Shown here: in pieces, positions 1 through 64,000 of the stretch
How the letters are laid out: every line of letters starts with the position of its first letter
Position numbering within the stretch: the stretch's first letter is position 1
Assembly: GCF_900109885.1 (NCBI RefSeq)
Contig: NZ_FOBS01000008.1
Coordinates: 1-64,000, forward strand
Reading direction: 5' to 3'
Length of the DNA: 64,000 nucleotides
Origin: Syntrophus gentianae
Lineage (GTDB): Bacteria > Desulfobacterota > Syntrophia > Syntrophales > Syntrophaceae
Notes under the pieces: generated by a model
Database searches by the model: none
What the model saw: only the letters and a program-made list of their open reading frames with translations
What the model was told of the DNA's origin: nothing
Translations under genes and position numbers: made by a program

Positions 1-231
1 TGCAGCTTCCTTGCCCTGGTACTGCGAAAAGAACTGGACCGCAGACTGGAAAAAGCCGGACATGACTTCGAATGGTCTGACATCAAACAGGATCTGAAGG
101 CCTTGCAGGAGGTCACTCTTGAAGACAGCGGAAAGAAGCTCGCAATCCGGAGCGAATGCCAAGGGGTTTGCGGCAAGGTTTTTCAGGCTGTCGGCGTTGC
201 CCTTCCTCTCACCATTCGGGAAGTGTCATGA
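1..231 (+). mobile_element. DDE transposase, C-terminal end (IS1634/IS4-like), partial
   Basis: The reading frame is open from the first base to TGA at 229-231 (76 residues). Its text, with FLALVLRKELDRRL near the start and a final GVALPLTIREVS, resembles the C-terminal end of IS1634/IS4-superfamily transposases. The 5' part is outside the window, so the catalytic DDE residues cannot be checked. It lies directly upstream of a truncated phosphatase gene, which suggests the element inserted into that gene. The exact right end of the element, probably between 232 and about 340, could not be fixed because the left end is not visible. Confidence 0.7.
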
Positions 232-330
232 TGATTATCCGATTTTCAAAGAGCAATCTGTGGTGCCAAGAACTTTTTCAGGATACCTATGTCATTGATA
301 TGGCAAAACTATTTTTTGGCAACTGTTAAA

Positions 331-636
331 CTTCAGTTAGAGGTAAGCGGGATTCCCCTGGGAATCCTGGACGACAGCCGGTACGAAGCCTACGAGACGA
401 AACTTGAAGATGGCGATGTTCTTCTGCTGTACAGTGACGGCATTACCGAATGTCGAGGGCGTACGGAGGAACTATTTGGAGAAGAGCGGTTGAAGTCGGT
501 TCTGACCGTTTCTTCCGGCACGGACGCCGGTGATATACGGAACGCCGTTTTTACCGCTGTCGATGCCTTCCGGCAGGATGAACCCTATGCGGATGACATG
601 GCGCTGGTTGTGATCAAAAGGAGGATGAATCCCTGA
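331..636 (+). pseudogene. SpoIIE/PP2C-type phosphatase, 3' remnant
   Basis: From about residue 19 of the open frame the protein reads like the end of an RsbU/SpoIIE-type serine phosphatase domain: SGIPLGIL, then GDVLLLYSDGITE, then an FGEERL segment, then DDMALVVIK at the C-terminus. These are the last metal-binding and core strands of the fold. The N-terminal half of the domain and any sensor domain are missing. Upstream sequence (232 to about 330) does not resemble the family and is probably insertion-sequence end. It is most likely a non-functional remnant cut by the adjacent transposon. The frame opens with ATG at 289, but nothing supports that as a real start. Confidence 0.6.
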
Positions 637-646
637 GGCTTCGAAC

Positions 647-1258
647 TTACCTCACCCGGAAGGAAGACCCAATTTCGGCCGCTATTTTTTTACATTTCCC
701 GATATCGATATCCTGCCTGCCCACAACGGTCATCCTTGTTTGAAGGCCCGCCGCCACCGCATCTCTTGTGAAATTGAGCATCGCTTTGTATGAACCGTTC
801 AGAGAGGGTCGACACAGCTGGTTGTACTTTTCTTCCGATTCGGCATTGAGACTCACGGAAACGGCCTTCATCCCTGCTGCCTTCAGTTCCTCGACAACAT
901 CCCTGCCCGGATTCAAAAGGGCGGCGTGACCATTTGTATCCAGGCGGACAAAGACGCATTTTTCGCTCAGCCACTTCGTTATGTGCAAGAGGGAATCAAA
1001 GCGGCAGGTCGGCTCGCCGAAACCTGTAAAAACGACTTCCCTGTAACGGCCAAGGTCAAGACGTTCAAGCTCCGCGAGGATCTCTTCCTCTGAAGGCTCC
1101 CGGGAAAGTCGCAGGTTGTAGCCGTAAACCCCATCGGCGAAGTAACGGATGCAGAATACGCAACGGGCACTGCACTGGTTGGTGATGTTGAGGTAGAGGT
1201 TGCCGAATTCCTCATAGCAGATCGTCTCCTTGGGTGCAGGGATGCTGTTGTCCGGCAT
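647..1258 (-). CDS. Radical SAM protein, TatD-associated-like
   Basis: A 203-residue radical SAM enzyme. The cluster motif CSARCVFC (CX3CX2C) binds the 4Fe-4S cluster, and GFGEPT fits the SAM-binding GGEP-type motif. Length and layout resemble the small radical SAM proteins linked to TatD nucleases; the substrate is unknown. The frame extends further upstream, but the ATG at 1258 has an AGGAGG ribosome site about 7 bases before it and is chosen. It lies 35 bp downstream of the flavodoxin gene on the same strand, so the flavoprotein could supply electrons; this pairing is inference. It converges on the phosphatase remnant, 10 bp away. Confidence 0.8.
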   Translation of the reverse strand: MPDNSIPAPKETICYEEFGNLYLNITNQCSARCVFCIRYFADGVYGYNLRLSREPSEEEILAELERLDLGRYREVVFTGFGEPTCRFDSLLHITKWLSEKCVFVRLDTNGHAALLNPGRDVVEELKAAGMKAVSVSLNAESEEKYNQLCRPSLNGSYKAMLNFTRDAVAAGLQTRMTVVGRQDIDIGKCKKIAAEIGSSFRVR

Positions 1259-1293
1259 GTATGTCCTCCTCTTCTCCATTAAGACGGCTGCGG

Positions 1294-1749
1294 TCAGTAG
1301 ATCCCCAGCGCGCATCCCCCGGCCAGCGTCCCGCCCAGTTCCCGGCATTTTTCCAGGATTTCTTCCGTAATTTTCCCTTTGGCGATAACCGGCGTAAAAA
1401 CCGTTTTGAATTTGTAACCCAGGGCAATGCGTTCAATGGCGCGAAGGGCGCCTGTGCCGTCATTGCCGGCGCTGACAAAGATCACAAAGGGCTTGCGGAA
1501 GACTTTGCCCTGGGCGCCTTCATAAGTCCGGTCAAAAAAATCCTTTACCATGCCGGACATGTAGCCGAAATTTTCAGGCGTGCCGACTGCCAGGCCATCA
1601 CAGCCCAGCAGGTCCTCCAGGGTGGCCTCGGCGGCTTTCTTTAAAACCACGTAGACGCCCTCTATGGCTCTTGCCCCTTCAAGGACGGCCCGAGCCATCC
1701 TTTCTGTATGTCCCGTCTGTGAAGAGTAAATGATGAGGATCTTGGTCAT
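1294..1749 (-). CDS. Flavodoxin-family protein
   Basis: A 151-residue flavodoxin-like protein. It opens with a beta strand and the FMN phosphate-binding loop SSQTGHTERMA, followed by GTPENFGYMSG and SAGNDGTG, which fit the other two FMN-contact loops. Such proteins carry electrons or act as NAD(P)H-dependent FMN reductases. A TTG at 1761 would add four residues; the ATG at 1749 is preferred, though its ribosome site is weak. It is the first gene of a probable two-gene operon with the radical SAM gene. Confidence 0.8.
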   Translation of the reverse strand: MTKILIIYSSQTGHTERMARAVLEGARAIEGVYVVLKKAAEATLEDLLGCDGLAVGTPENFGYMSGMVKDFFDRTYEGAQGKVFRKPFVIFVSAGNDGTGALRAIERIALGYKFKTVFTPVIAKGKITEEILEKCRELGGTLAGGCALGIY

Positions 1750-2006
1750 GGAATATTCCAATAGATAGAAATAGACTCACCCCTTCTTACCATAAGAACG
1801 AAAAGATGCACATCAATTATCCTTACAAGCATTTTCGGCAATCTTTTTTAATTAGAGGATCTGGCGACGGCTGGTCCTTTCGAAGGGAAAGCGGCAGGGT
1901 TGATTTTAAGGTCGAGTTAGCGGATACTGCAGGCAACAGGCAAACGCCTTGAGTTGTGCATTGTTCCCCACCCTTACGTCCAGGGTCCCTTTTAAGAAAG
2001 ACGCCG

Positions 2007-4619
2007 ATGAGCCGGAAAAAGACCGCCATTCTTATTCTTGTTGTCATTGCCCTACCCCTCGCTTTTTTCGCCGGGGTGTTCACCATTCTTCAATCCCCTG
2101 CCGCCGTCAACGCCCTTGCGGCCTTTCTCCAGCCGGTAACGGGAATCGCCCTGCACGTTGAGGATATTTCTCTCAATCGTCATCTTGAGGCACGCGTAAA
2201 GGGATTACGCGTTCATACAATCAAGGACAGGGGTTTCGATCTCTCCCTTGCCCAGGGGGAGGTTCATGCCCGCCCAGGACTGAAGGTCGAAGTGGAGAAG
2301 ATCGTTCTTACCGGGCCGAAATTTTCCTTTTATATCAAAAAAAAGAAAGAGGATACGGACCCCTTCGAGGTCCTTCGAAAATTGCCCGCGGTGCGTCTTC
2401 TCGATGTGAAGAACGGTCAGCTGGAGTTGAAGTCGGATTCCTTCGTCTCTGTCCTTCCCGGAATGGATATGACCATTCGAGACTTTAAGCCCGAAGGCGG
2501 CGGGACGTTGAAGAGTAGGAGCCGCTTCGATATTCGTTCCACAGGCATGACCGGCCGGGGAATGCTTGAGACGACGTTGGACTTTTCCCGTTTTTCCCCC
2601 CGGCCTTCCGGATCCGGTATTCTACGACTCTCCCTGGAGCGCGGCTCTTCGGAAACGACGGAACTTGAGAATCTGATGCTGACAACGAAACTCATGCTGA
2701 AGGGGAATGTCCTCTCTCTTGACGGCGCGATGGCTGCAGTCCGGAGTTTTTCCCAGGGGAATAAAGGATCGGGACGAATTTCCATCCATGACATCAAAGC
2801 ATCATTCAGCGGCTCTTACGACCAGAAGACATCGTGCTTTGACCTGACATCCTTTGAGGGGTCCGGGGGCGGTATCGGAACGCTGAAAGTCCGGGCATCT
2901 GGTACGGTAAAGCCTCTGTCCTGGGATGTGTCCCTGCGTGCCTTCTCTGTAGATCTTGCACAGGTCTTCCGAATGGCAAGTCCACATCTTCCCGAAACTT
3001 TCAGAAGCTGGACCTTCAAAGGCAAAGGCGGACTTGAAATGGACAGCAAGGGTCAGCATATCAACGACAGGACGGTTTGGAAGGCGACAGCCTTTGTTGA
3101 CCTGAGCGAAGGTGGCTTCGCCTCGCCCGACAATTCAAAGGCGGGGGAGCGGATTACAGGACGAATCGAGTTGAAGTTGAGTTCCCCGGAACAGGGGCGC
3201 AAAGGCAGCTTCAGGATTTCCGTGAAGGGTCACGACGGAGAGCTGCTCTGGGGCCAGTACTATTCGGATTTTAAAGGGCGAAAGGTAGAGGTTGTTTCGC
3301 AAGGCATTTTCGAACAAAACCCTTTTTCCCTTTCCTCTTCCGGCACCTTTGATCTTTTTCAAACCGGCCATTACGTCTTTTCTACAGATCTTTCGGAAAA
3401 GAGCTCTGTTGTTTCCCTTGACGCGAAAAGGGTTTCCTGTCCGCAGCTTTTTGTCGTCCTTTTTCAGAATTTCATCAGCCAGAATTATCCGAATCTCCAG
3501 GACCTAACCTTGAATGGCGAATTCGACCTGAAGTTGATCTTATCGATATCGCCGAAACGCAAGATGATCGAGGGCCGTCTCGCCCTCCGAAGCGGCTCGG
3601 TACGTTCTGCCTCCAACAGATTGTTGCTGAGCGGCTTGAACATCTTTTTGCCCTACGACCTTGTCCTGACAGGTGAGCCCTTGCCGGAGACGGAAAGGAT
3701 CGCCAGGCCGGGATCCGTGTCCTTCGAAGGATTCGAAAAGGCCGACCTTAAAATTGGTAACTTAGAAACACCGATTATTCTCTCGGGCAACAGGTTGATT
3801 CTACCCAATCCAATCGACTTTTCTCTCTTCGGCGGCGAGGTCCGCCTTGCCCCCATTCGGATTGAGGAACTTCTCTTCCCGCAAATGCGAGCCGAAACAG
3901 GTCTGACCGTAAAACACCTCAATCTTGAGAAGCTGATCGGTCAGGCCTCCCCCTTTCCATTGACCGGTCGTATCGATGGAGATTTATCTCCTGTCGTTTT
4001 TGAAGAGGGAAAATGGAGCGCCGGTGGATCATTAATCGCCCGGATATTCGGCGGGCAAGTCATTTTCAAGAATTTTTCTGCCGGCATGCCCTTCTCTTCC
4101 TCCCGTTTCTTTGGCGCCGATGTGACCTTCGACGCTATTGACCTTGAGGAGGTTACTGCGAATATCAAGCTGGGGCAGATGACCGGTCTTATCCAGGGAT
4201 CATTGAAGGACTTTCAAATGGAATACGGCCAGCCGGCGCGCTTTGATCTCGTGATCACGTCGGACCTGAGCAGAAAGGTTCCGCAGTCAATCAGCGTTGA
4301 TGCAATCAAAAATCTTTCGATCATCAGCACGGGCTCGGAAGCCATTTCCGATATTCTCAACAGTGGCCTGAACCGCTTTTTCCATGAGTATCCCTACAGC
4401 GAGATCGGCCTCCGGTGTACGCTGGCGGATGACCTTTTTTCTCTGCGGGGCCTCATTCACGAGGGGGGCAAAGAGTATCTCATCCGTAGGGCCCCGCTCC
4501 GGGGCATTGATATTGTCAACCAGAATCCGGACAATTCCATCAGTTTCAAGGACATGGCGGAACGGATGGGACGCTTGTTCTCACCACGGCAGAAAAGCAA
4601 AGATGTGCCATCAGGTTAA
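2007..4619 (+). CDS. YdbH-like AsmA-superfamily intermembrane protein
   Basis: An 870-residue protein with one N-terminal membrane helix (about residues 6-28) and a long beta-rich body of repeated strand patterns typical of AsmA/TamB/YdbH bridge proteins. In E. coli, YdbH works with the lipoprotein YnbE and the periplasmic protein YdbL to move phospholipids between the membranes. The same partners follow here as one fused gene 47 bp downstream, which is the strongest argument for a YdbH role. The C-terminal region ends in a strand-rich segment and a short charged tail. The frame is open from 1956, but the ATG at 2007 puts the membrane helix at the start. Assignment rests on context and architecture. 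Confidence 0.7.
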   Translation: MSRKKTAILILVVIALPLAFFAGVFTILQSPAAVNALAAFLQPVTGIALHVEDISLNRHLEARVKGLRVHTIKDRGFDLSLAQGEVHARPGLKVEVEKIVLTGPKFSFYIKKKKEDTDPFEVLRKLPAVRLLDVKNGQLELKSDSFVSVLPGMDMTIRDFKPEGGGTLKSRSRFDIRSTGMTGRGMLETTLDFSRFSPRPSGSGILRLSLERGSSETTELENLMLTTKLMLKGNVLSLDGAMAAVRSFSQGNKGSGRISIHDIKASFSGSYDQKTSCFDLTSFEGSGGGIGTLKVRASGTVKPLSWDVSLRAFSVDLAQVFRMASPHLPETFRSWTFKGKGGLEMDSKGQHINDRTVWKATAFVDLSEGGFASPDNSKAGERITGRIELKLSSPEQGRKGSFRISVKGHDGELLWGQYYSDFKGRKVEVVSQGIFEQNPFSLSSSGTFDLFQTGHYVFSTDLSEKSSVVSLDAKRVSCPQLFVVLFQNFISQNYPNLQDLTLNGEFDLKLILSISPKRKMIEGRLALRSGSVRSASNRLLLSGLNIFLPYDLVLTGEPLPETERIARPGSVSFEGFEKADLKIGNLETPIILSGNRLILPNPIDFSLFGGEVRLAPIRIEELLFPQMRAETGLTVKHLNLEKLIGQASPFPLTGRIDGDLSPVVFEEGKWSAGGSLIARIFGGQVIFKNFSAGMPFSSSRFFGADVTFDAIDLEEVTANIKLGQMTGLIQGSLKDFQMEYGQPARFDLVITSDLSRKVPQSISVDAIKNLSIISTGSEAISDILNSGLNRFFHEYPYSEIGLRCTLADDLFSLRGLIHEGGKEYLIRRAPLRGIDIVNQNPDNSISFKDMAERMGRLFSPRQKSKDVPSG

Positions 4620-4666
4620 AATTGTGCTATAAGAACAGAGTAAATCTTTTTAACCCAGGAGGAATC

Positions 4667-5263
4667 ATGCAAAGGATCATCAAGGCGGCAGGTTTTCTCG
4701 CGGTCTTTCTCGTTGCGTCCTGTGTGACGGTCAACATTTACTTCCCGGCCGCGGAAGTCCAGAAGGCAGCGGACAAGATCGTTGATGACATCCGTTCAAA
4801 GGGCGAAGACACAAAGAAAGAGCAGGCGCCTGCCCCGGCCCCCGGTCCGACAAGCCGGCTGGACATTCAAGAATTATTTCGCCTTGGTCCAAAGCAGGCC
4901 GTGGCTGCCATGAACATCGATATTACAACACCTGCCATCCGGGGAATTCGGGAATCGATGAAGAACCGTTTTCCGCAGTTGAAAGCTTTCTACGACAGAG
5001 GCGCAATGGGCGAGAACAATAAAGGCCTTGTTGAGGCAAGGGATACAGCAGGGTTGAACCTTATGGAGAGGAGTCAGGTCAACAAGCTGATCGACCAGGA
5101 AAATCGGGACCGCACAGCCCTTTACAGCGAGATTGCATCGGCCAATAAAATGGGGGCTGAATCCGTGCCGCAGACCAAGACGATCTTCGCCAAAACCTGG
5201 AGGGAAAAGTCCCAGCCCGGCTGGTGGATACAGGATGATAACGGGGCGTGGCTGAAAAAGTAA
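4667..5263 (+). CDS. Lipoprotein with YnbE-like head and YdbL (DUF1318) domain
   Basis: A 198-residue lipoprotein. The start is set by AGGAGG 4 bases before ATG 4667. The signal peptide ends in a lipobox, VASC, and the mature protein begins CVTVNIYFPAAEVQ, a short strand followed by a helix. After a Pro/Ala linker (about residues 48-60) comes a DUF1318/YdbL domain: NIDITTPAIRGI, an RFPQLKAFYDRGAMGE segment, and a final WWIQDDNGAWLKK. In E. coli the lipoprotein YnbE and the periplasmic YdbL are separate small proteins encoded next to ydbH. Here one polypeptide appears to combine both, tethered to a membrane by lipid. The YnbE equivalence of the short head is inference; the DUF1318 domain is more secure. 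Confidence 0.8.
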   Translation: MQRIIKAAGFLAVFLVASCVTVNIYFPAAEVQKAADKIVDDIRSKGEDTKKEQAPAPAPGPTSRLDIQELFRLGPKQAVAAMNIDITTPAIRGIRESMKNRFPQLKAFYDRGAMGENNKGLVEARDTAGLNLMERSQVNKLIDQENRDRTALYSEIASANKMGAESVPQTKTIFAKTWREKSQPGWWIQDDNGAWLKK

Positions 5264-5294
5264 CATTTACCGGGCGATACCATCTTTCTCTTTT

Positions 5295-5327
5295 GGTGGA
5301 TACGGATCATCCTTATCCGTATCCACC
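5295..5327. other. Perfect 13-bp stem-loop after the ydbL-like gene
   Basis: GGTGGATACGGAT pairs perfectly with ATCCGTATCCACC around a 7-base loop, 31 bp after the lipoprotein stop. No T-run follows on either strand, so it is not a standard intrinsic terminator. It may protect mRNA 3' ends or act with Rho. Confidence 0.5.
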
Positions 5328-5491
5328 TGAGCCTATTTCCATCTTTTCTTAAGGCATTTAGAAGCGATAAATACAGGATATACTCGATTGTGTGAAACTG
5401 CATCATCATTGTAATGTTAAAGTATAGGATTGGCGGAAGAGTCGCAGACAATTAAATGTACTTCAAATACATCAAAAAGGAGGTATGGATT

Positions 5492-6238
5492 ATGGCCAAA
5501 AAACAGAGGATTTTATTTTTGTTTCTGACCTTGTTCCTGCTGTTGAGCCTGTCTTCGACAGCATGGGCGAAAACGGTGCTTGTTTCCTCCCAACATCACT
5601 CCAATTTTGGTATCGGTGACTCCGGTTGGAGCAGCTTCACCACCGCCCTCACCGTCGCCACGGGAAACAGCGTTTCTTTTACCGGCGATTTCAGCAATCT
5701 GTCGGAGATGATGTCTTATGACGCCATCTTCCTGCAGGCCCGCGAAACCAGCAGCACCCTGAGCGTCGCGGAGATCAACAACATCACCGCTTTCGCAGCC
5801 ACGGGAAGAAAGGTGCTCATGATCGGTGAAAACGATAACTGGCTGAACTGGAACCAGCAGATTACCGCCATCGGTGGCGGAAGCTACAACTATATGGGGA
5901 CCTATCTCTATGACACGGCTACCAAGGTGGTGGACAACGCTCTTACCGCCGGAGCGGATAATGTTTATCTGCCGGCAGCAGGCGTGGCCATCGGCGGGAC
6001 TTCCCTTTACAACTACAACTTTGCAACTTTATGGGGGAGCAATCAGAACATTCTGACGATCCTTGACGTCAACCTTGAGTCGGATGGCTACTGGTCTAAT
6101 GCAAACAACGGCGCCTTCACCACCAATGTTGCCTACTGGCTTGCCGACAGCAACCCCGTTCCGATTCCGCCTGCCTTTCTACTCCTGGGCTCCGGTCTGG
6201 TCGGGCTTTTGGGCTTGAGACGGAAATTCAGCAAATAA
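5492..6238 (+). CDS. Exported protein with PEP-CTERM-like sorting tail
   Basis: A 248-residue exported protein. ATG 5492 has AGGAGG 8 bases upstream. A signal peptide ends about residue 26 (STAWAK). The body has alternating strands and helices (KTVLVSS, DAIFLQAR, GRKVLMIGE) suggestive of a Rossmann-like or glutamine-amidotransferase-like fold, without a clear catalytic triad. The C-terminus has the tripartite layout of PEP-CTERM proteins: a PVPIPP motif, a hydrophobic segment with GSGLVGLLG, and a basic end RRKFSK. Such tails are normally removed by an exosortase, and the product goes to the surface or matrix. No exosortase gene is in this window. The alkaline phosphatase at 32840-34258 has a matching tail. 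Confidence 0.75.
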   Translation: MAKKQRILFLFLTLFLLLSLSSTAWAKTVLVSSQHHSNFGIGDSGWSSFTTALTVATGNSVSFTGDFSNLSEMMSYDAIFLQARETSSTLSVAEINNITAFAATGRKVLMIGENDNWLNWNQQITAIGGGSYNYMGTYLYDTATKVVDNALTAGADNVYLPAAGVAIGGTSLYNYNFATLWGSNQNILTILDVNLESDGYWSNANNGAFTTNVAYWLADSNPVPIPPAFLLLGSGLVGLLGLRRKFSK

Positions 6239-6261
6239 ATTCAATTGAAAACAATCTTTAA

Positions 6262-6300
6262 CGAAGGGCAGGACAACCACATCCTGCCTTTCGTTTTTTT
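6262..6300. terminator. Terminator between convergent genes
   Basis: A stem built on CGAAGGGCAGGA and TCCTGCCTTTCG is followed by TTTTTTT at 6294-6300. It terminates the PEP-CTERM-like gene on the plus strand. The run ends exactly where the mrfB stop codon lies on the other strand. Confidence 0.75.
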
Positions 6301-7634
6301 CAACCATGACCCCTGCGGGGATGTTCCTTGTTGCAGCGGCCCTGAAGACGGGAATGACGGTGCAGCCAAGCCTCTTTCTCCTGTTCAGAAAATTTCGGTA
6401 CTGTCTTCAAGATGTCATCCACCAGGCGAAAAGCGCTTTCGAAATCCTTTCTCCGGTGCTCATGCCATTTGGCCAGTTCCTCCGCGGCAAAGATATTTTC
6501 CGGATTTTCCTTGAGCAGGTCTTCCCAGAGATTCACCGCCTTGTCCCATTGGTTGGCCCTTTTGTAAATCAGAGAAAGAGACTGACGCGCCTCCTTGGTT
6601 GCGCTTTGCGGAGCTGAGCGGGTCAGATTTTCCAAAAGGGAACAGGCCTCTGCCTGCCTTCCCCGATCCTGGTAGAGCCGGGCTGCGGCGCAGAAGTCCG
6701 TGGAGACATAGTGGGGGGAGCCGCTGTCGGCGTTGAATATCTCCGCCAGATGAACGGTCAGGGCTGCCAGTGCCGTAATATCGAGGCAATTGTGCCGGAA
6801 TACGTCCAGCATCGGATAAGGATTGCGCGAACGGAGCCAGTTGAAATAGCGCAGGGGGACTTCACTTCCCGGCAGATCGTCTTCTCGGAAGAAGCCCAGC
6901 AGGTTTTCTTCCAGGGTGACCAGGCGGCTGTTGATGACCCGATGGCCGAAGAGTCTCCGGGCAGGATGAAGGAGATCCAGATGGGGCAGAGCCGTCAGCG
7001 GGTTGTCCAGGCGGTTCAGGATATAACGGGAGGCCAGGAGGTTCACATCGAAGGCCTTGCCGTTGAAGGTAACCAGATAGCGCTTCGAGGCGGCAATGTC
7101 GGTAAGTGCGGTGAGTACGGCCTGCTCTTCCGCGAAATTGCGGGCAAAGAGCTGGCGAACGATAAAACGCCCTTCGTCGTCAAACCATCCCGCCCCGATG
7201 AGAAAGGCCAGCGTTCCCGTTCCGCCGGACAGGCCGGTCGTTTCCGTATCGAGGAAAAGGGCTGCTTTCCCGTCAAATTCGGACAACTGGGAATCGTTGG
7301 CCAAGAGGGCCACGGATTCCATGTCCAGTGCAGCCAGTTCGTTGAACTGCCGATTTCCGTGGCTATCCGTTCCTTCCCGCAGGGCGTCGATCCGGAAAAA
7401 TGAGCCTGAGCTGTTGCTTTCTTCGCAGCCGCTCAGCAGATCCTGCAGTGCAGGCATATTTTTTTGCGGACGGCTGAAATTGTGGTTAGAGGAAGATGGC
7501 CCAGGACGTCGGGAAAGAATGGCATCAAGCCGCCGTCTCAGCTCACTGAGCTGTTCCCGGTGGTCCGATGGATCTGATTTCAGCGGCGACTCCTCTTCGC
7601 CGGTCAATCGCCGCAGACGATCTTTAAGACTCAT
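6300..7634 (-). CDS. mrfB: YprB/MrfB-like 3'-5' exonuclease with TPR tail
   Basis: A 444-residue protein. An RNase H-like exonuclease domain occupies about residues 120-290: FLDTETTGL carries the first acidic pair, TFNGKAFDVNLL the second motif, and HNCLDITALAAL the last Asp motif. The C-terminal quarter is helical with TPR-like repeats (residues about 320-430), as in B. subtilis YprB. In B. subtilis, MrfA (helicase) and MrfB (nuclease) repair mitomycin C damage independently of UvrABC. Here mrfB follows mrfA on the same strand after a 65-bp gap, the same order as yprA-yprB. Role by homology; not tested. Confidence 0.85.
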   Translation of the reverse strand: MSLKDRLRRLTGEEESPLKSDPSDHREQLSELRRRLDAILSRRPGPSSSNHNFSRPQKNMPALQDLLSGCEESNSSGSFFRIDALREGTDSHGNRQFNELAALDMESVALLANDSQLSEFDGKAALFLDTETTGLSGGTGTLAFLIGAGWFDDEGRFIVRQLFARNFAEEQAVLTALTDIAASKRYLVTFNGKAFDVNLLASRYILNRLDNPLTALPHLDLLHPARRLFGHRVINSRLVTLEENLLGFFREDDLPGSEVPLRYFNWLRSRNPYPMLDVFRHNCLDITALAALTVHLAEIFNADSGSPHYVSTDFCAAARLYQDRGRQAEACSLLENLTRSAPQSATKEARQSLSLIYKRANQWDKAVNLWEDLLKENPENIFAAEELAKWHEHRRKDFESAFRLVDDILKTVPKFSEQEKEAWLHRHSRLQGRCNKEHPRRGHG

Positions 7635-7699
7635 GCCTGTTTTTCCCTTGCCTTTTCTCTTCCCTTAGGCCTTGCAAAATTTCCCTCTTATTTCCCCGT

Positions 7700-10117
7700 T
7701 CAATGAAGGGGAATCTCATCGGCGATCAGGTTCAGGATGGCCAAGGCCGCTTCCTTTCCCCCCGCACCGACTTCGAGAGTCGGCCCCACGCAGCTCGGAC
7801 ATCCCTGGGTGCAGGGACAGCCGCGAATGAGCTGACGGGCTGAGTTCAACAGCCGATCGTGTTCTTCGAAGAGAAGTTCCGAAAAGCCGATCCCGCCTGG
7901 ATAGGCATCGAAGAGAAAAAGGGTGGGATCGAAGTCGTCCAGACGAAGGGGCGCCTGTATCTCCGGATTTTCCTTTCCCTGCAACGAAGCGGAGACAAGA
8001 GCCCGCCCGTTCCTGCCCGAAGAGAGAAAAAATTCCCCGCTCTTGTCGCCGATACAGGTGTCGATATCCCGGATATCGGCCATCAGTATCATCGCCGCCA
8101 GATGGTGAAGACTGTAGGCTAGACCGGAGAGGCCGTCGATGATCTCGGCCTGGGTAAATGGCAGGTCCCTCAGAAGCCCCCGGGGGATCGTGAACCAGTA
8201 ACTCGTGGTGTGCATATCCTTTTCCGGAAGGTTGACATCCCCATATCCCAGATTCTCCGCCGTATAGAACTTGATTTTCTTGTAACCCACCACCTTGCGC
8301 ACCACTTGAACCTCCCCATGCTCCACAAAAACCGAGTGGCCGGGTTTTCTTTGAAATACGTCGATGACCCGCACATGGGTATAGGTCATGGCATCCGTGT
8401 AGTAATCCACCTCGACCCTGCGGACATAGGCTTTCTTCCGTTCCAGATCCAGCTTGTCCACGTGATACTGCTGGGACTCCATCATATAGATGGCCTCGTC
8501 ATGAACAGCGGTAAAGGCGCTGTCCCAGTCCACTTCCGCGATGACGACCGGCTTTCCCGTTTCCGTCGCATCAACGACCACGACATTTTCGGGATTGATG
8601 GAACGCAGACTGACTTCATCGGCGGGATAGCTCTCCGCCGCCCAGTGCCAGCGTTGCCCTTCCCGATGGAGGACGCCTTTCTCCTCCAAGTAGGCCAGGA
8701 GTTCCATCAGATCCTCCTTGCCGAAGCGCTCTCCCTGTTCAAAGGGCAGTTCAAAGGCCGCACTTTTGATATGATGGAGGAGAATGAGCAGATTGTCGGG
8801 AGAAATGCGACAGAATTCCGGAGAGCGGGCAAAGAAGTATTCCGGATTCTCGGCGAGAAACTGATCCATGGGGGCACTGCGGGCGATCAGTACGGCCAGA
8901 CTCTCTCCCTGGCGCCGCCCGGCCCGTCCTGCCTGCTGCCAGGTGCTGGCGATGGAGCCTGGATAGCCGACCATGAAGCAGGCCTCCAGGTCGCCGATAT
9001 CGATGCCCAGTTCGAGGGCGTTGGTGCTGACGACGCCCAGTATGGAGCGGTTGCGCAGTCCCGCCTCGATCCGGCGACGGAGATTGGGAAGATAGCCGCC
9101 CCGGTAGCCGGTCACGACGTCATCACTTCCAGGAACGGTGTGGCCTTTTTTGACCTGATCCTTCAGATAGCGGGTCAGGATCTCCACGTTAAGGCGGCTC
9201 GTCGTAAAGACGATCGTCTGGATTCCCTGCCGGATCAGATCGGAAGCAAGATGACGGGCCGGGGTGAGAGCCGACTGCCTGATTCCCAGTTCCCGGTTCA
9301 CGATGGGCGGATTATACAGGATGAAAGTCTTGGCCGCCGTGGGGGCTCCGCTGGAAGCGATAAGCCGGACCGGCCGCTCCAGGATGGCTTCCGCATGCTC
9401 CCGGGGGTTGGCAACGGTGGCCGAGCAGCAGATAAAGACGGGGTCCTGGCCGTAAAAGCGGCAGATCCGGACGAGACGCCTGATGACATTGGCCAGGTGG
9501 GAGCCGAAGATCCCCCGATAGACATGGAGTTCGTCGATGACGACATAGCGGAGGTTCATGAAAAGCTTCTGCCACTTGGTGTGGTGGGGCAGGATTCCGG
9601 CATGAAGCATGTCCGGATTGGTCACCACCACATGACCCTGCCTGCGGATGGCCTGACGGGCGTCGTCGGGGGTGTCGCCGTCGTAAGTGAAGGTCTTGAT
9701 GTCCGCCTTCAGTTCCTGGATGAGGCCGGAGATTTCGTGCCTCTGATCCTGGGCCAGGGCTTTGGTGGGAAAGAGATAGAGGGCCCGCGTTTCCGGGCTA
9801 TCCAAAATCGACTGCAGCACTGGAAGGTTGTAGCAGAGGGTTTTCCCGCTGGCCGTCGGCGTGACGAGTACGACATCCTGCCCGGTACAGATGGCTTCAA
9901 CCGCCTCGCCCTGATGGCTGTACAGTTGATGAATTCCGCGCTTTTCTAAAACAGTCCGCAATCCGGGATGCATCCAGGTCGGGAAGGGTGCGTACCTCCC
10001 CGGCTCAGCCGGCCAGTGACGAAAGGCCGCCACATTCTCCTGAAACCGCGGGTTCCGCTCCAACCGGAACAGCCATTCCTGCAGGGAAAGCTTTTCTAAG
10101 TCCTCTAATCCACTCAT
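7700..10117 (-). CDS. mrfA: YprA/MrfA-like DEAD/DEAH helicase
   Basis: An 805-residue superfamily 2 helicase. Visible motifs are TPTASGKT (Walker A), VIDELH (a DEVH-like motif II, about residue 185), CCSATVAN (motif III) and QQAGRAGRRQGESLA (motif VI). The C-terminal part (DUF1998-like) ends with the cysteine cluster CPCTQGCPSC, which binds zinc in MrfA homologues. The frame extends to 10156, but the ATG at 10117 has AAGGAACGG upstream and starts at the usual N-terminus. It is the first gene of the mrfA-mrfB pair. A 579-residue open frame on the opposite strand is an antisense shadow. Confidence 0.9.
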   Translation of the reverse strand: MSGLEDLEKLSLQEWLFRLERNPRFQENVAAFRHWPAEPGRYAPFPTWMHPGLRTVLEKRGIHQLYSHQGEAVEAICTGQDVVLVTPTASGKTLCYNLPVLQSILDSPETRALYLFPTKALAQDQRHEISGLIQELKADIKTFTYDGDTPDDARQAIRRQGHVVVTNPDMLHAGILPHHTKWQKLFMNLRYVVIDELHVYRGIFGSHLANVIRRLVRICRFYGQDPVFICCSATVANPREHAEAILERPVRLIASSGAPTAAKTFILYNPPIVNRELGIRQSALTPARHLASDLIRQGIQTIVFTTSRLNVEILTRYLKDQVKKGHTVPGSDDVVTGYRGGYLPNLRRRIEAGLRNRSILGVVSTNALELGIDIGDLEACFMVGYPGSIASTWQQAGRAGRRQGESLAVLIARSAPMDQFLAENPEYFFARSPEFCRISPDNLLILLHHIKSAAFELPFEQGERFGKEDLMELLAYLEEKGVLHREGQRWHWAAESYPADEVSLRSINPENVVVVDATETGKPVVIAEVDWDSAFTAVHDEAIYMMESQQYHVDKLDLERKKAYVRRVEVDYYTDAMTYTHVRVIDVFQRKPGHSVFVEHGEVQVVRKVVGYKKIKFYTAENLGYGDVNLPEKDMHTTSYWFTIPRGLLRDLPFTQAEIIDGLSGLAYSLHHLAAMILMADIRDIDTCIGDKSGEFFLSSGRNGRALVSASLQGKENPEIQAPLRLDDFDPTLFLFDAYPGGIGFSELLFEEHDRLLNSARQLIRGCPCTQGCPSCVGPTLEVGAGGKEAALAILNLIADEIPLH

Positions 10118-10265
10118 GTCCGTTCCTTTTTTCTGCCTGTTCCAATCAACAGGCATTTTTCAAGGTCAAGCCTATTATTCATATGGCTTTTTTCTTTAAA
10201 CCTATGGCTCTTCATCAGTCAAGGTTGAATTTTCCCCGTAAGATCTGCCGAAAAAGCTATAAGAA

Positions 10266-10310
10266 GGAAAAGCCCCCGGACCGTTGGTCTCGGAGGCTTT
10301 TCTTCTTCTT
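10266..10310 (-). terminator. Terminator after groEL
   Basis: AAAAGCC and GGCTTTT form the base of an interrupted stem whose top pairs ACC with GGT. On the minus strand it is followed by CTTTTCCTTCTT, a T-rich stretch. It lies about 44 bp past the groEL stop codon. Confidence 0.6.
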
Positions 10311-10353
10311 ATAGGGCTAATGCCCAAGCGTTATTCGAGGTCTTCTAGACTTC

Positions 10354-11997
<1,644 letters not shown>

Positions 11998-12029
11998 TTA
12001 TTCCTCCTTATTTTCCTATTCTTCCGAAT

Positions 12030-12320
12030 TTATTTCTCCACGATTCCCAGAATATCGTCTTCCCTCATGATGAGATACTCCTCACCTTCAACCTTGACTT
12101 CCGTACCGCCATATTTGCTGAACAGTACGCGATCGCCGACCTTCACATCCAGAGGAAGAATCTTGCCGTCTTCCGTAACTTTCCCTTTACCCGCAGCAAC
12201 GACCTCGCCTTCGATAGGTTTCTCTTTCGCCGTATCGGGGATGATGATCCCTCCCTTTGTTTTCTGCTCCTCCTCCAGTCTCTTAACGATGACTCTGTCC
12301 TGTAATGGCCTGATGTTCAT
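12030..12320 (-). CDS. groES: Co-chaperonin GroES (10 kDa)
   Basis: A 96-residue co-chaperonin beginning [18 protein letters not shown], with the mobile loop around KTKGGIIIP that docks onto GroEL, and the roof and C-terminal segments [18 protein letters not shown]. It is the first gene of groES-groEL. No CIRCE inverted repeat (the HrcA operator) was found in the upstream 200 bp, so control by HrcA is not supported here. Confidence 0.98.
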
Positions 12321-12403
12321 GCCGTAACTTTCTCCTTTCCTGTTGATTTATTTGAGATATGCAAATGAATTGGGTATCTTGTCTCCCAAAAGGATTTGGC
12401 CGT

Positions 12404-12431
12404 AAGTTAAACATCAATTCCTCCCTGTCAA
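12404..12431 (-). promoter_or_regulatory. Possible sigma-70 promoter of groES
   Basis: On the minus strand TTGACA (12431-12426) is followed after about 16 bases by TAACTT (12409-12404). The -35 is perfect and the -10 is poor. A CTTGAAA at 12457-12451 recalls a heat-shock -35, but no CCCCAT-type -10 follows. Confidence 0.3.
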
Positions 12432-12776
12432 GTCAGTTCAGAAAATATTTTTTCAAGCGTCATTATTCTTTCCTGGAAGGATGTACTTAATCCATATCAC
12501 ACCCTCTCGGTATATTTTTCGAGCTGCATCATCTTTTTGGTGGCGACAAATCAGTCTAGGCCCGATTGTGTGTCATGGATAGTCATTATAAAATCGTCTT
12601 TCAATGGCTGTTCGAGACGGTCACACCATGCTGTCGGGCAACTTGAACTTTCATGAAGCAGAGGATCTACCCCGATAACGTCCCACCGGAACGATCTATC
12701 GTCTTGAATCCTACAAGTATTTAAATCGGACATTCATCAGGGAGGAACAGGATTTGGCAGGTAGCGGAGGAAGGCA
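12432..12776. other. Intergenic stretch between groES and the protease gene
   Basis: No gene is supported here. The minus-strand frame at 12551-12733 (60 codons) has no recognisable domain. The end of the stretch (12762-12776) holds the stop TAG that limits the protease frame and its GGAGG ribosome site. Confidence 0.4.
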
Positions 12777-14576
12777 TTGACCGGAAATATTTCAAAGGCT
12801 GAAGTTCAATCCCCCCTGCCAACTTATACCATCAGTGAGATAGCCGACTATATCAACCAAGGCTTCTGGGACTGGTATGGCGGCGGCTACCGATCCTTCA
12901 ACATGGGAAGCTCAGGCGCCGGGGTCAACGCTGGAACTCTTTATTACAACACCTCCGGGTGGTCAAAGGATCCTGACGGTATGACCGCTGAACGGAGAGC
13001 GCTGGTGGATAAGGCGCTCGACTACCTGGGAGAGATCACAGGCATCATCTTTGTGAAAACGAGCTCAACAGACAGCTCGGTCGACATTTTTTATTCTGAC
13101 AGTGGCAGCGGAGCCTTTGCCGACTCCAAGCTGATCAGATCGGGAAATGGTTCATCCAAGCACCATTACATCGACTATTCCTGGGTGAACGTGGAGGCGA
13201 CCTGGTCGGAAGGAACATCGGACATCAATGACTACACCTATCAGACCATTATCCACGAAACCCTGCACTGTCTTGGCCTGGGCCACTCCGGCCCATACAA
13301 TGAAAAGGCCACCTTCATATCAGATTCGTCACAATCCACTACGAATAACAATGTCTGTCTGAACGACAGCTGGCAACTGTCCATCATGTCGTATTTCGAC
13401 CAGGACGAAAACACGACAATTTCCGCCAACGATAATTTCGTCATTTCCCTGATGGCGGCCGACTTTGAAGCCTTGCGGGACTATTATGGATCTTCGGCCT
13501 TTACCGGGAACACCATCTACGGATTCAACACCAATATTTCCCCTTCTGTAAGTGAGGTGATGGCAAATCTTCGGCTTTACGCCGCCAGGACCACCTTCTG
13601 CATTATCGATGATGGCGGTATCGACACCGTTGATTTTTCCGGTTTTTCCTCCAACCAGAAGATCAATCTCTCTCTTGCCTCAGGATCATCGACCGTCGGC
13701 TCTCTTTCTGACATCGGCGGAAATATCGGCAACATGACGCTTGGGGTCGGAACTGTTATCGAAAATGCGATCGGGGGAGCCGGCTCTGATACTCTCACGG
13801 GAAATTCTGCAAACAACACTCTGAAGGGTGGCCCGGGAAACGACCATCTATACTCCAATAAAGGCAACGATACGTTGATCGGTGGCACGGGAAAAGATTC
13901 CATGTACGGCGGGACAGGGAACGATATCTATTACGTTGACAACTCCGGCGATAAAATCTATGAGAAAGCGAATTTCGGAACCGACAAAGTCTACGCCTCG
14001 GTTAATTATAGCCTGAATTCGACAAGCGCAGCCAATGTTGAGAAGCTTTATCTGTCCGGTACGGCGTCGACCGGAGCCGGAAATGCCCTGAACAACAAAA
14101 TCGTCGGCAACGGCAGCGCGAACACCCTCCATGGACTGTCAGGCAATGACATCCTGTATGGTGGAGAGGGAAACGATCGCCTGGTGGGCGGCAGCGGCAA
14201 CGATATTCTGAATGGGGGCACAGGCGGCGATTCTTTTCTTTTTGCTGAAGCCGGCTGGACGAATTTCGATACAATCAGCTCTTTTTCACATACAGACGAC
14301 ACGATCGTCTTGAGAGACATCCTTGACGGCTTAAAGGACAGTACCATCAAGGGTCTTTCTTTTACAAACAAGGTGCTGAACGCGCTCTTCTATGTCGAAG
14401 GAGACGGATGCACAGGAAGCGGGAGCGATGCCAGCGGTATATGCAACAATACCATGACCGGCGAGATCTGGTTCAATCCGACAAGCGGCGTGGTTGGAGA
14501 TTCCATTTTGATCTGTACAGTCGGCGTGTCAACGGCTGCTTTTCTGAATCACACGGACTTCGTTTACATGGCTTGA
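12777..14576 (+). CDS. Serralysin-type RTX metalloprotease (M10B)
   Basis: A 599-residue secreted protease. Residues about 1-235 form a metzincin domain with HETLHCLGLGH starting at residue 160 (HEXXHXXGXXH zinc site) and the Met-turn SIMSYF downstream. Residues about 335-480 carry nonapeptide calcium-binding RTX repeats such as GGAGSDTLTG, GGTGNDIYY, GGEGNDRL and GGSGNDIL. There is no signal peptide, as expected for type I secretion by a C-terminal signal, but no ABC exporter is nearby. The start is TTG 12777: an in-frame stop at 12762 rules out anything further upstream, and GGAGG sits about 7 bases before it. It likely digests external protein. Confidence 0.9.
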   Translation: MTGNISKAEVQSPLPTYTISEIADYINQGFWDWYGGGYRSFNMGSSGAGVNAGTLYYNTSGWSKDPDGMTAERRALVDKALDYLGEITGIIFVKTSSTDSSVDIFYSDSGSGAFADSKLIRSGNGSSKHHYIDYSWVNVEATWSEGTSDINDYTYQTIIHETLHCLGLGHSGPYNEKATFISDSSQSTTNNNVCLNDSWQLSIMSYFDQDENTTISANDNFVISLMAADFEALRDYYGSSAFTGNTIYGFNTNISPSVSEVMANLRLYAARTTFCIIDDGGIDTVDFSGFSSNQKINLSLASGSSTVGSLSDIGGNIGNMTLGVGTVIENAIGGAGSDTLTGNSANNTLKGGPGNDHLYSNKGNDTLIGGTGKDSMYGGTGNDIYYVDNSGDKIYEKANFGTDKVYASVNYSLNSTSAANVEKLYLSGTASTGAGNALNNKIVGNGSANTLHGLSGNDILYGGEGNDRLVGGSGNDILNGGTGGDSFLFAEAGWTNFDTISSFSHTDDTIVLRDILDGLKDSTIKGLSFTNKVLNALFYVEGDGCTGSGSDASGICNNTMTGEIWFNPTSGVVGDSILICTVGVSTAAFLNHTDFVYMA

Positions 14577-14644
14577 GATGTTCCAGAATCATCACCTGCA
14601 GGTTTGAATTCGGATACCTGCGAAATATCCAGGAGAATATGACT

Positions 14645-16414
14645 ATGCAAAAAAGAACATCCGCAATCTCGGCTCTAGCTTTTTTCTTGACCTTGATGTT
14701 TTTCTTTTCGATGAGCACGGCCATATCGGCAGCCGCTGTCCCGTCAGATTTCAACAAAGACGGCCGTTCCGATCTGCTCATAAAAAATATTTCCACAGGT
14801 TCTACCTCTCTGTGGTTTATGAACGCTGATGGAACGCATTCCGGGGACAAGATCCTCTGGTCAACGGTGGACGCCACAATCGTAGGGACAGGGGATTTCA
14901 ACAAAGACGGGATCTGCGATTTCATTAGGAGGAGTACAACGACCGGCCAGACGGTTCTCTGGTTCATGAAAGCCGACGGAACGCGCGCCAGCTACAAGGT
15001 CCTCTTCACCGACCCGAAATCGATTATCTCAGCGACGGGCGACTTCAACAAGGACGGCATCTGCGACTTCATCAAGAGGAACATGTTAAACGGCCTGACA
15101 ACTCTTTGTTTCATGAAAGCCGATGGAACCATTAAAAGCACTAAATCGCTTTTTACCGACATGGCGTCCTCAGTGGTGGATTCGGGCGACTTCAACAAGG
15201 ACGGCATCTGCGACCTCATCAGGAGATATTCGCCAACCGGTGCGACGGTTCTGTGGTTCATGAACGCCGACGGGACACGCAAAAGCGCCAAGACCCTCTT
15301 TACCGACCCTAAATCAACAATCGTGGGAACAGGGGATTTCAACGGCGACGGCATCTGCGACTTGATCAAGAGAAAGACTTCCGGCGAAACGGTCCTCTGG
15401 TTCATGAATGCCGACGGGACAATGAAGAGCGCAAAGGATCTCTTTACCGATTCAAAGTCGACGGTCGCAAGGACAGGAGATTTCAACGGCGATGGCATCC
15501 GCGACTTGATAAAATTAAAGATTTCTACCGGTCAGGCAGTTCTCTGGTTCATGAATGCCGATGGGACGCTTAAAAGTTCAAAGACTCTCTTTACGAACGT
15601 CAGTTATGTCCTTTTACCTGCAACGGTGATTCCCAAGCTTGTGAAGCAGTCAATCTACGGCACCGCTGGACAATCTATGGGATTTACCAAGTACGAATAC
15701 GACGCCGGGGGAAGGCAGATCAAGATGTCCATCTACGGCGCCACGGGACTGCTGACAAGTTATACAACGACCAAATATAATTCTTCCAGTAAACCGGTAA
15801 AGGTTTCCTACTACAATATCTATGACCAGGTAACACAGTACATTACGACTGCCTATAACGAGGCTGGAGATGCAGTAAAGGTATCCACTTACAACGGGTT
15901 CGCGCATCTGTTGCTTTCGCAAGTCATAACCGAATACTATGACGTAGGAAAGCCCTCGAAGGTTACCGTATATGGCGCCACGGGAATCGTCTCACAATAT
16001 ACGACATACAAATACAACTCCTCCAAGAAGCTTGTGAAGGTTTCTATCTACAATGTGGACAATAAGTTAACAGGGTATACCACCTACGCCTATAATGCCG
16101 AAGGATTGCAGTCTAAAGTCTCTGAATACGGACCCACGGGGCTTCTTTTAAAATATACAACCTACGAATATAATACCCAGGGGAAGCAGGAAAAGGTTAC
16201 GGAATACGGGTCCACAGGAGTGATCTCAGTATATAAAATCTATGCCTATAATTCGGCAGGATCTCTGGTGAAGGTTTCCAGCTACAATTTCACGGATAAG
16301 TTGACGGGGTATGTCACCAATAAATATGATGCGATGGGCATGATCATCAAGACATCTACCTATGGACCGACCGGACTTTTGAAACTATATACGACGATGG
16401 ACTATGTGTACTGA
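14645..16414 (+). CDS. Exported FG-GAP/VCBS-like and YD-like repeat protein
   Basis: A 589-residue exported protein. A signal peptide (about residues 1-33) is followed by seven roughly 45-residue repeats, each with a DFNKDGICD-type calcium-binding loop and a VLWFMNADGT strand, as in FG-GAP/VCBS beta-propellers; seven blades fit a complete propeller. From about residue 330 a second family of roughly 24-residue repeats follows (YGATGIVSQYTTYKYNSS, VKVSIYNVDNKLTGYTTYAY), resembling YD-type repeats. AGGAG lies 3 bases before ATG 14639 and 9 before ATG 14645; the latter is chosen. It starts 68 bp after the protease on the same strand, so the two may be co-transcribed. Confidence 0.7.
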   Translation: MQKRTSAISALAFFLTLMFFFSMSTAISAAAVPSDFNKDGRSDLLIKNISTGSTSLWFMNADGTHSGDKILWSTVDATIVGTGDFNKDGICDFIRRSTTTGQTVLWFMKADGTRASYKVLFTDPKSIISATGDFNKDGICDFIKRNMLNGLTTLCFMKADGTIKSTKSLFTDMASSVVDSGDFNKDGICDLIRRYSPTGATVLWFMNADGTRKSAKTLFTDPKSTIVGTGDFNGDGICDLIKRKTSGETVLWFMNADGTMKSAKDLFTDSKSTVARTGDFNGDGIRDLIKLKISTGQAVLWFMNADGTLKSSKTLFTNVSYVLLPATVIPKLVKQSIYGTAGQSMGFTKYEYDAGGRQIKMSIYGATGLLTSYTTTKYNSSSKPVKVSYYNIYDQVTQYITTAYNEAGDAVKVSTYNGFAHLLLSQVITEYYDVGKPSKVTVYGATGIVSQYTTYKYNSSKKLVKVSIYNVDNKLTGYTTYAYNAEGLQSKVSEYGPTGLLLKYTTYEYNTQGKQEKVTEYGSTGVISVYKIYAYNSAGSLVKVSSYNFTDKLTGYVTNKYDAMGMIIKTSTYGPTGLLKLYTTMDYVY

Positions 16415-16471
16415 AAGGAATGCCTTGCCGTAGTTCCTTTAAGAAAGGTTCTGTCGGCTTATGGCAAAGGC

Positions 16472-18223
16472 TCAACTTGCCTTTCGGAAAAAAAGGGAAA
16501 CGGATGTTCCTTTGCCGAGGATGCTGGCAATCTCCATTTTTCCCCCATGCGCCGCCATGAGGTGTTTTACAATGGATAGCCCCAGTCCGGTGCCGCCCAA
16601 TTCACGGGAGCGTGCCTTATCCACGCGATAAAACCGTTCTCCAAGTCGGGGAATCTCCCTGGAGGGGATGCCGATTCCTGTATCGGCAACCTGAATAACG
16701 ACCCAATCTGTCTTCTCGTCTTCATGACTGGATATGGTTACGCTTCCCTCATTTTGTGTAAATTTTACGGCGTTGTGAAGGACATTCACCAGAACCTGCG
16801 CCGCCCGATCCCGATCAGCCATTATTTTAGGAATTCTCTCCGGAATTTGCACTTCCAGAGGAATTTTTTTCCCCTTTGCAGTGGCTTCAACCATGGGCAG
16901 CACGGTACGGATCAGGTCATCCACGGATAGCGGCTCAAGCTTCAGGTTCGTTTCATTGAGTTCGATACTGGAAAGTGTCAGGAGATCGTCCACGAGACGG
17001 CTCAACCGCTCTGCGTTGTTGGCAACCGTCTGCAGAAATCTCCGGGCCGTTTCGCTGTCATCCATTGCCCCGGCAAGAAGCGTCTGGATAAATCCGATAA
17101 TCGCGGTCAGAGGCGTGCGGATTTCATGGGTGACATTTGCCACAAAGTCGGTCCGCATCTGCTCAAGTTTCTTCAGCCGGGTCACATCGTGAAACACCAG
17201 CAGCATTTTCCCCTCGCCTTCGGGAAGGCCCTGAATGGCCGAGATGTTTACATCAACGATAAGCGGCTGCTTTCCTCCGAGGCGAATTTCCTGAAGAACA
17301 GGTTTCTTCTCACGGCGGCAGCGTTCCAGGGCATTTTGCAGATCTGCGCTCAAAAAAGCTTCCAGAAGAGTCCTCCCCTGGATATCCGCGCACGGCCGAT
17401 CCAGAATGGTCTCGATCCCCCGGTTACAGGATTCGATCTGGCTCCGGGAGTCCAGAATAACGACGCCTTCCACCATACTGGACAGGGCGGACTCCAGCTT
17501 TCCCTTCTCCTCATGGGCCAGATGGATCTTCTCCCGGTACTCCGAAACGAGATAATTGATGTCCTCCGCCACCTGCCCCAATTCATCCTGGGCATTCACA
17601 AAGAGGGTTCCGGGAAGATCCCCCTGGCGAATGGCCTTCGTATAATCCCGTATTTCCCCGATGGGCCGGAAAAATTTTCGCGTATACATAAGGGCGAGGA
17701 AAATTGCGGGGAACAGGGCAAAAGCGATTGTTCGGTACAAGGATAGGTACATACGATCCACCGCCTCTTGAACTTCGCGCAGGGAACGCGCGATTCTGAC
17801 ATATCCCCGGATCTTTTCCCCTTCCCGGATCGCCACCGCAACATACATCATATCGACCCGAAGGGTGGAACTTCGCCGAATGGCGGTTCCCTGTCCTCGA
17901 AGCCTGGCCTCCTCAACCTCCGGTCGATTCAGATGGAGCTCCATATGGGACACATCCCCCTCTGAATCGGCAAGGACATTTCCCCCGGCGTCAATGACCG
18001 TCACCCGTCCCCTTGCATCCTGCGCCAGCCCATGGACGGCCTTCTTCATCTCTTCAAGGGGCAGCATTGATACCAATCGTGCGGAGTGCAGAATGTTTTC
18101 CTCAATCTGTTCGGTCTCATGGAGTCGGACATTCCGGGAAAAAAGGAATCCCACAATCGCTACAACCAGGAGAATTACAACGACATAGCTGAACAGGATT
18201 CTGAAAAAAAGTCTCTTCTTCAC
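16472..18223 (-). CDS. phoR: Phosphate-sensing histidine kinase PhoR
   Basis: A 583-residue membrane sensor kinase: helix at residues 8-29, a periplasmic segment of about 130 residues, a second helix near 160-178, a HAMP segment, a PAS domain, HisKA with the phospho-acceptor in NVTHEIRTPLTAIIGF, and a HATPase domain with ADTGIGIPS and GGTGLGLSIVKHL. It overlaps phoU by 4 bp, which makes the PhoR assignment firm. Unlike E. coli PhoR it has a large extracytoplasmic sensor region, as in Gram-positive PhoR. Its partner PhoB is not adjacent; the best candidate is the regulator at 49585-50310. Confidence 0.92.
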   Translation of the reverse strand: MKKRLFFRILFSYVVVILLVVAIVGFLFSRNVRLHETEQIEENILHSARLVSMLPLEEMKKAVHGLAQDARGRVTVIDAGGNVLADSEGDVSHMELHLNRPEVEEARLRGQGTAIRRSSTLRVDMMYVAVAIREGEKIRGYVRIARSLREVQEAVDRMYLSLYRTIAFALFPAIFLALMYTRKFFRPIGEIRDYTKAIRQGDLPGTLFVNAQDELGQVAEDINYLVSEYREKIHLAHEEKGKLESALSSMVEGVVILDSRSQIESCNRGIETILDRPCADIQGRTLLEAFLSADLQNALERCRREKKPVLQEIRLGGKQPLIVDVNISAIQGLPEGEGKMLLVFHDVTRLKKLEQMRTDFVANVTHEIRTPLTAIIGFIQTLLAGAMDDSETARRFLQTVANNAERLSRLVDDLLTLSSIELNETNLKLEPLSVDDLIRTVLPMVEATAKGKKIPLEVQIPERIPKIMADRDRAAQVLVNVLHNAVKFTQNEGSVTISSHEDEKTDWVVIQVADTGIGIPSREIPRLGERFYRVDKARSRELGGTGLGLSIVKHLMAAHGGKMEIASILGKGTSVSLFFRKAS

Positions 18224-18918
18224 GCAAGATGCCCTTTCGGTTCCTGGGAAGGATTATGGCGTACACTTTTGCCGGTCACCATGTAAATCACCATATCGGC
18301 AATTCCTTCCGCATGGTCAGAGATTCGTTCCAGGTTTTTGGAAATCTGCATGATGATCAGGGCGGTCCTGATCGTCCGGGGATCTTCGATCATGAAGGTA
18401 AGGAGCTCCCGAAATACCTGTTCATTCAAATTATCGACGATTTCATCATCCTTACGGACCTGATTGGCCAGGTCCACATCCTCACGGATCAGGGAATCCA
18501 TACTCTGGCGGATCATCCGCTGGGTTATCTCCGCCATGTAAGGGATGTCGATATAGGGTTTCAGCTGCGGCTCCTCATTCAGCAGGAGCACTTTTTCGGC
18601 GATGTTGACCGCCATGTCGCCGATCCGTTCGAGATGCCCGTTAATTTTTATGGCCGTCGCGATAAAGCGCAGATCCCTCGCAGCAGGCTGCCGCAAGGCA
18701 AGAATCCGGATGCACCGGTCTTCGTTTTCCGAATCGATCCGATCGATGGCGGTGTCGTCGGCAATGACTTTTTTCGCCAGCTCGGAATCCCGCTCCAGGA
18801 GGGCCTGCAGGGCATTTTTTATGGCATTTTCAGCCAATCCTCCGAGATAAAGCAATCCATCCTTGAGTTCTTTGAGTTCTTTTTCATAGTGGGTACTTGT
18901 ATGGCGCCTGTCTTCCAT
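18220..18918 (-). CDS. phoU: Phosphate transport regulator PhoU
   Basis: A 232-residue all-helical protein with two repeats of the PhoU three-helix bundle. The metal-binding motifs are visible as NGHLERIGDMAVNIAE and NLERISDHAEGIADM. PhoU links the Pst transporter to PhoR and restrains Pho signalling when phosphate is plentiful. A TTG at 18948 would extend the frame, but ATG 18918 has GAGGGAG 6 bases upstream. It sits between pstB and phoR in the operon. Confidence 0.95.
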   Translation of the reverse strand: MEDRRHTSTHYEKELKELKDGLLYLGGLAENAIKNALQALLERDSELAKKVIADDTAIDRIDSENEDRCIRILALRQPAARDLRFIATAIKINGHLERIGDMAVNIAEKVLLLNEEPQLKPYIDIPYMAEITQRMIRQSMDSLIREDVDLANQVRKDDEIVDNLNEQVFRELLTFMIEDPRTIRTALIIMQISKNLERISDHAEGIADMVIYMVTGKSVRHNPSQEPKGHLA

Positions 18919-18964
18919 TTCCGCTCCCTCTTCTTTTTTAAATTCCAACCAATATTACGACAGT

Positions 18965-19726
18965 TCAGCCAAATCGGCCGGTGATGTAATCTTCCGTCTG
19001 TTTTTTTTCCGGATTGGTAAAGATCTTTTCCGTAGAGCTGAATTCAATCAGCTTACCGAGATAGAAGAACCCTGTCATCCCGGAAATGCGGGCCGCCTGC
19101 TGCATGTTATGGGTCACGATGATAATGGTATAATTTTCTCTGAGTTCATCGATGAGTTCCTCGATCTTTGCCGTGGAGATAGGATCCAGAGCGGAGGTCG
19201 GTTCATCCATAAGCAGAACGTCGGGTTTCATGGCCAGAGCGCGGGCAATGCAGAGCCGTTGCTGCTGACCGCCGGAAAGCGTCATGGCCGAGCGGTTCAG
19301 GATGTCCTTCACCTCTTCCCACAGAACGGACTGTTTGAGGCTCACTTCGACCAGTTGCTCGATATCGCTTCTCTTTTTCACGCCATGAAGTTTCGGCCCA
19401 TAGGTAATGTTGTCAAAGATGCTCTTAGGAAAGGGGTTCGGTTTTTGAAAAACCATGCCGATCCTGCGCCGAACCTCGACGGGATCGACATCGGCTGCGT
19501 AAATATTTTTGTCTTCAAAGATAACCTGTCCCTCGACTCTCGACCCATCGATCAGATCGTTCATCCGGTTAAGCAGTCGAAGGAGCGTGGACTTTCCGCA
19601 ACCTGAAGGACCGATAAGGGCTGTAACCCGGTTCTTTTCGAAATCCATGGTAATATCGGTCAATGCCCGAAACTGGCCATAGTAGAAATTGACGTCCATC
19701 ACCTCAATAATAGATTTATTTTTCAA
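18965..19726 (-). CDS. pstB: Phosphate ABC transporter ATP-binding protein PstB
   Basis: A 253-residue ABC ATPase with Walker [10 protein letters not shown], signature [15 protein letters not shown], Walker [13 protein letters not shown] and the switch His in [10 protein letters not shown]. It energises phosphate import through PstCA. The frame stays open far upstream (to 20533) only because it shadows pstA. The start chosen is TTG 19726, preceded by GAGGTGG, giving the usual N-terminus [19 protein letters not shown] 19699 is an alternative. It begins directly after the pstA stop. Confidence 0.95.
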
Positions 19727-19728
19727 TA

Positions 19729-20589
19729 TTACCACCTCTTCCTTTTTCGCATCCGGCTTCGTATGACAATAGCAATCAGGTCGATTCCCAGAACAAGGGC
19801 AACCAGCACGAGGACCGTTCCAAACTGAAGAGGACGGGTTTCTTCGATCCTTGTTCCTGCCGTGGCCAGGACATAAATATGGTAGGGCAAGGCCATGACC
19901 TCGTCGAAAATCGATGAGGGAAGCTTCGCCGTAAAAAAGGCCGCTGCCGTAAACATGATCGGCGCCGTTTCTCCTGCCGCCCGCCCGATGCCCAGAATGG
20001 AGCCGGTCAGAATTCCCGGCATAGCGTTGGGCAGGACGATACTGGAAATGGTGCGCCACTTTGAAACCCCCAAGGCCAGGGAGGCTTCCCGGAAGGTCTG
20101 GGGAACGGCCTTCAGGGCTTCCTCGGACGCCCCGATGATCGTGGGAAGAATCAGGATTCCCAGCGTCAGCGCTCCGGACAGAATGCATGAGCCGATCTCG
20201 AGGAAAACGACCAAAAACCCCAGGCCGAAAAGCCCGAAGACAACGGAGGGAATGCCGGCCAGGCAGTTCACCCCCAGGCGGATGATCCGGATCATTTTCC
20301 CTTGACGGGCGTATTCCGTCAGGTATACCGCCGAGGCGATCCCGAGGGGTAGGGCGACAAGTATAGCACCCACTGTCAGGTAAAGCGTGCCTAAGATTGC
20401 CGGGAATACGCCTCCTTTGGTCATGGAATCCCGAGGCGGACTGGTCAGAAATTCCCAGTTGACGGCTTGAAACCCGTTTAAAAAAATGTAGTATAGGATG
20501 CCTCCAAGGGAAAGCACGATTGCGAGAACACAAAGCGTCGCCGCACCCAGGAAGAGATTCTGCTTAAGATAACGCCATTTCAAGTTCAT
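19729..20589 (-). CDS. pstA: Phosphate ABC transporter permease PstA
   Basis: A 286-residue inner-membrane permease with six predicted helices. The cytoplasmic EAA loop is visible as [20 protein letters not shown], and a [17 protein letters not shown] segment is typical of PstA. It forms the channel with PstC. It lies 20 bp downstream of pstC. Confidence 0.95.
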
Positions 20590-20609
20590 GTAGGATTTTC
20601 CATAATATT

Positions 20610-21497
20610 TTAAAGCGTTGCCGATCCCACCTGTTTGAAGCGATTCGATATGTAGTCCGCAATCAAATTGAAAAGCAATGTCAGAAAAAACAACACGATT
20701 CCCGTGGCAAAGAGGGCATGGTAGTGGCCGCTGCGGAATGGCGCCTCTCCCATTTCGGCGGCGATGCTTGCCGGCATGGGCCGTACCGGATCAAAAAGAC
20801 TTTCGGGCAGGGCCGCCGCTCCGCCTGCAACCATCAAAACGACCATGGTCTCCCCTATTGCCCGTGCCATCCCCAGAATGACGGCCGCCGAAATACCGGA
20901 CAGGGCGCTGGGAACAATCACCCGGGTAATCGTTTCATAGCGGGTCGCCCCCAAGGCGTAGGAGGCTTCCTTGAACTCCTTGCCCACGGCATAAAGGGCG
21001 TCTTCCGAAATGCTGGAAATGGTGGGAATCGCCATGATGGCCAACATCAACGAGGCATTGACGATGTTCAATCCAGTGGGAAGGTCAAAGGTTTCCTGCA
21101 GCCATGGCGCCAAAACCACCATTCCGAAAAAACCGAGTACGACGGACGGCAATCCGGCCAGCAGCTCAATGGCGGATTTCAAAATATCCCGAATGGCTAC
21201 CGGGGCAATCTCCGCAATGAAAATTGCGGAGAGTACTCCGAGAGGAACGGCAATCAACGAGGAAAGGAGCGTTACCACCAGCGAGCCGACAATCAGCGGC
21301 CAGATCCCATATTCGGGAGGATCATAGGTAGGATACCATTCCTTCCCGAAGAGGAACCCGGATACAGACACTTCTTGAAAGATGGGCACCCCTTCACGGA
21401 AAAGAAAGACCACGATCAGCCCTAGAATCAGGATGGAAACGGCGGCAATTCCGAGAAAGAAGAGTTTGATGAGTTTTTCTTTACCCTGCCTCGTCAT
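20610..21497 (-). CDS. pstC: Phosphate ABC transporter permease PstC
   Basis: A 295-residue inner-membrane permease with six predicted helices, the EAA loop EASYALGATRYETITRVIVP and the conserved GMARAIGETMVVLMVAGG. It pairs with PstA. It lies 18 bp downstream of pstS in the pstS-pstC-pstA-pstB-phoU-phoR operon. Confidence 0.95.
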   Translation of the reverse strand: MTRQGKEKLIKLFFLGIAAVSILILGLIVVFLFREGVPIFQEVSVSGFLFGKEWYPTYDPPEYGIWPLIVGSLVVTLLSSLIAVPLGVLSAIFIAEIAPVAIRDILKSAIELLAGLPSVVLGFFGMVVLAPWLQETFDLPTGLNIVNASLMLAIMAIPTISSISEDALYAVGKEFKEASYALGATRYETITRVIVPSALSGISAAVILGMARAIGETMVVLMVAGGAAALPESLFDPVRPMPASIAAEMGEAPFRSGHYHALFATGIVLFFLTLLFNLIADYISNRFKQVGSATL

Positions 21498-21515
21498 AAT
21501 ATCTTATAACCTTTC

Positions 21516-22367
21516 TTATTTCTTCCCCTTCTTTACACCCTTTTTAGCATTCGCCTGCACCGGCACAAACCCCTCCTTCTCCACCAGTTTCTGACCGGCA
21601 GGACTCAGGACGAAATTTATGAAGCCGGCAACCTCCCCAGTTGGCTGACCGTTTGTATACATGTAAAGGGGCCGCGCGATGGGATAGGTCTTTGCCAGAA
21701 CAGTCTGTGCAGAGGCTTGAATACCGTTGACCGTCAGACCTTTAACGGAACGATTCAAGTAACCCAATCCGATGTACCCGATGGCGTAACGGTTCTTGGA
21801 AACCGTCTGGACTACGGCCCCGCTGGATGCCTGAAGCTGGGCTTTCGGAGTGACCTTAGCTCCGTTGAGAACAAGATGTCCCCACGACTCGTATGTTCCC
21901 GAACTGCTGTCGCGGGATACCACCACGATGGGGATATTTTCGCCGCCGACCTCTTTCCAGTTCGTGATCTTCCCCTGATAAATCTGGCTCAACTGATCCA
22001 GAGTCAAGCCGTTGACCTTGTTCCGGGGATTCACGATGGGAACGATGGCGTCGACGGCCACCACATGTTCCTTAACCGATACACCTTTTTCTTTGGCACT
22101 GGCGGCTTCCTTGTCCTTGATCTCCCGGGATGAATTAGCGATGTCCGTGGACCGGTCGATCAACGCCTTGATGCCTTCACCGGACCCGCCGCCGGAAAGG
22201 GAAATATTCACTCCCGGATGACTCTTCATATACGCTTCCAGGGCGACCTGTGCAATCGGCAGAACGGTTGTCGACCCTTTGATCACAACGGTCGTCGCGG
22301 CGGCAGCCGGCAGGCTCCATACCAGGAACATCAGGCAACTTAAAACCCACATACTAACCTTTTTCAC
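21516..22367 (-). CDS. pstS: Periplasmic phosphate-binding protein PstS
   Basis: A 283-residue phosphate-binding protein. The signal peptide ends near residue 23. Ligand loops are KGSTTVLP, SGGGSGEGI and SRDSSSGTYESW, which cradle phosphate in the family. The start is GTG 22367 with GGAGGG 9 bases upstream. The C-terminus is unusually lysine-rich (AKKGVKKGKK). It is the first gene of the pst operon, behind a Pho box. Confidence 0.95.
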   Translation of the reverse strand: MKKVSMWVLSCLMFLVWSLPAAAATTVVIKGSTTVLPIAQVALEAYMKSHPGVNISLSGGGSGEGIKALIDRSTDIANSSREIKDKEAASAKEKGVSVKEHVVAVDAIVPIVNPRNKVNGLTLDQLSQIYQGKITNWKEVGGENIPIVVVSRDSSSGTYESWGHLVLNGAKVTPKAQLQASSGAVVQTVSKNRYAIGYIGLGYLNRSVKGLTVNGIQASAQTVLAKTYPIARPLYMYTNGQPTGEVAGFINFVLSPAGQKLVEKEGFVPVQANAKKGVKKGKK

Positions 22368-22447
22368 TTTTTAAAACCCTCCTTAGAATGCATTGTTTTT
22401 TCATCTCATAAAACCGAATTATTTCCGGTAAAGATGATTTGAGTCGA

Positions 22448-22491
22448 CTCTTACAGTAAAATTGTTGCAGTTTGATGACAGTGTGATGAAA
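22448..22491 (-). promoter_or_regulatory. Pho box and promoter of pstS
   Basis: Minus-strand hexamers TTTCAT (22491), TGTCAT (22480) and TGCAAC (22469) start exactly 11 bp apart. Ten bases further on is TAAGAG (22453-22448), a weak -10. The arrangement matches the PhoB operator of E. coli, and its place before pstS calibrates the other boxes in this window. Confidence 0.85.
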
Positions 22492-22528
22492 TAATTGAAA
22501 CGTTCCAACCAAGCAGAAAGGTTACACG

Positions 22529-22557
22529 TTGACATGATAACTCCTTTTTCCTATATT
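22529..22557 (+). promoter_or_regulatory. Sigma-70 promoter of the DUF445 gene
   Basis: TTGACA (22529-22534), 17 bases, then TATATT (22552-22557): a near-consensus vegetative promoter 27 bp before the start codon. It diverges from the pstS promoter. Confidence 0.7.
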
Positions 22558-22583
22558 TCCAATCAACAAAAAGGGATAGACTG

Positions 22584-23849
22584 ATGAAAGCTTTCAAGAC
22601 CAGTCGAGAGTTCGACGAAGCGGCAAGGAAGACGTCCTTAAGAAAGATGAAAGTCCTGTCCACGCTTCTGCTTGTGGGCATGACTATTTTATACGGACTT
22701 TCCAGAAGTCTTGAAAAACATTATCCCTTCTTCGGACTGCTGCGCGCCTTCTCGGAAGCATCGATGATTGGCGCCCTGGCGGATTGGTTTGCCGTCGTAG
22801 CACTTTTCAAGCACCCCCTTAATCTTCCCATCCCCCATACGGCGATCATCAAACGCAACAAGGACAAATTAGGGGATAACTTGGCCAATTTTATTCAGCA
22901 TAATTTCCTCGCCCGCGAGGAACTTGAAAATAGCCTGAAGGATATCGATGTGATGGCCTGGATCGGAAAGGTTCTTTTCGATCCCGATACCTCGGGAAAG
23001 ATCGCTGAGAACCTTGCCCACCACCTTCTCTATTTTATGGAGAAATTCGATGATGAAGAACTAAGAAAGTATACCACGGATCTTCTGCTGAAGAATTTGC
23101 ACCAGGTCAATCTTCTTCCCATCGTGGGAGAGATTCTATCCCTGATCACTCGAGAGGAAAGGCATCAGCTTCTCCTGGATGAGGCGCTTATTATTCTCAC
23201 GAAGGCCATTGAGAATAATAAAGATGCCATCCGCGAGACGTCACGAGGCGAGTATCCACGCTGGTTCCCCCATTTCCTGGACGACCTGATCTTCAACAAC
23301 ATGCTGGCCAGGTTTCAAAAAATTCTCGCCGACATCCATGACGACGCTGAACATGATCTGCGGAAGAAATTTGATGACGTCACAGAGGATTTTATCCAAA
23401 CGCTGAAACATTCCAACGCTTTTGCTGAAGAAGTTGATTCCATGAGGAAGGAAGTCCTTTCCAACCCCCTCATACAAAAATATTTTGAAGATCTTTGGTC
23501 CCGCATCAAGAACCGGATCATGGATAACCTCAAAGGAAAGGATCCGAAAGTACGGGACCGTATTCAAGCAGCCGTCCTTTCCCTCGGCAAAAACCTGCTT
23601 AGTGATTCTTCTCTTCGGGAAAAGTTGAATCTCGCCATCAAAGCTTCTCTGATTCATTACTTGGAAGATTATGTCGATGCAGTTAAAATCTTTATTTCCG
23701 ACACGGTAAAAGGGTGGGATGCCGAGAGAACCAGCAGGATTATTGAGCTTTATATCGGCAGCGACCTGCAATGGATACGCATCAACGGCACGCTTATCGG
23801 CGGCCTGGCAGGCCTCTTCATATACATCCTTTCGTCATTTTTTGAATGA
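22584..23849 (+). CDS. DUF445 (YjiN-like) membrane protein
   Basis: A 421-residue protein with a membrane helix near residues 25-45, the conserved ALADWFAVVALFKHPL signature of DUF445 next to it, a long charged helical body (residues 80-390) and a final hydrophobic helix. Family members are envelope-associated; their function is unsettled. The gene diverges from the pst operon and has its own consensus promoter rather than a Pho box. Confidence 0.85.
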   Translation: MKAFKTSREFDEAARKTSLRKMKVLSTLLLVGMTILYGLSRSLEKHYPFFGLLRAFSEASMIGALADWFAVVALFKHPLNLPIPHTAIIKRNKDKLGDNLANFIQHNFLAREELENSLKDIDVMAWIGKVLFDPDTSGKIAENLAHHLLYFMEKFDDEELRKYTTDLLLKNLHQVNLLPIVGEILSLITREERHQLLLDEALIILTKAIENNKDAIRETSRGEYPRWFPHFLDDLIFNNMLARFQKILADIHDDAEHDLRKKFDDVTEDFIQTLKHSNAFAEEVDSMRKEVLSNPLIQKYFEDLWSRIKNRIMDNLKGKDPKVRDRIQAAVLSLGKNLLSDSSLREKLNLAIKASLIHYLEDYVDAVKIFISDTVKGWDAERTSRIIELYIGSDLQWIRINGTLIGGLAGLFIYILSSFFE

Positions 23850-23916
23850 TCAGGGAATGTACGAGACGTACAAAAGGTCGATTGGAAGCTTGCCGTTACT
23901 GTACCAGAAACCGAGT

Positions 23917-25110
23917 TCATGAATCTTTCAACAGATAGGCCCTGTCAGTCAGTTCCCAGGGCAGTCCGATATCCATTCTGCCGACATGGCCGTAGGCGGC
24001 AAGTTTTCGATAGAAACCGCCCTTGACAATGGATGGCATCCAACGCAGATTGAAATCCCGAATAATGGCGGCCGGACGAAAATCAAAATAGGCCTTTACT
24101 CTTTCCGTAATCTGGCTGTCGGGAATAATTCCTGTTCGGAAGGTCTCGACGTGGATGCTTACCGGCCTCGAAAATCCTATAGAGTAGCTGAGCTGTACCT
24201 CGCATTCCTCTGCAAGTCCCGCGGCAATGACATTCTTCGCTGCATAGCGTGCGGCATAAGCTCCGACCCGGTCGATCCGGGAAGGGTCTTTTCCGCTCAG
24301 CGCCGCGCCGCTTTGCCGGGCATATTCACCGTAGGTATCCACTCCGTTTTTTCTTCCCGTCAAACCTGAATGGATGGAGGGACCGCCGGTTATGAATGGA
24401 CCGTCCGGATTCACGAAAATCTGTGTTCTTGCATCGGGTTGAATTGGTTCATCGCTGAAAGCAGGTTTCAGGACAAATTCCCCGATATCATCGGCAAATT
24501 GCTTTGGATTCGGCGCGCCCGATGAAGTCTGGCTGCCGATAACGGTAATGCTGAAAATCCTGAAAGGCAGACGATTGACATATTCGACGCCTACCTGTAT
24601 TTTGCCGTCCGGTTCCAGATAGGGCAGTACTTTTTGAATCCGCACGGAAGTAAGCTTTCGGGAAAGCTTATGAGCCAACCATACAGGCAACGGCATAAAA
24701 GCTGCGGTCTGGTTGCAGGCAAAGCCGAAGAGCGTCACCTGGTTTTTCGCCGTTACCTGGTCAATTTCCTCATCGGTCATCGTTCGTTCATCGCGATAGC
24801 CGAATTCTTCCATGGGAAGACTGTTCAGGCTTGTGAGGATACTGCAGGACAGTGGATTAAAAGCTTCGCCTGTATACCCCACCTGTCCTATCATTTGCCT
24901 GGCCACCTTGGGAAGATCCACCATAGCATGGGATCGGAAACGCGCTGCGATAAAAAGAATGGCCGTGGATACGGCACATTCGGCAATAACCGTCGAATAG
25001 GGATCACGCCGGAGAAACTCGTCTACGACGGCATCGCTGATCAGATCGCAGAGTTTATCGGGATGTCCTTCCGTTACGGATTCCGACGTAAAGATGAAAT
25101 CTTTTTTCAT
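23917..25110 (-). CDS. Divergent S-adenosylmethionine synthase (MetK-like)
   Basis: A 397-residue MetK homologue. The N-terminus FTSESVTEGHPDKLCDLISDAV keeps the catalytic GHPDK (residues 15-19), and GLTGRKNGVDTYG and SGKDPSRIDR match later active-site motifs. The usual GAGDQG loop that contacts ATP and the flexible gate is replaced by TAKNQV at residues 120-125. Standard MetK makes AdoMet from methionine and ATP, releasing phosphate and pyrophosphate. It overlaps the ATPase stop codon by 4 bp, so translation is probably coupled. It may be a second, specialised copy; whether another metK exists lies outside this window. Confidence 0.85.
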   Translation of the reverse strand: MKKDFIFTSESVTEGHPDKLCDLISDAVVDEFLRRDPYSTVIAECAVSTAILFIAARFRSHAMVDLPKVARQMIGQVGYTGEAFNPLSCSILTSLNSLPMEEFGYRDERTMTDEEIDQVTAKNQVTLFGFACNQTAAFMPLPVWLAHKLSRKLTSVRIQKVLPYLEPDGKIQVGVEYVNRLPFRIFSITVIGSQTSSGAPNPKQFADDIGEFVLKPAFSDEPIQPDARTQIFVNPDGPFITGGPSIHSGLTGRKNGVDTYGEYARQSGAALSGKDPSRIDRVGAYAARYAAKNVIAAGLAEECEVQLSYSIGFSRPVSIHVETFRTGIIPDSQITERVKAYFDFRPAAIIRDFNLRWMPSIVKGGFYRKLAAYGHVGRMDIGLPWELTDRAYLLKDS

Positions 25111-28100
25111 TGGGCGCTCCCTGTTTTCGTCGTTTCGTTTACAAGAAGAGGAAGAACAGACCCTCCTGCTATGACTGCCGCGTCGATGAGACTTATTGGC
25201 GTCAATCCAAGCAACCCCCTCAATCCTGGTATAAAGAAGGTCGCCGCCTGGAGGGTCATGCTCCCCAGCAATGTGAACCGGAGGAAAGAATTGGGCGGCA
25301 GTTTCGTCTTGCTGAACAGGCTGTGATGTTCCGAACGGCAGCTCAGAGCATGGAGAAGCTGACCCATAGACAGGGTGCAGAAGGCCAGTGTTCCCGCTTG
25401 TGGTCCCATCCCGTATCTCCAGAGTCCATATCCATAAGCACCGAGCGTTCCCGCAGTCAGACTGGCCCCCTCGAAGGCAATCCGCTTCATGTCTGCAGCC
25501 TTCATGATCGGATCCTCGGTATTTCGAGGAGGTTTCCTGAGAACATCCGGTTCCGGGGGCTCCAGGGCCAAGGCGAGGCCCGGGAAAATGTCCGTGATAA
25601 GATTGATCCATAACAACTGCATGGAATTGATGGGCTGCCCCATCCCGGCCGCGATCGCCACAGACAGGATCATGATTTCGCTGAAGTTTGAAGAAGTCAG
25701 ATAGTGGATGGCTTTTCGCGTATTGTTGTAAATGGTTCGTCCCTGACTGATTGCCACAATCATGGTTTCCAGATTGTCATCCTCAAGAACGACATCGGCT
25801 ACCTCGCGGGCCACATCGGTCCCGGTCTTCCCCATGGCGATGCCGACATCTGCCGCTTTGAGGGCCGGTCCGTCATTGATGCCGTCGCCGGTCATGGCCA
25901 CAACCCGGCCAGCCTTCTGGAGCGCTTGAACGATCTGCAGTTTATGAGCAGGGCTGACACGGGAAAAAACATGAACCTTTTCGCAGAGGGCGGTCATCAC
26001 TTCCGGGGATATCCCTGAAAACTGTGTTGAATCCAGGATTTCAAGGTGCTCTGTCTTGCTGAGGCTCAGCTCTCTCCCCACGGCGTATGCCGTTGGGCTC
26101 TGATCGCCGGTGATCATGACCGTGTCTATGCCGGAGCCTTGGAACTGATCGATGATGTCTTTCATTCCCGGTCGGACCGGATCAGCCATGCCTACAAGTC
26201 CGAGCCAGACGAGGTTTTCCCTGAAATCCAGCGTGTGTCCGAAAGAAGAGGCGTTACCCTCCAAAATGCAAAAAGCAACACCGAGAACGCGCAGGGCCTC
26301 GCCGGCTAACCGTTCGTTTTCCATTTCCAGATCAAGGCGATCATCATCAGTCATCTGCAGCAGGGTCCCGTCGATCATGCGCCAGTTGCACAGGGAGATC
26401 ACTTCGTCGGGGCTGCCTTTCAGTGTAATCAGTCGCCCATTGCCGCCATCCCCGTGGTCGCCGCCGTTTCCATTGCGCGAGTGAACGGTATACATGTAAT
26501 TGCGGTCTTCCGAACGATGGCTGATCATTTCGCGGGGGTAAGACTGCCTCAAGTGCGCCACGTCAATCCCTGCTCCCAGAGCGGTGATAATCAGCGCGTT
26601 TTCCGTTGAAGAGCCGCTGAGAATATAATTTCCTTTTTCTCCGCCCAGTTCGCTCTCATTGCATAGCACTGATACATGGATAAGGGTCAGAAGCTCCCGA
26701 TTTGCATAGGGGGCAACCTCACTGTTACCGGATCCATGAAATTTTCCTTCCGATACGACCAGGCGATTTTCACCCGCCACAATAACCTTCACAGACATAC
26801 TGTTGAGAGTCAGCGTACCGGTCTTATCGAGACAGATCGTTCGAACGGACCCCAGGGTTTCCACAGCTTCAAGGTGTCGAATGAGCACATTGAGCTTTCT
26901 CATTCTACGAATCCCTAAGGTCAGGGTCGTCGTCGATACGGTTGGAAGACCTTCCGGCACAGCCGCCACGGCCAGGGAAATCGATAAGCTGAGCATCTGC
27001 AGGAATCCATAGCCCCGGAGGATGCCGATACCGAACACGCCAATGCAGACGGCGCTGCTAATCCCGACAAGCTGCCGTCCCAGTTGATCCAACTGCCGTG
27101 CCATGGGCGTTTCCGGTGCGGTCGCCTCTCCGGCCATTGTCTGAATTTTTCCAATTTCCGTGAACTTTCCAGTGGAAATGACGACGGCAAGCCCCTGTCC
27201 TCCAGTCACCAGTGTTCCCATATAGACCATATTGTTCCTGTCCCCCAACGGGACGTCCCGGACCAGGATGGGTTCGACATTTTTTACCACCGGCATGCTT
27301 TCGCCCGTAAGGGTCGATTCGTCAATGCTTAAACGTTTCGCACTGATCAGCCTTGCATCTGCCGCGACATAATGACCGGGTCTCAAGGCGAGGAGATCGC
27401 CGGGAACGACCTCGTCGGCACCCACTCTACAGACAATGCCCTCCCGGATGACTTCCGCCGTAGCCCGAACAAGTCGCTTGAGAGAATGGATCGTTTTCTC
27501 CGACGAGCTCTCCGTTGCATAGCCGATCGTCGCGTTAATGCCGACCACGGCGGCAATCGTTGCGGCATGGACAACTTCCGCAGTCAAAATGGCAATTCCC
27601 GCAGCAACGCCAAGCATCACCACAGGCAGCGATTTAAACTGTTCGATAAAGATATCGAATCCGGATCGAGGTACGGATTCAGGCAGCATATTCGGCCCAT
27701 ACTTCGCAAAGTTTTTTTTCGCGGACTCATGCGACAGGCCGGAAAATCCGGAAGTCCCAAATTCCAGGAGCACCTCTTCAGGGCTCATTCTGTGCCAGTC
27801 TATGGATTTCTGTTCGTCGGCATGGATAATCAGCGCTCTCGCCTTTTTTTTGCTCGCAAGTCCGGCAGCGCCATTTTTACTTCTCTCGTGAAGACGGCGG
27901 GGTGGATTAACGTGGTTCTTTTTCCAATCGTCCGTTTCGATTGGATTCGTTTTTCCATATTCCAAGACAAGAACGGAAATCAGGGTAGAGATGCTTGAAG
28001 GCGTATGATTCCGGTCATCGAAATGGACAAGAATCGTACCGGTAAGACTGCTGATTGAAACACAGGTTATACCGTCTCCTGTGGAGAAATGCGCGGCAAG

Positions 28101-28196
28101 ATAATTTTTGAGGGGCTTTGATCGATAAAGCCCCTCAACTTCATATCTGGCCCTGCCTTTGACACATATATGAACCGGATGAACGGCCTGTCGCAA
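25107..28196 (-). CDS. P2A-type cation-transporting ATPase with N-terminal HMA_2-like domain
   Basis: A 1029-residue P-type ATPase. Residues about 7-80 resemble the two small HMA_2 proteins nearby and have no CXXC metal motif. The pump has LTGES (actuator), CLDKTGTLT (phosphorylated Asp), and MTGDGINDGPALK. Transmembrane site motifs are those of calcium or manganese pumps: AVPEGLP in M4, SSNFSEI in M5 and NLITDIFPG in M6. The CPC or SPC motif of heavy-metal pumps is absent. The start is TTG 28196, directly after the previous stop, with AAAGG 8 bases upstream inside that gene. The long N-terminal extension recalls mycobacterial CtpH/CtpI. Direction and substrate are not known. Confidence 0.88.
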   Translation of the reverse strand: MRQAVHPVHICVKGRARYEVEGLYRSKPLKNYLAAHFSTGDGITCVSISSLTGTILVHFDDRNHTPSSISTLISVLVLEYGKTNPIETDDWKKNHVNPPRRLHERSKNGAAGLASKKKARALIIHADEQKSIDWHRMSPEEVLLEFGTSGFSGLSHESAKKNFAKYGPNMLPESVPRSGFDIFIEQFKSLPVVMLGVAAGIAILTAEVVHAATIAAVVGINATIGYATESSSEKTIHSLKRLVRATAEVIREGIVCRVGADEVVPGDLLALRPGHYVAADARLISAKRLSIDESTLTGESMPVVKNVEPILVRDVPLGDRNNMVYMGTLVTGGQGLAVVISTGKFTEIGKIQTMAGEATAPETPMARQLDQLGRQLVGISSAVCIGVFGIGILRGYGFLQMLSLSISLAVAAVPEGLPTVSTTTLTLGIRRMRKLNVLIRHLEAVETLGSVRTICLDKTGTLTLNSMSVKVIVAGENRLVVSEGKFHGSGNSEVAPYANRELLTLIHVSVLCNESELGGEKGNYILSGSSTENALIITALGAGIDVAHLRQSYPREMISHRSEDRNYMYTVHSRNGNGGDHGDGGNGRLITLKGSPDEVISLCNWRMIDGTLLQMTDDDRLDLEMENERLAGEALRVLGVAFCILEGNASSFGHTLDFRENLVWLGLVGMADPVRPGMKDIIDQFQGSGIDTVMITGDQSPTAYAVGRELSLSKTEHLEILDSTQFSGISPEVMTALCEKVHVFSRVSPAHKLQIVQALQKAGRVVAMTGDGINDGPALKAADVGIAMGKTGTDVAREVADVVLEDDNLETMIVAISQGRTIYNNTRKAIHYLTSSNFSEIMILSVAIAAGMGQPINSMQLLWINLITDIFPGLALALEPPEPDVLRKPPRNTEDPIMKAADMKRIAFEGASLTAGTLGAYGYGLWRYGMGPQAGTLAFCTLSMGQLLHALSCRSEHHSLFSKTKLPPNSFLRFTLLGSMTLQAATFFIPGLRGLLGLTPISLIDAAVIAGGSVLPLLVNETTKTGSAQ
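28108..28138 (-). other. Perfect 12-bp hairpin early in the ATPase coding sequence
   Basis: TTGAGGGGCTTT pairs with AAAGCCCCTCAA around a 7-base loop, covering codons about 20-30 of the ATPase. It is followed by A-rich sequence on the coding strand, so it does not look like a terminator. It could slow ribosomes or lower pump translation relative to the preceding gene. Confidence 0.5.
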
Positions 28197-29072
28197 TTAT
28201 TCAGCCTTTTCCTCTTCTGGTTTCTTGGCGGGAGGTTCCGATTTCGGCAACGCGGCGCTGGCAACATCCTTCACCCCCTCCACGACACCGACCAGCATAT
28301 CCCTTACCGCTTTCAGGGCGATATTCCCGATCGAACTGGCCGCTTCAACAGCGCCACTGACGGCTACCTTCGCAACCTCTTCCACGTTGCCGCCGATCTC
28401 CTTCGTCGCTTCGATCACCCCGTCAACTGCCCGCCTAGCTACCATGGAGACATCCGCGCCGACTTCCGAAGCCGCTTTGATCGCCCCTTTAACAGTCTGC
28501 CCGGCCACATTGATCACATCTCCGCCAACATCGCCGACCCCCATGACCACGCCTTTGGCAACGCTTTTCGTGCTCAGAATCAATCCCGTGCCAACCTCTT
28601 CCGTTGCCGCAATGGCGCCCTTGATGACATCCTTCGTCACCGAAACGCTTTCCGTTGCAATACTTCCCGTTGCCTTCAAGGTTGTTGATACGGTATTCCG
28701 AACCGTTGTCACAATTTCCGCTTCGATTTCATTGATGCCCTTCAGACTGTTCACGATGCCGCCCTTTACGGTAGTCCCTGCCTGTCCGAGCTGTTCTTCC
28801 ATACTTTTCTTCTCGGTTGTCGATTCTTCTGAAGCCATACTCTTCTCCTCTTTGTTTGTTAATGTTGACGGCACTATATCCGGCTCAGTCAATAAAGCCT
28901 TTTCGTTTTTTCCATCCAGAATTCCCTCTGCCGTTTTTTCTTCTTCCGAAGCCACGGGCTCCTCCTCTTTTTTTCTTACGCGTAGTCTTTTCGTATCCTT
29001 CGCGGCCGATCCGGCCGCGCCTTCCTGTTCCTCCAGGCCTCCACTCTCCGTTTTTTCTGCATTTGGACCCAT
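28197..29072 (-). CDS. Apolipoprotein-like 22-residue repeat protein
   Basis: A 291-residue protein of unknown function. Residues 1-100 are charged and probably disordered. Residues 106-259 are seven consecutive units of exactly 22 residues (106, 128, 150, 172, 194, 216, 238), with a partial eighth. The pattern is V.GAI.AA.EVG.DV..VA, for example VKGAIKAASEVGADVSMVAR and VDGVIEATKEIGGNVEEVAK. Twenty-two residues is six helical turns, so hydrophobic residues form one stripe, as in apolipoproteins and lipid-droplet or phasin-type coat proteins. There is no signal peptide or transmembrane helix. The tail is Lys/Glu/Pro-rich. It ends just before the ATPase start, so the two are co-expressed. Confidence 0.7.
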   Translation of the reverse strand: MGPNAEKTESGGLEEQEGAAGSAAKDTKRLRVRKKEEEPVASEEEKTAEGILDGKNEKALLTEPDIVPSTLTNKEEKSMASEESTTEKKSMEEQLGQAGTTVKGGIVNSLKGINEIEAEIVTTVRNTVSTTLKATGSIATESVSVTKDVIKGAIAATEEVGTGLILSTKSVAKGVVMGVGDVGGDVINVAGQTVKGAIKAASEVGADVSMVARRAVDGVIEATKEIGGNVEEVAKVAVSGAVEAASSIGNIALKAVRDMLVGVVEGVKDVASAALPKSEPPAKKPEEEKAE

Positions 29073-29134
29073 AGTGCCCTCCCTGGCATATATTTCATGG
29101 TTCTATAAGATCATATCCTGAACTGGTCTTTTGA

Positions 29135-29629
29135 TTAGACGACGCTGGAGTTTTCCTGTTCTTTCGTCTTGAGGAGTATATTCAACGCGTACCAGAAAGC
29201 CGTGTACCAAGCCGGTGCGGCAAAGTTGCCCCGGCTTATCTGGTAGATGCCGACACCTACCAGGGCAATGAAGGCAATTCCCCCGATATTCGTTATTCCG
29301 CTCGTAATTCTTGTCACCGAATGATCGATATCCAGATAGCTTTTGGCAAGGGCGCCGTGCATAATCGGTCGCGATGTCGGCATTGTTTCGTCCTGCACAA
29401 TGTGCAAAAGTTCATTTTGCTCCGCATTGTTCAGTATGGTAGAGGAATCGATGCTGTGGATGAGAAGTACGCTTGCAGTAAGAGGTTGTATGCTGACGGA
29501 ATCGATGCCCTCCTGTCCGGAAAGATGATTCAGTAACGTCTCGAAGTAATCCGCATCACGTCTTCTTGACGGAATCTTGATGCGGAGCCGATTAGCTGTC
29601 CTGGAGGAAATATACGCATTGGGAATCAT
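29135..29629 (-). CDS. HMA_2-domain membrane protein
   Basis: A 164-residue protein. Residues about 8-70 look like an HMA_2-type ferredoxin fold (NRLRIKIPSRRRDADYFETL then EGIDSVSIQPLTASVLLIHS), without metal-binding cysteines. A hydrophobic helix lies near residues 112-130, followed by a short tail. Its start overlaps the DUF5132 stop by 4 bp, indicating coupled translation. The ATPase downstream begins with a related domain, so the two may dimerise or bind the same partner; that is inference. Confidence 0.75.
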   Translation of the reverse strand: MIPNAYISSRTANRLRIKIPSRRRDADYFETLLNHLSGQEGIDSVSIQPLTASVLLIHSIDSSTILNNAEQNELLHIVQDETMPTSRPIMHGALAKSYLDIDHSVTRITSGITNIGGIAFIALVGVGIYQISRGNFAAPAWYTAFWYALNILLKTKEQENSSVV

Positions 29630-29901
29630 GGTTTTTCCGGCTCCTGCGATGCAGCCAGCAATTCCGCCTCCACTTCCGCTTTGGCTTCCGCCGTAAGATC
29701 TTCAACCATCTCTTTCATTTCGGCCAGTTTCTCCTTGTTTGTCTCATACAGCGTAATGCCACCCTTGATCGCGGCCTTTGTAAGAGGTTTAGCGACACTG
29801 GCCAGCACTTTAATGATCATCGGAGCAACCATTGCCGTTCCGACACCGATTGCAAGCCCGGTAACAACATTTCCCTTTATCCCACCATCAAACAGTCCCA
29901 T
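29626..29901 (-). CDS. DUF5132 protein
   Basis: A 91-residue protein with the DUF5132 layout: GGIKGNVVTGLAIGVGTAMVAPMI (Gly/Ala-rich membrane helix), then KPLTKAAIKGGITLYE, then an acidic amphipathic helix (EMVEDLTAEAKAEVEAEL). The start is ATG 29901, with GGAGG about 6 bases before it; the frame is open further upstream but lacks a better site. First gene of the operon running to metK. Function of the family is unknown. A paralogue lies at 30708-31022. Confidence 0.75.
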   Translation of the reverse strand: MGLFDGGIKGNVVTGLAIGVGTAMVAPMIIKVLASVAKPLTKAAIKGGITLYETNKEKLAEMKEMVEDLTAEAKAEVEAELLAASQEPEKP

Positions 29902-30178
29902 GTCAACCTCCATGCAAGTTCCATTTTCTCTAAATGTATCACGATCCGATATCGCCTGCATGAGATTTGATCATTACTCGCCTACTCATCATCGGAGCCT
30001 ATCCATTATTGACCGCACCTTTTTTCATTGTGTTGATAGCAAAGAAAGGATTAATTTTATGCCAAATCATCAACCTTATCTCCTTTAACCTTTAACCGTC
30101 TTGAGGATCTTCACGGCAGGGGCGTCAGAAACCTACGAAGCTTCGTGTACCCAGGCATCGCTCCGTGGCGTTGGCACA

Positions 30179-30382
30179 CTACGAATAGTTCCCCTCGTTA
30201 AAACGTTTGATTACTTCAGCCAGCATGGCTGCCTCTTCGCTGGTAAGTTTTCTGTCAGTTCCGTTATAGGTTCTCAAATAAATGGTCACTTCCCCCAGGA
30301 TCGAGGTATTCGACGCAAGCCTTCTTTTCCTCCGGGTTCTTGAATTCTTCGTCTTTTTGATAATATTATTCTGCTCTACCAT
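30179..30382 (-). CDS. Small protein, paralogue of 56619-56816
   Basis: A 67-residue protein of unknown function. A basic stretch (TRRKRRLA) is followed by NTSILGEVTIYLRTYN and a C-terminal helix SEEAAMLAEVIKRFNEG. The protein at 56619-56816 has the same order: RRKRLFG, DSILSNMTVYLNPY, SVEEAALFDVVNRAFN. Two independent copies with the same length and pattern support both as real genes. No Pho box was found upstream. Confidence 0.6.
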   Translation of the reverse strand: MVEQNNIIKKTKNSRTRRKRRLASNTSILGEVTIYLRTYNGTDRKLTSEEAAMLAEVIKRFNEGNYS

Positions 30383-30682
30383 GATTTTTCCTTACAGATT
30401 CATTGGGGAATTTCAGGACACATTTCATATCTGAAACGTTATCGCAGGCTCGATTTTCTCCCCCCCTCGATACTTAATAATTTATATCCCGGCAACTCCA
30501 TCCTTTTGCCAACGCATTTAAAGTCCTCTACACTTCAATTATGACAAGAGAATGAAGGATGAATAAAATTTCCGTGAAACGTGCAGGCGATTTTAATCAC
30601 GAAACAAAAGGGGGAAAGATTGAAAATACCTTTTCGGGAGAATGAAGGAAAAGATTGGATGACCTGCGCAACACAGAAGAAA
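30383..30682. other. Intergenic stretch without a supported gene
   Basis: An AT-rich stretch between the small-protein gene and the terminator of the second DUF5132 gene. No open frame with a recognisable product and no Pho-type repeat was seen. Confidence 0.4.
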
Positions 30683-30698
30683 GCCCGCGGAGGCGGGC
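30675..30698 (-). terminator. Terminator of the second DUF5132 gene
   Basis: GCCCGC and GCGGGC form a stem with a 4-base loop (30683-30698); on the minus strand TTTCTTCT follows. It lies 9 bp past the DUF5132 stop codon at 30708. Confidence 0.75.
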
Positions 30699-30707
30699 CT
30701 TCAAAAC

Positions 30708-31022
30708 TTAAACGGCTTTTTCTTCTTCCGTTAAGGCAGAAGGTTCAATGGGTACGGCAGAAGATTCAACATCGATAACGTCCTTGTCCCTTGCCAACTC
30801 CTGTTTGGTCTCAGCCACGAAATCCGAAGCTATTTTCCCTAATTCCATGACTGTCTCACTCCCTTTCTCATACAAAGTCGCGCCGGTTTTGACAACAGCC
30901 TTTGTCGTCGTTTTTACGATTCCAGCCAGTGCGGGAAGAACGACAGGAGCCAGCAGCAGCGCTCCGACACCGACCAGAAGACCTGCACCAACATTGCCTT
31001 TTATATAATTTCCCAGTGCCAT
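30708..31022 (-). CDS. DUF5132 protein, second copy
   Basis: A 104-residue paralogue of 29626-29901 with the same pattern: GNYIKGNVGAGLLVGVGALL, a hydrophobic helix, KTTTKAVVKTGATLYEKG and an acidic helix (IASDFVAETKQELARD). The start ATG 31022 has AGGAGGTGATC upstream, an excellent ribosome site. It may share the transcript that starts at the Pho box near 32100, but a 413-bp spacer separates it from the HMA_2 gene, so it may also have its own promoter. Confidence 0.75.
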   Translation of the reverse strand: MALGNYIKGNVGAGLLVGVGALLLAPVVLPALAGIVKTTTKAVVKTGATLYEKGSETVMELGKIASDFVAETKQELARDKDVIDVESSAVPIEPSALTEEEKAV

Positions 31023-31435
31023 CTTGATCACCTCCTGAGTCTTTTTTCTTATACCTCTTATTTCCATTGAAGTATATTTTTCTGATATTCCATTGTCCGT
31101 CCGCACGAGCCGGAAGGCGTCTGTGCGCCAATCAACAATTCCGCAATTCATTCGGCACGATGCAGCCCGTTACTCCTGGGTCGAAAATGGGGCCTGTCCC
31201 AACGGATATCACAAGAGCGGTGATACTGAAGGCGCCCTCCGCCAGGGCGATGTTATTCTGAATCTTCGGAAGAGCTCGTAAAGTGAGAAAGTCGTCAAAT
31301 CGATCAACTCACCAAGACGCCATCTAAATCCTCTTCTGTGCATTCGTGGATGGCGCATTGGACAAAATTAAAGACTGCCCTTCTCCAATGATTAAAATAC
31401 GTGCATAATTTTTGGTGGCGCCGCACTTTTTGCAA
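31023..31435. other. 413-bp spacer between DUF5132 and HMA_2 genes
   Basis: Small frames exist on both strands (for example plus 31093-31281), but none has a recognisable domain. No Pho box was found here. It may contain a decayed gene. Confidence 0.3.
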
Positions 31436-31756
31436 TCAAATGAAGGTCGTGATAACGTCGATGGCAAAGGCGCTGACCTTCGACGCGGCCTGATGCATAT
31501 ACAGATCGTTTGTTGTGGCTTTTGAAGAATCAAAGTATCCATTTTCCTGCAGAAGAGCGACCAGAGCGCCGTGCCTCGTTATCCGGGGATCATAATTAAT
31601 GAGAACACTGCCTGTTACCAGATTGACTGCGACTTTATCGACCCCCTGGGCTTTGCGGATAAGCTGTTCGACCTTATCCGCCGCATCTCTGTTCTTTCGA
31701 ATGGAAGGGCTTTTCATTCTCAATCTCCCGGGCACATCATGAAGATAGTAACTCAT
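31436..31756 (-). CDS. HMA_2-domain protein, second copy
   Basis: A 106-residue protein. Residues about 1-75 form an HMA_2-like domain (VPGRLRMKSPSIRKN, then GVDKVAVNLVTGSVLINYD), matching the small protein at 29135-29629 and the ATPase N-terminus. No CXXC is present. The C-terminal 25 residues are mildly hydrophobic. AGGAG lies 4 bases before ATG 31756. It follows the zinc-ribbon gene by 16 bp and shares its Pho-type promoter. Confidence 0.75.
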   Translation of the reverse strand: MSYYLHDVPGRLRMKSPSIRKNRDAADKVEQLIRKAQGVDKVAVNLVTGSVLINYDPRITRHGALVALLQENGYFDSSKATTNDLYMHQAASKVSAFAIDVITTFI

Positions 31757-31772
31757 GTTTCTCCTTTCAGGC

Positions 31773-32060
31773 TTATTTTGTTATCTTTACGTAATGCCTG
31801 CACTGCGGATAGGCGCCGCACCGATAGCGGGTATGGGTTTCCGTATCCATGTACAGATGCATTGCACGTCCACAGAGAGGACATTGCGGCCTTCTCTGCG
31901 GTACTTTTCTCACATGTCCCTCCACAAACTGACGTCCACAGATCAGACAGAGAAAGCGTTGCGACGAATTGCATTTACCGTAACGGTACAGAGCCCGCGA
32001 AGTGCATCGTGGACATTTCAGGAATTCTTTATTATTGATATTGCCTTGAACCTGTTCCAT
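31773..32060 (-). CDS. Double zinc-ribbon protein
   Basis: A 95-residue protein with two zinc ribbons: CPRCTSRALYRYGK with FLCLICGRQF (like the InsA-type ribbon of IS1), then CPLCGRAMHL with YRCGAYPQCRHY (like topoisomerase C-terminal ribbons). The frame stays open to a GTG at 32144, but the Pho-type promoter places transcription start near 32063, so ATG 32060 is the first start within the mRNA. That would make the transcript almost leaderless, which fits the lack of a ribosome site. Possibly a DNA- or RNA-binding regulator; the function is unknown. Confidence 0.6.
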   Translation of the reverse strand: MEQVQGNINNKEFLKCPRCTSRALYRYGKCNSSQRFLCLICGRQFVEGHVRKVPQRRPQCPLCGRAMHLYMDTETHTRYRCGAYPQCRHYVKITK

Positions 32061-32069
32061 CACGAACAC

Positions 32070-32113
32070 AATATACGCTGATATTGTTACGATATTATTA
32101 CAAAGCGATGAAT
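32070..32113 (-). promoter_or_regulatory. Pho box and promoter of the zinc-ribbon/HMA_2 operon
   Basis: Minus-strand hexamers ATTCAT (32113), TGTAAT (32102) and CGTAAC (32091) start 11 bp apart. Ten bases on is TATATT (32075-32070), a strong -10. The start codon at 32060 is only about 10 bases beyond the -10. Confidence 0.75.
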
Positions 32114-32208
32114 TTTCCGTTAATTGTGTATCCTCAATAAACACTACCCAGGATTACGCTCCGTCGTACTCAGCTTCTCGAAGAAACTCCGATTGAAGTA
32201 CACGAAAA

Positions 32209-32263
32209 CGTCATAGAGACTTCATGTGGATTTCACAGTTTCGTGATAAATAATTAAAGTTGA
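32209..32263 (+). promoter_or_regulatory. Pho box upstream of 32289
   Basis: Plus-strand hexamers CGTCAT (32209), CTTCAT (32220), TTTCAC (32231) and CGTGAT (32242) start 11 bp apart. The expected -10 position (32258-32263) holds AGTTGA, which is poor; TAATTA at 32251 is an alternative. Confidence 0.7.
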
Positions 32264-32288
32264 AAACGACTACAGCCGGATTGGAGGT

Positions 32289-32603
32289 ATGGCAACAATC
32301 ATGGAAAGCATCTTTACAATTTCAGTCTTTGGCAATCTGAGTGATGTATTTAAAGATATAGAGTCCCGAATCCGTTCCAACGGGGGAACCTTCTCCGGCA
32401 ATCTTGATTCCGGCAAGTTTTCTGGAAAGACGGAAGGGGTAGTTATTGAGGGAAAATATCAGGTGCTGGGCAACCGGATCATTGTGCGTATTACCAGGAA
32501 ACCTTTTCTTTTACCTGCTAGCGCAATTGAAGCTGAAATCCGTCAGTATTTCCGTGAAACAGCCGACTCTCTTCAGATTGCTTCCAACGGGGTTAAAGTG
32601 TAG
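32289..32603 (+). CDS. Small unknown protein, possibly PHA-system-like
   Basis: A 104-residue soluble protein. The order helix, GKFSGKTEGVVIEGKYQV strands, IIVRITRKPFLLP strand, and a final helix (IEAEIRQYFRE) resembles small polyhydroxyalkanoate-granule-region proteins, but the match is by eye and weak. GGAGG is 1 base before ATG 32289 and 13 before ATG 32301, so the start is uncertain. A four-repeat Pho box lies 40 bp upstream, so expression on phosphate limitation is likely. Confidence 0.55.
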   Translation: MATIMESIFTISVFGNLSDVFKDIESRIRSNGGTFSGNLDSGKFSGKTEGVVIEGKYQVLGNRIIVRITRKPFLLPASAIEAEIRQYFRETADSLQIASNGVKV

Positions 32604-32740
32604 GCAACCGGGTAAAAGGCCATGGCATGACGTTCAAAGCTTTGCGAAGTGCGCTGCGTATGTGACCGACCGGCCTATTCCTCTGCGTCTTCGTACAATG
32701 CAATATAGCCTTCAAAAACAGAAATAATCCCACAATTTCC

Positions 32741-32783
32741 CGATAACAACAGGCAGTAATGATTTCCCTGCCTGTTGTTATCG
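32741..32783. other. Perfect 16-bp stem-loop after the alkaline phosphatase gene
   Basis: CGATAACAACAGGCAG pairs perfectly with CTGCCTGTTGTTATCG around an 11-base loop, 57 bp past the phosphatase stop. No T-run follows on either strand. It may serve both convergent transcripts as a 3' end structure. Confidence 0.6.
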
Positions 32784-32839
32784 CCGGAGCACGCCATCAC
32801 CTTACTCACGGAAAGAGGGAAGAGTTTTATTAAATACTT

Positions 32840-34258
32840 TTATTTTACTGTGACTTGTTTCCTCCTGAAAACAAGCAGTCCTGCAAATCCCGGAGCCAAG
32901 AGCAGAATACTTGCGGGAATCGGGACAGGTGCTGCGTTTGCGGCATCCATCACCTTGAAGATATCCGTGTTATCGATATACCAATTAAATGCCGTATCGA
33001 TCCCATACATGGATGCCATGTTGGGATCGCTTCCGGTGAGATAGGCAAGGAAAAGATCCGCATCGGCGCCTTCGGCATAAAAAGGCACCAGGGCGTTGGT
33101 GTGGCTGCCGGAGTTGTATGCTGCACCTGGTAGGTTGCCGACTCCATTATCGACGACCTGATTGAATGCGCCTGAGGTTGGTCCCCACAGTCCACCACAC
33201 TCGTGGTCGGCGGTGACGATGAGGAGGGTGTTGCTCCAGTCATTGCCATTTGTGCCCGCATTCAGGTAATCCACAACAGCTTGAACGGCGTTGTTGAAGT
33301 CGATCTCCTCATTAATGGCCCGGCCCAGGTTATTGGCGTGATTGGCCCAGTCAATAGCGCCCCCCTCAATCATGACCGCGAAGCCATCCGCATCGTTGTC
33401 GAGGACATTCAGGGCCGCCTTTGTCATGGTGGCCAGATCGGGTACGTTGGTGTTCGTTGCAGAAGCCGGCGCACCCGTTCGGGAATCCTGAAGGGTGTCC
33501 CGCACCTGGGCTACGCCGAATACTTTGTCGACATTCATTGTACCGTTAGCAAGAGCATCGAATTGGGACTTGCTTTCGATAAAGGTGCGTCCGTTGGCGC
33601 CGCTCGTGATGGCGTCCCAGTTAGCCTGGTTGCCGACGATTCCGTAATTAGCAGCAACGGACTGGCCGTTGTTGTTGTACAAAGGGTGACCGGCGCCCAT
33701 GATGACATCAAGCTTGCTGTTGATCATTTGGCTGGTGATCGTCGCATAATCATTACGGTTTGTCGTTTTTGCCACAACGGCTGCCGGTGTGGCATGGTCA
33801 AAATTGACCGTTGAGACGGCGCCCGTCGCCTTACCCTGATCGGCAACCTTCTCAAAGAAGGTGGTCAGATCAGCGCCGGTCGTTGTCTTGTTCATCTGGC
33901 TGTCATAGATCTTCGCGCCCGAGTACATAGCAGTGGCCGCCGAGGACGAGTCGGTAGCGCCGGATTTCTGATAACTGAAGTCAGACCACATCTTGGCAGG
34001 ATCGTAGGGTTTCCCGACATAGCCATTAAAAGCGCCGGCTGAACTGGTGTTCATGGCGCCTTTGACGGCAAAAGACTCATATACGGCTTTGGTTCCCGTG
34101 TAATAATCGGTCGCCTTGACCGTGTTGAATCCCTGGCCGTCGCTGATCATCAGGATGATGTTTTTCGCCGCCATATCGGCATAAGCGGGCTGACCCAATG
34201 CGAACAACATCGCGGCCATCCCCACCAAGCCAATAATTTTTTTCTTCATTTCCAGCAT
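32840..34258 (-). CDS. Secreted alkaline phosphatase with PEP-CTERM-like tail
   Basis: A 473-residue alkaline phosphatase of the PhoA superfamily. The signal peptide ends near residue 27 (AYADMA). NIILMISDGQG carries the first metal Asp, SGATDSSSAATAM the nucleophile Ser region, and IEGGAIDWANHANN and VTADHECGG the remaining metal ligands. It releases phosphate from organic esters outside the cell. The C-terminus has the sorting layout PVPIPAS, hydrophobic helix, FRRKQ, matching the protein at 5492-6238. ATG 34258 has GGAGG 8 bases upstream. A four-repeat Pho box lies about 180 bp upstream. Confidence 0.92.
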   Translation of the reverse strand: MLEMKKKIIGLVGMAAMLFALGQPAYADMAAKNIILMISDGQGFNTVKATDYYTGTKAVYESFAVKGAMNTSSAGAFNGYVGKPYDPAKMWSDFSYQKSGATDSSSAATAMYSGAKIYDSQMNKTTTGADLTTFFEKVADQGKATGAVSTVNFDHATPAAVVAKTTNRNDYATITSQMINSKLDVIMGAGHPLYNNNGQSVAANYGIVGNQANWDAITSGANGRTFIESKSQFDALANGTMNVDKVFGVAQVRDTLQDSRTGAPASATNTNVPDLATMTKAALNVLDNDADGFAVMIEGGAIDWANHANNLGRAINEEIDFNNAVQAVVDYLNAGTNGNDWSNTLLIVTADHECGGLWGPTSGAFNQVVDNGVGNLPGAAYNSGSHTNALVPFYAEGADADLFLAYLTGSDPNMASMYGIDTAFNWYIDNTDIFKVMDAANAAPVPIPASILLLAPGFAGLLVFRRKQVTVK

Positions 34259-34274
34259 TGTTGATTCCTCCATC

Positions 34275-34328
34275 CTATGGTTGTCGATTAATGATCTTTG
34301 CTGTCCACCTCTGCCGCCTTGAAAACAA
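34275..34328 (-). other. Possible leader peptide in the phosphatase mRNA
   Basis: Within the roughly 170-base leader, AAGGAGGG is followed after about 7 bases by TTG (34328) and a 17-codon frame ending TAG at 34275. It is out of frame with the phosphatase. The ribosome site is strong; the coding evidence is only positional. Confidence 0.25.
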
Positions 34329-34432
34329 GAAAACACCCTCCTTATTATAGATGCTCGCCGTATCACCCCCCTCTCAATGCGTGATGCGCCCTGTCCGTTC
34401 CACCGGATATAGGCGCACTCAGATTTGAGGCG

Positions 34433-34487
34433 GGTATAACATGGAGAGATTAATTTACTGTTAAAGTCAGGTTAAGTTTTGATTAAG
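34433..34487 (-). promoter_or_regulatory. Pho box and promoter of alkaline phosphatase
   Basis: Minus-strand hexamers CTTAAT (34487), CTTAAC (34476), TTTAAC (34465) and ATTAAT (34454) start 11 bp apart, followed after 10 bases by TATACC (34438-34433). The hexamers are of the TTAAC type seen in Gram-positive PhoP boxes rather than TGTCAT, but the spacing is identical. Confidence 0.75.
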
Positions 34488-34608
34488 AAGCACTGCGCGA
34501 TGATCAGGAAACAGAAGCCTTATGGCTCTTACGCAGCGATGGGAAGTGAAATGGGATATCCGTCTTGGATTTTAAGTCTCTTTAAGCCATGCCGTGTCCG
34601 ATGCCGTG

Positions 34609-34818
34609 CTAGGGGCGCCGGAGAAAGCTTTTCACCTTCCGGCTAACGAGAATTGGAAGAAATTCCTTTATTTTTGCCGTATGTCTCATCATCTCAAGTT
34701 CCTGCGCATAAGCAGCGGATATTTTCTCCATGGGCATCTCCAGAAGTCTGCAGAGATCTTCTATAGATTGCTGATGCTTCTTTCGCTCTGTCTCTTCTCC
34801 CAATTTCAACGGTTCCAT
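34609..34818 (-). CDS. DUF3562-like small protein
   Basis: A 69-residue helical protein. The order IEDLCRLLEMPMEKISAAYAQ, EMMRHTAKIKEFLPILVSRK and a basic end resembles DUF3562, a family of unknown function. The frame is open to a GTG at 34884, but that lies inside the Pho box, so ATG 34818 is chosen. It is monocistronic and diverges from the CorA-like gene. Confidence 0.6.
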   Translation of the reverse strand: MEPLKLGEETERKKHQQSIEDLCRLLEMPMEKISAAYAQELEMMRHTAKIKEFLPILVSRKVKSFLRRP

Positions 34819-34861
34819 CTTCTCTGATCCGCTCCCTGTTTTTTTTAGACGATTCAGCGGT

Positions 34862-34916
34862 TCTATAAACTCCTTTTGTTGCACAGCTGTGAATATTTGA
34901 TGACAATACGGTTAAA
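34862..34916 (-). promoter_or_regulatory. Pho box and promoter of the DUF3562 gene
   Basis: Minus-strand hexamers TTTAAC (34916), TGTCAT (34905), ATTCAC (34894) and TGCAAC (34883) start 11 bp apart, then 10 bases, then TATAGA (34867-34862), a good -10. Confidence 0.8.
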
Positions 34917-34936
34917 TCTCTCCCTGCAAAGGCCGA

Positions 34937-34991
34937 TTTCATATATCTTTCATCGTACAGTCACATCAGTGCAACATTTGCGTGGTTTACT
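34937..34991 (+). promoter_or_regulatory. Pho box and promoter of the corA-like/phoH operon
   Basis: Plus-strand hexamers TTTCAT (34937), TTTCAT (34948), AGTCAC (34959) and TGCAAC (34970) start 11 bp apart, then 10 bases, then TTTACT (34986-34991). It lies back to back with the DUF3562 box, 20 bp apart. The mRNA leader to 35216 would be about 215 bases and holds no supported gene. Confidence 0.8.
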
Positions 34992-35215
34992 CATATGAAT
35001 TTAAGATCACGAAGCGGAAGATCGCATTGTCCATATTGACCCTCGCCGCTCGTGTGATTCCGGTTGAAGTTGAAGAAAGACCGCGCGTTAGTGGATGAGG
35101 AAGGATTGCTTACTTCATCTAATTAAATGGTGCGCCGGAATACCGGAAGACTGAATGTCAGGACGGGATCTCCTTCAGCTGGACAGGAAAAATCCGTCAA
35201 CGAAAAGAGAGGTTC

Positions 35216-36124
35216 ATGATTTGTTATTATTGCCTGGAGAAGGGCAGCCTCGTTTCCTGTGAAAGCGAAGGTTCACCGGTACTCCTGATCACGACTCCGA
35301 ATGACGGAGAGCAGAACATACTGACAGAAATGTACCGGATCGATGAACATACCCTGCGCTCCGCTCTCGACCCGGATGAGCTGGCTCGTTTGGAAAAAGA
35401 ACCGGGCCATACGGCCGTCATTTTCAAGATCCCGGTCCGCTATGACCCTGAAAAAATGGAATTTGCCGTGTCCTCCATCGGACTTTTTCTCTTTCAGGAC
35501 AGGCTCATCCTCGTGGCCCCTGAGGATGTCGGTCCTTTCTGCGGCAAGCCCTTCACCCGGCTGAGAAGTCTGCCCGAAGTCATGCTGAAGATTCTCAGCC
35601 ACTATCTCGGCCATTATCTGTCGCATCTGCAGGTTATCGATCGTATCTCAGATGAGTTGGCGGACAAGATCAGCGCCTCCATGGAAAACAAATACCTTCT
35701 TCAACTCTTTGCACTGGAGAAGAGCCTTGTTTACTACCTGAACTCTCTCACTTCCAACGCCATGCTTCTGGAAAAGCTCTTGAAATCCAGTCGAATGGTC
35801 GGGTTCAACGGGGAGGATGAGGAACTCCTGGAGGATATCATTATTGAAAACAGCCAAGCCTTTAAACAGGCAGAAATGTATTCCAATATTCTTTCGAGCA
35901 TGATGGACGCCCGCGTCTCCATCGTCAACAACAATCTGAATATCCTCATGAAACGCCTGAACATCATCACCATCTCCCTCATGGCGCCGACCCTGGTGGT
36001 CAGCGCGTTCTCCATGAATGTTCCGATTCCCATTGAGAAGAATGATTTCGCTTTCTGGATGATCCTCTGCCTCTCGCTGGTTTCCATGGCGGGCGTGCTG
36101 CTGTTCTGGAAATTCAAAAAATAG
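35216..36124 (+). CDS. CorA-family divalent-cation transporter
   Basis: A 302-residue CorA-family protein: a cytoplasmic alpha/beta domain (residues 1-130), long helices (130-245), and two C-terminal transmembrane helices (about 248-268 and 279-298). The pore signature GMN appears as SMN at residues 266-268 (AFSMNVPIP). The first Gly is nearly invariant in Mg2+ channels, so selectivity or gating may differ. It is under a Pho box and is followed after 50 bp by phoH. Magnesium balance matters under phosphate stress because most Mg2+ is bound to nucleotides; linking that to this gene is inference. Confidence 0.85.
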   Translation: MICYYCLEKGSLVSCESEGSPVLLITTPNDGEQNILTEMYRIDEHTLRSALDPDELARLEKEPGHTAVIFKIPVRYDPEKMEFAVSSIGLFLFQDRLILVAPEDVGPFCGKPFTRLRSLPEVMLKILSHYLGHYLSHLQVIDRISDELADKISASMENKYLLQLFALEKSLVYYLNSLTSNAMLLEKLLKSSRMVGFNGEDEELLEDIIIENSQAFKQAEMYSNILSSMMDARVSIVNNNLNILMKRLNIITISLMAPTLVVSAFSMNVPIPIEKNDFAFWMILCLSLVSMAGVLLFWKFKK

Positions 36125-36174
36125 AAGACCTGGCGCGTCTACAAATCCTTAATAGCCAAGCAGGAGAAAACTTT

Positions 36175-37458
36175 ATGATGGAGTGGGAATTAAAGGGAGG
36201 GGAAGGAAGGAAAAAAACCTTTGTCCTGGATACGAACGTCTTGATTCACGATTTCAATGCCCTTGAATCGTTTGAAGAGAATCATGTGGTTCTTCCCATT
36301 CGAGTCATCGAGGAACTGGATTCCCTGAAGTCCGGAGCCGGAGAGGTGCCCTATTCCGCACGCAAGGCTCTGCGGAATATCGGGTTCTATGCGGCGCGGG
36401 GAGATATTTCCCGGGGAATTCCCCTGCCCGGAGGAGGCTTTCTTCGCGTGGAAGTGAACGAAGAAAATTATTTCCGGGAACTCAAATCCGACAACTTGAT
36501 CATTTCCTGTGCCATGGCGCTTAAGGAAAAACAGGTACCCAATGTCGTGATCGTCTCCAAGGATACCTCCGTTCGGATCAAGGCCGGTGCCATGAACGTC
36601 TCCGCCCAGGATTACAAGCGGGACAAAACCAGCTTGTTTCAAAAGTATGGATCCATCTTGAGGGAAGAGGATTACAACAACGGGATCCGATCTGTGCGGT
36701 ATCAGTGCCAGGGAGACGACATTAATCGCCTCTGGTCGAATGACCTGCGATGTTCCATTCGGAACAACCGGGACTTGAATGGTATTTCACCCAAGAATGT
36801 CGGACAGGTCTGTGCCATGGATGCCTTAACCTGTCCGGAAATCAACGTGGTGGCCTTAACCGGCAAGGCGGGTTCAGGAAAGACGCTTTTGGCACTGGCT
36901 GCGGCTCTACACCAAATGACCAAAAAAGGCGGACCGCTTTACGATAAAGTAATGGTCGCCCGGCCTCCGGTGCCGATGAACGGCTATGATCTGGGATTCC
37001 TTCCCGGTGATCTTCTGGAAAAAATAGACCCCTGGATGCAGCCCATTTATGACAATCTTGAGGTCCTGTACAAGACCCCGAAGGATATGGATGAAAATCG
37101 CAATTTCGGAAGAAAGGAATACAAGAGTTATCAGTATCTAATCGACAAGGGATTTCTGGAGATCGGCAATCTCACCTATATAAGAGGCCGGAGCCTGCCT
37201 GGACGATACATCATTATCGATGAGGCGCAGAACCTCCGCCCCCTGGACGTAAAAACCCTGGTCACGAGACTGGGTGAAGGCAGCAAGATCGTTTTTACAG
37301 GAGATCTTGATCAGATCGATACGCCCTATCTCGATGCGGAAAGCAATGGACTAGCTTATCTGATCGCGAGGCTGATCAATGAAGAGGATTTCTGCTACCT
37401 GAACCTGGAAAAGAGCGCACGAAGTAACCTTGCCGATCGGATGGCCGTTTTGTTGTGA
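36175..37458 (+). CDS. PhoH-family protein with PIN domain (PhoH2 type)
   Basis: A 427-residue protein. Residues about 15-150 are a PIN nuclease domain (FVLDTNVLIHD; later acidic positions in KSDNLIISCA and SKDTSVRIKA). Residues about 205-427 are a PhoH ATPase: Walker A ALTGKAGSGKTLLAL and Walker B YIIIDEAQNL, with FTGDLDQID as sensor. PIN-PhoH proteins are RNA helicases with RNase activity in mycobacteria. PhoH is a classical Pho-regulon gene in E. coli. It is the second gene after corA-like behind a four-repeat Pho box. Confidence 0.92.
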   Translation: MMEWELKGGEGRKKTFVLDTNVLIHDFNALESFEENHVVLPIRVIEELDSLKSGAGEVPYSARKALRNIGFYAARGDISRGIPLPGGGFLRVEVNEENYFRELKSDNLIISCAMALKEKQVPNVVIVSKDTSVRIKAGAMNVSAQDYKRDKTSLFQKYGSILREEDYNNGIRSVRYQCQGDDINRLWSNDLRCSIRNNRDLNGISPKNVGQVCAMDALTCPEINVVALTGKAGSGKTLLALAAALHQMTKKGGPLYDKVMVARPPVPMNGYDLGFLPGDLLEKIDPWMQPIYDNLEVLYKTPKDMDENRNFGRKEYKSYQYLIDKGFLEIGNLTYIRGRSLPGRYIIIDEAQNLRPLDVKTLVTRLGEGSKIVFTGDLDQIDTPYLDAESNGLAYLIARLINEEDFCYLNLEKSARSNLADRMAVLL

Positions 37459-37470
37459 GCCTTAAACAAT

Positions 37471-38922
37471 TCACCCGGCTTCGTCGCGCTTTGCGTCGCG
37501 GAATAGTTCATGCCGGTTCAGGAGGATTTCTACCGGGCTTATTTCAATAAAAGAAGCCCCGAAATTGCTCCCATAATTCCCGGCAATCACAACGACCAGA
37601 TCTTCTTCTTTGATGAGGTTCTGTTCCAGGTGCCGCGAAAGGGCCTTGGAAACGAATTCAAAACTGTTTTTTGTTTCTTCCATGTACTCGGCAAATACTC
37701 CGAAGGAAAGGGCCAATTCCCGAACCGTGCGCTTGTTATAGCAGAAAGCAAATATAGGTTTTCTTCCCCGATAACCTGCCATATTGCGAATGGAACGGCC
37801 TGTTTCACTGTCGGCAACAATGGCCTTGGCATTCAGGGCGACAGCTGCCTCGACGGCCGTTTTCGTCAGATAAGCGGAACGTTTGTTGCTGAGCACAACC
37901 ATCGGGATCTCATGGATATCTCCCCTCGATTTTTCAACTTCCCGGGCCACGCGGGCCATCGTCTCCACCGCTTCGGAAGGATACCGGCCGTAAGCGGTTT
38001 CCCCACTCAGCATGATCGCGTCAGTCTTACTGAAGATGGCATTGGCAATGTCACTGACTTCCGCCCGCGTGGGTCGTGGGTTGTCGATCATGGAATGCAG
38101 CATCTGGGTGGCGATAATGACCGGTTTGCGGCGAGCAATGCATTTGTTGATGATGAGTTTCTGGGTTCCAGGAATCTTTTCATAAGGCATTTCAATGCCC
38201 AGGTCTCCTCTGGCGACCATAGCCCCATAGGCGCATTCCAGTATCTCGTCCAGGTTGTCTACCCCGGCCTGATTCTCAATTTTGGCAATAATTTTAATCT
38301 GACTGTCCTGCTCATCCAGGATCTCCTGAACGGCCTGAATATCCTCTTTATTTCTCACGAACGAATGGGCTATAAAATCGACATCCTGCTGAATGCAGAA
38401 GTTCACAAACGCCTTGTCTTTCTCGCTGAGTGAAGGGAGTCCGAAGGAAACCGACGGCACATTGATGCTTTTGCGGCTTCCAATCTTGCCTTCATTCTTT
38501 GCTTCGCAAAGCAGGTGATCCTCAGTCTTCTCAACAACGACCAGTTTCAGGGAGCCGTCATCGATGAGGAGAGAACTGTTGAGGGGAACATCGTGTACAA
38601 ATTCAGGATGCGTTACATAAATGCATATTTTCGAACTTTCCTTCTCAGGATCGCCCTTGATCATCAATCGGTCGCCGGCTGCCACTTCAACAGGTTCAGA
38701 AACCCGGGTTGTCCTGATTTCAGGCCCTTTGGTATCCACCAGGATGGCGATCCGATCCGATACGATTCGGACATTGTCAATAACTTTCTGAGCCTGGGAA
38801 AAGGATTGGTGGGCCGTATTCAAGCGCACCACATTCATTCCCGCCTTATAAAGTTTCCGTAAGAAGGACACCTCGCAATTCCGGTCGGAAATCGTACAAA
38901 CGATTTTTGTTTTTTTTATCAT
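37471..38922 (-). CDS. pyk: Pyruvate kinase
   Basis: A full-length 483-residue pyruvate kinase. KIVCTISDRN opens the barrel; VDTKGPEIRTT, AKIENQAGVDNLDEI (with the catalytic Lys) and MVARGDLGIEMP are active-site motifs. It transfers phosphate from PEP to ADP. The gene converges on phoH with 12 bp between stops. A four-repeat Pho box with a TATAGT -10 sits about 90 bp upstream, an unusual control for a glycolytic enzyme. Confidence 0.95.
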   Translation of the reverse strand: MIKKTKIVCTISDRNCEVSFLRKLYKAGMNVVRLNTAHQSFSQAQKVIDNVRIVSDRIAILVDTKGPEIRTTRVSEPVEVAAGDRLMIKGDPEKESSKICIYVTHPEFVHDVPLNSSLLIDDGSLKLVVVEKTEDHLLCEAKNEGKIGSRKSINVPSVSFGLPSLSEKDKAFVNFCIQQDVDFIAHSFVRNKEDIQAVQEILDEQDSQIKIIAKIENQAGVDNLDEILECAYGAMVARGDLGIEMPYEKIPGTQKLIINKCIARRKPVIIATQMLHSMIDNPRPTRAEVSDIANAIFSKTDAIMLSGETAYGRYPSEAVETMARVAREVEKSRGDIHEIPMVVLSNKRSAYLTKTAVEAAVALNAKAIVADSETGRSIRNMAGYRGRKPIFAFCYNKRTVRELALSFGVFAEYMEETKNSFEFVSKALSRHLEQNLIKEEDLVVVIAGNYGSNFGASFIEISPVEILLNRHELFRDAKRDEAG

Positions 38923-39011
38923 CTACTCATATCCTCTTTCAACGAAAGACTTCCCTTGATCATTGCATGTTCCCGGAGCAATAAGCCTAACGGGTGATCT
39001 TTTACTTGGGC

Positions 39012-39066
39012 ACTATAAAACTCTATTGTTGTCGAATTGCAACAAATTGATGACATTCTCATTAAA
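39012..39066 (-). promoter_or_regulatory. Pho box and promoter of pyk
   Basis: Minus-strand hexamers TTTAAT (39066), TGTCAT (39055), TGTTGC (39044) and GACAAC (39033) start 11 bp apart, then 10 bases, then TATAGT (39017-39012). Confidence 0.75.
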
Positions 39067-39087
39067 TATTCTGGTATTTGAGAAAAT

Positions 39088-39153
39088 TGTCACGATTATT
39101 TAATCTCTTTGTCACATGAATGTCACATTGCTGTGATTAGTTAGTCAGACATT
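39088..39153 (+). promoter_or_regulatory. Pho box and promoter of the arsC-like gene
   Basis: Five plus-strand hexamers start 11 bp apart: TGTCAC (39088), TTTAAT (39099), TGTCAC (39110), TGTCAC (39121) and TGTGAT (39132). Ten bases on is GACATT (39148-39153). This is the longest repeat array in the window. It diverges from the pyk box. Confidence 0.8.
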
Positions 39154-39170
39154 GCAGAGGAGGAAATGAA

Positions 39171-39608
39171 ATGCCTAAGATCAAAGTTTTGTTCTTGTGC
39201 ACCGGTAATTCCGCAAGAAGCCAGATGGCGGAAGCATTACTCCGACACTTTGCCGGAGATTTATTCGAAGTTTTCAGCGCCGGGCTCGGCCCCCAGGGCA
39301 TCCATCCCTTGACAACCCAGGTCATGAAAGAAATAGGCATTTCTCTCGCTGATCACTATTCTAAGCCTGTTGGTGAATACATGGGGAAAACCCATTTCGG
39401 CTATCTGATCACGGTATGTTCCGCTGCCGAGGAGCGTTGTCCAGCCGTATTCCCAGGAATCAGCCAACGCCTTCACTGGCCCTTTGATGACCCCGCAGCA
39501 TGCACGGGACCGCAAGATGAAAAGCTGCAAAAATTTAGGGAGGTACGGGATGATATTTCCCGGAAAATTCAAACCTGGCTGGCGGAGTTTCAGAAGGATC
39601 AGAGATGA
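39171..39608 (+). CDS. arsC: Arsenate reductase / low-molecular-weight phosphatase family
   Basis: A 145-residue protein of the thioredoxin-coupled ArsC family. The phosphate loop CTGNSARSQ holds the nucleophile Cys, and VCSAAEERCPAVFPG provides the redox cysteines that distinguish reductases from plain tyrosine phosphatases. The Asp general acid is in WPFDDPA. It reduces arsenate to arsenite. Control by a Pho box makes sense because high-affinity phosphate uptake also imports arsenate. AGGAGG lies 5 bases before ATG 39171. A 43-residue membrane peptide gene overlaps its stop codon. Confidence 0.88.
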   Translation: MPKIKVLFLCTGNSARSQMAEALLRHFAGDLFEVFSAGLGPQGIHPLTTQVMKEIGISLADHYSKPVGEYMGKTHFGYLITVCSAAEERCPAVFPGISQRLHWPFDDPAACTGPQDEKLQKFREVRDDISRKIQTWLAEFQKDQR

Positions 39609-39736
39609 CGACCTTCCTGAAACTCTTTTCCTCATACCTTCTTCTGATCCTGTTGACGATCACGGTGTTTGATTTTCTGCTTACCCCAAAAATCAATTCG
39701 CTGATGACCGGCAGCATTGAGACGGATAAGAAGTAA
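39605..39736 (+). CDS. 43-residue membrane peptide downstream of arsC
   Basis: ATG 39605 overlaps the arsC stop by 4 bp (ATGA), and the frame ends TAA at 39734-39736. The product has one hydrophobic helix (YLLLILLTITVFDFLL) and a polar tail ending ETDKK. Coupled translation supports a real gene. Function unknown. Confidence 0.5.
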   Translation: MTTFLKLFSSYLLLILLTITVFDFLLTPKINSLMTGSIETDKK

Positions 39737-39760
39737 GTCTTGAAGGGAGGGTAATCTTTG

Positions 39761-41728
39761 TTATTGTTGGGGGAAAATATGCCGTAATTTATCAAGAATC
39801 ATGTCAGGTGTGAAAGGTTTCGCAATAAACGAAGTCTGTCCAAGGAAGAGATCCCCTTGGTGAAACTTGTCAACAGGGTATCCCGACATGAAGAGGACCT
39901 TCATGTCGGGATAAACTTTTTCAAATTCTTCAGCCATTTCCGGCCCTCTTCGCCCCGGTAAAATCACATCGGTAATGAGCAGGTCAATCGGTTGTCCAAA
40001 ATTCTTAAATTGTGTCAGGGCTTCCTCCGCCGTGGATGCGGAAAAGGTCCTGCATCCCATCTCCTGGAGGATATCCGTAAGGATTTCCCGAATACTTTCT
40101 TCATCCTCAACAATCAGGATCGTTTTTTCTGATAGAGCTGCCGTTCTGTCTATAACAGAAGAAGCATGGGTTATTTCGGCTTTCCCGGAAACGGCTGGAA
40201 TATAAATACTGAACTTCGTTCCACTTTGTACAGCGGTATCGATTTCGATATGGCCTGCATACCTCTTGATGACGCTATAAACAATGGAAAGTCCAAACCC
40301 TGTACCCGTCTTCTTAGTCGTATAAAATGGTTCAAAAATGTATCCCAAACTCTCCTTCGGAATGCCTGTGCCTGTGTCGGAAACGGAAAGCCTTACATAT
40401 TCCCCAGGAACCCCATCGGGATGATTACGGCAAAATGCCGAATCAAGATCAACATTGTCCGTTGAGATCGAAAGCGTTCCGCCTTGATGCATGGCATCCC
40501 GAGAATTGATGGAAAGATTAAGGATGACCTGTTCAATCTGGGAAGGGTCGGCATAAATACTTTTCAAGTTTTCATCAAGTAATATCTTCAGTTCAATATC
40601 CTCACCGAGAATTCGTTCCAGTATTTTTCCGACATTCAATACAGCAGTATTAACATTGACGAAAACGGGATTAACTCTCTGCTTCCTGCTTATGGTCAGC
40701 AATTGCCGTGTCAATTGGCCTGCCCGATCCGCAGCTTCTCTGATTGCCTTAATCCTTGCCGCCGCTTGACTTTTAGGATCGAGGCAACGTTCACCCATAG
40801 CGGCATTTCCCATGATGGCCGTCAAAATGTTATTAAAATCATGGGCGATGCCTCCTGCAATTCTACCTATGGCTTCCATTTTTTTTGATTGGAAAAGTTC
40901 GCTTTCCAGATTCTTTTTTTCTGTAATGTCTTGAAGAGTTCCCTCGTAATACAGTAAATTCCCTTGATCATCCCTTATGGAACGAACATTTTCATTGATC
41001 CAGATCTCCCTTCCATTCCGCTGCAAGGCACGAAATTCAAAGTTATGAACACTGTCCTGCCGTTTCAAGAGGCTCTTGAGCTTCCGATAGCATTTTGAAT
41101 CTGAATAAATTTTTTGTTTCCTTGAATTTATGGCGGATATGAACTCACGCGGTGATTTGTATCCGAAAATATGTGCCATGGCAGGATTGGCGCTGATCAA
41201 TTTATCTTGATCATCTGTTTGAAAAATTCCATCAACCGAGTTCTCAAAAATGCTTCGATATTTTTTCTCGGTCTTGATTATGATCTCCTCGATGCTTTTA
41301 TGCTTTGTAATGTCCAGGACACTCATCATCATGGACGCTTCCTTGCCCGGTTCCGCATTAAAGAGGGTAAACGAAATGATTGTAGATACGGGGTTTTTAT
41401 CCTTTCTCAGAAGTTCAAATTCACTCATGGAGAGATGTCCACTCAGACATCGTTCCTGAATCATTTCAAATTTTGTCTTTTGGGAGGGCCGTACCATGGA
41501 AGAGATGTTTTCATTCAGAATTTCGTCATGACCATAGCCGAGAATTGTGGCCAACTCTCGATTTGCAAACAAAACACTTCCTTTTGGATCAATTATTCCA
41601 ATTCCTTCCAGTAAATGATCGAATAATTTTTTATAAATACTTTCATCCGCATGAATTTGAGAACATGAATCTTTTTGTGAAACACCGGATAATAGTGTGG
41701 ATGTTATCGCATAACGCCTTGCTTCCAT
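39761..41728 (-). CDS. Hybrid sensor histidine kinase (PAS-PAS-HisKA-HATPase-REC)
   Basis: A 655-residue soluble kinase. Two PAS domains (about 30-150 and 155-270), HisKA with GGIAHDFNNILTAIMG, HATPase with SDTGTGIPKE and GTGFGLSIVYSV, and a C-terminal receiver with VEDEESIRE and Asp in LLITDVILPGRRGPEM. No transmembrane helix is seen, so it senses an internal signal. It begins 61 bp after the Lgt-like gene and is probably the last gene of the porin operon. No DNA-binding partner is adjacent. Confidence 0.9.
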   Translation of the reverse strand: MEARRYAITSTLLSGVSQKDSCSQIHADESIYKKLFDHLLEGIGIIDPKGSVLFANRELATILGYGHDEILNENISSMVRPSQKTKFEMIQERCLSGHLSMSEFELLRKDKNPVSTIISFTLFNAEPGKEASMMMSVLDITKHKSIEEIIIKTEKKYRSIFENSVDGIFQTDDQDKLISANPAMAHIFGYKSPREFISAINSRKQKIYSDSKCYRKLKSLLKRQDSVHNFEFRALQRNGREIWINENVRSIRDDQGNLLYYEGTLQDITEKKNLESELFQSKKMEAIGRIAGGIAHDFNNILTAIMGNAAMGERCLDPKSQAAARIKAIREAADRAGQLTRQLLTISRKQRVNPVFVNVNTAVLNVGKILERILGEDIELKILLDENLKSIYADPSQIEQVILNLSINSRDAMHQGGTLSISTDNVDLDSAFCRNHPDGVPGEYVRLSVSDTGTGIPKESLGYIFEPFYTTKKTGTGFGLSIVYSVIKRYAGHIEIDTAVQSGTKFSIYIPAVSGKAEITHASSVIDRTAALSEKTILIVEDEESIREILTDILQEMGCRTFSASTAEEALTQFKNFGQPIDLLITDVILPGRRGPEMAEEFEKVYPDMKVLFMSGYPVDKFHQGDLFLGQTSFIAKPFTPDMILDKLRHIFPQQ

Positions 41729-41789
41729 TTAAAAGGCCCTCTTCGATGTGAAAGTCTTGCGCGTATTTTGCGCCTCTTTTCTTTTGCTT

Positions 41790-42866
41790 TCAGATTCTAT
41801 TCTTGACTACGTAAAGCAATATTTTTGCTGCCGTCACGCGGCTTTTTCCCGTATAGAAGAAAATGATCGACCACAATCCCTGTAGAAAAAGAATCATTTC
41901 CGGCGACCAGATTGATTTGAACCCCAGTTCTATTCCGGACGCTCCTTTTGGCGCCTGGGGAAAGAAAAACAACAGAAATATTGCATAGGGCAAGGCTGCA
42001 AGGGACATCATCTGGTATACGGAGAATATTCTTTCCCCTCGGTAATCGGCTCGAAGGAACTCGGAGAGGATCCTCCATCCCTGTGACACCCCGATCACAA
42101 TCACAAAAGCGGCGGCATAAACCTGATTCAGGAAAAGCCAGATGCCCAGGAGGCTTGTTGCAGAATACAGGACTGCGGTCATCGCTTGAACCGGGACAAC
42201 CGGATGACCATCAAGACCATGGGCATAGGAAATTTTCTTCGTTTTTCCGGAAAAGACCACACTGAATGGACCTATCAATTTCCCCAAAAGCGGAGGCAGA
42301 CTTCTTACCGGCTTTCCATAGCAACAGCCGAAGCTGATACAGGCCAGGCGCCCCATTCCTTCACCGGCGATATGCGCAATGGCCATCGCGGTCATTGTTG
42401 GCAGGATGGGAAAACGATAGTTTAGAAAATTGTACGGCATCTCATTGAGAAATTGAATAAGCCAGGGGGCAAGAAGAAGCCCCGCAAACGTCGCACCGCC
42501 TACCGTCAGGGTAAATCTTTTTCCTTCCACACCTCTCGCTAAGATGCTTGACAGGGGGGTGCAAATGATCAGGACCAGAACAATCAAAGTCAGGGAGGCC
42601 GCTTTTGTCGCGACAAGTGAGCCCATGAGCAGCAGAAAAAGGAAAACACCATAGACATATGCTGTTGCTAGAAAAAAGCCGTACCAGGTATAGTTGATCC
42701 CGTCTCGAGCCCCGGTTTCCCCTGTTTTTCCTGGAACACAGGCCATCACCTGCCAGTTTTCTTTCGGAAGATTCCGAAATGCCCACGGATAAAAGAGAGA
42801 TTGAAAAAGTCCGATAAGGAAGACAAACAAAATGCTGTAATTAAAGGTAATACTTAAAATATCCAT
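41790..42866 (-). CDS. Lgt-like membrane protein (prolipoprotein diacylglyceryl transferase family)
   Basis: A 358-residue polytopic membrane protein. The segment GMGRLACISFGCCYGKP matches the Lgt signature region, and HPVVPVQAMTAVLY and FLRADYRG match later motifs; the topology also fits. Lgt moves diacylglycerol from phosphatidylglycerol to lipoprotein cysteines. The N-terminal 90 residues are atypical, and there is no clear proof that this copy is the housekeeping enzyme. ATG 42866 follows AAGGGAAAATCC; the frame extends upstream without a better site. It follows the Pho-controlled porin. Confidence 0.7.
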   Translation of the reverse strand: MDILSITFNYSILFVFLIGLFQSLFYPWAFRNLPKENWQVMACVPGKTGETGARDGINYTWYGFFLATAYVYGVFLFLLLMGSLVATKAASLTLIVLVLIICTPLSSILARGVEGKRFTLTVGGATFAGLLLAPWLIQFLNEMPYNFLNYRFPILPTMTAMAIAHIAGEGMGRLACISFGCCYGKPVRSLPPLLGKLIGPFSVVFSGKTKKISYAHGLDGHPVVPVQAMTAVLYSATSLLGIWLFLNQVYAAAFVIVIGVSQGWRILSEFLRADYRGERIFSVYQMMSLAALPYAIFLLFFFPQAPKGASGIELGFKSIWSPEMILFLQGLWSIIFFYTGKSRVTAAKILLYVVKNRI

Positions 42867-42973
42867 GGATTTTCCCTTAGATAGTCGGCAGTTCCGGTTT
42901 ATAGTGTTCCCTGAATCTCTCCTCGCTCGGAAAAGCGAGGACCCTCTCCTGTCGACGGTTGTTCCGTTGTAAA

Positions 42974-43006
42974 TGTACCGGGAGAAAGTGCTATTTTCTC
43001 CCGGTA
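42974..43006. other. Perfect 13-bp stem-loop between porin and Lgt-like genes
   Basis: GTACCGGGAGAAA pairs perfectly with TTTCTCCCGGTAC around a 7-base loop, 26 bp past the porin stop. No T-run follows. It could stabilise porin mRNA and lower readthrough, giving more porin than downstream enzymes. Confidence 0.55.
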
Positions 43007-43031
43007 CCGGCGACAAGAAGAAAGAACTTCC

Positions 43032-44309
43032 CTAGAATTTCAGCTGGAAGCCGACCTGATATTTGTCGTAATCAACCAGCTTGGCCGTCTGAACTTCGTA
43101 CTCCCGATGTTCATAGGCAATGTAGGGCATGAATTCTTTGGAGAAATCGTAAGACACGCCAGCTACAAAGGTTTGATAATCATCATCGTCTTCATCCGTA
43201 TTCGGATCATAATGATAATATTTACCGAACAATCGCAGTTTCTCAAGTTTTGGAATCCTTACAAAGCCTTCCAGTAAATATCCTTCACGGTCATATTCTT
43301 CTGTTGACTTGTAGGCGCCTTTGCCCCAGTAGTACTGGCCCATGACCGTAAACATTTTGTGTTGCAAAGATGCCTGGGCAACGTTGACAACCCAGTCCGG
43401 GTTGTTATCCGTCTGTCCCGTCTTGAATTTATCATTACTTTCCCCATACGTTCCTGTATAAGCGATCTGCAGTCCCTTCAGAATCGGAACAGTCGGAAGA
43501 GGTCTTACATAAACAAGCCCGGAAACGACTTTGTTATCATTCTCCTCTGAGTCGGCGTATCCGGAGCCGTTGTAAATGCCGGCCATATAGCCGCCCCATT
43601 TTCCGGCATATTTGTTCCCTGCGTATTTGAGGTAGTCTTCATCATCCAGGCTGCCACCAAATGACCCTTCATTAGTGACACCAAAATCTGCAGAAGACTG
43701 AGTTCCCGTTTCATCCAGTAAATGCTTACCTTGTACGCGATACGGCCAAATGGCGGAATCGTATGTATCGGAAGGTGTAGGAATCAAGCCGATCTTCGTC
43801 TGTGTCCCTAAAAGGTCCAGATTGGCATAGGCATTTTTCAGACGGATCTCCCATCCGTTTCCTTTATCGTCCTCCTTATCTTTTGACTGAAATATGTCCG
43901 TGGTTACGTTCAAGCTAAGCCAACTGTTGATATCCTTCGTTAAGGTTAAATAAGCCCTGTTCACGACGAATTCATTCGATGAATCGCCGTTGTCGTAATC
44001 TTTGGCATTCCATTCCGCAAAGATCGTTGTTCCGAATTTAAATCCCTTCAATGCGGAAGGCAGAAAATCGCCTTTTTTTGCCGACTCGGTGATATCCTTT
44101 TTAATCTCCGCGCGTTCCTTCTCCCTGTTTTTATCCATTTCCTTCAAGAGAGATTCTGCTTCCTGCTGTGTAACGACATTTTTACTTTTCAGCAGATTGA
44201 TCAGTTCAACCACATCGGCCTCTGCCGCCCAGAGCGGGCATGTCATAGAAAACCACATCAATAAACCATAAAGAATCAGTGCAACACCCCTTTTTTTACC
44301 AATAACCAT
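43032..44309 (-). CDS. Outer-membrane porin (OprO/OprP-like)
   Basis: A 425-residue outer-membrane protein. The signal peptide ends near residue 29 (WAAEAD). Residues about 30-75 form a charged coiled coil (QQEAESLLKEMDKNREKERA). The rest is a beta barrel ending in Phe (GFQLKF), the classical barrel signal. The pattern resembles phosphate-selective porins O and P. A four-repeat Pho box supports a role in phosphate uptake; selectivity cannot be read from sequence. Confidence 0.82.
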   Translation of the reverse strand: MVIGKKRGVALILYGLLMWFSMTCPLWAAEADVVELINLLKSKNVVTQQEAESLLKEMDKNREKERAEIKKDITESAKKGDFLPSALKGFKFGTTIFAEWNAKDYDNGDSSNEFVVNRAYLTLTKDINSWLSLNVTTDIFQSKDKEDDKGNGWEIRLKNAYANLDLLGTQTKIGLIPTPSDTYDSAIWPYRVQGKHLLDETGTQSSADFGVTNEGSFGGSLDDEDYLKYAGNKYAGKWGGYMAGIYNGSGYADSEENDNKVVSGLVYVRPLPTVPILKGLQIAYTGTYGESNDKFKTGQTDNNPDWVVNVAQASLQHKMFTVMGQYYWGKGAYKSTEEYDREGYLLEGFVRIPKLEKLRLFGKYYHYDPNTDEDDDDYQTFVAGVSYDFSKEFMPYIAYEHREYEVQTAKLVDYDKYQVGFQLKF

Positions 44310-44369
44310 TTACCTCTCCTTTCATCTCTGTTGAATTTATTTTTCGCTGGAAGCGAAATTACGAAAGGC

Positions 44370-44424
44370 ACACTAGCCGTAAATTGTTACACAGGGATGA
44401 AAGGGGGATGAAATGATTATGAAG
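44370..44424 (-). promoter_or_regulatory. Pho box and promoter of the porin operon
   Basis: Minus-strand hexamers CTTCAT (44424), TTTCAT (44413), TTTCAT (44402) and TGTAAC (44391) start 11 bp apart, then 10 bases, then TAGTGT (44375-44370). The leader to ATG 44309 is about 55 bases. Confidence 0.82.
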
Positions 44425-44509
44425 TCTGTGAGGGTTGTTCGGGATGCTTATGGATCGATGTAAGGAGTCTTTAATCTTCTTATACAGACGGCAGTCAAAC
44501 GATTTTTTT

Positions 44510-45232
44510 TCAGTTTTCGTCTGAAAACTTGTAGCCAAGACTCCTCACCGTCAGAAGGTAACGCGGCTTATCCTTTTCCGGCTCAATAAGAGATCTTAAC
44601 CTGCTTATATGAACATCCACCGTTCTAGGTTCAACGAAGGAGTCATTTCCCCAGACGGCATCGAGTAATTCCTCCCGTGTATAAACACGTCCCGGATGTT
44701 TCATGAGAAAGGTGAGAAGTTTTATTTCCCGTGCTGTGAGGTCCATGTTGACACCGTTAACGGTGACTTTGTGATAATTGAGATCAATTCGAATTTCCTT
44801 GTAAACAACGATTTTTTTATCCTCCTCTTGGCCAGGGCGCTCAAGCCTGCGAATGAGAGCCCTGATTCTGGCCAGAAGCTCTCTAATATGAAAAGGCTTG
44901 GTCAAATAGTCATCGGCGCCCATCTCCAGGCCTAATATTTTTTCCGTTGAATCCGACCGGGCCGTAAGCATGATGATAGGAATGCTCCCCGTTTCAGAAT
45001 CTTTTCTGAGATATCGGCATGTTTCCAATCCATCCATCTCGGGCATCATCCAATCCAGAACGACAACGTCCGGATGTTTCTTTCGAGCAATCTCAATGGC
45101 TTCGACACCATTGTGCGCGACAAGGACCTGGAATCTCTCCCGGGACAGATTATAGTTCAGAAGATCCGTAATATCCTTTTCATCATCCACCACCAGGACC
45201 GTTCGCTGCCTTGATCTTTGTCCTTCTGTCAT
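44510..45232 (-). CDS. OmpR/PhoB-type response regulator, second copy
   Basis: A 240-residue regulator. The receiver has VVDDEKD and the phospho-acceptor in VVLDWMMPEMDG; the winged-helix output ends with VEPRTVDVHISRLRS and LTVRSLGYKF. It is close to the protein at 49585-50310 along its whole length. ATG 45232 has AAGGAA 7 bases upstream. It lies downstream of the DksA-like gene on the same strand, with the start 42 bp past that gene's stop, so it is probably the last gene of the Pho-box operon beginning at 49161. That would make it a regulator induced by phosphate limitation. Confidence 0.9.
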   Translation of the reverse strand: MTEGQRSRQRTVLVVDDEKDITDLLNYNLSRERFQVLVAHNGVEAIEIARKKHPDVVVLDWMMPEMDGLETCRYLRKDSETGSIPIIMLTARSDSTEKILGLEMGADDYLTKPFHIRELLARIRALIRRLERPGQEEDKKIVVYKEIRIDLNYHKVTVNGVNMDLTAREIKLLTFLMKHPGRVYTREELLDAVWGNDSFVEPRTVDVHISRLRSLIEPEKDKPRYLLTVRSLGYKFSDEN

Positions 45233-45273
45233 GATTTGATTCCTTCCGATGAATGTTGAGCGAATCCATTGAT

Positions 45274-45684
45274 TTAATCTCCGAAGGATTCGGAAGAGGT
45301 TCTCTGCCCGTCTCGAAATGCCCAGCGATTCATCCTTACGGAGATTGATTCCTGTCTCTGCTGACACTCAACACACAGAAGAGTGGTTGGCCTAGCCATC
45401 AGCCGTTGTTCGGAAATGGGCATTCCACAGAGATCGCAGACCCCGAAGCTCCCCCTTTCGATTCGTATCAGGGCTTGATAAATATCCTGAAGGTCACTTC
45501 TTTCCCGACCTCGAATGGACAATTCCATTTGCCGGTCAAGTTCAACCACAGCCCGATCAAGGGGGTCGGACAGTTGCCCTTCTTCCTTTTTCATCTCCGA
45601 TACTGTTCTAAATGCAGATGAATGGAGCCGCCTCCTCTGAAGAACAAGCAGATTTCTGAAATAATTCAAGACTTCCTCTTTCAT
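45274..45684 (-). CDS. DksA/TraR-family zinc-finger protein
   Basis: A 136-residue protein: a coiled-coil helix pair (residues 1-75) with acidic residues at the turn (LSDPLDRAVVELD), then a C4 zinc finger CDLCGMPI...LCVECQ (about 83-105). DksA-type proteins enter the RNA polymerase secondary channel and tune the response to ppGpp. It lies between the decarboxylase and a response regulator in one operon, which could join nutrient stress to phosphate signalling; that link is inference. Confidence 0.88.
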   Translation of the reverse strand: MKEEVLNYFRNLLVLQRRRLHSSAFRTVSEMKKEEGQLSDPLDRAVVELDRQMELSIRGRERSDLQDIYQALIRIERGSFGVCDLCGMPISEQRLMARPTTLLCVECQQRQESISVRMNRWAFRDGQRTSSESFGD

Positions 45685-45710
45685 TTCACAGTCTCCTTAG
45701 GATTATTTTT

Positions 45711-46721
45711 TTATCTCGTTTTTGACCCGTAAACGGCAGTGCCGATCATGTTCCTCACCTGGACATCCGTTTCAACCAGGGGCTGAGAAAAATTCCTGCT
45801 GAAAATGCTTTCTGCTCCGGGGATGGACATGTTCCAGACGATGTCGTCATTGAAGCGGATGCGTTGCCGCTGAAAGATCAGCACAACGGTGCTGCTTCCG
45901 GGACGGAAAAGGCTTTGGGGGCGCCCTTTTTTCAGGAACATTCCCGTTCCGATCGGTGCCGGATTTTCGTATTCCTTTTCGCTGTAGCAGGAAACGATGT
46001 CACCGATCATGAGGGCGACGACTTCCACCATGGCTACAATTCCGGCCTGGGTGCCTCCGGGAACATCCGTGTCGATGATGGTAACCACACGCTTGTTTTT
46101 CGAGTAAGGCGTCACCAGGGAAACAACGGCATTGGGGTGACAGGCATGGTATCTCCCTTCAATGCTGTAATAATCGATAACCCTTCCGGCAACGGGGGTG
46201 TGGGTGTAATGGTAACGGTCCGGCGTCAGGCGGAAGAGGGCGAAATCTCCCGATTCCAGCGCATTGAGCCATTTTTTCTTGTTCCTGCCGAGCAGTTCTT
46301 CAAAATCAAAGAATTTCCCCTTGATGAAAATCCCGGAAGCAGCATTAAAGGAACCCAGGAGCATCCGGGCATCGCAGGGAGAAACGACGACTGCCGGGTC
46401 TTTGGACATGGGCCGGAATTCCCAGTAACGGATTTTTCTTTCAAAGACCTTCTTCGGGGTATCGAGACAAGCAGGGGGCAACACGCATTCCCTAAGATCA
46501 ATTCCGGCATCTTTCAGATAATTCCCGGAAAGTTTTTCGTTGAGCATGCTGTTGAAGTTCAGAAAGGCCAATAAGCGTGAAGTCCTGGCACTGCTGACCA
46601 TTCGAAACATCAAAGGCGCATTCTCGCGCAGGTGGGAATAGATAAACCGGATGCTCCTGTCTCCCGGAAAATTTTCAACGCGTATTGTACGACTTGTCCG
46701 ATCAACATACTGATGCAACAT
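45711..46721 (-). CDS. Phosphatidylserine decarboxylase-like protein
   Basis: A 336-residue protein of the Psd family. YHYTHTPVAGRV contains the catalytic His, IDTDVPGGTQAGIVAMVEVVA the mid-domain core, and RPGSSTVVLIF the GS(S/T) self-cleavage site that creates the pyruvoyl group. Psd makes phosphatidylethanolamine. ATG 46721 has AGGAG upstream; the gene overlaps the preceding one by 20 bp. Being in a Pho-controlled operon is unusual for Psd. It may act on another serine lipid or be a paralogue used in phosphate stress. Confidence 0.85.
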   Translation of the reverse strand: MLHQYVDRTSRTIRVENFPGDRSIRFIYSHLRENAPLMFRMVSSARTSRLLAFLNFNSMLNEKLSGNYLKDAGIDLRECVLPPACLDTPKKVFERKIRYWEFRPMSKDPAVVVSPCDARMLLGSFNAASGIFIKGKFFDFEELLGRNKKKWLNALESGDFALFRLTPDRYHYTHTPVAGRVIDYYSIEGRYHACHPNAVVSLVTPYSKNKRVVTIIDTDVPGGTQAGIVAMVEVVALMIGDIVSCYSEKEYENPAPIGTGMFLKKGRPQSLFRPGSSTVVLIFQRQRIRFNDDIVWNMSIPGAESIFSRNFSQPLVETDVQVRNMIGTAVYGSKTR

Positions 46722-49161
46722 GATTCGTTCTCCTGCTGTCTCCACCCTTATGGGAATCAGCCACTTTGCTATTCTCATGGATGGAAATAATGACCAGATA
46801 AATAAGATTCTTTAAATCTCCTTCTTCCACCGAACCTTCGAGGATTTTACTCCGTAATCGCCGGATGAATGCCGGTGGTTGTTCGTTCTTAAACAGCAAA
46901 TTCATGGCTCGCTTCGTTTCCTGTCTCATCCCTCTGCAGTCCTTTTGGAAAGCGGCAAGTTCTTCAATCAGTAGATCCAGAGACTCTTCGATATGTCGCC
47001 TTCGTAAACCATGTCGATAGTAGCGCTCGGCGGCTAGATTGAAGACTTCTGATTTTACCTGCAAAGGCGACAAGGCGCCGACTTCCTTCAGAATCGAGGC
47101 AGTCAGTCTTCCCAGCGCCGAATAGAGACGCGGCGATTCCAGGCGGAATTCCAGATCCTGCAGGGTATCTTTCAGGTCAAACATTTCGATGAGATCCGCG
47201 GCGTCTTCATGCAGGATCTTCAAGAGGGCCCGCCGGTATTCGTCGTTATAAACCCGCAGGTAACGAGGATAGCGCCGGCTCTTTCGAACTCTTTCCGCAC
47301 GGGCGAGGATCCTTTTCATCAGGACGTTATCGGTATCCTGCCTAATGTAGAAGGTCGGGATGCCGACCGCCGTGCCGAAGATGATCTGGCGCCGTTCACT
47401 TTCCACAAAGGGCGAGTCGGGAATGGAATTCTGGGAAATATTTCCGGCAGTCATGTATTTGAAGGCCAGACAATACAGGAGATTCTGGATGTCCACGGCT
47501 TTTCCCATGTCATCGGCAAATTTCTCAAAGAGGCTGTAATGACGGGACTCAAATCCGGAAAACCCCATGGTTTCATAATCGCGCATTTTTTCGAACAGAT
47601 AGAGGGACATTTTCCCGTCAAAAACGCCCAGATCCGTCAGATCTTTCTTCAAGCGTTCGCTGTTGTGCAGTCTGCCGTCGAGTGCGGGACTTTGCTCTGT
47701 GCTCATCAGGGCCATCAGGTAATCAATCATCCGATAATCGGGAAGAAAATCTCCCCGTAGGCCGCAAACCGCACGGATTGTTCGGTCCAGCCATAAGGGA
47801 CCGAAAGGGGTCAACGAACGGCCAAGCACCCTGAGTTTTGCCTTCTTCTGCCAACGCCGCCAGAACATGCGCAGATGCGTGTAATCCAGTTCATGGGGAA
47901 GAAAGGCCAGAACTTTTTCCGGGTGAAAATCCGTAAAATCGAGACGATAGGGCGCAGCGGTGTAGGATCCCACAAAAAGGGGGAGGAAATGTTCCACGAT
48001 TTTCACCGCCAGGTCCCCGAGAACCTTTTCCTGGACTTTTGAGAATCCACTGCCCGGATCCTTCAGCATTGCCCCCAGTTGCCTGCTGCCCAGGCTGACA
48101 TGGGTCCCGTTATTGGACAGACTGATGTTTGAAGTGTTCGGCAGGATGACGAGATTGTTCGTGATGATGCCGGCCTCACGCAGCTTGGCGATGGCATTCA
48201 ACTGGCTTCGGCTGATGACCTGGTGACAGAGATGCATGTAATCCCGCTTCTCTTCTCCTCGCCGCCATCCGGAAAGGCATGGATTCATGAAGAGCTCTCG
48301 ATAAAAGGCATCGGAAATGCAGTTGTTGAGCATCTTCTGCCGGTAAGGCGGATGGGGAGAATAAAAAATGACGGCTTGCTGTCCGCTCTTTATCAATCCG
48401 AATCGTTCATTGGCATACATGACCAGCAAAGTGCTGAGGAGGAATCGTTCTGCCATTTCCTGAGCCACAGCGGCTCCCAGTCGACAATGGGCTGAGGCGG
48501 AAACGACGTGAAAGGAAAAGTTCTCCGGAGAGGAATTGTCATTGAGGAAATGATCCATGAGTCGCGTTGCGGTATCCAGGATTGTCGCCGGCAAAAGAAG
48601 CCTGCTGGAATTAACGATTTCTGCCAGGGATAGTTTCAAAAGATAACTGATGGGGATGCGGAGATAATCCTGACCGTTCTGGTGAAAAATAAATTTCTGC
48701 ACATCCGATCGATTTCCCCTGCCCGGCTCATCCTTATCCGCCAGAAGATCCCTCTGCAACACTTCCTCCGACAGGGGGCTCAACAGGTCGCGGGGAAAGC
48801 GCACCCAACTGTTTTCCCAGACTTCTTCCTCGTTGTTATGGAGAAACGCCTCCAAGTCAGTAACGCTTCTTTTCCTGGCATCACCGGTTGCAGATCGACG
48901 GAGCATGTCGGAAAAATAGTTGGATTGTTCGATGGTCAGAGGCAGATCCACCGTTTTCCTGTCTCCGATGACAATTGCCTGCAGCTCCGCTTCACTTCCG
49001 GCAGTGGCATCGCCTGGTGCAAAGGGAAGTGACGATACATCCAGATAGCGTCCTTGCCGAATCGGCAGGCTTGCCATAATTTTCTTGAGGGAAGGGATCT
49101 CCCGTTGCTGATTTTCAGCAACTGCAGCATCTGCCATCCTTGCTCTTTTCCCTTTGCTCAC
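46702..49161 (-). CDS. Large protein of unknown function, Pho-linked
   Basis: An 819-residue protein I do not recognise. It has no signal peptide or clear transmembrane helix. The middle (about 250-560) mixes strands and helices with conserved-looking patches such as NLVILPNTSNISLSNNGTHV and FGTAVGIPTFYIRQD. The last 200 residues are mostly basic helices (LARAERVRKSRRYPRYL, RYYRHGLRRRHIEESL). The start is GTG 49161 with AGGAGG 9 bases upstream. It is first in the operon with a Psd-like gene (20-bp overlap), a DksA-like gene and a response regulator, so a lipid or envelope role in phosphate limitation is plausible. Confidence 0.75.
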   Translation of the reverse strand: MSKGKRARMADAAVAENQQREIPSLKKIMASLPIRQGRYLDVSSLPFAPGDATAGSEAELQAIVIGDRKTVDLPLTIEQSNYFSDMLRRSATGDARKRSVTDLEAFLHNNEEEVWENSWVRFPRDLLSPLSEEVLQRDLLADKDEPGRGNRSDVQKFIFHQNGQDYLRIPISYLLKLSLAEIVNSSRLLLPATILDTATRLMDHFLNDNSSPENFSFHVVSASAHCRLGAAVAQEMAERFLLSTLLVMYANERFGLIKSGQQAVIFYSPHPPYRQKMLNNCISDAFYRELFMNPCLSGWRRGEEKRDYMHLCHQVISRSQLNAIAKLREAGIITNNLVILPNTSNISLSNNGTHVSLGSRQLGAMLKDPGSGFSKVQEKVLGDLAVKIVEHFLPLFVGSYTAAPYRLDFTDFHPEKVLAFLPHELDYTHLRMFWRRWQKKAKLRVLGRSLTPFGPLWLDRTIRAVCGLRGDFLPDYRMIDYLMALMSTEQSPALDGRLHNSERLKKDLTDLGVFDGKMSLYLFEKMRDYETMGFSGFESRHYSLFEKFADDMGKAVDIQNLLYCLAFKYMTAGNISQNSIPDSPFVESERRQIIFGTAVGIPTFYIRQDTDNVLMKRILARAERVRKSRRYPRYLRVYNDEYRRALLKILHEDAADLIEMFDLKDTLQDLEFRLESPRLYSALGRLTASILKEVGALSPLQVKSEVFNLAAERYYRHGLRRRHIEESLDLLIEELAAFQKDCRGMRQETKRAMNLLFKNEQPPAFIRRLRSKILEGSVEEGDLKNLIYLVIISIHENSKVADSHKGGDSRRTNHVASVC

Positions 49162-49188
49162 CGTCTGTTCCCTCCTTTGTTTGCCGGA

Positions 49189-49232
49189 ATCATAACGCAG
49201 GCATGTTGCAGGGAAATTACAGAACGGTGAAG
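49189..49232 (-). promoter_or_regulatory. Pho box and promoter of the 819-residue protein operon
   Basis: Minus-strand hexamers CTTCAC (49232), TGTAAT (49221) and TGCAAC (49210) start 11 bp apart, then 10 bases, then TATGAT (49194-49189), a strong -10. The start codon is about 28 bp further on. Confidence 0.78.
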
Positions 49233-49584
49233 ATATGATAAAAAGTTTTCAATCTCCCCTTGATGCTTTTTTATCTCCTGCAGGCTTGATCCCGGAAAAT
49301 GGGTGCTTCTGCTCTTTAAAGGACAAGAAGGGGGACGGTGGATTGCTTTGGTTTGGTGAAATGGGAGGCAGGATGAGGATGGTTTTTGTTTTGTGCAGCA
49401 AATCGGGGATATAAATGACTTTTAAAATCTAAATGAAACGTCCAGCTATACCGCCGATGCGATTGCCGGCGACGACTTATTGGACAGTGGAGCAAGTTCC
49501 CGGCAAAAGTCCTTTTCCTTAAGGGGCCTTGTCACTGGAATCCGAGGGATATTGGATAAAATATGAGCAATCAGGGCATGTTCT
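49233..49584. other. Intergenic stretch before the phoB-like gene end
   Basis: No gene is supported. No T-run hairpin was found for the phoB-like gene within the first 100 bp past its stop. Confidence 0.35.
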
Positions 49585-50310
49585 TCACTCAGTCTCGTCA
49601 AAGGGCTCCTTTGGATCAGCGAATTTATAACCTATGCCCCTGACGGTTAAAACGTACTGCGGTTTATCCTTGTTTTTTTCAATTTCCGCCCGGAGACGGC
49701 TGATGTGGACATCAACCGTACGGGGTTCCACAAAAGCTTCATCCCCCCAGACGGAATCAAGCAACTGATCCCGGCTGAACACCCTGCCGGGCTGGCGGGT
49801 CAAAAATCGAAGCAGCTTGATCTCCGTCGGTCCGAGATCAATCTTTTTCCCATCCACGGAAACCTGGTATGTCCGATAATCGAAATGGAGTCCCCGAAAA
49901 GTAAAGGTTTCCCCGGGACCTGAATCCGTTCGCTGATTGGACCGGCGCAACACGGCCCTCACACGGGCGATTAATTCCCGAACATCGAAAGGCTTTGTAA
50001 TGTAATCATCAGCCCCCATTTCCAGCCCCAGGATCTTGTCGAGGGGTTCCCCTTTCGCCGTCAGCATGATGATCGGGAGGGTTTCCGTTTTCTCCTGCTG
50101 CCGTACGATCCTGCAGACATCCAATCCCGACAGACCGGGCAGCATCAGGTCGAGGATCAGAAGATCCGGTTTTTCTTCTCCAATAAGCTGCAATGCCTTT
50201 TCTCCATCAAAGGCCCTTTGCACAGCCAACCCTTCTCTTTCAAGGTTGAAGGCTACCAGTTCAACAATATCCTTCTCGTCGTCCACAACCAGAATTCGCT
50301 TTTTCCCCAT
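49585..50310 (-). CDS. phoB: PhoB-type response regulator
   Basis: A 241-residue OmpR-family regulator. The receiver has VVDDEKD, phospho-acceptor in LILDLMLPGLSG and LTAKGEPLDKI; the output domain carries VEPRTVDVHISRLRA and LTVRGIGYKF. It closely resembles PhoB. It is the best candidate partner of PhoR (16472-18223) because it stands alone and has no Pho box, whereas its paralogue at 44510 is inside a Pho-controlled operon. Which of the two binds the boxes cannot be read from sequence. Confidence 0.85.
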   Translation of the reverse strand: MGKKRILVVDDEKDIVELVAFNLEREGLAVQRAFDGEKALQLIGEEKPDLLILDLMLPGLSGLDVCRIVRQQEKTETLPIIMLTAKGEPLDKILGLEMGADDYITKPFDVRELIARVRAVLRRSNQRTDSGPGETFTFRGLHFDYRTYQVSVDGKKIDLGPTEIKLLRFLTRQPGRVFSRDQLLDSVWGDEAFVEPRTVDVHISRLRAEIEKNKDKPQYVLTVRGIGYKFADPKEPFDETE

Positions 50311-50444
50311 TGATCCTCGTTTTTTTTCAGGATTCTTTGTCCTTTGTCAATATTTCGTCAGACAAAGCTCCCTTCATCTGCCGTATTCGGTTCATTCCTT
50401 TTATTTCCTCTGACTATAAATGAAAGATTGATTTAATCAATAAC

Positions 50445-50484
50445 AAAAAAGAGACAGAGTCTATCGCGACTCTGTCTCTTTTTC
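50445..50484 (-). terminator. Terminator of the chemoreceptor gene
   Basis: GAGACAGAGTC and GACTCTGTCTC form an 11-bp stem with a 6-base loop; on the minus strand TTTTTT follows. It lies about 50 bp past the chemoreceptor stop and before the phoB-like start. Confidence 0.85.
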
Positions 50485-50532
50485 CTTTCCTAAAATTCAA
50501 GGGTAAAAAAGTATTTCTAAGGATCCCGTCCT

Positions 50533-52320
50533 TCAGCTACGCCTACCCAGACGGTAGTCCTGTCCGATACCGGCGTCGCTACCCCCGTCAACAATTGTCA
50601 CCAACTGTCCGACATTCTTCTTCATGGCCATGGCCTGGGCATTCATTTCCTCAGCGGCGCTGGCAGATTCTTCCGCATTGGCAGCGGTCTGCTGGACCAC
50701 CTTGTCCATTTCCGCCACGGCTTTCCCGATCTGGTCGATCCCCTGCGCCTGCTCCTGAGAGGCCGCCGCAATCTCATCCACCAGTTGCCCGACTTTCTGG
50801 GTAATGTCCCGATTTTCGTTAAAAGCAGACTGCGTCTGCTGGGTCAGCTCGTTGCTGTTATTGACGGTGACAATCGTATTCTCAATCAGGCTTGAGGTGT
50901 TCTTGGCCGCGTCCGCCGCCCGCATGGCCAGGTTCCTCACTTCCTCGGCCACGACCGCAAATCCCGCACCTGCTTCCCCCGCTCTCGCCGCTTCTACAGC
51001 GGCGTTGAGTGCCAGCAGGTTGGTCTGGAAGGCGATCTCATCAATCGTTTTGATAATCTTGCCCGTCTCTTCGCTGGACTTTGTCACATCCGAAATCGCC
51101 GACACCATGTTCTTCATCTGGGTATCGACTTTCTCGACTATCTGCCGGGCTTCAGCCATCAGAGACTTGGCCTCGGCTGCATTGTCCGCATTTCGCTTGG
51201 TCATCGATGTCATCTCTTCCAGGGATGATGAGGTCTCTTCCAAAGCGGAAGCCTGTTCGGAAGCCCCTTCAGCAAGACTCTGGCTGGCTGAGGCGACCTG
51301 AGAGGAAGCCGCAGCGACCTGTTCGGATGCATCATTGAGGTCATTGCCTACTTGACCGATCGGCAGGGCAATTCCACGGGCAAAGAAGGAGACACCCACG
51401 ATTGCAACGGCAAGGAACATTGAACCGATCATCACGATAATCCAGATGAGGTTATAAGCCGGGGCCATAAATTCCTTGTAATCCTGGGTTACGCAGATAC
51501 TCCAGCCCGACGCCGGCACAGGGGCAAAACCCGCCAGTTTCTTCACCCCTTTAAAGACGTAAGGATCCACGCCGGCTTCTCCCGCAACCATGCGGGTTGC
51601 AAATCCCTTCATCCCTTCCTCCTGCGTGGCATTCAGCGCAAGAATCAACTCCTTGTTTGGATGGGCAATCATAATACCGCTTTTGTCAAGAACAAAGGCA
51701 TAACCGGTTTTTCCCAGTTTGGTTTCAGCGATCTTATCCGACAGGAAGCTGATATTCATGACGGAACCGACAACACCGACGATTTGCTTGGACTTCGAAT
51801 AGATGGGGGCGCCGAATGTCAGCACGATGTTGCCGCTTCCCTTGGATTTCGTTACGGTACCGACACTGACCTTGCCGCTTTTTGCTTCCTTGATGTAGTC
51901 CCTTCCGGAAAGATCGAGTCCTTTATTCTTTCCGCTCTGTCCATCTGCAATAACTTTTCCGTCCATACCGGCAACAAAGAATGCCTCGTAGTCGTGACCG
52001 CTTCTCTGCACGATCGATGTCAGTTCAGTCGTTGCCCTGTCCGCTTGAGGACTGTTTTTCACGCCTCCGGCATCCTCGGTGGCAGCGTCAACGATCAGAC
52101 TGTTCTGGGCTACCTGGGAAGTGATTTTCATCTCTTCCTGGACCGCTAGATTTGCCACATGTGCAAGACTCTTGGCCACTTCCTTTGACTGTGACTGTGA
52201 CACCTCTTCCAGTGCATTCAACGCCTTGTAGATGGAAATTCCTCCCACCACCAGCAACGGAACAAGCACGGCGATAATTCCGCCCAAAACCATCTTGAAA
52301 CGCAACGACCTCTTTTTCAT
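50533..52320 (-). CDS. Methyl-accepting chemotaxis protein (dCache type)
   Basis: A 595-residue chemoreceptor: helix at residues 10-30, a periplasmic dCache-like sensor (about 35-275), a second helix near 300-320, and a long cytoplasmic coiled coil with the tip [16 protein letters not shown]. It relays ligand binding to CheA and CheW. ATG 52320 has AGGAGG 4 bases upstream; the longer frame starts within the leader. No che genes are nearby. Confidence 0.93.
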
Positions 52321-52700
52321 ACAACCTCCTTGGTTTTCCGTGGATTCAATAACTCTGACCTCTATTTTTTCCTTATTGATATGACCCTTATTTCTTTTGT
52401 TCCCGAAAGTTAGCAATATAGGTGCCAGTGCTCTTCTTCCGGGTCTTTCGAATATCGTTCCGGGATTCAGGATGCCCCTGTCTTACAGGCATCGCCATGC
52501 GGATAAACCTTCTCGTTCCACACTTGCTTTCAGGGAACAGTTATGTCAATCTCTACGAACGAATATTTCAGAGGATTTATTCAGCGCAGGCCTTCGCCTG
52601 CATGCCTTTATGCCTGCGCCGCGGATGACTTCCCGTAGGTCTGTCCAAGATCTAACGATTCCCTGGATTGCTTGAAGCCATGAAAGAGAGAAAATGCTTT
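52321..52700. other. Divergent spacer between chemoreceptor and lapA-like genes
   Basis: Short frames occur on both strands but none has a recognisable product. No Pho-type repeat was seen. Confidence 0.35.
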
Positions 52701-52934
52701 ATGATCAATTTTAAACTTCTTGCAGCTTTTTCCGCAATTCTCTTGATTCTCATCGTGATCATCCAAAACTCACAACCCGTTGAAACCAAATTCCTGTTCA
52801 TTTCGATCACTATGCCGAATGCAGCACTCCTCGCTTCAACACTCTTGATCGGGATCTTCGTGGGAATCCTTATCGCATTATCCTTTTCATCGGCCAAGCG
52901 GAAACCCGGAGGGAAACAAGAGAAGATAAAATGA
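52701..52934 (+). CDS. LapA-like (DUF1049) membrane protein
   Basis: A 77-residue protein with two transmembrane helices and the family pattern VIIQNSQPVETKFLF between them, then LLIGIFVGILIAL and a basic tail. LapA/YciS proteins help control lipopolysaccharide level in enterobacteria. ATG 52701 gives the usual N-terminus; ATG 52680 is possible. It overlaps the next gene by 4 bp. Confidence 0.75.
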   Translation: MINFKLLAAFSAILLILIVIIQNSQPVETKFLFISITMPNAALLASTLLIGIFVGILIALSFSSAKRKPGGKQEKIK

Positions 52935-55900
52935 ATTGGTACGAAAGGTTTTCTACATTACACATCAAAAAGACTTTGACTCAACCATGGCTCCGGAAGA
53001 CGGGATATCTCTTGCTGGGCCTTTTTTTACTGTTTTCACTGGTTCTTTTCTTTGCCGGTCCGCCATTGCTGAAGTCCTATCTCGTTGAAAATCTCTCTTC
53101 AAAACTGGGGCGGAAGATCAGTGTGGGGGCGGTGCACATCAATCCGCTGATGTTGTCCATCGAAATCGACGATTTTACTCTGGCGGAACGTAACGGCAAG
53201 ACGCCCTTTGTTTTCTTCAAAGAGGTCTATGTAAATGCCCAGCTGGCCTCGATTTTTTTTGGCGGTCCCGTGTTGGGCGAAATTCGAATGACGGAACCTT
53301 ACGTCAACCTGGTGAGGACAACGGATAACACCTACAACTTCCAGGATATCATCGACCGTCTGAAAAAACGGTCTGCCGCTCCAGACAAGAAGGGATCCGA
53401 TGCCCTGCGCTTTTCGCTTAACAATATCCGGATTATTTCCGGCCGAATCGATTTCGACGATCAACCCAAAGGGCGCAGGCATAGAATCCAAGACCTCAAG
53501 GTCTCGATCCCTTTTTTATCCAATTTATCCTATCGTGTGGATGATTATGTACTTCCGGAGTTTTCCGCCGTTATCAATAGCGCCCCATTTCGCCTTACCG
53601 GCAGGACCAAACCTTTTGAGACCGACCGTGAGAGTTCCCTGAATCTGAAACTCAGTAAAGTAGCCCTTAATGAATATCTGACCTATGTCCCGAAGAAACT
53701 CTATTTTTCCCTTCCGGGAGGAACGCTGGACGCGGATCTCAAGATCGCCTTTCTGCAACCGCAAGGCAAGGCGCCTTCGCTGCAATTGTCCGGAAGTGTG
53801 GCCTTGCATGATCTGGTAATGAATGAGGCAAAGGACTTGCCCACGATCCGGCTGAAAAGTCTTGACGTTGCCCTGGGACGTATCGAGCCTCTTGTAAAAC
53901 GATTTACGGTGGACCGCGTGGTCCTTGATAAGCTGGAGCTTTTTGTGCGCCGGGATCGCCAGGGTCGCCTGAACCTGGCTTCTCTGGTGGAGCCTGACAA
54001 AGAAAAGAAACCGATGCCTTATTTCCTGCTGCGGGAAGGAATCCTCGACTCCGCCATTGTCCATGTGCGTGACGATTCGCGTACACAATCTTTTGAAGCG
54101 ACATTACGGGATATTCACCTCCTCGTCCGCAACATCACCAGCGAAAAGGATAAGTCCGGGCAGATTGAAATGAGCGCATCCGGTCCTGAAGGGTCTTTTC
54201 TGAAAGCCGCCACAGATGTCGTGCTGGAACCCTTTGCTTTGAGCAGATTAAACGCCCAGGTTACAGATCTTCGTCTTTCTTGGCCGGGCAGCAAGACCGA
54301 AATGATTTACATCGGCCAGTTCGGCATTTTCGGGACCTCTTTCTCGAAAGACCGCCATAGTATAGCGGTCGATGAAATCTCTCTGGGAAAGAGCCGTTTC
54401 TTTGTCCAGCGGGACAGCAAGGGCGCTCTGAACCTGAACGAGATACTGGGGAGCAGCAGGACAAAGCCGGAAGCAGCCCCGCCCGGTTCCGCCTGGCAAT
54501 ATGAAGTTAAAAAGCTGGCCGTAAATGAGACCAACCTGCGCTGGCGCGATGAAACGCCGCCATCGGGAACCGCGGATATCGGAATCGATCATATTACTGC
54601 CACGGTGGAAAATCTTTCATCCCATCCGAATTCGGCGGCGAAGTTATCCCTGGCGGCACAGATGGGTCGCAAAGGAAGGCTGGACGTGGACGGCAGTGTT
54701 GTCACCAAGCCCCAGGTTTCTGCCAAACTGCAGCTCAAGGCAAGCGGACTCCCCATTCTGCCCGTTCAGCCCTATTTTGCCGATAAGGTCCAAGTACGCA
54801 TCTCCAGCGGCACAATAAGCGCCAGAGGCGTCCTTTCCGCTCAACTGGCCGAACAGGCGAAGATCTCCTATCAAGGAGAGGCTTCCGTAAACCATTTCGC
54901 CAGTGTGGACAAAGTTCAAAGTCATGATTTTCTGAAATGGGAAGGGTTGCATTTCGGCGGCGTCCGGGTCGAAACAGCCCCCATGAATGTGGATATCCAG
55001 GAGATATCCCTTAGCAATTTTTATTCGCGCCTGATCATCAATCCCGACGGCTCCATCAATGTGCAATCCGTCCTTGGGAAGGGAGAGGCAAGCAAAGAGG
55101 CTACTGCGGGTAAGGTCGACATGCCGGCGTTCCAGGAAAAGGACCAGGAAACAAAGCGAAGCATTTCGCCGAAGCCGACTTCTACGGTTTCAACGTCCAG
55201 TAAGCCCGAAAAGCCGCCCGCCCCGGTCAAAATCGCCCGAATCTCGCTGCAGGGTGGCCAGGTCCGTTTCTCCGACCGCTTCATCAAGCCGAACTATTCC
55301 GCCAATCTTACCCAGATTGGCGGACGTATTACCGGATTGACTTCAAATCTCGCCACGACAGCGGATGTGGAGATCCGCGGCGCCGTCGACGATACCGCAC
55401 CGGTATTCATCCAGGGAAAAATCAACCCTCTCTCCGGCAATCTATTTCTCGATCTCACCGCTTCCGCCAAGGGCGTGGATCTTCCGGCGGCAACACCCTA
55501 TTCCGCAACCTATGCCGGCTATCCCATCATCAAGGGCAAGCTTTCCATGGATGTGCATTATTTTATCGAAAACCGCAAACTTCGCGCAGATAATCGCGTC
55601 AAGCTCGATCAGCTCACCTTCGGCGATAAAGTCGAAAGTCCGAAGGCTACGAAACTGCCGGTCCTTCTGGCCGTTGCCCTGCTCAAGGACCGCCACGGCG
55701 TCATCGACGTCAACCTGCCCATTTCCGGTTCCCTGGATGATCCAAAATTTTCGATCGGCGGCGTGATTGTGAAAGTCCTTCTCAATCTGATTTCCAAGGC
55801 CGCGACGGCGCCCTTTGCGCTTCTGGGCAGCCTGGTCGGCGGTGCGGAAGAGCTCTCTTATATCGAGTTTGAACCCGGCCGGGCAGACCTGGATAAAATC

Positions 55901-56425
55901 GCCCTGGACAAGATTTCCTCCCTGTCCAAGACACTTGCAGACCGCCCCGGACTGAAGTTGGACATTACCGGACGTGTCGACCCCTCTGCGGACAGAGAGG
56001 GGCTGCGCCGCAGGATGCTGGAGCGTAAATTGAAGGCAGCAAAATTGAAGAGCCTTGAAGAGAAAACGGACAGTGCTTCCCGACTTGAAGAAATCCGTAT
56101 CGATCCAAAGGAATATCCGAAGCTCCTGAAACAGGTGTACGGTCAGGGGAAATTTCCCAAACCCCGCAATGTAATCGGTCTGGCCAAGGATCTGCCGGTG
56201 GAGGAAATGGAAAGACTTCTGCTGAGTCACACGACTGTGACGGATGACGACCTGCGCCAGTTGGGACTCCGCCGCGCACGGGTCGTAGCCGATGCCATTG
56301 TCAAAAATGGAAATATTGCGTCAGAGCGGGTGTTTGTCCTGGAACCGAAACTTAAGAGTGAGGCCGGTGAAAAGGGCCCGGCAGAAAAGGCCAAGGTCAG
56401 CCGGGTTGATTTTTCCCTCAAGTGA
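52931..56425 (+). CDS. DUF748 (AsmA-like) envelope protein
   Basis: A 1164-residue protein. One N-terminal membrane helix (about 25-47) is followed by AsmA-type strands (KISVGAVHINPLMLSIEIDDFTL) and repeated DUF748 segments, including SANLTQIGGRITGLTS and the late motif DRHGVIDVNLPISGSLDDPKF. A Pro/Ser-rich linker lies near residues 725-760. The last 190 residues are charged, with an OmpA-like SYIEFEPGRADLDK segment. It is a candidate lipid bridge across the periplasm, like other AsmA-like giants. Translation is coupled to the LapA-like gene. Confidence 0.85.
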   Translation: MNWYERFSTLHIKKTLTQPWLRKTGYLLLGLFLLFSLVLFFAGPPLLKSYLVENLSSKLGRKISVGAVHINPLMLSIEIDDFTLAERNGKTPFVFFKEVYVNAQLASIFFGGPVLGEIRMTEPYVNLVRTTDNTYNFQDIIDRLKKRSAAPDKKGSDALRFSLNNIRIISGRIDFDDQPKGRRHRIQDLKVSIPFLSNLSYRVDDYVLPEFSAVINSAPFRLTGRTKPFETDRESSLNLKLSKVALNEYLTYVPKKLYFSLPGGTLDADLKIAFLQPQGKAPSLQLSGSVALHDLVMNEAKDLPTIRLKSLDVALGRIEPLVKRFTVDRVVLDKLELFVRRDRQGRLNLASLVEPDKEKKPMPYFLLREGILDSAIVHVRDDSRTQSFEATLRDIHLLVRNITSEKDKSGQIEMSASGPEGSFLKAATDVVLEPFALSRLNAQVTDLRLSWPGSKTEMIYIGQFGIFGTSFSKDRHSIAVDEISLGKSRFFVQRDSKGALNLNEILGSSRTKPEAAPPGSAWQYEVKKLAVNETNLRWRDETPPSGTADIGIDHITATVENLSSHPNSAAKLSLAAQMGRKGRLDVDGSVVTKPQVSAKLQLKASGLPILPVQPYFADKVQVRISSGTISARGVLSAQLAEQAKISYQGEASVNHFASVDKVQSHDFLKWEGLHFGGVRVETAPMNVDIQEISLSNFYSRLIINPDGSINVQSVLGKGEASKEATAGKVDMPAFQEKDQETKRSISPKPTSTVSTSSKPEKPPAPVKIARISLQGGQVRFSDRFIKPNYSANLTQIGGRITGLTSNLATTADVEIRGAVDDTAPVFIQGKINPLSGNLFLDLTASAKGVDLPAATPYSATYAGYPIIKGKLSMDVHYFIENRKLRADNRVKLDQLTFGDKVESPKATKLPVLLAVALLKDRHGVIDVNLPISGSLDDPKFSIGGVIVKVLLNLISKAATAPFALLGSLVGGAEELSYIEFEPGRADLDKIALDKISSLSKTLADRPGLKLDITGRVDPSADREGLRRRMLERKLKAAKLKSLEEKTDSASRLEEIRIDPKEYPKLLKQVYGQGKFPKPRNVIGLAKDLPVEEMERLLLSHTTVTDDDLRQLGLRRARVVADAIVKNGNIASERVFVLEPKLKSEAGEKGPAEKAKVSRVDFSLK

Positions 56426-56618
56426 AATATGACTGCGGCATTAAATTCTCAGGATGGCAACAAGGCGGCTTTTTGCCAAAGGGATGGCAATTCCATCTTT
56501 CAGCCAATCTCCAACCCGCAGCCTTTTCTTCGTTCATCCTTTGAGGATAAATCAAGCAGGCTGATTTGATGATAGGAATTCCGTGGAAGGATAATACTTA
56601 ACAATTTCGGAACAGTCG

Positions 56619-56816
56619 TCATGAATCCCTCTTATTGAAGGCCCTGTTCACCACATCAAATAGGGCGGCCTCTTCAACGGAAAGGTTGTTATCACTCTCC
56701 TGATAGGGATTTAGATAGACCGTCATGTTGCTCAGAATGGAATCCGTCATTCCAAACAACCTTTTTCTTCGACTTCGCGGAAATTCTTTCCTTCCAGACA
56801 AATTCGTCTGATCCAT
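56619..56816 (-). CDS. Small protein, paralogue of 30179-30382
   Basis: A 65-residue protein of unknown function sharing the layout of the one at 30179-30382: a basic RRKRLFG stretch, DSILSNMTVYLNPY and a C-terminal helix SVEEAALFDVVNRAFN. GAGGGGG lies 9 bases before ATG 56816. The position, alone between unrelated genes, gives no hint of function. Confidence 0.55.
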   Translation of the reverse strand: MDQTNLSGRKEFPRSRRKRLFGMTDSILSNMTVYLNPYQESDNNLSVEEAALFDVVNRAFNKRDS

Positions 56817-57017
56817 TACGTTTCTACCCCCTCAGTTCTCGATTTTGTACGGCGACAAAACTATTTTCTCTTTGTTTTCTACAACTCACCACACAACTTG
56901 GAAAAAATGCAATACGGATTAAATACGGGACAATTACCAGTCATATACTGGTATCTGGAAAATCCAAGGTGGGAAACGGAAAAAATTTTAGGTATCGCTA
57001 TTTTGTTGATGGAACTC

Positions 57018-58226
57018 TCATATATTCTCAAGAAGATAAATAAGGTCTCTTTCCGTATGTTCCGCGGTTATCTGGAAACGTATTTCCTCTTCCCCCCGGG
57101 GCACCACGGGATAGCTGAGCCCTGTCACAAGGATATTCCTGGCAAATAGTTGAGAGACCAGCTTTTTTGTTTTTGCAGTATCTCGGACCAAGAGGGGAAC
57201 GATGGGGTGCTCACCGGAAAGGATTTCATAGCCCTGCTCGGAAAGGCCCTGTCGCAGGAGATCCGCAAGATCACGAATCTTTCTCAGGAGACTGCAGCCT
57301 TCCCTGCTGTCCAGGATTTTCAGCGCTTCAAGTGCGGCTGCCGTTTCCGAAGGGGTCATCGGATTGGAATAAATATAGAAGGGGGCGGTTTCCCGGAGGT
57401 AGTCAATCACCGTCCTGTCGGCCACGACATAACCGCCGTTGACTCCCAGGGCCTTGCCCAGCGTGGCGATGAGAATGTCGGCCCGCGCCGCTGTTTTTTC
57501 TTCCGTGCCCCGCCCACCGGCGCCCAAGGCTCCGACACCGTGAGAATCATCCACGACCACGATCACGCCCTCGTCAAAAAGATCCTGGAATCGCTTGCTG
57601 ATCCTAGTGATTGAATCCAGGGGGGCAATATCGCCGCGCATGCTGAATACGCCGTCCGTCACCACAAGGACCCGCTTCACCTTCCCCTGGTATCGCTCCA
57701 AGATCTTCTCCAACCCTTCGGTATTCAGGTGATTGTAGATCTCCCTGGCCGCAGGCTGGGCAAGGCGAAGGGCGTTGATGATGCTGTTGTGGTTGAGGGC
57801 GTCACTCACCACCAGGGTTTCCGGCGTGATCAGCTGCGGGACAACCCCCATGACCGTGGCGTAGGCGGCGCTGAAGATCATGGCCGCCTCCCGTCCGTGA
57901 AAAGCGGCCAGACGCTTCTCCAATTCGATATGGGGCTCGAAGGTTCCACTGATAAAGCGAACAGCCCCGGGACCGGCTCCGTAGCGCCGGGCGGCTTTTT
58001 CTTCCGCTTCAATCACTCGGGGATGGAACTGGAGGCCGAGGTAGGCATTGGCGTTCATGCGCAAGAAAGGCCGCCCTTCATAACCATGGAGAAAGTATCT
58101 CGGGCCGTATCCGTCGCGGGGTGGCTGACGACCGGTAATGACCCCCTCATTCCGCTTATTAATTCCGGTCCGGGCCAACTGCTCGAGCTTCTCTGCCAAT
58201 AGGGGATTCAACTTATCCAGTGCCAT
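57018..58226 (-). CDS. kbl: Glycine C-acetyltransferase (2-amino-3-ketobutyrate CoA ligase)
   Basis: A 402-residue PLP enzyme of the alpha-oxoamine synthase family. DALNHNSIINALRL, VVVDDSHGVGALGAGGRG (PLP-contacting Asp and His) and ATLGKALGVNGGY (Schiff-base Lys) are clear. It splits 2-amino-3-ketobutyrate with CoA into glycine and acetyl-CoA. The start is ATG 58226 with GGGAG 7 bases upstream; the longer frame shadows the upstream gene. It overlaps the threonine dehydrogenase by 14 bp, so the pair forms the threonine-to-glycine route. Confidence 0.9.
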   Translation of the reverse strand: MALDKLNPLLAEKLEQLARTGINKRNEGVITGRQPPRDGYGPRYFLHGYEGRPFLRMNANAYLGLQFHPRVIEAEEKAARRYGAGPGAVRFISGTFEPHIELEKRLAAFHGREAAMIFSAAYATVMGVVPQLITPETLVVSDALNHNSIINALRLAQPAAREIYNHLNTEGLEKILERYQGKVKRVLVVTDGVFSMRGDIAPLDSITRISKRFQDLFDEGVIVVVDDSHGVGALGAGGRGTEEKTAARADILIATLGKALGVNGGYVVADRTVIDYLRETAPFYIYSNPMTPSETAAALEALKILDSREGCSLLRKIRDLADLLRQGLSEQGYEILSGEHPIVPLLVRDTAKTKKLVSQLFARNILVTGLSYPVVPRGEEEIRFQITAEHTERDLIYLLENI

Positions 58227-59193
58227 GGTCATTCTCCCTTGTCCTGCCCAGTTTAATGGCGAGTTTTTCCAGCATGTCCGCCGCCGTAGCGGCAAGATCG
58301 TACCTGGGTTCCCAGCCCCATTCGGTACTTGCCGCACTGTCGTCCATGTGCCGGGGCCAGGAATCGGCAATGGCCTGGCGGAGAGGGTCAATCTCGTAGG
58401 AAATTGAAAATCCGGGCAGGGACGAACGAATCTGCAACGCCAGTTCCGCCGGCGTAAAGTTCAGGGCCGTCAGATTATAGGCATTGCGGTGGATCAGTCT
58501 TGTGTCGTCCGCCTCCATCAGGGTCATGACCGCACGAAGGGCATCGGGCATGTACATCATGTCCAGCCGGGTATCGGGTGCGAGATAACAGGTATAGTGA
58601 CCCTCTTCCAGAGCGGCATAGAAGATCTCCACGGCATAGTCGGTGGTGCCGCCGCCGGGACGCGTCCTGGTGGAAAGAAGACCGGGAAAGCGAAGGCCCC
58701 GGGTATCGACGCCAAAGCGGCGATGGTAATAGTCGCACAGCAGTTCGCCGGTAAGCTTGGAAATGCCGTAAAGCGTGCCCGGTCGCTGGATCGTCATCTG
58801 GGGGGTATTGTCCCACGAGGCACCGCTGCCGAAGACGGCGATGGAACTGGGAAAGAAAACGTCGCATCCGTATTCCCGGGCCGTTTCCAGGACGTTTTTC
58901 AAGCCGCCCACATTGATCTCCCAGGCCAACATTGGCTTCTCTTCCGCCGCTGCCGAAAGTATCGAAGCCAGATGAAAGATGGTATTGATGCGGTAATTCT
59001 TCACGGTTTGCCTAAGCAGATCCCCATCCCGGACATCCAGAATGCAATAGGGCCCGCTTTGCCGGAGGTCGGCATCGGGTTGGCGCGAGTGTCCTGCAGC
59101 AACGACGTTGTCTCTCCCATATGCCTTTCTCAGGGCGGGAGTCAATTCCGATCCGATCTGACCGGTAGAGCCGGTCACCAGGATTTTTTTCAT
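58213..59193 (-). CDS. L-threonine 3-dehydrogenase, SDR type
   Basis: A 326-residue short-chain dehydrogenase of the extended (epimerase-like) class. The N-terminus is KKILVTGSTGQIGSEL (NAD-binding GXXGXXG), and the active-site pair is SSIAVFG with YGISK. Similarity to epimerases is strong, but the neighbour kbl and the GLRFPGLLS segment indicate the SDR-type threonine dehydrogenase. It oxidises threonine to 2-amino-3-ketobutyrate. ATG 59193 puts the NAD loop at the start; its ribosome site is weak. Confidence 0.85.
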   Translation of the reverse strand: MKKILVTGSTGQIGSELTPALRKAYGRDNVVAAGHSRQPDADLRQSGPYCILDVRDGDLLRQTVKNYRINTIFHLASILSAAAEEKPMLAWEINVGGLKNVLETAREYGCDVFFPSSIAVFGSGASWDNTPQMTIQRPGTLYGISKLTGELLCDYYHRRFGVDTRGLRFPGLLSTRTRPGGGTTDYAVEIFYAALEEGHYTCYLAPDTRLDMMYMPDALRAVMTLMEADDTRLIHRNAYNLTALNFTPAELALQIRSSLPGFSISYEIDPLRQAIADSWPRHMDDSAASTEWGWEPRYDLAATAADMLEKLAIKLGRTRENDHGTG

Positions 59194-59502
59194 CCTTGAG
59201 CTCTCAACGTGTACAGCTTCCGTTTTTTGATCTGCAGTTCCGCCAGGATTGATTACAGCGCCTTTATTTACTGAATAATATAAGAAAGACAACGATCTGC
59301 GTCAATCAAATAATATCCGTGTTGAAAGAATTGGCCGGAATATAACCTGTTGCCAAATTGAGACTTTTGTTATAGCAGAAATTCAAGGGTTTAGTCCCGA
59401 ATTCCCCGGCACCCGATCCGGCGTTTTCTGAAAGGTCATCTTCCGCCTCCAGGAATGAGAATTTTCAGAGAATGCCTTTCTTTTTCAGGAGTCATATTTT
59501 TT
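59194..59502. other. Divergent spacer between threonine and radical SAM operons
   Basis: AT-rich spacer with no supported gene. AGGAG at its end belongs to the radical SAM gene at 59503. Confidence 0.35.
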
Positions 59503-60765
59503 ATGAAGTTTCGATTGATCTATCCAAAATGGCGGAAGCTGCGGCGGCAGACGGAATTTCACCTGCCGCCCCATGGTCCGGTCGTCCTGGCAGCCGCTCT
59601 GCCCGAGGATGTTGAGATCGAGTTTATTGATGAAAACGTAGAGCCCCTTCCGGATAATATGGACTGCGACCTGGTGGGGTTTTCCGTGATGCTGACCAGC
59701 CAGATCAAGAGGGCCTGGCAGATCGCGGACGGCTATCGCCTTTCGGGAATTCCTGTGCTCTTCGGCGGCATCGGGACCATGCTCCATGCCGAAGAGACCC
59801 TGCCCCATGCCGATTCCGTCTTTCTCGGCGAGGCGGAAGGACGGATGGAAGAGGTATTCCGGGATTTCCAGGCGGGACGGTTGAAGAAGATTTACAACTA
59901 CCTGGAGGATTTTCCCCCGATCGAATCCGTGGGCACGGCCCGGCGGGACATCCTGAACCGCGACCTTTACGCTTACCGAGGCGTGCAGATGGTGGACCTT
60001 GTCCATGCCTCGCGAGGCTGCCGGTTCAACTGCTATCCCTGCTGCGTAGGGTATCTCGGCGGACGGAAGTTCCGGCCCCGTCCCTACGACCGGGTCATCG
60101 AAGAAATGGCCTCCATCGACAACAATCGGCTCTTCATCGTGGACAATTCCCTGGCCCAGAACAAGGATTGGGAGCTCGGCCTCTTCCGGGAGATGATTCC
60201 CCTGAAAAAAAAGTGGTGCTGCCATCCCATTGAAGAGGATGATGAAGTCCTCGATCTGGCGGCCCGGGCCGGCGCCTGGTATGTCTATCAGGCCATCTTT
60301 GACACGTCCGATCATATCCGGAACCGGATCCGGCGTTATCACGATTTCGGCATCGGCGTTGAAGGGACGATCCTCCTGGGACTGGACGATCACACGGAGG
60401 ACGGCATCCTGAGGCTGATCGATTTCCTGATGGAGATCGAACTGGACCTGGCCGAATTCACGGTCCTCACGCCCTTTCCTCACACCCGCGCCTATGATGA
60501 TCTCCAGAGGGAAAACCGCATTCTCTCCAGCGACTGGGATGACTACACCACGGACCGGGTCATCTTTGAGCCGAAGCACCTGTCCGGGGAACGCCTTCAG
60601 GAGCTTCACGAATATGCCTGGAACACATTCTATCGAGAGGAATCACAGAATTACAAGATGTTCAAGCTTTTGAAGAAAGTCGTGGAGATGGAAAAGGCCG
60701 ATGAAACCTACCGGCCCCGGCGCCGGGATCTGATCGGCCGGAAGTTCGGGAGGAGCGAACCATGA
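59503..60765 (+). CDS. B12-binding-domain radical SAM protein
   Basis: A 420-residue protein. The N-terminal 130 residues look like a B12-binding Rossmann domain (VGFSVMLTSQIKRAW, VLFGGIGTMLHAE). The radical SAM domain has CRFNCYPC (CX3CX2C) and continues to about residue 340 (LLGLDDHTEDGI). The cobalamin His motif DXHXXG is not seen, so cobalamin binding is doubtful. ATG 59503 has AGGAG 10 bases upstream. It overlaps the thioesterase gene by 4 bp. Confidence 0.85.
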   Translation: MKFRLIYPKWRKLRRQTEFHLPPHGPVVLAAALPEDVEIEFIDENVEPLPDNMDCDLVGFSVMLTSQIKRAWQIADGYRLSGIPVLFGGIGTMLHAEETLPHADSVFLGEAEGRMEEVFRDFQAGRLKKIYNYLEDFPPIESVGTARRDILNRDLYAYRGVQMVDLVHASRGCRFNCYPCCVGYLGGRKFRPRPYDRVIEEMASIDNNRLFIVDNSLAQNKDWELGLFREMIPLKKKWCCHPIEEDDEVLDLAARAGAWYVYQAIFDTSDHIRNRIRRYHDFGIGVEGTILLGLDDHTEDGILRLIDFLMEIELDLAEFTVLTPFPHTRAYDDLQRENRILSSDWDDYTTDRVIFEPKHLSGERLQELHEYAWNTFYREESQNYKMFKLLKKVVEMEKADETYRPRRRDLIGRKFGRSEP

Positions 60766-61196
60766 AACGCGCATCGTCCCGGAAAGACGACTCTCCGAGC
60801 ATTGAAGTCCAGATGACCGTTCCCTTTCATGACCTGGACCCCATGCAGGTGGTCTGGCACGGCAACTATCTTAAATATTTCGATGTGGCCCGATCGGCCC
60901 TTTTCGACAGCCTCGGGGTGAACCTCTATGGATACGAGGGAAACAGCTCCTTCATGTACCCCGTCATTCGGACATCGGTCAAATACATCCATCCTCTTCG
61001 TCATCGGGATGTCTTTGTCTGCAAAGCAACAATCGCCGAAGCCCGATTCAAGGTCATCGTGGATTTTGAAATCCGTCTCGTCGAGAGCGGACAGATCTGC
61101 ACCGAGGGTCGCGGCGAGCAGGTTGCCGTGAAAGTTCCTGAAATGGAACTGCTGCTGGGCATCCCTGCCGATGTCCGCAAAGCGTTGGGGTTCTGA
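60762..61196 (+). CDS. Acyl-CoA thioesterase, hotdog fold (YbgC-like)
   Basis: A 144-residue hotdog-fold protein. HDLDPMQVVWHGNYLKYF is the 4-hydroxybenzoyl-CoA thioesterase signature, with the active-site Asp. It hydrolyses acyl-CoA or acyl-ACP thioesters. It overlaps the radical SAM gene and lies 3 bp before the DAK2-DegV gene. A thioesterase next to a fatty-acid-kinase-like protein suggests free fatty acid handling. Confidence 0.88.
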   Translation: MKRASSRKDDSPSIEVQMTVPFHDLDPMQVVWHGNYLKYFDVARSALFDSLGVNLYGYEGNSSFMYPVIRTSVKYIHPLRHRDVFVCKATIAEARFKVIVDFEIRLVESGQICTEGRGEQVAVKVPEMELLLGIPADVRKALGF

Positions 61197-61199
61197 ACG

Positions 61200-63035
61200 A
61201 TGACGGACGTTCTGTCCGAAGCCCTGGCGGCGGGCGTTGAGCGACTCTCCGCCTGGGCGGACCTGCTGGATTCGATCAATGTCTTTCCCGTCGCCGATGG
61301 CGACACCGGCCGGAATCTGGTTGTCAGCCTGGCCCCACTGAGGAACCGCACCGCATGGAAAGAGGATGGGAAGGGGATGGCGTACCGGCTCCTGCTTTCT
61401 GCCCGGGGTAATGCCGGAAACATCGCCGCCAGGTTCTTCTCGGGCTTTCTCGAGTATGCCATTGAGAAAACGGCAGCCGCATTGGCTGATGGAGCCGAAA
61501 ATGGGCGAGTCCAGGCCTGGCAGGCCGTTGCCGACCCTAAGCCGGGAACCATGCTGACCCTTTTTGACGCCCTGGTCGAGTCTCTGCAGAAGATCCCTCC
61601 TGAGCTTAACAAGGAGGAAATCGAGGCCATCGTCCGACACCTTGCCGAGGCGGTCCGATCCACACCACGGCTGTTGCCCCGCCTTCAGGAGGCCGGAGTC
61701 CTGGACGCCGGGGCACTGGGGATGTACCTCTTTTTTGAGGGTTTTTTTTTCTTTCTTGCCGGCGGTGACAGGGAGAGCCCCTTTATTCCCCTCCAACAGG
61801 TTTTTCCCGAAGGGCTCTCGCTGCCCTCTTCCTTTTCTGCTTTCTGTCCCACAACATCCGGTTACTGTCTCGATGTCACACTTCGAACAAAGGATTCACC
61901 CGGCAAAGTCCTCTCCCTCCTGGCTGCTTCCGGGGAGAGCGTGGTGGTTTCCACCGACCGGGAATATTTGAAAGTACACCTCCATACCCCGGATGCAGCG
62001 TCGGTTCGAACGGAATTGATCCAGATTGCCGAAGTCCTTTCCTGGAAGGAAGACAATCTTGACAACCAGACGGAAGTCTTCTGTGCCTCGATCCCGAAGT
62101 CTGCGTCCCCCATCCACATCATGACCGATGCCGCAGGCTCCCTGACCCGCAGGCAGGCCCGGCAATTCGGCTTTACTCTGCTGGATAGTTACGTCACCCT
62201 GGAAGAACAGAGTCTCCCTGAAACCCATCTCGATCCAGCGGAGGTTTACAGCGCAATGCGTCGGGGGATTCGGGCGATGACCTCTCAGGCGTCCCTCTTT
62301 GAACGCCATCAGGTCTATGCTCAGGTCCTGGAACGGTTTCCCCGCGTTTTGTACCTTTGTGTGGGTTCGGTCTTTACGGGAAACGTCACCACAGCCCGGG
62401 ACTGGAAAACACGCCATGACCCCGAAGACCGTCTTTTAGTTCTGGATACCGGTGCGGCCTCCGGTCGACTCGGGCTGCAGGCCTTGGCCGTGGCGCGCTT
62501 CGCTCAAGTCGCAAAGGACGGGGATTCCGTGATCGCCTTTGCCCAAATGCTTCAAAACCGTTGCGAGGAGTACCTTTTTCCCGACCGCCTGCAATATCTT
62601 GCCACCGGTGGACGGCTATCCCGGACGGGAGCGCTGCTGGGGGATCTGCTGCATGTCAAACCCGTGATATCCCCCACCCCGGAAGGAGCAAAGAAGGTCG
62701 GCGCCGTACGCAACCGGGAGGAGCAGCTTCGTTTTGCCTTGGACCGGCTGTCCGGAATCCTGCCTCAGCCTGCGGGGAAGCGCCTGATGATCATGCTGGA
62801 ATATTCGGACAATCTGGACTGGGTGAACTCCGAGGTTCGGGAGGCGTTCGTCCTCCATGCCGGGGGCGCGGAGATCCTGATCCAGCCCCTTTCCCTTACG
62901 GCAGGGGTTCATACGGGGCCGGGAACATGGGGAATGGCCTTTTTGACGCTTCCGGAAGAAATCGACTTTGTAGAGGCGGAACAAAAGGAGGGATTCCGAA
63001 GACAGGCCGCAAAGACGCGGGATGGCGGGATATGA
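61200..63035 (+). CDS. DAK2-DegV fusion (fatty acid kinase-like)
   Basis: A 611-residue fusion. Residues about 1-195 are a DAK2/DhaL ATP-binding domain (INVFPVADGDTGRNL, with Mg-binding Asp residues). Residues about 215-290 match the FakA middle domain (GYCLDVTLRTKD, KVHLHTPD). Residues about 300-600 are DegV/FakB-like (HIMTDAAGSLTRRQ and VGSVFTGNVTTAR), which holds a fatty acid. FakA phosphorylates FakB-bound fatty acids; here both halves are one chain. ATG 61200 follows the thioesterase stop by 3 bp. Confidence 0.88.
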   Translation: MTDVLSEALAAGVERLSAWADLLDSINVFPVADGDTGRNLVVSLAPLRNRTAWKEDGKGMAYRLLLSARGNAGNIAARFFSGFLEYAIEKTAAALADGAENGRVQAWQAVADPKPGTMLTLFDALVESLQKIPPELNKEEIEAIVRHLAEAVRSTPRLLPRLQEAGVLDAGALGMYLFFEGFFFFLAGGDRESPFIPLQQVFPEGLSLPSSFSAFCPTTSGYCLDVTLRTKDSPGKVLSLLAASGESVVVSTDREYLKVHLHTPDAASVRTELIQIAEVLSWKEDNLDNQTEVFCASIPKSASPIHIMTDAAGSLTRRQARQFGFTLLDSYVTLEEQSLPETHLDPAEVYSAMRRGIRAMTSQASLFERHQVYAQVLERFPRVLYLCVGSVFTGNVTTARDWKTRHDPEDRLLVLDTGAASGRLGLQALAVARFAQVAKDGDSVIAFAQMLQNRCEEYLFPDRLQYLATGGRLSRTGALLGDLLHVKPVISPTPEGAKKVGAVRNREEQLRFALDRLSGILPQPAGKRLMIMLEYSDNLDWVNSEVREAFVLHAGGAEILIQPLSLTAGVHTGPGTWGMAFLTLPEEIDFVEAEQKEGFRRQAAKTRDGGI

Positions 63036-63844
63036 CCGGCTCTAAAGGGAGAGATCGTCTGGCGGTTGTTATTCCCGCCTACAATCATGAAAGCCGGGTG
63101 ACGGAGGTCATTCTGGCGGCGAAGGAACTTCCCTTTCCCATCTTTGTGGTGGACGACGGGTCCACAGACGGAACCTATGAGCGGATACGGGTCATTCCCG
63201 ACATTTCGATTCTGCGTCATCGGGAAAACAGGGGCAAGGGAGCGGCCCTTCTGACAGGTTTTGCCGCCGCATCCACCGTGGCGGACTGGGCGGCCACGGT
63301 GGATGCGGATGGACAGCACAACCCCAAAGATGTCCTGAAGCTTTGGTCTGCCGTCGCCAATCGGCTGGAGAAGTCAAGCTTCGACGCGGCTCCTGCGTCC
63401 AGAAAGAGCAACCGGCCTATGGAATCGCGACGGCCTTTCGTCGTCGGCCTGAGGGAAGAAATGACGGGACCTGAAGTCCCCTGGACAAGCCGCTTTGGCC
63501 GTTCCTTTTCCAACTTCTGGGTGCAGCTCGCCGGGGGACCGGAAGTCCGGGATTCTCAGAGCGGTCTGAGGCTCTACCCCCTTCCTGAAGCGCTACACCT
63601 TGGCGTTCAGGCGCGTCGCTTTCAGTTTGAGGTGGAAATTCTTGTCCGGGCGCAATGGCAAGGATATCCTGTCCTGGAAGTCCCCATCGGGGTGACCTAT
63701 CAGCCGGGAGCCGAACGGATTTCCCATTTCCGGCCTTTTGTTGATTTTCTCCGCAATTCCTGCACGTTCAGCCGTCTGATCGCCCTGCGCATCCTTGTCC
63801 CCCGACGCTGTCGGATGACGCCCGGACGGAAGAATTCGCCCTGA
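63032..63844 (+). CDS. Family 2 glycosyltransferase
   Basis: A 270-residue GT2 enzyme: VVIPAYNHE, FVVDDGSTDGT and TVDADGQH (the DXD-type metal site) lie in the first 100 residues. Similar enzymes transfer sugars to dolichol or undecaprenyl phosphate. No C-terminal membrane helices are visible. The ATG overlaps the previous stop (ATGA), so it is coupled to the DAK2-DegV gene. Confidence 0.85.
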   Translation: MTGSKGRDRLAVVIPAYNHESRVTEVILAAKELPFPIFVVDDGSTDGTYERIRVIPDISILRHRENRGKGAALLTGFAAASTVADWAATVDADGQHNPKDVLKLWSAVANRLEKSSFDAAPASRKSNRPMESRRPFVVGLREEMTGPEVPWTSRFGRSFSNFWVQLAGGPEVRDSQSGLRLYPLPEALHLGVQARRFQFEVEILVRAQWQGYPVLEVPIGVTYQPGAERISHFRPFVDFLRNSCTFSRLIALRILVPRRCRMTPGRKNSP

Positions 63845-63876
63845 GACTCTAAACCCCCGTTATTTCAAACTATGCG

Positions 63877-64000
63877 TTATGCCACCTCGCTGAATTCCGA
63901 CTTGCCGGCGCCGCAAACCGGACAGGTCCAGTCATCGGGAAGCTGATCAAAGGCGGTCCCCGCAGGGATGCTGTTCTCCGGATCGCCGATTTCCGGATCG
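63877..64000 (-). CDS. Rubredoxin, C-terminal part (gene runs off the window)
   Basis: The last 40 codons of a rubredoxin, stop at 63877. [20 protein letters not shown] and [15 protein letters not shown] are characteristic, with the second iron-binding CXXC pair. Rubredoxin carries electrons in anaerobes, for example to oxygen- or superoxide-detoxifying enzymes. The start lies beyond base 64000. Confidence 0.92.

Follow-up and report, generated by a model that had tools for sequence, protein, structure and literature searches.

What does a protein with a strictly regular 22-residue repeat do beside a cation pump in Syntrophus gentianae? The sequence-only reading of this locus took the repeat for a long helix carrying a continuous hydrophobic stripe, of the sort that lies flat on lipid or polymer surfaces. 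To answer the question we analysed the repeat itself, its homologues, its predicted fold and its gene neighbourhood in the window, i.e. the whole stretch of 64,000 nt from contig NZ_FOBS01000008.1 (positions 1 to 64,000), and in homologous loci. The features of the repeat gene are as follows.

28197..29072, minus strand: gene of the 22-residue-repeat protein (291 aa from M1; open reading frame confirmed)
28836-28838, minus strand: alternative start M79, yielding 213 aa
28839..29072, minus strand: charged N-terminal extension, residues 1-78, probably disordered, with the basic cluster KRLRVRKK
28296..28757, minus strand: seven exact 22-residue units, residues 106-259, most of them predicted to form a single helix with Gly-12 as C-cap and D/N/T-14 as N-cap

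The seven exact units were confirmed by BLOSUM62 autocorrelation, in which lag 22 reached z = 10.0, lag 44 z = 8.0 and lag 11 z = 4.5, whereas 2000 shuffles gave no z above 4.4 at any lag. Self-alignment moreover extended the repetition past residue 259, into an eighth, partial unit (residues 260-281). The proposed amphipathicity also held, the hydrophobic moment having a sharp peak of 0.315 at 98 degrees, which corresponds to 22 residues per 6 turns, and values <0.08 at other angles. A continuous hydrophobic stripe was nevertheless not accepted as proving a long helix, because an equally coherent moment arises from exact repetition by itself. A tandem-repeat search at the DNA level found none; hence the repeat is ancient and kept only at the protein level.

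The translated protein may begin at M1 or at M79, which are preceded by the ribosome sites AGGGAGG and GAGGAG, respectively, and most homologues start near M79. Most homologues are without the N-terminal extension and instead carry a flexible, basic C-terminal tail (..EITTRTRGRRGE); in 44 of 61, the final 8 residues include at least three K/R.

The 84,980 species genomes that were scanned contain relatives of the repeat protein at 62 loci. Identity across residues 70-290 is mostly 56-76%, and the carriers belong to Nitrospirota, Desulfobacterota, Planctomycetota (Brocadia group), Methylomirabilis and some gammaproteobacteria. Because the protein is absent from three other genomes in the same genus as the window, its gene is an accessory one with a patchy distribution. 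Across 61 aligned homologues, residues 96-277 contain no insertion or deletion, which is unusual among repeat proteins. Every unit has V or I at position 11; units 3-7 have Gly at position 12 in 57 or more of the 61 sequences, and in units 4-7 the majority of sequences have D, N or T at position 14. Gly-12 and D/N/T-14 are helix stop and start signals (C-cap and N-cap). Furthermore, the polar face is conserved as much as the hydrophobic face (correlation 0.08), which suggests protein contacts and not a loose lipid stripe; the sequence conservation of lipid-coat helices is usually loose. The lack of insertions and deletions and the equal conservation of all faces fit a precise binding surface.

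The AlphaFold2 model of the repeat protein, based on 46 homologues, has a pLDDT of 81.6 (>90 across most repeats) and a pTM of 0.72, and consists of one long N-terminal helix followed by one helix of ∼19 residues per 22-mer, stacked as an alpha-solenoid. An orphan paralogue of 272 aa, encoded on another contig of the same genome and 31% identical to the repeat protein, was modelled from four sequences with a pTM of 0.85 as twelve helices, mostly ∼22 residues apart. A regular array of stacked helices, by which an alpha-solenoid is recognized, is therefore present in the predictions for both the repeat protein and its divergent paralogue. AlphaFold2 was trained with designed helical repeats and may be biased to solenoids for helical repeats, and the Gly/cap pattern gives support for the helix breaks that is independent of it. 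Computation hence supports the repeat protein as a rigid alpha-solenoid of single-helix repeats of 22 residues. A single long helix flat on lipid, as first supposed, is unlikely, given the caps at positions 12 and 14 and one predicted helix per unit: the predicted chain is broken into stacked solenoid helices.

The orphan paralogue family comprises proteins of ∼270 aa with 22-mers throughout and twelve predicted helices, and occurs without the pump operon; in the window's genome its gene adjoins that of a small membrane protein resembling a YihY/BrkB fragment. Copies were located as follows.

L003:1210-2028 (G000 C12:11108-11926): orphan paralogue
L002:1495-2301: orphan paralogue
L090:1471-2319: orphan paralogue

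A modified lipid reading has to be weighed against this fold, in which the protein would behave like apolipoproteins, perilipins or synuclein and its helices would open on the curved surface of a membrane or organelle that forms when phosphate is scarce; helical-bundle apolipoproteins can indeed open on lipid. We regard it as unlikely, but as deserving attention. The strong amphipathicity favours it, the three PDB sequence matches below threshold include alpha-synuclein (E 4), and the Senescence domain (PF06911) was weakly matched by 12 of the 46 members (best E 6e-4) and by none of 10 reversed controls, matches for which composition does not fully account. The repeat protein of the window itself has no match to PF06911, and Apolipoprotein (PF01442) was matched by none of the 46 members at E 0.1. 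The near-invariant Gly caps, the predicted solenoid and the fully conserved polar face also count against opening on lipid. Coating of a polymer, the other surface first proposed, was not borne out. A phasin on polyhydroxyalkanoate granules would require us to rely on Phasin_2, matched weakly by 5 of 46 members (best E 0.046) and also by one reversed control, and PHA synthase (PhaC) is absent from the genome, which is 99.99% complete; this absence effectively refutes the phasin, to which we give almost no weight. Matches to tail tape-measure proteins in PHROGs (E 1e-6) were set aside as similarity of helical composition, the context not being that of a phage.

In the gene neighbourhood, the following genes surround the repeat gene.

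29626..29961, minus strand: small membrane protein with DUF5132, at the head of the conserved block
29135..29629, minus strand: HMA_2 domain membrane protein
25107..28196, minus strand: P2A-type cation ATPase with an N-terminal HMA_2-like domain and PEGL, SSNxxE and NLITD motifs
23917..25110, minus strand: paralogue of MetK (SAM synthetase), with ATP/triphosphate residues kept and the active-site SPDI loop lost
30708..31151, minus strand: second DUF5132 protein
31436..31756, minus strand: second HMA_2/HMA domain protein
31773..32144, minus strand: zinc-ribbon protein, a recurrent neighbour of the HMA_2 gene in homologous loci

The order DUF5132, HMA_2, repeat protein, P2A ATPase-HMA_2 and MetK paralogue is kept in nearly all 62 loci, with median gaps of -4, 71, 6 and -4 bp. 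The repeat protein is a member of this operon, as its supposed co-expression with an ion pump implied: repeat and pump genes are adjacent in 54 of the 62 loci (median gap 6 bp), and in the window they abut directly (28197/28196). Because its partners are membrane proteins, association of the repeat protein with the membrane in some form is possible. Among 247 genomes sampled from the phylum, DUF5132 accompanies the repeat protein in all 13 carriers and is present without it in only 3 (Fisher p = 4e-19), and in these three a related P2A pump lies beside or near DUF5132. Pump clusters that have DUF5132 and no repeat protein (L109:7231-10434, L110:7132-11153 and L111) may represent variant forms of the system; some of them adjoin a second ATPase, of CPC type (P1B). 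No mention of DUF5132 was found in the open literature searched.

The closest solved relatives of the pump are human SPCA1 (E 1e-141) and Listeria LMCA1 (E 3e-134). It has a Cation_ATPase_C domain, and residues of SERCA type are retained in helices 4, 5 and 6, though the equivalent of SERCA E908 is not. By its motifs, the ion is likely to be Ca2+ or Mn2+. The MetK paralogue belongs to a distinct subfamily with 44 copies (e.g. that of the window, L012:11885-13093 and L018:11864-13072). In all 44 cluster copies His replaces the Asp matching E. coli D238, and in 33 of them Asn replaces that matching D118; both are methionine-site residues of E. coli MetK. With these changes the cluster copy may not make SAM from methionine; a separate MetK elsewhere in the genome has ordinary motifs at these sites and adjoins a gene of S-adenosylhomocysteine hydrolase. 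Rfam metal or SAM riboswitches were found neither in the window nor in the nine loci searched.

Further genes recur around the cluster. DUF3562 genes are found nearby in about 23 loci. A DUF445 protein (22584-23849) is convergent with the operon in the window, and L006, L016 and L057 have a member of the same family close to the cluster. In about eight loci, a gene of a CorA-type Mg2+ channel directly follows the MetK paralogue, its start lying within a few bases of the paralogue's end in the following cases.

L018:13073: CorA-type gene start
L021:6848: CorA-type gene start
L025:13049: CorA-type gene start
L030:6780: CorA-type gene start
L036:13125: CorA-type gene start

Phosphate supply is the condition to which the surroundings of the operon point. 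The relevant features of the window are listed here.

16472..22367, minus strand: phosphate operon with sensor kinase, PhoU, PstB (overlapping a frame in the PstA position), PstC and PstS
32840..34366, minus strand: PhoA-type alkaline phosphatase
44510..45367, minus strand: PhoB-like response regulator (275 bits to TIGR02154, cut-off 296)
22464..22492, minus strand: candidate Pho box of pstS (ATTTCATCACACTGTCATCAAACTGCAAC), the reference site
30541..30569, minus strand: candidate Pho box (ATTTTATTCATCCTTCATTCTCTTGTCAT) in which three half-sites of 7 bp recur every 11 bp, upstream of the block from DUF5132 through HMA_2, repeat protein and pump to MetK

Genes of PstS or PstC/A are present in about 17 of the 62 loci, which are mostly short. 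Upstream of pstS, the Pho box of this lineage consists of TGTAAC-like half-sites in direct repeat at 11 bp, and this form replaced the E. coli-style CTGTCAT box, which was only slightly enriched. Upstream of the operon, strict half-site pairs at 11 bp numbered 10 compared with 0.13 expected, the 10 pairs representing 7 or 8 independent places as palindromic pairs were counted on both strands. With a looser half-site, 11 bp was the best of 22 spacings and beat all 21 controls; this was so for the loci that have pst and also for the 30 in which no pst gene is in view. Most loci have a degenerate form of the strict TGTNAY-type box, and the box in the window scored 22.1 versus 16.5-17.0 at control spacings, with the caution that short motifs arise by chance. 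Control of the operon by Pho, through candidate PhoB direct repeats at 11 bp, is thus supported by computation.

Genes for phosphorus-free lipids, which speak for the lipid-surface alternative, adjoin some of the homologous clusters. The ornithine-lipid genes olsB and olsA lie beside the cluster in about six loci, including L009, L012, L017, L019 and L028 (Nitrospirota), and one further locus has the following arrangement.

L115:12767-14610: DUF3419 (BtaA-like) and an adjacent methyltransferase, directly downstream of the cluster MetK paralogue

We take DUF3419 to be the betaine-lipid enzyme BtaA. A general link to phosphorus-free lipids was rejected, since lipid genes are present at few loci and BtaA and an OlsB relative were both absent from the window's genome.

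Taken together, our preferred reading, to which we assign a probability of roughly 45%, is that the repeat solenoid serves as a rigid, non-enzymatic scaffold of a membrane cation-pump complex induced by phosphate starvation. The repeat, the order of the genes and the motifs of pump and MetK-like protein are established; we infer the scaffold role, the formation of a complex, the transported ion and the purpose. The complex would contain DUF5132, HMA_2, the Ca2+/Mn2+-type P2A ATPase with its N-terminal HMA_2 domain and the MetK-like nucleotide-binding protein. When phosphate drops, PhoB would turn the operon on; the solenoid, with its basic terminal tail, would gather the pump, the HMA_2 and DUF5132 proteins and the MetK-like protein in a membrane patch; and the pump would export Ca2+ or Mn2+ from the cytosol, or load a compartment. 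Pumping would be called for as cations bound to phosphate are freed and the membrane charge is altered.

A more ambitious proposal, which we consider improbable, is that the operon builds a phosphate-controlled membrane compartment, a store of Ca2+(Mn2+)-phosphate with a role like that of acidocalcisomes. The P2A pump would load cations, DUF5132 and HMA_2 would shape the membrane, and the 22-residue solenoid would form a protein coat. A Pfam search found neither PPK1 nor PPK2 in the 99.99% complete genome, and such a host would lack the usual phosphate store. Such a compartment, if it exists, would be a type of bacterial store so far unseen.

A similar low probability applies to the repeat protein being a component of a ferrosome-like, membrane-bounded metal store (a fez-type organelle); such systems and the operon have in common a P-type ATPase accompanied by small membrane proteins and by HMA-like domains. 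FezB is a heavy-metal ATPase of the P1B-6 class, whereas the pump of the window is of P2A type (PEGL, Cation_ATPase_C, nearest SPCA1), and on this pump type membership fails. A FezC-type DUF4405-like cytochrome is a feature of the D. magneticus cluster, and no DUF4405 was found among the cluster genes of the window scanned with Pfam. Ferrosomes are present in Desulfovibrio magneticus (PMC12748827, PMC10979944), and fez clusters occur in lineages overlapping with those of the operon. Their fezA/fezB genes are under the control of Fur (PMC12574912), whereas the operon described here is linked to Pho and not to Fur or iron, and it includes a MetK paralogue and a solenoid.

The PEGL and N..TD motifs are common to the pump and the SPCA1/LMCA1 Ca2+(Mn2+)-ATPases, from which it differs by its extra N-terminal HMA_2 domain and its operon partners. 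The MetK paralogue is of the S-adenosylmethionine synthetase family over its full length and shares the ATP/triphosphate residues, and differs in the methionine-site Asp replaced by His and in the absent SPDI loop. The operon as a whole is undescribed and widely shared, joining a calcium-type pump, an altered MetK paralogue and DUF5132 and HMA_2, both families of unknown function, and if our reading is right it offers testable functions for several orphan families.

The repeat protein resembles exchangeable apolipoproteins (PF01442) and alpha-synuclein in having 22-mer or 11-mer amphipathic repeats, and alpha-synuclein also in a composition rich in V/A/G/T/K/E. It differs from apolipoproteins in matching no family model of theirs, in its fixed-length, indel-free units and in its punctuation, which is Gly-(Gly/Ala)-Asp compared with the Pro that punctuates the repeats of apoA-I. 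In structure searches with both models, none of the named natural solenoid families (such as TPR, HEAT and ARM) stood out; natural chains appeared only at Z about 7, and designed proteins alone stood out, although a natural counterpart may exist. The repeat protein model is alike to the designed DHR4 (5cwb; Z 14.2, 160 residues, 2.7 Å) and the paralogue model to the designed crystal-forming repeat 8cws (Z 22.2, 267 residues, 3.2 Å), and 8cwy, another designed crystal-forming repeat, is also among the closest solved structures. These designs share stacked short helices and tight turns with the fold predicted here, but they are artificial and show no sequence relationship (10-18% identity), whereas the natural protein has Gly caps and a period of exactly 22 residues per helix. 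If the predicted fold is true, nature has evolved a near-ideal repeat solenoid, retained free of insertions and deletions across several phyla, whose closest solved likenesses are computer-designed proteins.
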